Positions 1-15,130 of a DNA stretch of 15,130 bases are shown one piece after another. A model generated the notes under the pieces. That model was given only the letters and a program-made list of their open reading frames with translations, had not been told where the DNA came from and ran no database searches. How positions within the stretch are numbered: position 1 is the first letter of the stretch; each line of letters starts with the position of its first letter. The position numbers and the translations under genes are program-made. Where the stretch lies: assembly GCA_025355915.1 (NCBI GenBank), contig JANXYT010000384.1, positions 1 through 15,130 of the forward strand. The letters run 5' to 3'. The stretch is from Holophagaceae bacterium. GTDB lineage: Bacteria; Acidobacteriota; Holophagae; Holophagales; Holophagaceae.

Positions 1-1914
1 ATCCTGTTCCTCGCGGAGGGTCCGGAGCGGATCCTCCGCCAACTCGCGGGCGAGGATCTGGGTCCAGCCGACACAGGTCCCCTGCGCGACCAGATCAGCA
101 CGGACGAGATCACGCCCGCCTTTATCTGTTACCACTTCGACGAGAAGCTGGGGGACTTCCCCTACCTGGGCCTGAAGTGTGGGGAAGCCTTTCCCGTGAA
201 GGAAGGGGCCGTTCGCGCGGGCGGGTTTGCCGTCAGCGTGGCGGGCAAGCGCCGGGGCAAGGGCAGCAGCCGGGAGGCCAGCCCCTACGCCGAACTGTGC
301 GCGGGCATCCGGCTGGTGATCGCGGAGAGCTTCGAGCGCATCTACCGCCAGAACGCCCAGAACCTGGGGCTCCTTACCAGCACGGACTTCGGCCTGATTC
401 CCCGCATCCGGCGGGGCGAGGCGATCCCGCTGGCTGAGTTCACCGCTGGGCTAGACCCAGTGACCGCCGAGATCGTGCGCCGCGGCGGCCTGTTCGCCTA
501 CAACGCCGCGCGGCTGAGGGGCGAGGTGGTACCGCCCATGCCGTGGCATACGCCGCACCCCATGACCTACGCTGAGAAGCTGCTGGCACGGCATGCGGTG
601 GTGGATGCGGCGGCGGGGCAGGTGGGGCTTCCCACAGTTCGGCCGGGCGATGGTCTCTTCGTCAAGGCCGACTGGCGCTTCAGCCATGAGTACGTGACAC
701 CCATGGCCGCAAGCTTTCTGGAGAAGGCCCTGGGACCGAACGCGGTTCTGCGCGGTCCCGAAAGCATCCTGGCCTTCCGGGATCACCTCACCTTCCTGCA
801 CCGCAGCATGAAGGCCGAGCACCGCGCCATGGGTCTGCTGACGGTGGCCGAGCGCCTGAAACCAGCACAGGAGGCCTTCTGCGCGAAGCACGGCATCCGG
901 CTCCACGGTGAACTGACCGACGGTTCCGGCAGTGAGGGCATCTGCCACTCCATCATGGCGGAGCGCTACGCCTGCCCCGGCCAGGTGGTGGTGGGCACGG
1001 ACTCCCACACGCCCCACGCCGGTTCGCTCGGCTGCCTGGCCTTCGGCGTGGGCACCACGGACATGGCCTGCGCCTGGGTGACGGGGGATGTCCGCGTCAC
1101 CGCGCCGCCCACGCTGAGGGTGCGCCTGCGGGGGCGGATGCGGCGTGGCGTGTCCGCCAAAGACATCGTCCTGCACCTGCTGGCCCAGCCCCTTATCCGC
1201 GAAGGGGGCGCCATCGGCCACGTGATCGAGTACCAGGGCGCGGGGCTGCTGGACCTCGACACGGATGAACGCGCGACCCTCACCAACATGGCGGCCGAGA
1301 TCGGCGGCTTCACCGGGTTGATCGCGCCGGATGAGGAGACCGTCCGATTCGTGAAGGATCGGCGCGGCGTGGATCTGCTTCTGGAACCCTGGATGCACGG
1401 TGACGAAGGCGCAGACTATGCCCACACCCTGGAGGTGGATTGTGCGGTCCTCGGCCCCATGCTGGCGCGCCCCGGCGACCCCGGAAACGGTGTGGCCCTG
1501 GCGGATCTGGGCGAGGCCGTGCCCATCGATATCGCCTACCTGGGCAGTTGCACCGGTGGAAAGCGTGAGGATCTGCGACGGGCCTTCGAGGTGGTGGAGG
1601 CGGCGGCGCGGGCAGGCCGTCGGGTGCCGGAGGGCGTGGCGTTCTTCGTGCAGTGCGGCAGCGAGGACGTGCGTCGATTCGCCACGGAACAGGGCTGGAT
1701 CGCGGCCTTCGAAGCCGTGGGCGCCGTGGTTCTGGGCAGCTCCTGCGGGGCCTGCATCAACGCTGGTCCTGGGGTATCTACCCGCCCGGACCAGGTGACC
1801 ATCAGCGCCATCAACCGCAACTTCCCCGGGCGCAGCGGCCCGGGCCAGATGTGGCTCGCCAGCCCCGCCACCGTCGCCGCCAGCGCCCTGGCCGGGCGCA
1901 TCGTTGGAGCCTGA
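1..1914 (+). CDS. Fused aconitase-superfamily hydro-lyase (LeuD-like swivel + LeuC-like catalytic domain), 5' partial
   Basis: The frame is open from the first base, so the start lies just outside the window; 637 residues are visible. Residues about 1-180 are a swivel (LeuD/aconitase C-type) domain, with STDEITP near residue 38 and GKGSSREASPYAE near residue 86. From about residue 188 (MTYAEK) a LeuC/aconitase catalytic domain follows, with GTDSHTPHAGSLG and the three cluster ligands Cys517, Cys582 and Cys585 (SCGAC). NRNFPGRSGPG and a typical C-terminal SPATVAASA stretch complete it. The family isomerises hydroxy-acids through [4Fe-4S]-dependent dehydration and rehydration in the cytoplasm (isopropylmalate, homocitrate, citrate or methylcitrate types). 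The swivel-first order is the reverse of AcnA, and no HEAT-like domain as in AcnB is visible. Substrate cannot be fixed from sequence: no leu genes are adjacent, and the D-malate/tartrate genes lie 5 kb away. Superfamily assignment is firm; specificity is open. Confidence 0.9.
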   Translation: MLFLAEGPERILRQLAGEDLGPADTGPLRDQISTDEITPAFICYHFDEKLGDFPYLGLKCGEAFPVKEGAVRAGGFAVSVAGKRRGKGSSREASPYAELCAGIRLVIAESFERIYRQNAQNLGLLTSTDFGLIPRIRRGEAIPLAEFTAGLDPVTAEIVRRGGLFAYNAARLRGEVVPPMPWHTPHPMTYAEKLLARHAVVDAAAGQVGLPTVRPGDGLFVKADWRFSHEYVTPMAASFLEKALGPNAVLRGPESILAFRDHLTFLHRSMKAEHRAMGLLTVAERLKPAQEAFCAKHGIRLHGELTDGSGSEGICHSIMAERYACPGQVVVGTDSHTPHAGSLGCLAFGVGTTDMACAWVTGDVRVTAPPTLRVRLRGRMRRGVSAKDIVLHLLAQPLIREGGAIGHVIEYQGAGLLDLDTDERATLTNMAAEIGGFTGLIAPDEETVRFVKDRRGVDLLLEPWMHGDEGADYAHTLEVDCAVLGPMLARPGDPGNGVALADLGEAVPIDIAYLGSCTGGKREDLRRAFEVVEAAARAGRRVPEGVAFFVQCGSEDVRRFATEQGWIAAFEAVGAVVLGSSCGACINAGPGVSTRPDQVTISAINRNFPGRSGPGQMWLASPATVAASALAGRIVGA

Positions 1915-2021
1915 GATTCACCCAAGGCTGGGTCACGCGGAGGCATGACCAGGGCCTTGCATTTCTGCTGATCTGCGCGGACCGGCCTGTGATCTTCCAC
2001 CTTCAGGAGATAACCTCATTC

Positions 2022-2903
2022 ATGCGATCCCTCAGCCTTTGCCCATTGATCCTGTCAACCGGATGTCTGTTCGCGGATAGCCCAGCCCTGATCGCGTCGA
2101 TCATGAATCCACCGCCAGCGGAAGCGCCATTGGGGGCGACGCTGATGGGTTCCCCCTCCGATCCGGATCGTTTCTCCAACCTGCCCCGACTGCTGCTGGA
2201 CGATACGGGCCATGTCATCAGCGCCCCCTCCCGTTGGGACCGTTCAGACTGGATCACCGCCGGGACGAGTGCTGCAGTGGTCCTGGGTGCCGGGTTGCTG
2301 TTGGACCACGCCATGGATCGGGCCGTGGTGAAGCATGCCAACGGATCCTGGGATCGCGGAGCCAAGGCCATTCAAAACCTGGGAGGTACGCCCAGCGTGC
2401 TGATCGCCGGGGGCACCTACCTCGCTGGCGTCGCCTTCAAGGATCCCGAAGTGCGGGCCACGGGCATCGACACCATGGTGACGATGGGAATCGCCCAGCT
2501 ACTGCTCACCCTCCCTCTGAAAGTGGTGGCGGGCCGATCCAGGCCCGATGACGACAAGGGCACGCACGATTTCCATCCCTTCCATGGCGGCCAATCCTTC
2601 CCCTCGGGACACACCACCCAGGCCTTCGCCTTGGCCTCGGTCATTTCAGAACACGCGGACCGTCCCTGGGTGTCTGCCCTTTCCTACGGGCTTGCGGGCC
2701 TGGTGGGCCTGGCCCGCGTGGAGCAGCGGAAACACTTCGTGTCCGATGTGGTGGCCGGTGGCCTGATCGGAACTTTCGTCGGGAAGACGGTGGTCTCCCA
2801 CAACCAGTCGTTGAGGACCAATGCCCGCTCGAAAGTGTCCATGTCCTTCGCACCGATGGTGGGGCCTGGCAGCTACGGCTTCAGCCTCGCCCTGAAGTTC
2901 TGA
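2022..2903 (+). CDS. PAP2-family membrane-associated phosphatase
   Basis: A 293-residue type-2 phosphatidic acid phosphatase (PAP2). The three family motifs are intact: K167-x6-R174-P175, P194-S-G-H197, and R232-x5-H238-x3-D242. His197, His238 and Asp242 are the expected catalytic residues. The family removes phosphate from lipid phosphates or pyrophosphates (phosphatidate, undecaprenyl pyrophosphate, lipid A) on the periplasmic side. The ATG at 2022 is chosen because AGGAGA lies at 2005-2010; the frame runs further upstream only inside the preceding gene. The N-terminus is short, hydrophobic and signal-like (LCPLILSTGCLFA), and hydrophobic helices surround the motifs. The chain ends in an alternating strand with terminal Phe (GSYGFSLALKF), unusual for PAP2. 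The last 23 bases overlap the end of convergent dgkA, which carries the opposite lipid reaction. Lipid substrate is unknown. Confidence 0.9.
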   Translation: MRSLSLCPLILSTGCLFADSPALIASIMNPPPAEAPLGATLMGSPSDPDRFSNLPRLLLDDTGHVISAPSRWDRSDWITAGTSAAVVLGAGLLLDHAMDRAVVKHANGSWDRGAKAIQNLGGTPSVLIAGGTYLAGVAFKDPEVRATGIDTMVTMGIAQLLLTLPLKVVAGRSRPDDDKGTHDFHPFHGGQSFPSGHTTQAFALASVISEHADRPWVSALSYGLAGLVGLARVEQRKHFVSDVVAGGLIGTFVGKTVVSHNQSLRTNARSKVSMSFAPMVGPGSYGFSLALKF

Positions 2904-3252
2904 CAAATATCGACCAGAGAAAGGCCAGGAAGGTGCCCACCGCGCTCAGGCTGAAGATGAGCACCGCGCCAGCGGCGCAGTCCTTAGACACCTTGATGGC
3001 CGGATGGATCTCGGGGTGCAGGTGATCCAGGGCATGCTCCAGGGCGGTGTTGATGAGTTCAGCCGCCAGCACCAGTCCGCAGTTCATCAGCAGCAGCGCC
3101 CACCAGATGGCCGCAGGCCGCAACGCGATCAACAAAGCAACCACCCCCAGCGCCATCAGGCTCTGGAAGCGGAAACTGGCCTCCAGCCTCCAGGCGGTCC
3201 GGACCCCCTGGAGGCTGTAGGAGAGGCGCTTGGTGAATGGCTGGTTCTTCAT
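2881..3252 (-). CDS. dgkA: Diacylglycerol kinase (DgkA-type, small trimeric membrane kinase)
   Basis: A 123-residue protein of the size and three-helix plan of E. coli DgkA. Helices lie at about 29-46, 47-72 and 89-116, after an amphipathic N-terminus. Residues matching the E. coli active site are present: Glu24 in EASFRFQ (E. coli E28), Glu65 in AAELINTALE (E69, catalytic base), Asn68 (N72), Glu72 (E76) and Lys90-Asp91 (K94-D95). The enzyme phosphorylates diacylglycerol with ATP in the inner membrane; Gram-positive relatives phosphorylate undecaprenol instead, so that substrate is an alternative. Its 3' end overlaps the PAP2 phosphatase gene convergently. The upstream side faces the YkuD-Mur fusion gene across a short shared promoter region. 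The ribosome binding site is weak (AAGG, 5 bases from the ATG). Confidence 0.93.
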   Translation of the reverse strand: MKNQPFTKRLSYSLQGVRTAWRLEASFRFQSLMALGVVALLIALRPAAIWWALLLMNCGLVLAAELINTALEHALDHLHPEIHPAIKVSKDCAAGAVLIFSLSAVGTFLAFLWSIFVRTSGRG

Positions 3253-3279
3253 GGGAGCCTTGAGAGGAAACTTGATTCT

Positions 3280-3293
3280 GACACTGGAGTGTC
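3280..3293. promoter_or_regulatory. Perfect palindrome between divergent dgkA and YkuD-Mur genes (candidate operator)
   Basis: GACACT-GG-AGTGTC is a perfect inverted repeat with 6-base arms and a 2-base centre. It sits in the 110-base divergent intergenic region. On the plus strand a weak -35-like TTGATT (3272-3277) and a poor -10-like TAAGCC (3295-3300), 17 bases apart, would place the palindrome in the spacer. The protein that might bind is unknown, and a chance palindrome is possible. Confidence 0.3.
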
Positions 3294-3320
3294 TTAAGCC
3301 CAGCGCTCTCCTTCTCTCTA

Positions 3321-3347
3321 AATCTGTGTGAATCTGTGAAATCTGTG
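3321..3347. repeat. Triple AATCTGTG short tandem repeat
   Basis: AATCTGTG occurs at 3321-3328, 3331-3338 and 3340-3347, a spacing of 10 then 9 bases. Similar stretches of short near-repeats are often seen between genes in environmental bacterial genomes. The possible GTG start at 3336 of the next gene lies inside it, which argues against that start. It is AT-richer than its surroundings. Confidence 0.6.
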
Positions 3348-3362
3348 GATCACACGTTTTTC

Positions 3363-5315
3363 ATGAGTGGCTTGATGCATGATCCCGTGAACGCCGCCCG
3401 CTATCGAGCCCTCATCCTGGCCAGCCTAGCGCGCCAAGGCGCGCCATCTCTGGATCGCAACTCCAGAATCCTGGTGGTGGACACGGCCCGCCAGCGGCTG
3501 GGCTTGCTGGAGGTTGGCCGCCTGATCTTCGAGGCGACCGTCTCTACCGCCAAGAACGGCCCGGGCTGCGGGGAGGGCTCGTACCGCACTCCCACTGGGT
3601 GGCATTGCATCCAGGCCCGCATCGGCGCAGGGGCCGAGGCCGGCACCGTCTTCCGCAGCCGCGTGGCCACAGGTGAGGTGTGGCGCGGCGAACCCCGCGA
3701 CGAGGACCTGATCCTCACCCGCGTGCTCACCCTGGATGGCCTGGAGGAGGGCTGGAACCGTGGGCCCGGGTGCGATTCCCTGGAGCGCTTCATCTATCTG
3801 CACGGCACCAACAAGGAGGCGCAGCTGGGCCAGCCTGTCTCCCACGGCTGTGTGCGCCTCGCCAACTCGGACGTGGTCGACCTCTTCGAGCAGCTGGCAG
3901 AAGGCGATCTTGTGCTCATCGCCGAGGAGCCTCCGGGCGATGCGTTCGGCCTGGGGCGCCTTCACTTCGCCGGCGTGGCCGGAAGCGGCATGAGCGCCCT
4001 CGCCCAGTTCGTGGCCATGAAGGGCGGCAGGGCGAGCGGCAGCGACCGCAGTTTTGACCGGGGCCAGCGGCCCGAGGCACGGGCGCAGCTCGAAGCCCTG
4101 GGCGTGGCCATCTATCCCCAGGACGGGTCTGGCCTCGAAGGTGACTGCGCGGCCCTGGTGGTGTCCACGGCGGTGGAAGAAGACGTGCCGGACGTGGCGG
4201 CGGCCCGGCGTCTGGGTGTGCCCGTGCTGCACCGCTCTGAGCTGTTGGCGTACCTCGTGGCGCGCTACCGCACGGTGGCGGTGACGGGCACCAGCGGCAA
4301 GTCCACCACAGTGGCCATGGTGTTCGAGATCCTGCGGGGCGCTGGGCGCGATCCATCGGTCATCACCGGAGGCGAACTGGTGGCGCTGCAGCGCGAGGGC
4401 CGCTGGGGCAACGCCTGGGCGGGCGCCTCGGACCTGCTGGTCATCGAGGCCGACGAAAGCGATGGTTCCGTGGTGCGCTACCACGCCGCCGTGGGGGTGC
4501 TCCTGAATCTGCAGCGCGATCACAAGGAGATGGACGCGGTGGCGGAGATGTTCCGCAGCTTCCGGGCCCAGGTACGCGAAGCCACCGTGGTAGGCGAGGC
4601 TTCGAACCTGCGGGAATTCGCTGAGGGAGCCACCACCTTCGGGTTCGGTGCTGGCGCCGACCTTCGTGAGGAGGACCTGCGGCTTGGCCCCGAAGGTTCC
4701 TCCTTCACCGTGAGGGGTGTGCCTTTCCGTTTGCCGGTTCCGGGCCGCCACAACGTGGAAAACGCTCTGGCGGCCATCGCCGCCTGCGAGGCCCTGGGTG
4801 TGTCACCAGCGGCCATGGCGGATTCCCTGGCTGCCTTTCAGGGGGTGGCCCGGCGTTTCCAGGTGCAGGGTACGCGGAGCGGCATCACCGTGGTGGACGA
4901 TTTCGGCCACAATCCCGCCAAGGTGGCGGCGTCCATCCGGGCGGCTCACCTGCGCGTGGAGGCCGCCGGAGGCCGTGTGCTGGCGGTCTTCCAGCCCCAC
5001 GGCTTCGGGCCCCTGAAGTTCCTCCGGGCGGATTTCGTGGAGACCTTCGCCGAGGAATTGAGCGCCCGGGACCGGCTGTGGTTCCTGGATGTTTTCTACG
5101 CGGGAGGCACCGCCGCCAAGGACATCAGCTCTTTCGAAGTGGTGGCGGATATCGCCGCCCGGGGCGTGGCCGCGGAGCATGCGCCCTCCCGGGATTGGCT
5201 CCTGGCCCGGCTCGTGGCCGAGGCCAAGGACGGCGACCTGATCCTCGTGATGGGTGCCCGGGATCCCTCGCTGACGGAGCTGGCCAAGGCCATCCTGGAG
5301 GGGCTGCCTGCCTGA
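3363..5315 (+). CDS. YkuD L,D-transpeptidase-fold domain fused to MurC/Mpl-type Mur ligase
   Basis: A 650-residue two-domain protein. Residues about 30-185 are a YkuD domain: ILVVDTARQRL opens it, then His147 (HGTN) and the SHGCVRL motif with catalytic Cys163. Residues about 200-650 are a complete Mur ligase of Mpl length (about 450 residues). It has VAGSGMSALA at the UDP-binding end, P-loop GTSGKST (309-315, Lys313), EADESDGS (from 362), NLQRDH, PGRHNVENA and DDFGHNP (from 512). No signal peptide or membrane helix is seen, so the YkuD domain should be cytoplasmic, which suggests an L,D-carboxypeptidase supplying tripeptide to an Mpl activity. DDFGHNP and QPHGFGPLKF deviate from classical MurC (DDYGHHP, QPHRY) and from Mpl, so the ligase substrate is not certain. 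Possible starts are GTG 3336, ATG 3363 and ATG 3375; none has a good ribosome binding site. GTG 3336 lies in a repeat, so ATG 3363 was taken. Confidence 0.88.
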   Translation: MSGLMHDPVNAARYRALILASLARQGAPSLDRNSRILVVDTARQRLGLLEVGRLIFEATVSTAKNGPGCGEGSYRTPTGWHCIQARIGAGAEAGTVFRSRVATGEVWRGEPRDEDLILTRVLTLDGLEEGWNRGPGCDSLERFIYLHGTNKEAQLGQPVSHGCVRLANSDVVDLFEQLAEGDLVLIAEEPPGDAFGLGRLHFAGVAGSGMSALAQFVAMKGGRASGSDRSFDRGQRPEARAQLEALGVAIYPQDGSGLEGDCAALVVSTAVEEDVPDVAAARRLGVPVLHRSELLAYLVARYRTVAVTGTSGKSTTVAMVFEILRGAGRDPSVITGGELVALQREGRWGNAWAGASDLLVIEADESDGSVVRYHAAVGVLLNLQRDHKEMDAVAEMFRSFRAQVREATVVGEASNLREFAEGATTFGFGAGADLREEDLRLGPEGSSFTVRGVPFRLPVPGRHNVENALAAIAACEALGVSPAAMADSLAAFQGVARRFQVQGTRSGITVVDDFGHNPAKVAASIRAAHLRVEAAGGRVLAVFQPHGFGPLKFLRADFVETFAEELSARDRLWFLDVFYAGGTAAKDISSFEVVADIAARGVAAEHAPSRDWLLARLVAEAKDGDLILVMGARDPSLTELAKAILEGLPA

Positions 5316-5333
5316 AAAGGAACTGATTTAGTT

Positions 5334-5405
5334 AATCGCAGATGACGCAGATTTCGCAGATGGTGGAGTCCATTTCATCTGCGCCATCTGCGTCATCTGC
5401 GGTTT
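5334..5405. repeat. Inverted repeat built of three CGCAGAT heptamers per arm
   Basis: The left arm 5334-5362 has CGCAGAT at 5337, 5346 and 5355. The right arm 5376-5405 has the complement ATCTGCG at 5377, 5386 and 5395. Both arms therefore have a 9-base period, and the loop is 13 bases. The arms pair along nearly 29 bases with few mismatches, giving a long hairpin between the Mur-fusion stop (5315) and mazG (5442). No T-run follows, so it is not a textbook terminator. It looks like a palindromic interspersed element of REP type. Confidence 0.75.
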
Positions 5406-5441
5406 CAAACAAAGTCCTGCAACCCGCGGTACCCTCAAGGC

Positions 5442-6233
5442 ATGGAACCCACCACCCTCCGCGCTGTCATGGCCGCCCTCCGCAAGCCGGAGACGGGCTG
5501 CCCCTGGGACCTGAAGCAGGACCACCAGACGCTGGCCCGCTACCTGCGCGAGGAGGCGGCGGAAGTGCTGGAGGCGCTGGCGGCGCTTCGGCCCGGCGAC
5601 GCGGCCACGGAGACGCACTTGTGCGAGGAACTGGGCGACCTCTGGCTGCAGATCGTCTTCCATGCCCAGCTCGCGGCAGACCGCGGGGCCTGGGACATTC
5701 ATGACGTGGAGCGGGCGGTGGTGGAAAAGCTGGTGCGCCGCCATCCGCACGTGTTTGCCGAAGTGGAAGTCGAGGGTGCCGAAGACGTGCTCATCAACTG
5801 GGCCGCCATCAAGCGCGAGGAGAAGGGCCTGAGCCAGGAGACCGAACCCCGCCTGTTGGAGGGGATCCCGGCCACGCTGTCGCCCATGGACGAGGCCCTG
5901 GAGATTGGCCGCCGCTGCGCCAAGGTGGGCTTCGAGTGGCCCGATCTCGAAGGCGTCCTCGACAAGGTGAAGGAGGAGGTGGCCGAACTGCAGGCCGAAT
6001 CCGACCCGGTGCGCGTGGAAGAGGAATTCGGCGATGTGCTGTTCAGCCTCATGCAGTGGGCCCGCAAGAAGGGTGTGGACCCGGATCTCGCGCTGCGGCG
6101 CCAGATGATCCGGTTCAAGACGCGCTTTGAGACTGTGGAGGATGATGCCCATGCCGCAGGCGGCTGGGGTCATCGCGACCTCGACCAGATGGAGGCCGCT
6201 TGGCAGGTGGCCAAGAAGAAGGGGAGGCCCTGA
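5442..6233 (+). CDS. mazG: Nucleoside triphosphate pyrophosphohydrolase MazG
   Basis: A 263-residue protein, the same length as E. coli MazG, with two tandem MazG domains. The N-terminal domain has LRKPETGCPWD, then the metal-binding pair E37-E38-x2-E41 and E63-x2-D66 (EELGD). The C-terminal domain repeats the pattern with KEEVAELQAE and EEEFGDVLF. The C-terminal WxxAKKKGR tail resembles E. coli MazG. The family hydrolyses NTPs and dNTPs to NMP and pyrophosphate in the cytoplasm, cleaning the nucleotide pool or lowering ppGpp-linked signals. The ATG at 5442 fits the family N-terminus. The only Shine-Dalgarno-like bases (AAGG) sit one base from the ATG, so ribosome binding is atypical. It follows the heptamer hairpin and is translationally coupled to the next gene through a TGATG overlap. 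Confidence 0.95.
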   Translation: MEPTTLRAVMAALRKPETGCPWDLKQDHQTLARYLREEAAEVLEALAALRPGDAATETHLCEELGDLWLQIVFHAQLAADRGAWDIHDVERAVVEKLVRRHPHVFAEVEVEGAEDVLINWAAIKREEKGLSQETEPRLLEGIPATLSPMDEALEIGRRCAKVGFEWPDLEGVLDKVKEEVAELQAESDPVRVEEEFGDVLFSLMQWARKKGVDPDLALRRQMIRFKTRFETVEDDAHAAGGWGHRDLDQMEAAWQVAKKKGRP

Positions 6234-6754
6234 TGGCCCTGATGCTGTTGTCCCGCCAGGGGTCGCCCGCGCCCGTCTGGATGCTTCTGTTCGTCCCCGT
6301 GGTCTTCCTGGGTGCCACCTGGCTCACGAACCATCTCCTGGGGATCTTTGCCATGTACCGGGATTGGCCTGCCGATTCTAACGATTCCATCGAGCAGAAT
6401 GTCGGCTGGCAGCAGGTGGAATTCGGCGCTTTCCGGGGCCACTGCCCCATGTCCATCAAGTTCGGACGGCGCTGCCTGCACCTCAAGCAGCCTTTCCCCT
6501 TTCAGCCGTTCTTCTGGCTGGGACCGGCTTCCATTCCCTGGTCGGAGGTGCTGCTGGAGAAAGAGCCGAAGGATGCCTGGTGGGCCTTCCTCAGCCCGGC
6601 CGAATTCCGCCTGGGGGTGGGGGGCCGGATGTTGCGGTTGCGCGGGAAGGCGGCGAAAACCCTCATGGCGCGGGTGCAGCAACTCCAGACGCCAGGGCCT
6701 GGGCCTTCCCCCATTCCGCCCGCGGGGGGACCTGGACCGATTCGACCGATGTGA
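6233..6754 (+). CDS. Hypothetical membrane-anchored protein coupled to mazG
   Basis: A 173-residue protein whose family I do not recognise. The ATG at 6233 overlaps the mazG stop as TGATG, with GGGGAGG just upstream inside mazG, so translation is probably coupled. One clear transmembrane segment lies at about 15-40 (VWMLLFVPVVFLGATW). A soluble domain of about 110 residues follows, rich in Trp, Phe and Gly (GWQQVEFGAFRG, WWAFLSPAEFRL). It has a basic GRMLRLRGKAAK stretch and a Pro/Gly-rich tail. No catalytic motif is visible. The pattern resembles small single-pass proteins with a PH-like beta domain, but that is only an impression. The stop lies 1 base from the stop of convergent dmlA. Confidence 0.8.
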   Translation: MALMLLSRQGSPAPVWMLLFVPVVFLGATWLTNHLLGIFAMYRDWPADSNDSIEQNVGWQQVEFGAFRGHCPMSIKFGRRCLHLKQPFPFQPFFWLGPASIPWSEVLLEKEPKDAWWAFLSPAEFRLGVGGRMLRLRGKAAKTLMARVQQLQTPGPGPSPIPPAGGPGPIRPM

Positions 6755-6755
6755 A

Positions 6756-7811
6756 TCAGACCGCGGCGGCGATGGCTTTCCCCATGTCGACGGTGCTGGC
6801 CGTGCCGCCCATGTCCGGGGTGCGCAGGCCGCTGGCCAGCACCTTCTCGATGGCGGCCATGACCGAAGCGCCGGCCTCGGGGCAGCCCAGGTGGTCCAGC
6901 ATCATGGCCCCGGCCCAGATCTGGCCGATGGGGTTGGCGATGCCCTTGCCGTAGATGTCGGGCGCAGAACCGTGGACGGGCTCGAACATGGAGGGGAATT
7001 CCCGCTCGGGGTTCAGGTTCGCGCTGGGGGCGATGGCGATGGTGCCGGTACAGGCGGGGCCCAAGTCCGAGAGGATGTCGCCGAAGAGGTTGGAGCCCAC
7101 CACCACATCGAACCAATGGGGATTGCGCACGAACTGGGCGCAGAGAATGTCGATGTGGAACTGATCCACCTTCACGGCGGGATAGGCGGCGGACATGGCC
7201 TTCACCCGTTCGTCCCAATAGGGCATGGTGATGGCGATGCCGTTGGATTTGGTGGCCGAGGTGAGGTGCTTCTTCGGCCGTGACTGCGCGATGTCGAAGG
7301 CGACCTTGAGGATGCGGTCCACGCCCTGCCGCGTGAACACGGTCTGCTGAGTGGCCATCTCCTGGTCCGTGCCCTCGTAGAGCCGTCCGCCGATGCTGGA
7401 ATATTCGCCCTCGTTGTTCTCGCGCACCACCACCATGTCGATGTCGCCCACCTGCCGACCCACTAGGGGGCAGGGCACACCGGGCATGAGCTTCACGGGG
7501 CGGATGTTGGCGTACTGCTTGAAGCCCCGCCGGATGGGGATGAGCAGACCCCAGAGCGAGACGTGGTCGGGCACGCCCGGGAAGCCCACAGCGCCCAGAA
7601 AGATGGCGTCGTGGTGGCGGATCTGACCGAGGCCGTCCTCGGGCATCATGCGGCCGTGCTCAAGGAAGTATTCGCAGCTCCAGGGGAAGGTGTCCCACTG
7701 GAAGCGCAAACCATGCTTCGACGCGGTGGCCTCCAGGACCCGGATGCCTTCGGGCACGACCTCTTTGCCGATGCCGTCCCCCGGGATGACCGCGATGTTG
7801 AGGTCGGGCAT
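6756..7811 (-). CDS. dmlA: D-malate / tartrate dehydrogenase (beta-decarboxylating)
   Basis: A 351-residue isocitrate/isopropylmalate dehydrogenase-family enzyme closest to E. coli DmlA and tartrate dehydrogenases. Features include IPGDGIGKEVVPEGIRVL, WSCEYFLEHGRMMPED, PDHVSLWG, NIRPVKLMPGVPCPL and VVRENNEGEYSS. TSATKSNG (Lys188) and the metal ligands Asp221, Asp245 and Asp249 (FGDILSDLGPACTGT) complete the active site. The family oxidatively decarboxylates D-malate to pyruvate with NAD+ and Mn2+/Mg2+, often also acting on tartrate or isopropylmalate in the cytoplasm. The ATG at 7811 has a perfect AGGAGG (7817-7822) 5 bases upstream. It diverges from the DASS transporter across 139 bases, a common import-plus-catabolism arrangement. 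A true leuB is less likely given the DmlA-type CPL, GVPC and SLWG signatures. Confidence 0.92.
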   Translation of the reverse strand: MPDLNIAVIPGDGIGKEVVPEGIRVLEATASKHGLRFQWDTFPWSCEYFLEHGRMMPEDGLGQIRHHDAIFLGAVGFPGVPDHVSLWGLLIPIRRGFKQYANIRPVKLMPGVPCPLVGRQVGDIDMVVVRENNEGEYSSIGGRLYEGTDQEMATQQTVFTRQGVDRILKVAFDIAQSRPKKHLTSATKSNGIAITMPYWDERVKAMSAAYPAVKVDQFHIDILCAQFVRNPHWFDVVVGSNLFGDILSDLGPACTGTIAIAPSANLNPEREFPSMFEPVHGSAPDIYGKGIANPIGQIWAGAMMLDHLGCPEAGASVMAAIEKVLASGLRTPDMGGTASTVDMGKAIAAAV

Positions 7812-7950
7812 GGGAGCCTCCTAGGAATAAATCATCCAGTGCCACGAAAAGGAAGGATGAATGCGCCCGCTGAAGGACGCGAGTTAGCCTTTCACAATAT
7901 CTGACTGATGGGTAGACTACGCAGCGAAATCCCAACCATGGAGGCTCCGC
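7812..7950. promoter_or_regulatory. Divergent promoter region between dmlA and the DASS transporter
   Basis: A 139-base non-coding stretch separating two divergent start codons, so it must hold promoters for both. It contains the dmlA ribosome binding site AGGAGG (7817-7822) and the transporter site GGAGG (7940-7944, 6 bases from the ATG). A relatively AT-rich patch lies near 7889-7902 (TTTCACAATATC) with TAGACT 17 bases beyond TTTCAC. No convincing -35/-10 pair and no complete operator palindrome were found; a lone TCACA half-site sits at 7892-7896. Confidence 0.4.
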
Positions 7951-9696
7951 ATGAGCCAGGAATCCGTTTCAGGAACGGCTGCGTCCGGAGGTGCATCCGC
8001 CTGGCAAGGCGCGAGGCCCGGACCCGCCCTCGCCACCCTGCTGCTTGGTCTGTTGTTGTACTTCGGATTGCCGAGACTGGTCCAGGTGCCCGATGCCAAG
8101 GTCTTCATGGGGCAGCCGGTCGCGGCGAAGCCCGCGCCCGCCACCAAACCGGCCCCGAAGCCGGAGGCCAAACCGGCCGCTCCGCCGGTCGCAGCTGCCC
8201 CTGCAAAACCCCTGACCGAGGCCGCCGCCGAGGCCAAGGTGAAGGCGGAGGCAGAGGCGAAGCTCAAGGCCGAGGCCGAAATCAAAGCCAAGACTGAGAC
8301 CGAAGGCAAGCTCAAGGCTGAGGCTGATGCCAAGGCCAAGGTGGAGGCCGAGGCCAGGCGGAAGGCCGACTGGGTGAAGGGGCTGCATCTCTTCGCCATC
8401 TTCGTCGCCACCATCGTGGGAATCATCGTCAAGGCGCTGCCCATGGGGGCCGTGGCGATGATTGGCATCGCGATCACAGCCCTCAGCGGAACGCTCTCCA
8501 TCGCCGATTCCATGAGCGGTTTCTCGGACGTGGTGATCTGGTTCATCGTGCTGGCCTTCTTCATCTCCCGGGGCTTCATCAAGACGGGCCTCGGCGCCCG
8601 CATCGCGTACACCTTCATGGCGCTGCTCGGCAAGCGCACCCTGGGGCTGAGCTATGGCTTGGCGGCCACGGATCTGGTGCTGGCGCCCGCCATCCCCAGC
8701 AACACGGCCCGCGGCGGCGGCATCGTCATGCCCATCATGGCCTCGCTCGCCCGCGCCTACGGCAGCCATCCCGGCGATGCCAGCGCCCGGAGGATGGGTT
8801 CGTTCCTGACCCTCACCGCGTACCAGGTGAACTGCATCACCAGCGCCATGTTCCTCACGGCCATGGCCGCCAACCCTCTCGCCCAGAAGCTGGCGGGGGA
8901 TCTCAAGGTGAACATCACCTGGGGTGGTTGGGCGCTCGCGGCCCTGGTGCCGGGGGTGGTGGCGCTGCTTGTGGTGCCCCTGGTGATCTACTGGCTCCAC
9001 CGGCCTGAGATCACGGAGACCCCCGAGGCTGTGGAGATCGCCAAGGGCCACCTGCGCAACCTCGGCCCCATCAAGCGCCAGGAATGGATGATGTTCGGCG
9101 TCTTCATCATGTTGCTGGTGCTCTGGATCTTCGCCAAGCAGCTGGGTGAGCTCAATCCGACCACCTCGGCGCTGGCGGGTCTTTCCGTGCTGCTGCTCTC
9201 AGGCGTCCTCAACTGGGAGGATATCAAGAAGGAAACCGGCGCCTGGGACACCCTGGTGTGGTTCGCGGCCCTGGTGATGATGGCCAGCTTCCTCAACAAG
9301 CTCGGCATGGTGCCCTGGTTCAGCAAGTCCATGGGCGGCATGGTGTCGGGCTATGGCTGGATCGCGGCCTTCCTGGTGCTGGCGCTGGTCTACTTCTACA
9401 GCCACTACTTCTTCGCCAGCAACACGGCCCATGTCGCCTCGATGTACGCCGCCTTCCTCGGCGTATCCATTGCGGCCGGGGCGCCACCGGTCCTGGCGGC
9501 CTTGGTGCTCGCCTTCTTCAGCAACCTCTTCGCGGGCATGACCCATTACGGAACGGGTCCCGCGCCGGTGCTCTTCGGCACGGGCTACGTGGAGATCGGC
9601 ACATGGTGGCGCACGGGGTTGCTGGTCAGTTTCGTGAACATCGTCATCTGGGTGGGCCTCGGCGGCCTGTGGTGGAAGGTGCTGGGGCTCTGGTAG
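7951..9696 (+). CDS. DASS-family (SLC13-like) dicarboxylate transporter with long TM1-TM2 insert
   Basis: A 581-residue divalent anion:Na+ symporter or exchanger, about 100 residues longer than usual bacterial members. TM1 is about residues 25-44. Residues 51-140 are an insert: Pro/Ala/Lys-rich (57-88), then a charged AEAK-type helix (89-140). The normal core restarts with GLHLFAIFVATIVG (144 on). Both SNT signatures are present, APAIPSNTARGGG and HYFFASNTAHVAS, as is the GTGPAPVLFGTGY motif near the end. The core most resembles plant plastid DiT1 2-oxoglutarate/malate translocators and bacterial SodiT/TtdT/CitT relatives. Likely substrates are malate, tartrate, succinate or 2-oxoglutarate; the divergent D-malate/tartrate dehydrogenase supports C4 acids. 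By topology of the family the TM1-TM2 loop, and so the insert, would be periplasmic. GGAGG lies 6 bases before the ATG, and a strong hairpin terminator follows. Confidence 0.92.
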   Translation: MSQESVSGTAASGGASAWQGARPGPALATLLLGLLLYFGLPRLVQVPDAKVFMGQPVAAKPAPATKPAPKPEAKPAAPPVAAAPAKPLTEAAAEAKVKAEAEAKLKAEAEIKAKTETEGKLKAEADAKAKVEAEARRKADWVKGLHLFAIFVATIVGIIVKALPMGAVAMIGIAITALSGTLSIADSMSGFSDVVIWFIVLAFFISRGFIKTGLGARIAYTFMALLGKRTLGLSYGLAATDLVLAPAIPSNTARGGGIVMPIMASLARAYGSHPGDASARRMGSFLTLTAYQVNCITSAMFLTAMAANPLAQKLAGDLKVNITWGGWALAALVPGVVALLVVPLVIYWLHRPEITETPEAVEIAKGHLRNLGPIKRQEWMMFGVFIMLLVLWIFAKQLGELNPTTSALAGLSVLLLSGVLNWEDIKKETGAWDTLVWFAALVMMASFLNKLGMVPWFSKSMGGMVSGYGWIAAFLVLALVYFYSHYFFASNTAHVASMYAAFLGVSIAAGAPPVLAALVLAFFSNLFAGMTHYGTGPAPVLFGTGYVEIGTWWRTGLLVSFVNIVIWVGLGGLWWKVLGLW

Positions 9697-9706
9697 CCGT
9701 CATTCC

Positions 9707-9746
9707 CCACGAAAAAGCCCCGCCAATTCGCGGGGCTTTTTCGTGG
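9707..9746. terminator. Bidirectional rho-independent terminator
   Basis: Perfect 17-base arms (9707-9723 and 9730-9746) around a 6-base loop CAATTC. The GC-rich inner stem GCCCCGC/GCGGGGC is flanked by A5 and T5, so a stem plus T-run forms on either strand. It sits between the stops of the convergent DASS transporter (9696) and dcuB (9757) and serves both. Confidence 0.93.
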
Positions 9747-9756
9747 CTGAAGGCGC

Positions 9757-11091
9757 TTAGTTCAACAGCTTCGACAGTCCATAGGCCGTCAGGGTGGAGA
9801 CGCTGACGCCGATGAGACCGGGGATCATGAAGCTGTGGTTGAGGAGGTAATTGCCAATCCGCGTGGTGCCGGTGCGGTCCATGTTGATGGCGGCGAGATC
9901 GCTGGGATAGAAGGCGAAGAAGAAGTACGCATAGCTGGCGGGGATGAGGCTCAGCAGCAGCGGGGTGGGCAGGCCCAGGGCGTAGCCGAAGGGCAGCATG
10001 ATGGTGAGCGTGGCGGCCTGGCTTTTCACAAAGGCCGACACGGCGAACATGGCGAGGGCGAAAGTCCAGGGAGCCACCTGCACCATGGCCTTGATGTTGG
10101 CGACGAGGTAGCCTTCGTTGGCCTTGATGAAGGTTTCGCTCATCCACGCGATGCCGAAGATGGAGACGACCGCGATCATGCCCGCGATGAAGACGCTGGA
10201 GCGGGCGATGTCCGGGGCCTTCACCTTGGTGGCGAAGAGGATGAAGGCGCCGAAGGCCAGCATGATGATCTGCACCACGGTGGTCATGGGCACGATCTTG
10301 CCGTTCACGAGGGGCAGCAGCCCGGGCTTCAGGGCGATGAGGATGATGGTCAGCACGCCAGCGAAGAAGAGCCCCACGGAGAGCTTGGCACTGAAGGGAA
10401 TCACCTTGCCCAGGGTGGTGACGTCGGCATCCAGGGCCTTGGCGAAGGCAGGATCCTTCATGCGCTCCAGGAACTCGGGATCCTGGTCCAGCTCCTTGCC
10501 GCGGTTGAAGCTCCAGGCAGCAGCAACCAATACGCCGATGATGCCGGCGGGCAGGGTGATGCGGATGATGTCGAAGAGGCCCACCGGATGGCCGTTCTTC
10601 GCGGCCATGGCCAGGAACGTGGTGACGGCGGCGGCCACGGGGCTGGCGGTGATTCCCATCTGGGAGGCCACGCTGGAGATCGCCATGGGGCGCTCGGGCC
10701 GGATGCGGGTCTTCAGGGCCACGTCGGAGATGACCGGCAACAGCGCGTAGACCGCATGGCCAGTGCCCACGCAGACCGTGAGGAAGAAGGTGGAAAGCGG
10801 CGCCAGGATGGTCACGTACTTGGGGTGGGCGCGGAGCATGCGCTCCGTCAGCTGCACCAGATAGTCGAGTCCGCCCGCCACCTGGAGGGTCGCGGAGGCG
10901 GTCACCACCGCCAGGATGATGAGCATCACGTCCACGGGTGGTGTGCCTGGAGCCACGCGGAATCCGAGGACCAGCACGGCCACACCCAGGCCGCCAATGA
11001 GGCCTAGGGCCACACCTCCCTTCCTGATGCCCAGCAGGATGGCGCTCAGCACGAGCACGAATTGGATCCAGAACATCACGGCGGGGGACAT
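9757..11091 (-). CDS. dcuB: Anaerobic C4-dicarboxylate transporter, DcuB type
   Basis: A 444-residue polytopic inner-membrane carrier of the DcuA/DcuB family (E. coli DcuB is 446). DcuB-like signatures are GIRKGGVALGLIGG, PPVDVMLIILAVVTASATL, GTGHAVYALLPVI, RPERPMAISSVASQMG, FYPSDLAAINMDRTGTTR and NHSFMIPGLIGVS. These match DcuB better than DcuA (which has GTGN and PTYPTLVAA). The family exchanges fumarate, malate or aspartate for succinate under anaerobic fumarate respiration, or takes up C4 acids. The ATG at 11091 has AGGAGA at 11099-11104, 7 bases upstream. Its upstream region holds a GntR-type and a CRP-type palindrome. It converges on the DASS transporter and is separated from it by a strong terminator, so the two are controlled independently. 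Confidence 0.94.
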   Translation of the reverse strand: MSPAVMFWIQFVLVLSAILLGIRKGGVALGLIGGLGVAVLVLGFRVAPGTPPVDVMLIILAVVTASATLQVAGGLDYLVQLTERMLRAHPKYVTILAPLSTFFLTVCVGTGHAVYALLPVISDVALKTRIRPERPMAISSVASQMGITASPVAAAVTTFLAMAAKNGHPVGLFDIIRITLPAGIIGVLVAAAWSFNRGKELDQDPEFLERMKDPAFAKALDADVTTLGKVIPFSAKLSVGLFFAGVLTIILIALKPGLLPLVNGKIVPMTTVVQIIMLAFGAFILFATKVKAPDIARSSVFIAGMIAVVSIFGIAWMSETFIKANEGYLVANIKAMVQVAPWTFALAMFAVSAFVKSQAATLTIMLPFGYALGLPTPLLLSLIPASYAYFFFAFYPSDLAAINMDRTGTTRIGNYLLNHSFMIPGLIGVSVSTLTAYGLSKLLN

Positions 11092-11118
11092 CTTGGGTTC
11101 TCCTGTTCTCCGGGGTCG

Positions 11119-11133
11119 GGTGGTCTGACCACC
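11119..11133. promoter_or_regulatory. Palindrome GGTGGTC-T-GACCACC, candidate GntR/FadR-type operator
   Basis: Perfect 7-base arms around one base, 28-42 bases upstream of the dcuB start. The core TGGTCTGACCA matches the GTM-N-KAC core of FadR-subfamily GntR operators (FadR, PdhR and LldR-like regulators of organic-acid genes). At this distance it could lie at or just downstream of the transcription start and act as a repressor site. A degenerate second copy, reading TGGT-AGA-CCCA on the minus strand, is at 11178-11188. No such regulator is encoded in the window. Confidence 0.5.
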
Positions 11134-11198
11134 GCCCCAATGATGTCAGTGAGCGTAGCAGATGAATGAGTCGTGAATGGGTCTACCAGCCCGCCGGA

Positions 11199-11214
11199 TG
11201 TGAAAAGGATCACA
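11199..11214. promoter_or_regulatory. CRP-type binding site upstream of dcuB
   Basis: TGTGA-AAAGGA-TCACA is an exact match to the classical CRP consensus TGTGA-N6-TCACA. Its centre is about 115 bases upstream of the dcuB ATG and about 110 bases upstream of the aroD-aroE GTG. E. coli dcuB is known to need CRP and FNR. A CRP/FNR-superfamily activator here is the natural reading, most likely for dcuB. The protein itself is not in the window. Confidence 0.6.
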
Positions 11215-11315
11215 GCGCCAACCCGAGAATCAGCACTCGAAGGTGAGTGGTTTCATGGATTCACGGACTGATCCCACTCCGAGACGGTTAGGATGTCGAA
11301 ACCCGGACAAGCCTT

Positions 11316-12683
11316 GTGAGCCCCCTACCATTCCATCTCGTGACCCTGACCCACCCCGAGTGGGAGGATGCGCTGGCCTGCGGGAAACGCCTGGGTGACG
11401 ATGCCCTGCCTGAACTCCGGCTCGATCTGTTTCCAGGGATGGATCCCGAAGCCCTGGTGGACGCCCTGAAGCGCCGCTGCCTGGTGACTTGTCGGCGGGT
11501 CTCGGAGGGCGGGCGATGGCCCGATGAGGAGGAGGCGGGGCGCATCGCCCAGCTGGTGCGTGCGCTCAAGGGCAAACCTGCCTGGGTGGATCTCGAGTGG
11601 GACCTGCCCATCCCGCCGGAGATCCAGGCGGCTCGGACCCATGTCCGGTTGCTGCGATCCGTTCATGTGGCTCCAGGGACCTTCGATCTGACCGAGCGGC
11701 TGCGGGCCCTGCCTGAAGGCGAAGCCTTCAAGTGGGTGGACTGGGCCGGGCGCCTGAGCGACAATGCCCGCCTTGTGGATCCGCTGGCCTGGGCCCGGGA
11801 CCGCGGCATCCGCCTGTCGGCCTTTCTTATGGGACCCAAGGGCCTGACCAGTCGAGTGATGCAGTCCGCCTGGGGCGGAGCCTTTACCTACGCGGCGCCG
11901 GATGATGGCCCGCCTGCCGCCCCGGGCCAGGTGCCCCTGGCGGCCCTGCGGGCCTGGCGCAGCGCGAAGCTCCATCCGGGCCACGGGCTCTGCGGGGTCA
12001 TCGGGGATCCCGTGCTGCATTCGCGGGGGCCAGCCTTCCATAACGCGCGGTTCCAGCAGGCCTTCAAGGATCTGATCTACGTGCCCCTGGTCTGTGGCGA
12101 GGCCGGCGAGGCGAGGGAGGCCCTGGATGCCCTCCGCATTCTTGGACTGAGCATCACGGCGCCGTTGAAGCTGTCACTGCCCGAGACGCTCGGCTTGAAG
12201 GGCCCGCTGAATACCCTCTGGCGGCGGTCGCCGGCGGATCCGTGGCAGGGCGCGAACACCGACGCCGAGGCCTTTGAACAGTCGCTGTCGCAGCTGGAAT
12301 CTGGGCCCGTGCTACTGCTGGGGGAGGGCGGCGTGGCGCGTACCAGTCTCACGGCACTGGCTGCCTCTGGGCGGGCGGTGCTTCAGGTTTCCCGCCGATC
12401 ACCGGCGAGTGCAGAAACCGTGGCTGCCTTCGCGCCGGTGGGGGTCGTCCAGGCCACCAGTGCGGGGATGGCCGCCGAGGACCCAGCCCCGTTCCCTCAG
12501 TTGTTGGAGGCCGCCCGCCCCAGTGCCCGCTGGGCCGTGGAGTGGATCTACAAGGAGGACACCGCCTTCGCCCTCTGGGCCCGGGAGACGGGCCTTCATC
12601 TGGTGGAGGGCGCAACCCTCTTCGAGGCCCAGGCCGAGGCGCAAAGCCGGAAGTTCATCGAGGGCTGTGGCGGGGATAACTGA
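11316..12683 (+). CDS. Bifunctional 3-dehydroquinate dehydratase (type I) / shikimate dehydrogenase
   Basis: A 455-residue AroD-AroE fusion catalysing steps 3 and 4 of the shikimate pathway in the cytoplasm. Residues 1-215 are type I dehydroquinase: Glu33 (LPELRLD), His117 (SVH), Schiff-base Lys139 (FKWVDWA), Arg180 (GLTSR) and Gln205 (APGQ). Residues 225-455 are shikimate dehydrogenase: GVIGDPVLHS, catalytic Lys285 (SITAPLK), Asn300 replaced in frame by the NTL triad at 299-301, NTD (314-316), nucleotide loop GEGGVA (336-341), ATSAGM and the C-terminal EGATLFEAQAE. The usual HSxSP shikimate-binding pair reads HSRGP, so the second Ser is Gly238. The same domain order occurs in plant DHD-SDH and some bacteria. 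The start is GTG at 11316, because the dehydroquinase fold begins at once and no in-frame ATG lies upstream; its ribosome binding site is weak (GGA at 11305-11307). Confidence 0.9.
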   Translation: MSPLPFHLVTLTHPEWEDALACGKRLGDDALPELRLDLFPGMDPEALVDALKRRCLVTCRRVSEGGRWPDEEEAGRIAQLVRALKGKPAWVDLEWDLPIPPEIQAARTHVRLLRSVHVAPGTFDLTERLRALPEGEAFKWVDWAGRLSDNARLVDPLAWARDRGIRLSAFLMGPKGLTSRVMQSAWGGAFTYAAPDDGPPAAPGQVPLAALRAWRSAKLHPGHGLCGVIGDPVLHSRGPAFHNARFQQAFKDLIYVPLVCGEAGEAREALDALRILGLSITAPLKLSLPETLGLKGPLNTLWRRSPADPWQGANTDAEAFEQSLSQLESGPVLLLGEGGVARTSLTALAASGRAVLQVSRRSPASAETVAAFAPVGVVQATSAGMAAEDPAPFPQLLEAARPSARWAVEWIYKEDTAFALWARETGLHLVEGATLFEAQAEAQSRKFIEGCGGDN

Positions 12684-12701
12684 CAGCCGACAGCCGACGG
12701 C

Positions 12702-12798
12702 TGATAGCTGACGAGAGCACCTCCTGTGCTCTCGCTCCTTCGGAGCCGACGCTCCGCGTGCGGTCCTATTCGCCAATCCTGGCGAATGGTGATAGCTG
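12702..12798. repeat. Structured intergenic segment flanked by TGATAGCTG direct repeats
   Basis: TGATAGCTG occurs at 12702-12710 and again at 12790-12798. Between them are three structures: a perfect hairpin CGAGAGCAC/GTGCTCTCG (12712-12720 with 12726-12734), mutually exclusive GCTCC/GGAGC/GCTCC pairings (12734-12755), and a perfect hairpin ATTCGCCA/TGGCGAAT (12768-12787). CAGCCGA tandem copies (12684-12697) precede the first direct repeat. It fills most of the 128 bases between aroD-aroE and the response regulator. It could be a small miniature element with a 9-base target duplication, a terminator/leader structure, or both; no T-run follows the hairpins. Confidence 0.5.
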
Positions 12799-12811
12799 CT
12801 AATTTCTAGCC

Positions 12812-14068
12812 ATGGACCTCCTGCTGGTCGAGGACAAGGACAGTTTCCGGCGTCTGCTGACCCAGGCTCTGGAAGGGTCCGTCTGGACGGTGCGGGCCGT
12901 GGCGGATCCGCAGGAGGCACTGCGGCACCTGGAATCCCAGCCCTTCCATGTCCTCGTCACCGATCTGCGGCTGCCTGGCATGAGCGGCATCGAGCTGATC
13001 CGCCGAGCGCGACGGTTGCATCCGGGCCTGCGGGTGGTCCTCATGTCGGCTTTCGGGGAACCCAAGGACATCGTGGAGGCCATGCGGCTTGGCGCGGACG
13101 ACTTCCTGCCCAAACCCTTCGACCTCGATGCCTTCCTCGCCCTGCTCGACCGGCTTCGCGCCCTGGTGGGCGCCCCTCCGCCGGATCCCGCCGAACCCTG
13201 GGTCGCGCACAGTCCGGCCATGCAGGCGCTGGACGCTGCCCTCCGTCAGGCGGCCAGTGCCGATCTCCCCGTCGTGTTCCGGGGGGAGCGAGGATCCGGG
13301 CGGGAACGCTGCGCCCGGCGCCTTCACGTCCTGCGCCATCCGGCGGCACCCTACCTGAGCCTATCCGCCGCGACCCTGGGGCCGGACGGGCCCGATCCCC
13401 GGATGCTCCAATTGCTGGCGGGCGGCAGCCTCTTCCTTGCCGGGCTGGAGCACCTCTCCACGGCCGCCGCCGGGCCCCTTGCCCGGGCCATGGATGGCGA
13501 ATCCGGACGCCGCCTCGCCTGGATGGGCGGCGTGGATTCCGAGGGGGTCCTGGCCCCGGACATCGCGCAGCGGCTGGGTTCTCTGGAACTGCGTGTGCCT
13601 TCGCTGAGGGAACGCCGGGAGGATCTTCTGGCCCTGGCCCGCCTGTTGCTGGAGCAGTCCGCGAGGCGGGAAGGGCGCCCTGTTGTCTGGCTGGAGCGCA
13701 GTGCAGAGCGGCAGCTGCTGGACCATCCCTGGCCGGGCAATGTGCGGGAGCTGGAGGTATTGGTGGGCCGGACGCTCCTTTTTTCTGAAGGGCACGCCAT
13801 TCGCTCCTTTCCGGATCTGGGCTTGGGTCTCGCCGCGCCCCTCTGCCTGTCTTGGCCTGAACACGGCGACCTGGATGGAATGCTGAAGGCTGTGGCGCGG
13901 TCCGCCGAGGCCCAGCTGCTGCGCCGGGCCATGAGCGAGACCGCCGGTGACCTGCCCCGGGCTGCGGAAATCCTGGCCCTCACGGTTCGGACCCTGGCTC
14001 AGCGCTTGCGGGATCACGGCATCCCTCTGGAAGATAGAGGAAGCACTCTCCTGCGGAAGACACCATGA
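12812..14068 (+). CDS. NtrC-like response regulator with degenerate AAA+ domain
   Basis: 418 residues in three parts. Residues 1-118 are an intact receiver: acidic Glu7-Asp8, phospho-acceptor Asp51 (VTDLRLPGMSG), Ser79 and Lys101 (LPKPFD). Residues about 130-325 follow the NtrC AAA+ layout but are degraded. Walker A reads GERGSGRE, with Arg164 where Lys is expected. The GAFTGA loop and about 30 residues around it are absent, and Walker B LFLDE reads LFLAG (207-211). The RVPSLRERREDLLALA and HPWPGNVREL motifs remain. Residues 366-404 are a Fis-type helix-turn-helix (LPRAAEILALTVRTLAQRL). It should bind DNA on phosphorylation but is unlikely to hydrolyse ATP or remodel sigma-54 polymerase; repression or sigma-70 regulation, as for HupR or TyrR-like proteins, is inferred. 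It overlaps the MoxR gene by ATGA. No Shine-Dalgarno precedes the ATG, but the receiver fold demands this start. Confidence 0.9.
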   Translation: MDLLLVEDKDSFRRLLTQALEGSVWTVRAVADPQEALRHLESQPFHVLVTDLRLPGMSGIELIRRARRLHPGLRVVLMSAFGEPKDIVEAMRLGADDFLPKPFDLDAFLALLDRLRALVGAPPPDPAEPWVAHSPAMQALDAALRQAASADLPVVFRGERGSGRERCARRLHVLRHPAAPYLSLSAATLGPDGPDPRMLQLLAGGSLFLAGLEHLSTAAAGPLARAMDGESGRRLAWMGGVDSEGVLAPDIAQRLGSLELRVPSLRERREDLLALARLLLEQSARREGRPVVWLERSAERQLLDHPWPGNVRELEVLVGRTLLFSEGHAIRSFPDLGLGLAAPLCLSWPEHGDLDGMLKAVARSAEAQLLRRAMSETAGDLPRAAEILALTVRTLAQRLRDHGIPLEDRGSTLLRKTP

Positions 14069-15036
14069 CCCAAGCCCCACCCGTCCTCATTCCCCCGGTC
14101 CGCAGCGCGGAGGGGATCCGTCCCGCGGCGCAGTCCGGGTTGGCGGCGCTCCAGTCCGTGGTGGTGGGCAAGGAGGCCCAAGTGCGGCGGGCCTTCGCAG
14201 CCATGCTGGCGGGCGGCCACGTACTACTGGAGGATCTGCCGGGGGTGGGCAAAACCACCCTGGCCAAGGGGCTGTCCCGCATCCTGGGCGGTTCCTTCCA
14301 GCGCGTGCAGGGCACCAACGATCTGCTGCCCTCCGACCTGCTGGGCGTTCACCTCTGGGATGCCAAGGAACAGAATTTCCACTTCCAGCCCGGCCCCGTG
14401 TTTTGCCACGTGCTGCTGCTGGACGAGCTGAACCGCATCGGCCCCAAGACCCAGAGCGCCCTGCTCGAGGCGATGGTGGAGGGGCAGGTCACACTGGATC
14501 GGAGCACCCATAAGCTTCCCGACCCCTTCTTCGTCATCGCGACCCAGAATCCGCTGGATCACGCCGGGACCTTCCCGCTGCCCGAAAGCCAGCTGGACCG
14601 GTTCTCCTGCACGATCCACCTGGGCTACCCCGATCGTGCCGCCGAGCGGCTGATCCTCACGGGGGAGGCGGGGTCCGAGCGCCTGAGTACGCTCTCACCC
14701 GTGCTGGATCTGGATGGCTGGCGGCAGGCCCGCACTGCGGTGCGGAGCGTAAAGGTCGCCGAGGCGGTGCTGGCTTACGTCGAGCGGATGGTGGAGCGCA
14801 TCCGGGCCGGGGGTGGCTTTTGTTCCACCCGCGCCGCCAAGCATTGGCTGGGTCTGGCTCAGGCCGAGGCCTGGCTCGAGGGCCGGGACTTCATCACCCC
14901 GGATGATCTGCAGCGCACCCTCACCGACACCATGGCCCACCGCGGAAGCATGGATGACCGTCGCCTCAATCGGGGGGACCGGCGCGAACAACTGGCCCGG
15001 CTGTTGAAGGAACTTCCAGTCGGGTGGGCCGGATGA
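14065..15036 (+). CDS. MoxR-family AAA+ ATPase
   Basis: 323 residues, typical MoxR length. The order is VVVGKEAQVRRAFAAMLAGGHVLLED, Walker A GVGKTT (Lys63), GTNDLLPSDLLG, and Walker B LLLDELNRI (Asp120-Glu121). Then come sensor-1 ATQNP (Asn162) and LPESQLDRF with the arginine-finger region at Arg179. A C-terminal lid with a helical tail completes it. MoxR ATPases act as chaperone-like assembly or activation factors in the cytoplasm, usually beside DUF58 and von Willebrand-factor A genes. The ATG overlaps the regulator stop as ATGA, and the following frame starts with another ATGA overlap. This suggests one co-translated operon whose later genes lie outside the window. Confidence 0.95.
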   Translation: MTQAPPVLIPPVRSAEGIRPAAQSGLAALQSVVVGKEAQVRRAFAAMLAGGHVLLEDLPGVGKTTLAKGLSRILGGSFQRVQGTNDLLPSDLLGVHLWDAKEQNFHFQPGPVFCHVLLLDELNRIGPKTQSALLEAMVEGQVTLDRSTHKLPDPFFVIATQNPLDHAGTFPLPESQLDRFSCTIHLGYPDRAAERLILTGEAGSERLSTLSPVLDLDGWRQARTAVRSVKVAEAVLAYVERMVERIRAGGGFCSTRAAKHWLGLAQAEAWLEGRDFITPDDLQRTLTDTMAHRGSMDDRRLNRGDRREQLARLLKELPVGWAG

Positions 15037-15130
15037 GGCCGGAGCAGGAGCGGAGGCCGACCGTGCGCGTGGCGCATGACCCCCAAGGGGCGAGGCCCAG
15101 GATGGGCCAAGTCATGAAGGAGCAGGAGCG
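15033..15130 (+). CDS. Start of the gene downstream of moxR, 3' truncated by window end
   Basis: An ATG overlapping the moxR stop (ATGA) opens a frame of 32 full codons that stays open to the window end. It reads MRPEQERRPTVRVAHDPQG, then a charged stretch with internal Met at 15102 and 15114 that could also serve as starts. MoxR is usually followed by a DUF58 protein, but the visible residues are too few to identify a family. The real start could be one of the internal ATGs. Confidence 0.45.
   Translation, partial: MRPEQERRPTVRVAHDPQGARPRMGQVMKEQE

Follow-up and report, generated by a model that had tools for sequence, protein, structure and literature searches.

A YkuD–Mur ligase fusion of Holophagaceae and its ligase clade: a candidate enzyme for cytoplasmic murein-peptide recycling

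A YkuD domain and a Mur ligase in one open frame

The stretch of DNA analysed here, which we call the window, is 15,130 nt long and comes from a Holophagaceae bacterium (assembly GCA_025355915.1, contig JANXYT010000384.1, positions 1 to 15,130, forward strand), whose genome, G000 in our set, amounts to 2.78 Mb in 506 contigs and is 77.58% complete. At 3363..5315, on the plus strand as are all window features described below, a single stop-free open frame spans both a YkuD part and a Mur ligase part and encodes 650 aa. The database's own prediction of the protein has 646 aa, so that the ATG at 3375, and not 3363, may be where translation begins. Four Pfam families match the product, YkuD, Mur_ligase, Mur_ligase_M and Mur_ligase_C, all above their cut-offs, and the structure model of the full-length chain is confident (pLDDT 92.0, pTM 0.90); coverage by the fold search is that of the ligase (residues 192-650), and the YkuD assignment rests on sequence.

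The YkuD domain occupies aa 35-186 (3465..3920; PF03734) and, from its match to NF040925 and its identity to ElsL, is a predicted cytoplasmic L,D-carboxypeptidase of the ElsL type. His147 (3801..3803) is shared without exception by 15 fused proteins and by the rows of a 7-row ElsL alignment. The SHGC motif (3840..3851), which lies within SHGCVRL, supplies the nucleophile Cys163; Ser160, Gly162 and Cys163 are invariant in the 15 aligned fused proteins, where the His of SHGC varies, and Cys163 is invariant in the ElsL alignment also. The ligase follows with its N-terminal domain at aa 200-303 (3960..4271; PF01225), its middle domain at aa 307-475 (4281..4787; PF08245) and its C-terminal domain at aa 497-633 (4851..5261; PF02875). 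The P-loop GTSGKST (4287..4307) contains Lys313, invariant in a 43-row alignment. Three further motifs stand towards the C-terminus: DDFGHNP (4896..4916), the hallmark of the ligase family, where MurC and Mpl rows read HHP; QPHGFGP (4992..5012), in place of the MurC motif QPHR[YF][TS]R and with both MurC arginines lost; and GARD (5253..5264), where MurC rows read GAG and Mpl rows SNGG, a candidate substitute for the lost arginines. The motifs of both catalytic centres are intact.

A preliminary description of this DNA had proposed that a YkuD HG...SHGCVRL signature is joined to a complete Mur ligase in one chain, and the open frame and the Pfam matches confirm it, with His147, Cys163 and the P-loop Lys313 at the positions it had assigned to them. 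Its further claim, that the protein has no export signal, agrees with a simple Kyte-Doolittle hydropathy scan, which revealed no leader: the best 19-residue mean, 1.61, belongs to the stretch from residue 468, and stretches beginning within the first 60 residues do not exceed 0.85.

Distribution of the fusion

A search of 5.8 billion proteins gave 6558 matches, the best 120 of which all have the same four Pfam domains (one of them is the window's own protein), and at 48 of 62 loci from named genomes the YkuD motif and the ligase motif lie in one frame. The fusion is thus real and not a chance product. A chimera or assembly artefact was rejected for the same reason, all 120 of the best-listed homologues being alike, and because the same frame is found in 43 of the 51 Holophagaceae genomes searched. 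Of the other Holophagaceae genomes, one (G042) shows part of the ligase where a contig ends, and in seven (G001, G002, G038, G039, G040, G049 and G050) neither the fusion nor the ligase was found. In 29 of the 43 fusion-bearing genomes, no YkuD other than that of the fusion reaches E <= 0.001.

The closest named relatives are Geothrix and other Holophagaceae (Acidobacteriota). Of the 48 fused loci, 43 belong to Acidobacteria, most of them entered under Holophagaceae or Geothrix, and five to Methyloceanibacter or a closely related Hyphomicrobiaceae genome. The domain-architecture search that the preliminary description had called for thus finds YkuD joined to a Mur ligase in three groups: Holophagaceae, Hyphomicrobiaceae of the Methyloceanibacter type, and some deltaproteobacteria. 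In our tree, one group with support of 100/99 unites 21 fused ligases with L173 and L174, two deltaproteobacterial ligases that are not fused; the fusion is therefore likely to have arisen once and then to have been transferred or lost. L173 and L174 lie inside the fused clade, and their genomes have no ElsL match.

The YkuD motifs vary among the more distant fusions. Four of the five Methyloceanibacter-type proteins (L044-L047 among the loci concerned) have Cys or Gln in place of the His of SHGC, and the Arg after GC[IL] is replaced in five aligned deltaproteobacterial ones (L176-L178, L180 and L181); the catalytic Cys and His147 are kept in the aligned rows of both groups. A plasmid search with the whole fusion as query returned partial matches only, each below 60% identity. 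Separately, on a plasmid of Magnetococcus massalia (L183), ampD is immediately followed by a gene annotated mpl.

The YkuD half resembles ElsL

The best named model for the YkuD half is that of ElsL, NF040925, on which it scores 136.4 bits, short of the cut-off of 270; ElsL of Acinetobacter baumannii (L187) scores 328.2 bits on the same model. PF03734 gives 70.9 bits against a cut-off of 23.4. Aligned directly, the YkuD half and A. baumannii ElsL are 40% identical over 92% of the query domain, a likeness that backs the preliminary description's placement of this half as a relative of the cytoplasmic-type carboxypeptidases.

According to the accessible part of PMC8649774, ElsL is a leaderless cytoplasmic YkuD L,D-carboxypeptidase that cuts tetrapeptide and not pentapeptide; when it is missing, tetrapeptide gets reused by Mpl, and in the published model ElsL acts upstream of Mpl. 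The same text places ElsL orthologs mainly in Gamma- and Betaproteobacteria, along with all orders of Verrucomicrobia, and contains no mention of a fusion between ElsL and a ligase. ElsL, also called LdtK, is like the window's domain in being a leaderless YkuD protein with an SHGC motif; it differs in being a separate protein of 167 aa (L187), whereas the window's domain is fused to a ligase. The YkuD half would resemble ElsL in its predicted working, though it is no strict member of NF040925.

The ligase is neither MurC nor Mpl

The ligase reaches the cut-off of neither established profile, with 299.6 bits against 335.1 for MurC (TIGR01082) and 128.7 bits against 388.7 for Mpl (TIGR01081), and it is by profile much closer to MurC than to Mpl; one relative, L054, does pass the NCBI MurC cut-off, at 348.3 bits. 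Our tree sampled 61 family sequences, hand-chosen to span the groups, and included a MurD outgroup whose branch is too long for rooting. Its groupings of MurC (98/88) and of MurC with Mpl (100/99) leave the ligase family outside. The alignment draws the same line. The two arginines of the MurC motif QPHRxxR, reported in the accessible part of PMC3060825 to bind the incoming amino acid, are both present in 16 of 16 MurC rows, and neither occurs in any of the 61 family rows. EPRSN or DEYD, found in all three Mpl rows, is likewise seen in none of the 61; the accessible part of that paper also gives (S/T)AFFDKRSK as an Mpl string.

Compared with Mpl, then, the ligase shares the three Mur domains and, as we propose, the reaction and the position in the pathway, but it forms a separate clade without EPRSN[TS]M, MSNGGF or DEYD. 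Compared with MurC, which is the nearest fold and profile among the matches listed, it retains the P-loop, but both arginines of QPHR..R are gone, HHP has become HN, the clade is separate, and the window's host has a canonical MurC of its own besides the fused ligase. Sequence comparison places the ligase in a clade distinct from both MurC and Mpl, probably the third among UDP-MurNAc ligases. Of the earlier proposal that it is a MurC/Mpl-type enzyme, the complete Mur ligase stood and the assignment to Mpl by family did not, the third clade taking its place; the suggestion that its specificity may differ is backed by the loss of the MurC arginines. A canonical Mpl was rejected on the profile score below cut-off, the separate clade and the absence of the Mpl motifs.

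In source databases the fusions, if named at all, are called L,D-transpeptidase family protein, hypothetical protein or UDP-N-acetylmuramate--alanine ligase, and the last of these names is often given to the standalone ligases too. Two fast-changing members of the family, L157 and L158, have YQAHTPFS and YQSHKPMS in place of QPHG; an S66 gene still adjoins them.

Standalone ligases and S66 carboxypeptidases

If the ligase recycles peptides, its standalone relatives are expected beside some L,D-carboxypeptidase, an expectation that is borne out in Alphaproteobacteria. Among 289 alphaproteobacterial genomes, 33 have a standalone ligase (counted rows score at least 391.9 bits, the lowest being a partial gene at a contig edge in G117, and the next row, at which the listing ends, scores 349.2) and 65 have an S66 protein. 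S66 is present in 32 of the 33 ligase-bearing genomes as against 33 of the 256 ligase-less ones, with a Fisher value of 2.9e-23 that overstates independence because the counted genomes share ancestry. Ligase and S66 gene adjoin in 26 of these 33 genomes, with 12-381 bp between the matched domains, 18 pairs lying on opposite strands and eight on the same strand. Six genomes have the S66 gene on another contig than the ligase (G265, G183, G066, G139, G149 and G101), and in G301, which has the ligase, S66 was not found. The accessible part of PMC11980594 reports Mpl homologs in other Caulobacteraceae, and hence in some Alphaproteobacteria.

The coupling extends to fusion. We checked nine loci at which the ligase is not fused to YkuD (L054-L057 and L059-L063): S66 adjoins the ligase at L059, L060, L061 and L063, is fused to it at L062, and lies elsewhere in the genome of L056. 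It was not found in the genomes of L054, L055 and L057; that of L055 has a standalone ElsL, and in that of L057 (G059), where the ligase is present, neither S66 nor ElsL was found. At L062, Pfam places ligase and S66 in one 766-aa protein, whose best S66 model is muramoyltetrapeptide carboxypeptidase, at 163.4 bits against a cut-off of 378; the three S66 partners scored, this one and two neighbours, range from 59 to 163 bits against that cut-off. The ligase::S66 architecture recurs in three protein clusters and is therefore not an assembly error; the second and third each share 45% identity with the first across 99% of its length. The order of the parts differs between the two kinds of fusion, YkuD standing N-terminal to the ligase and S66 C-terminal to it. 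No hydrophobic leader was seen in the 25 inspected of the 26 ligase-adjacent S66 proteins; a second, unlinked S66 protein in a Sphingosinicella genome does have one.

The LdcA-type S66 proteins belong to a different family from the window's YkuD domain and yet partner the same ligase family in Alphaproteobacteria, whether adjacent or fused. One ligase family is coupled to two unrelated L,D-carboxypeptidase folds, YkuD and S66, and this is the strongest argument for a function in recycling.

Deltaproteobacterial ligases

We write "deltaproteobacterial" for the third group because the Myxococcota label of L055 stems from the catch-all NCBI name "Deltaproteobacteria bacterium". The sample consisted of 345 genomes of the phylum to which the deltaproteobacterial genome G057 belongs. 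The ligase matched in 21 of them, and 20 were counted as family, with rows of at least 483.2 bits; the lower-scoring G459 (365.7 bits, borderline) and the second row of G656 (369.6 bits) were left out. The ElsL model matched at E <= 1e-15 in eight of the 345 genomes, six of the matches being in one frame with the ligase, in open frames of 640-657 aa. G057 has a standalone ElsL and the ligase in the same genome, and G519 has ElsL without the ligase. The co-occurrence of ElsL and ligase has a Fisher value of 5.5e-9, which again overstates independence because of shared ancestry, and six of the seven co-occurrences are the fused gene itself. In 13 of the 20 ligase genomes there is no ElsL match; S66 was not found in G056 or G057, the two of the 20 that were examined for it; and by eye, without a profile search, no carboxypeptidase was seen in the flanks of 14 standalone ligase loci.

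MurC, Mpl and S66 proteins in Holophagaceae

Canonical MurC scores above its cut-off in all 51 Holophagaceae genomes, G000 included. Mpl at its cut-off is found in none of the 51, in a search in which one of 14 control genomes passes. S66 (LdcA-type) proteins occur in 14 of the 51, and all 14 genomes also have the fusion; in G000, 77.58% complete, there is no S66 match. The preliminary description had looked to a genome that retains MurC and lacks both a separate Mpl and LdcA: the first two points hold across the 51 genomes, and the absence of LdcA holds only in part. An argument from the presence and absence of LdcA alone is weak, since S66 is present in 14 of 51 genomes and always beside the fusion. 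Four S66 proteins inspected from those 14 genomes all start with a leader that we take to be twin-arginine-like, and are for that reason probably exported and not cytoplasmic recycling enzymes. S66 proteins with such leaders (L076-L079 and L095) may form an exported subgroup that spans Holophagaceae and Sphingosinicella.

A proposed trim-and-ligate enzyme

The observed architecture, its conservation, the separate clade, the motif loss and the genomic link to carboxypeptidases lead us to favour, at a probability of about 0.8, the reading that the fusion is a cytoplasmic bifunctional enzyme of murein-peptide recycling, which would trim tetrapeptide to tripeptide and ligate the tripeptide to UDP-MurNAc. 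For the fusion itself we infer both activities, the substrate, the order of the steps and the benefit of being fused. Consider a tetrapeptide in the cytoplasm. The YkuD half would cut it to the tripeptide, and the ligase half would use ATP to join the peptide to UDP-MurNAc, yielding UDP-MurNAc-tripeptide for MurF; the third-clade ligase would in this way have taken over the role of Mpl. Fused, the two halves would guard against the ligation of uncut tetrapeptide, a reaction that is harmful to bacteria without the carboxypeptidase. The preliminary description had likewise seen two successive recycling steps in the fusion, and the MurC and Mpl counts and the likeness to ElsL lend this support, as does, strongly, the independent S66 link in Alphaproteobacteria. 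Its idea that the tripeptide might be channelled is suggested only by the fusion itself.

Among other readings, the one that survives best, unlikely as we hold it to be, is that the ligase takes some other murein peptide (dipeptide, tetrapeptide or modified stem), or that the YkuD half acts once ligation is done, proofreading UDP-MurNAc-tetrapeptide. In its C-terminal motifs the ligase departs from both MurC and Mpl, which is consistent with another peptide, and Mpl accepts tetra- and pentapeptides, if less efficiently, according to the accessible part of PMC3060825, so that an editing partner would be useful. The published model has ElsL before Mpl, however (PMC8649774, accessible part), and the editing version overlaps with the recycling enzyme proposed here, from which it differs only in the order of the steps.

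It is considerably less probable that the ligase is a second MurC, adding L-Ala or another single amino acid, with the YkuD half recovering D-Ala or doing something unrelated. Every Holophagaceae genome (51/51) keeps its canonical MurC, the arginines that mark MurC are absent from all 61 family rows and present in all 16 MurC rows, and a plain MurC has no evident cause to adjoin or fuse with two unrelated L,D-carboxypeptidases. Indeed, in the 25 S66-bearing genomes whose canonical MurC is among the matches listed, we saw by eye no such MurC within 1 kb of S66.

That the YkuD half is an ordinary wall L,D-transpeptidase and its fusion to a ligase a side effect we can scarcely credit, even with a Pfam family named for L,D-transpeptidases and several source records that read L,D-transpeptidase family protein, since the protein is fused to an ATP-dependent Mur ligase, its best named YkuD model is ElsL, to whose A. 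baumannii representative it is 40% identical, and the hydropathy scan shows no leader, on which ground an exported transpeptidase was rejected.

The two reactions of the recycling reading, and the recycling pathway, are already known; the fusion, the ligase clade and the pairing of that clade with two carboxypeptidase folds we did not find described in the accessible parts of the open-licence PMC literature. The accessible parts of PMC13046382 and PMC9790009 report Caulobacter crescentus to be without LdcA or Mpl homologs and Agrobacterium tumefaciens without orthologs of Mpl or of L,D-carboxypeptidases, and suggest that in such bacteria the peptide is broken down instead of reused. We consider it probable, with somewhat less assurance than for the recycling enzyme proposed above, that bacteria in which no Mpl is recognised, Holophagaceae among them, have a third clade of UDP-MurNAc:murein-peptide ligases, often annotated as MurC, which neighbourhood and separate fusions have coupled to two unrelated carboxypeptidase folds as a self-contained trim-and-ligate module, possibly a channelling one. 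If the clade is indeed an Mpl-type ligase, direct peptide reuse would be more widespread than searches with E. coli Mpl show, extending to Holophagaceae, Sphingosinicella, other Alphaproteobacteria and some deltaproteobacteria, and names such as UDP-N-acetylmuramate--alanine ligase would be hiding it. In this context, a natural trim-and-ligate fusion would offer a direct test object both for channelling and for protection from harmful tetrapeptide precursors.

The remainder of the window

None of the other window genes scanned with profiles is a recycling enzyme. With window genes as queries against the retrieved stretches of 45 Holophagaceae-type loci, an acnA-like gene turned up at 35 loci and MazG at 23. 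The aconitase-like gene of the window itself (1-1914, plus strand) is cut by the window start, and in its product an Aconitase_C (swivel) match at aa 80-126 precedes the catalytic part at aa 220-502; the usual AcnA has the reverse domain order. At 7951-9696 (plus strand) lies the gene of a DASS-family symporter whose N-terminus is extended by about 140 aa; Ala, Lys and Glu abound in this extension, which bears a weak resemblance to TolA. Another fusion-like frame, at 11316-12683 (plus strand), matches type I dehydroquinase and the N-terminal part of shikimate dehydrogenase, giving an AroD-AroE-like product that falls far short of the cut-offs NCBIfam sets for the bifunctional enzyme already known. 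Finally, the region 12812-15036 (plus strand) encodes a response regulator with a weak, partial match to a sigma-54 activation domain; it overlaps by 4 bases the next gene, that of an AAA ATPase, presumably of the MoxR-like type.
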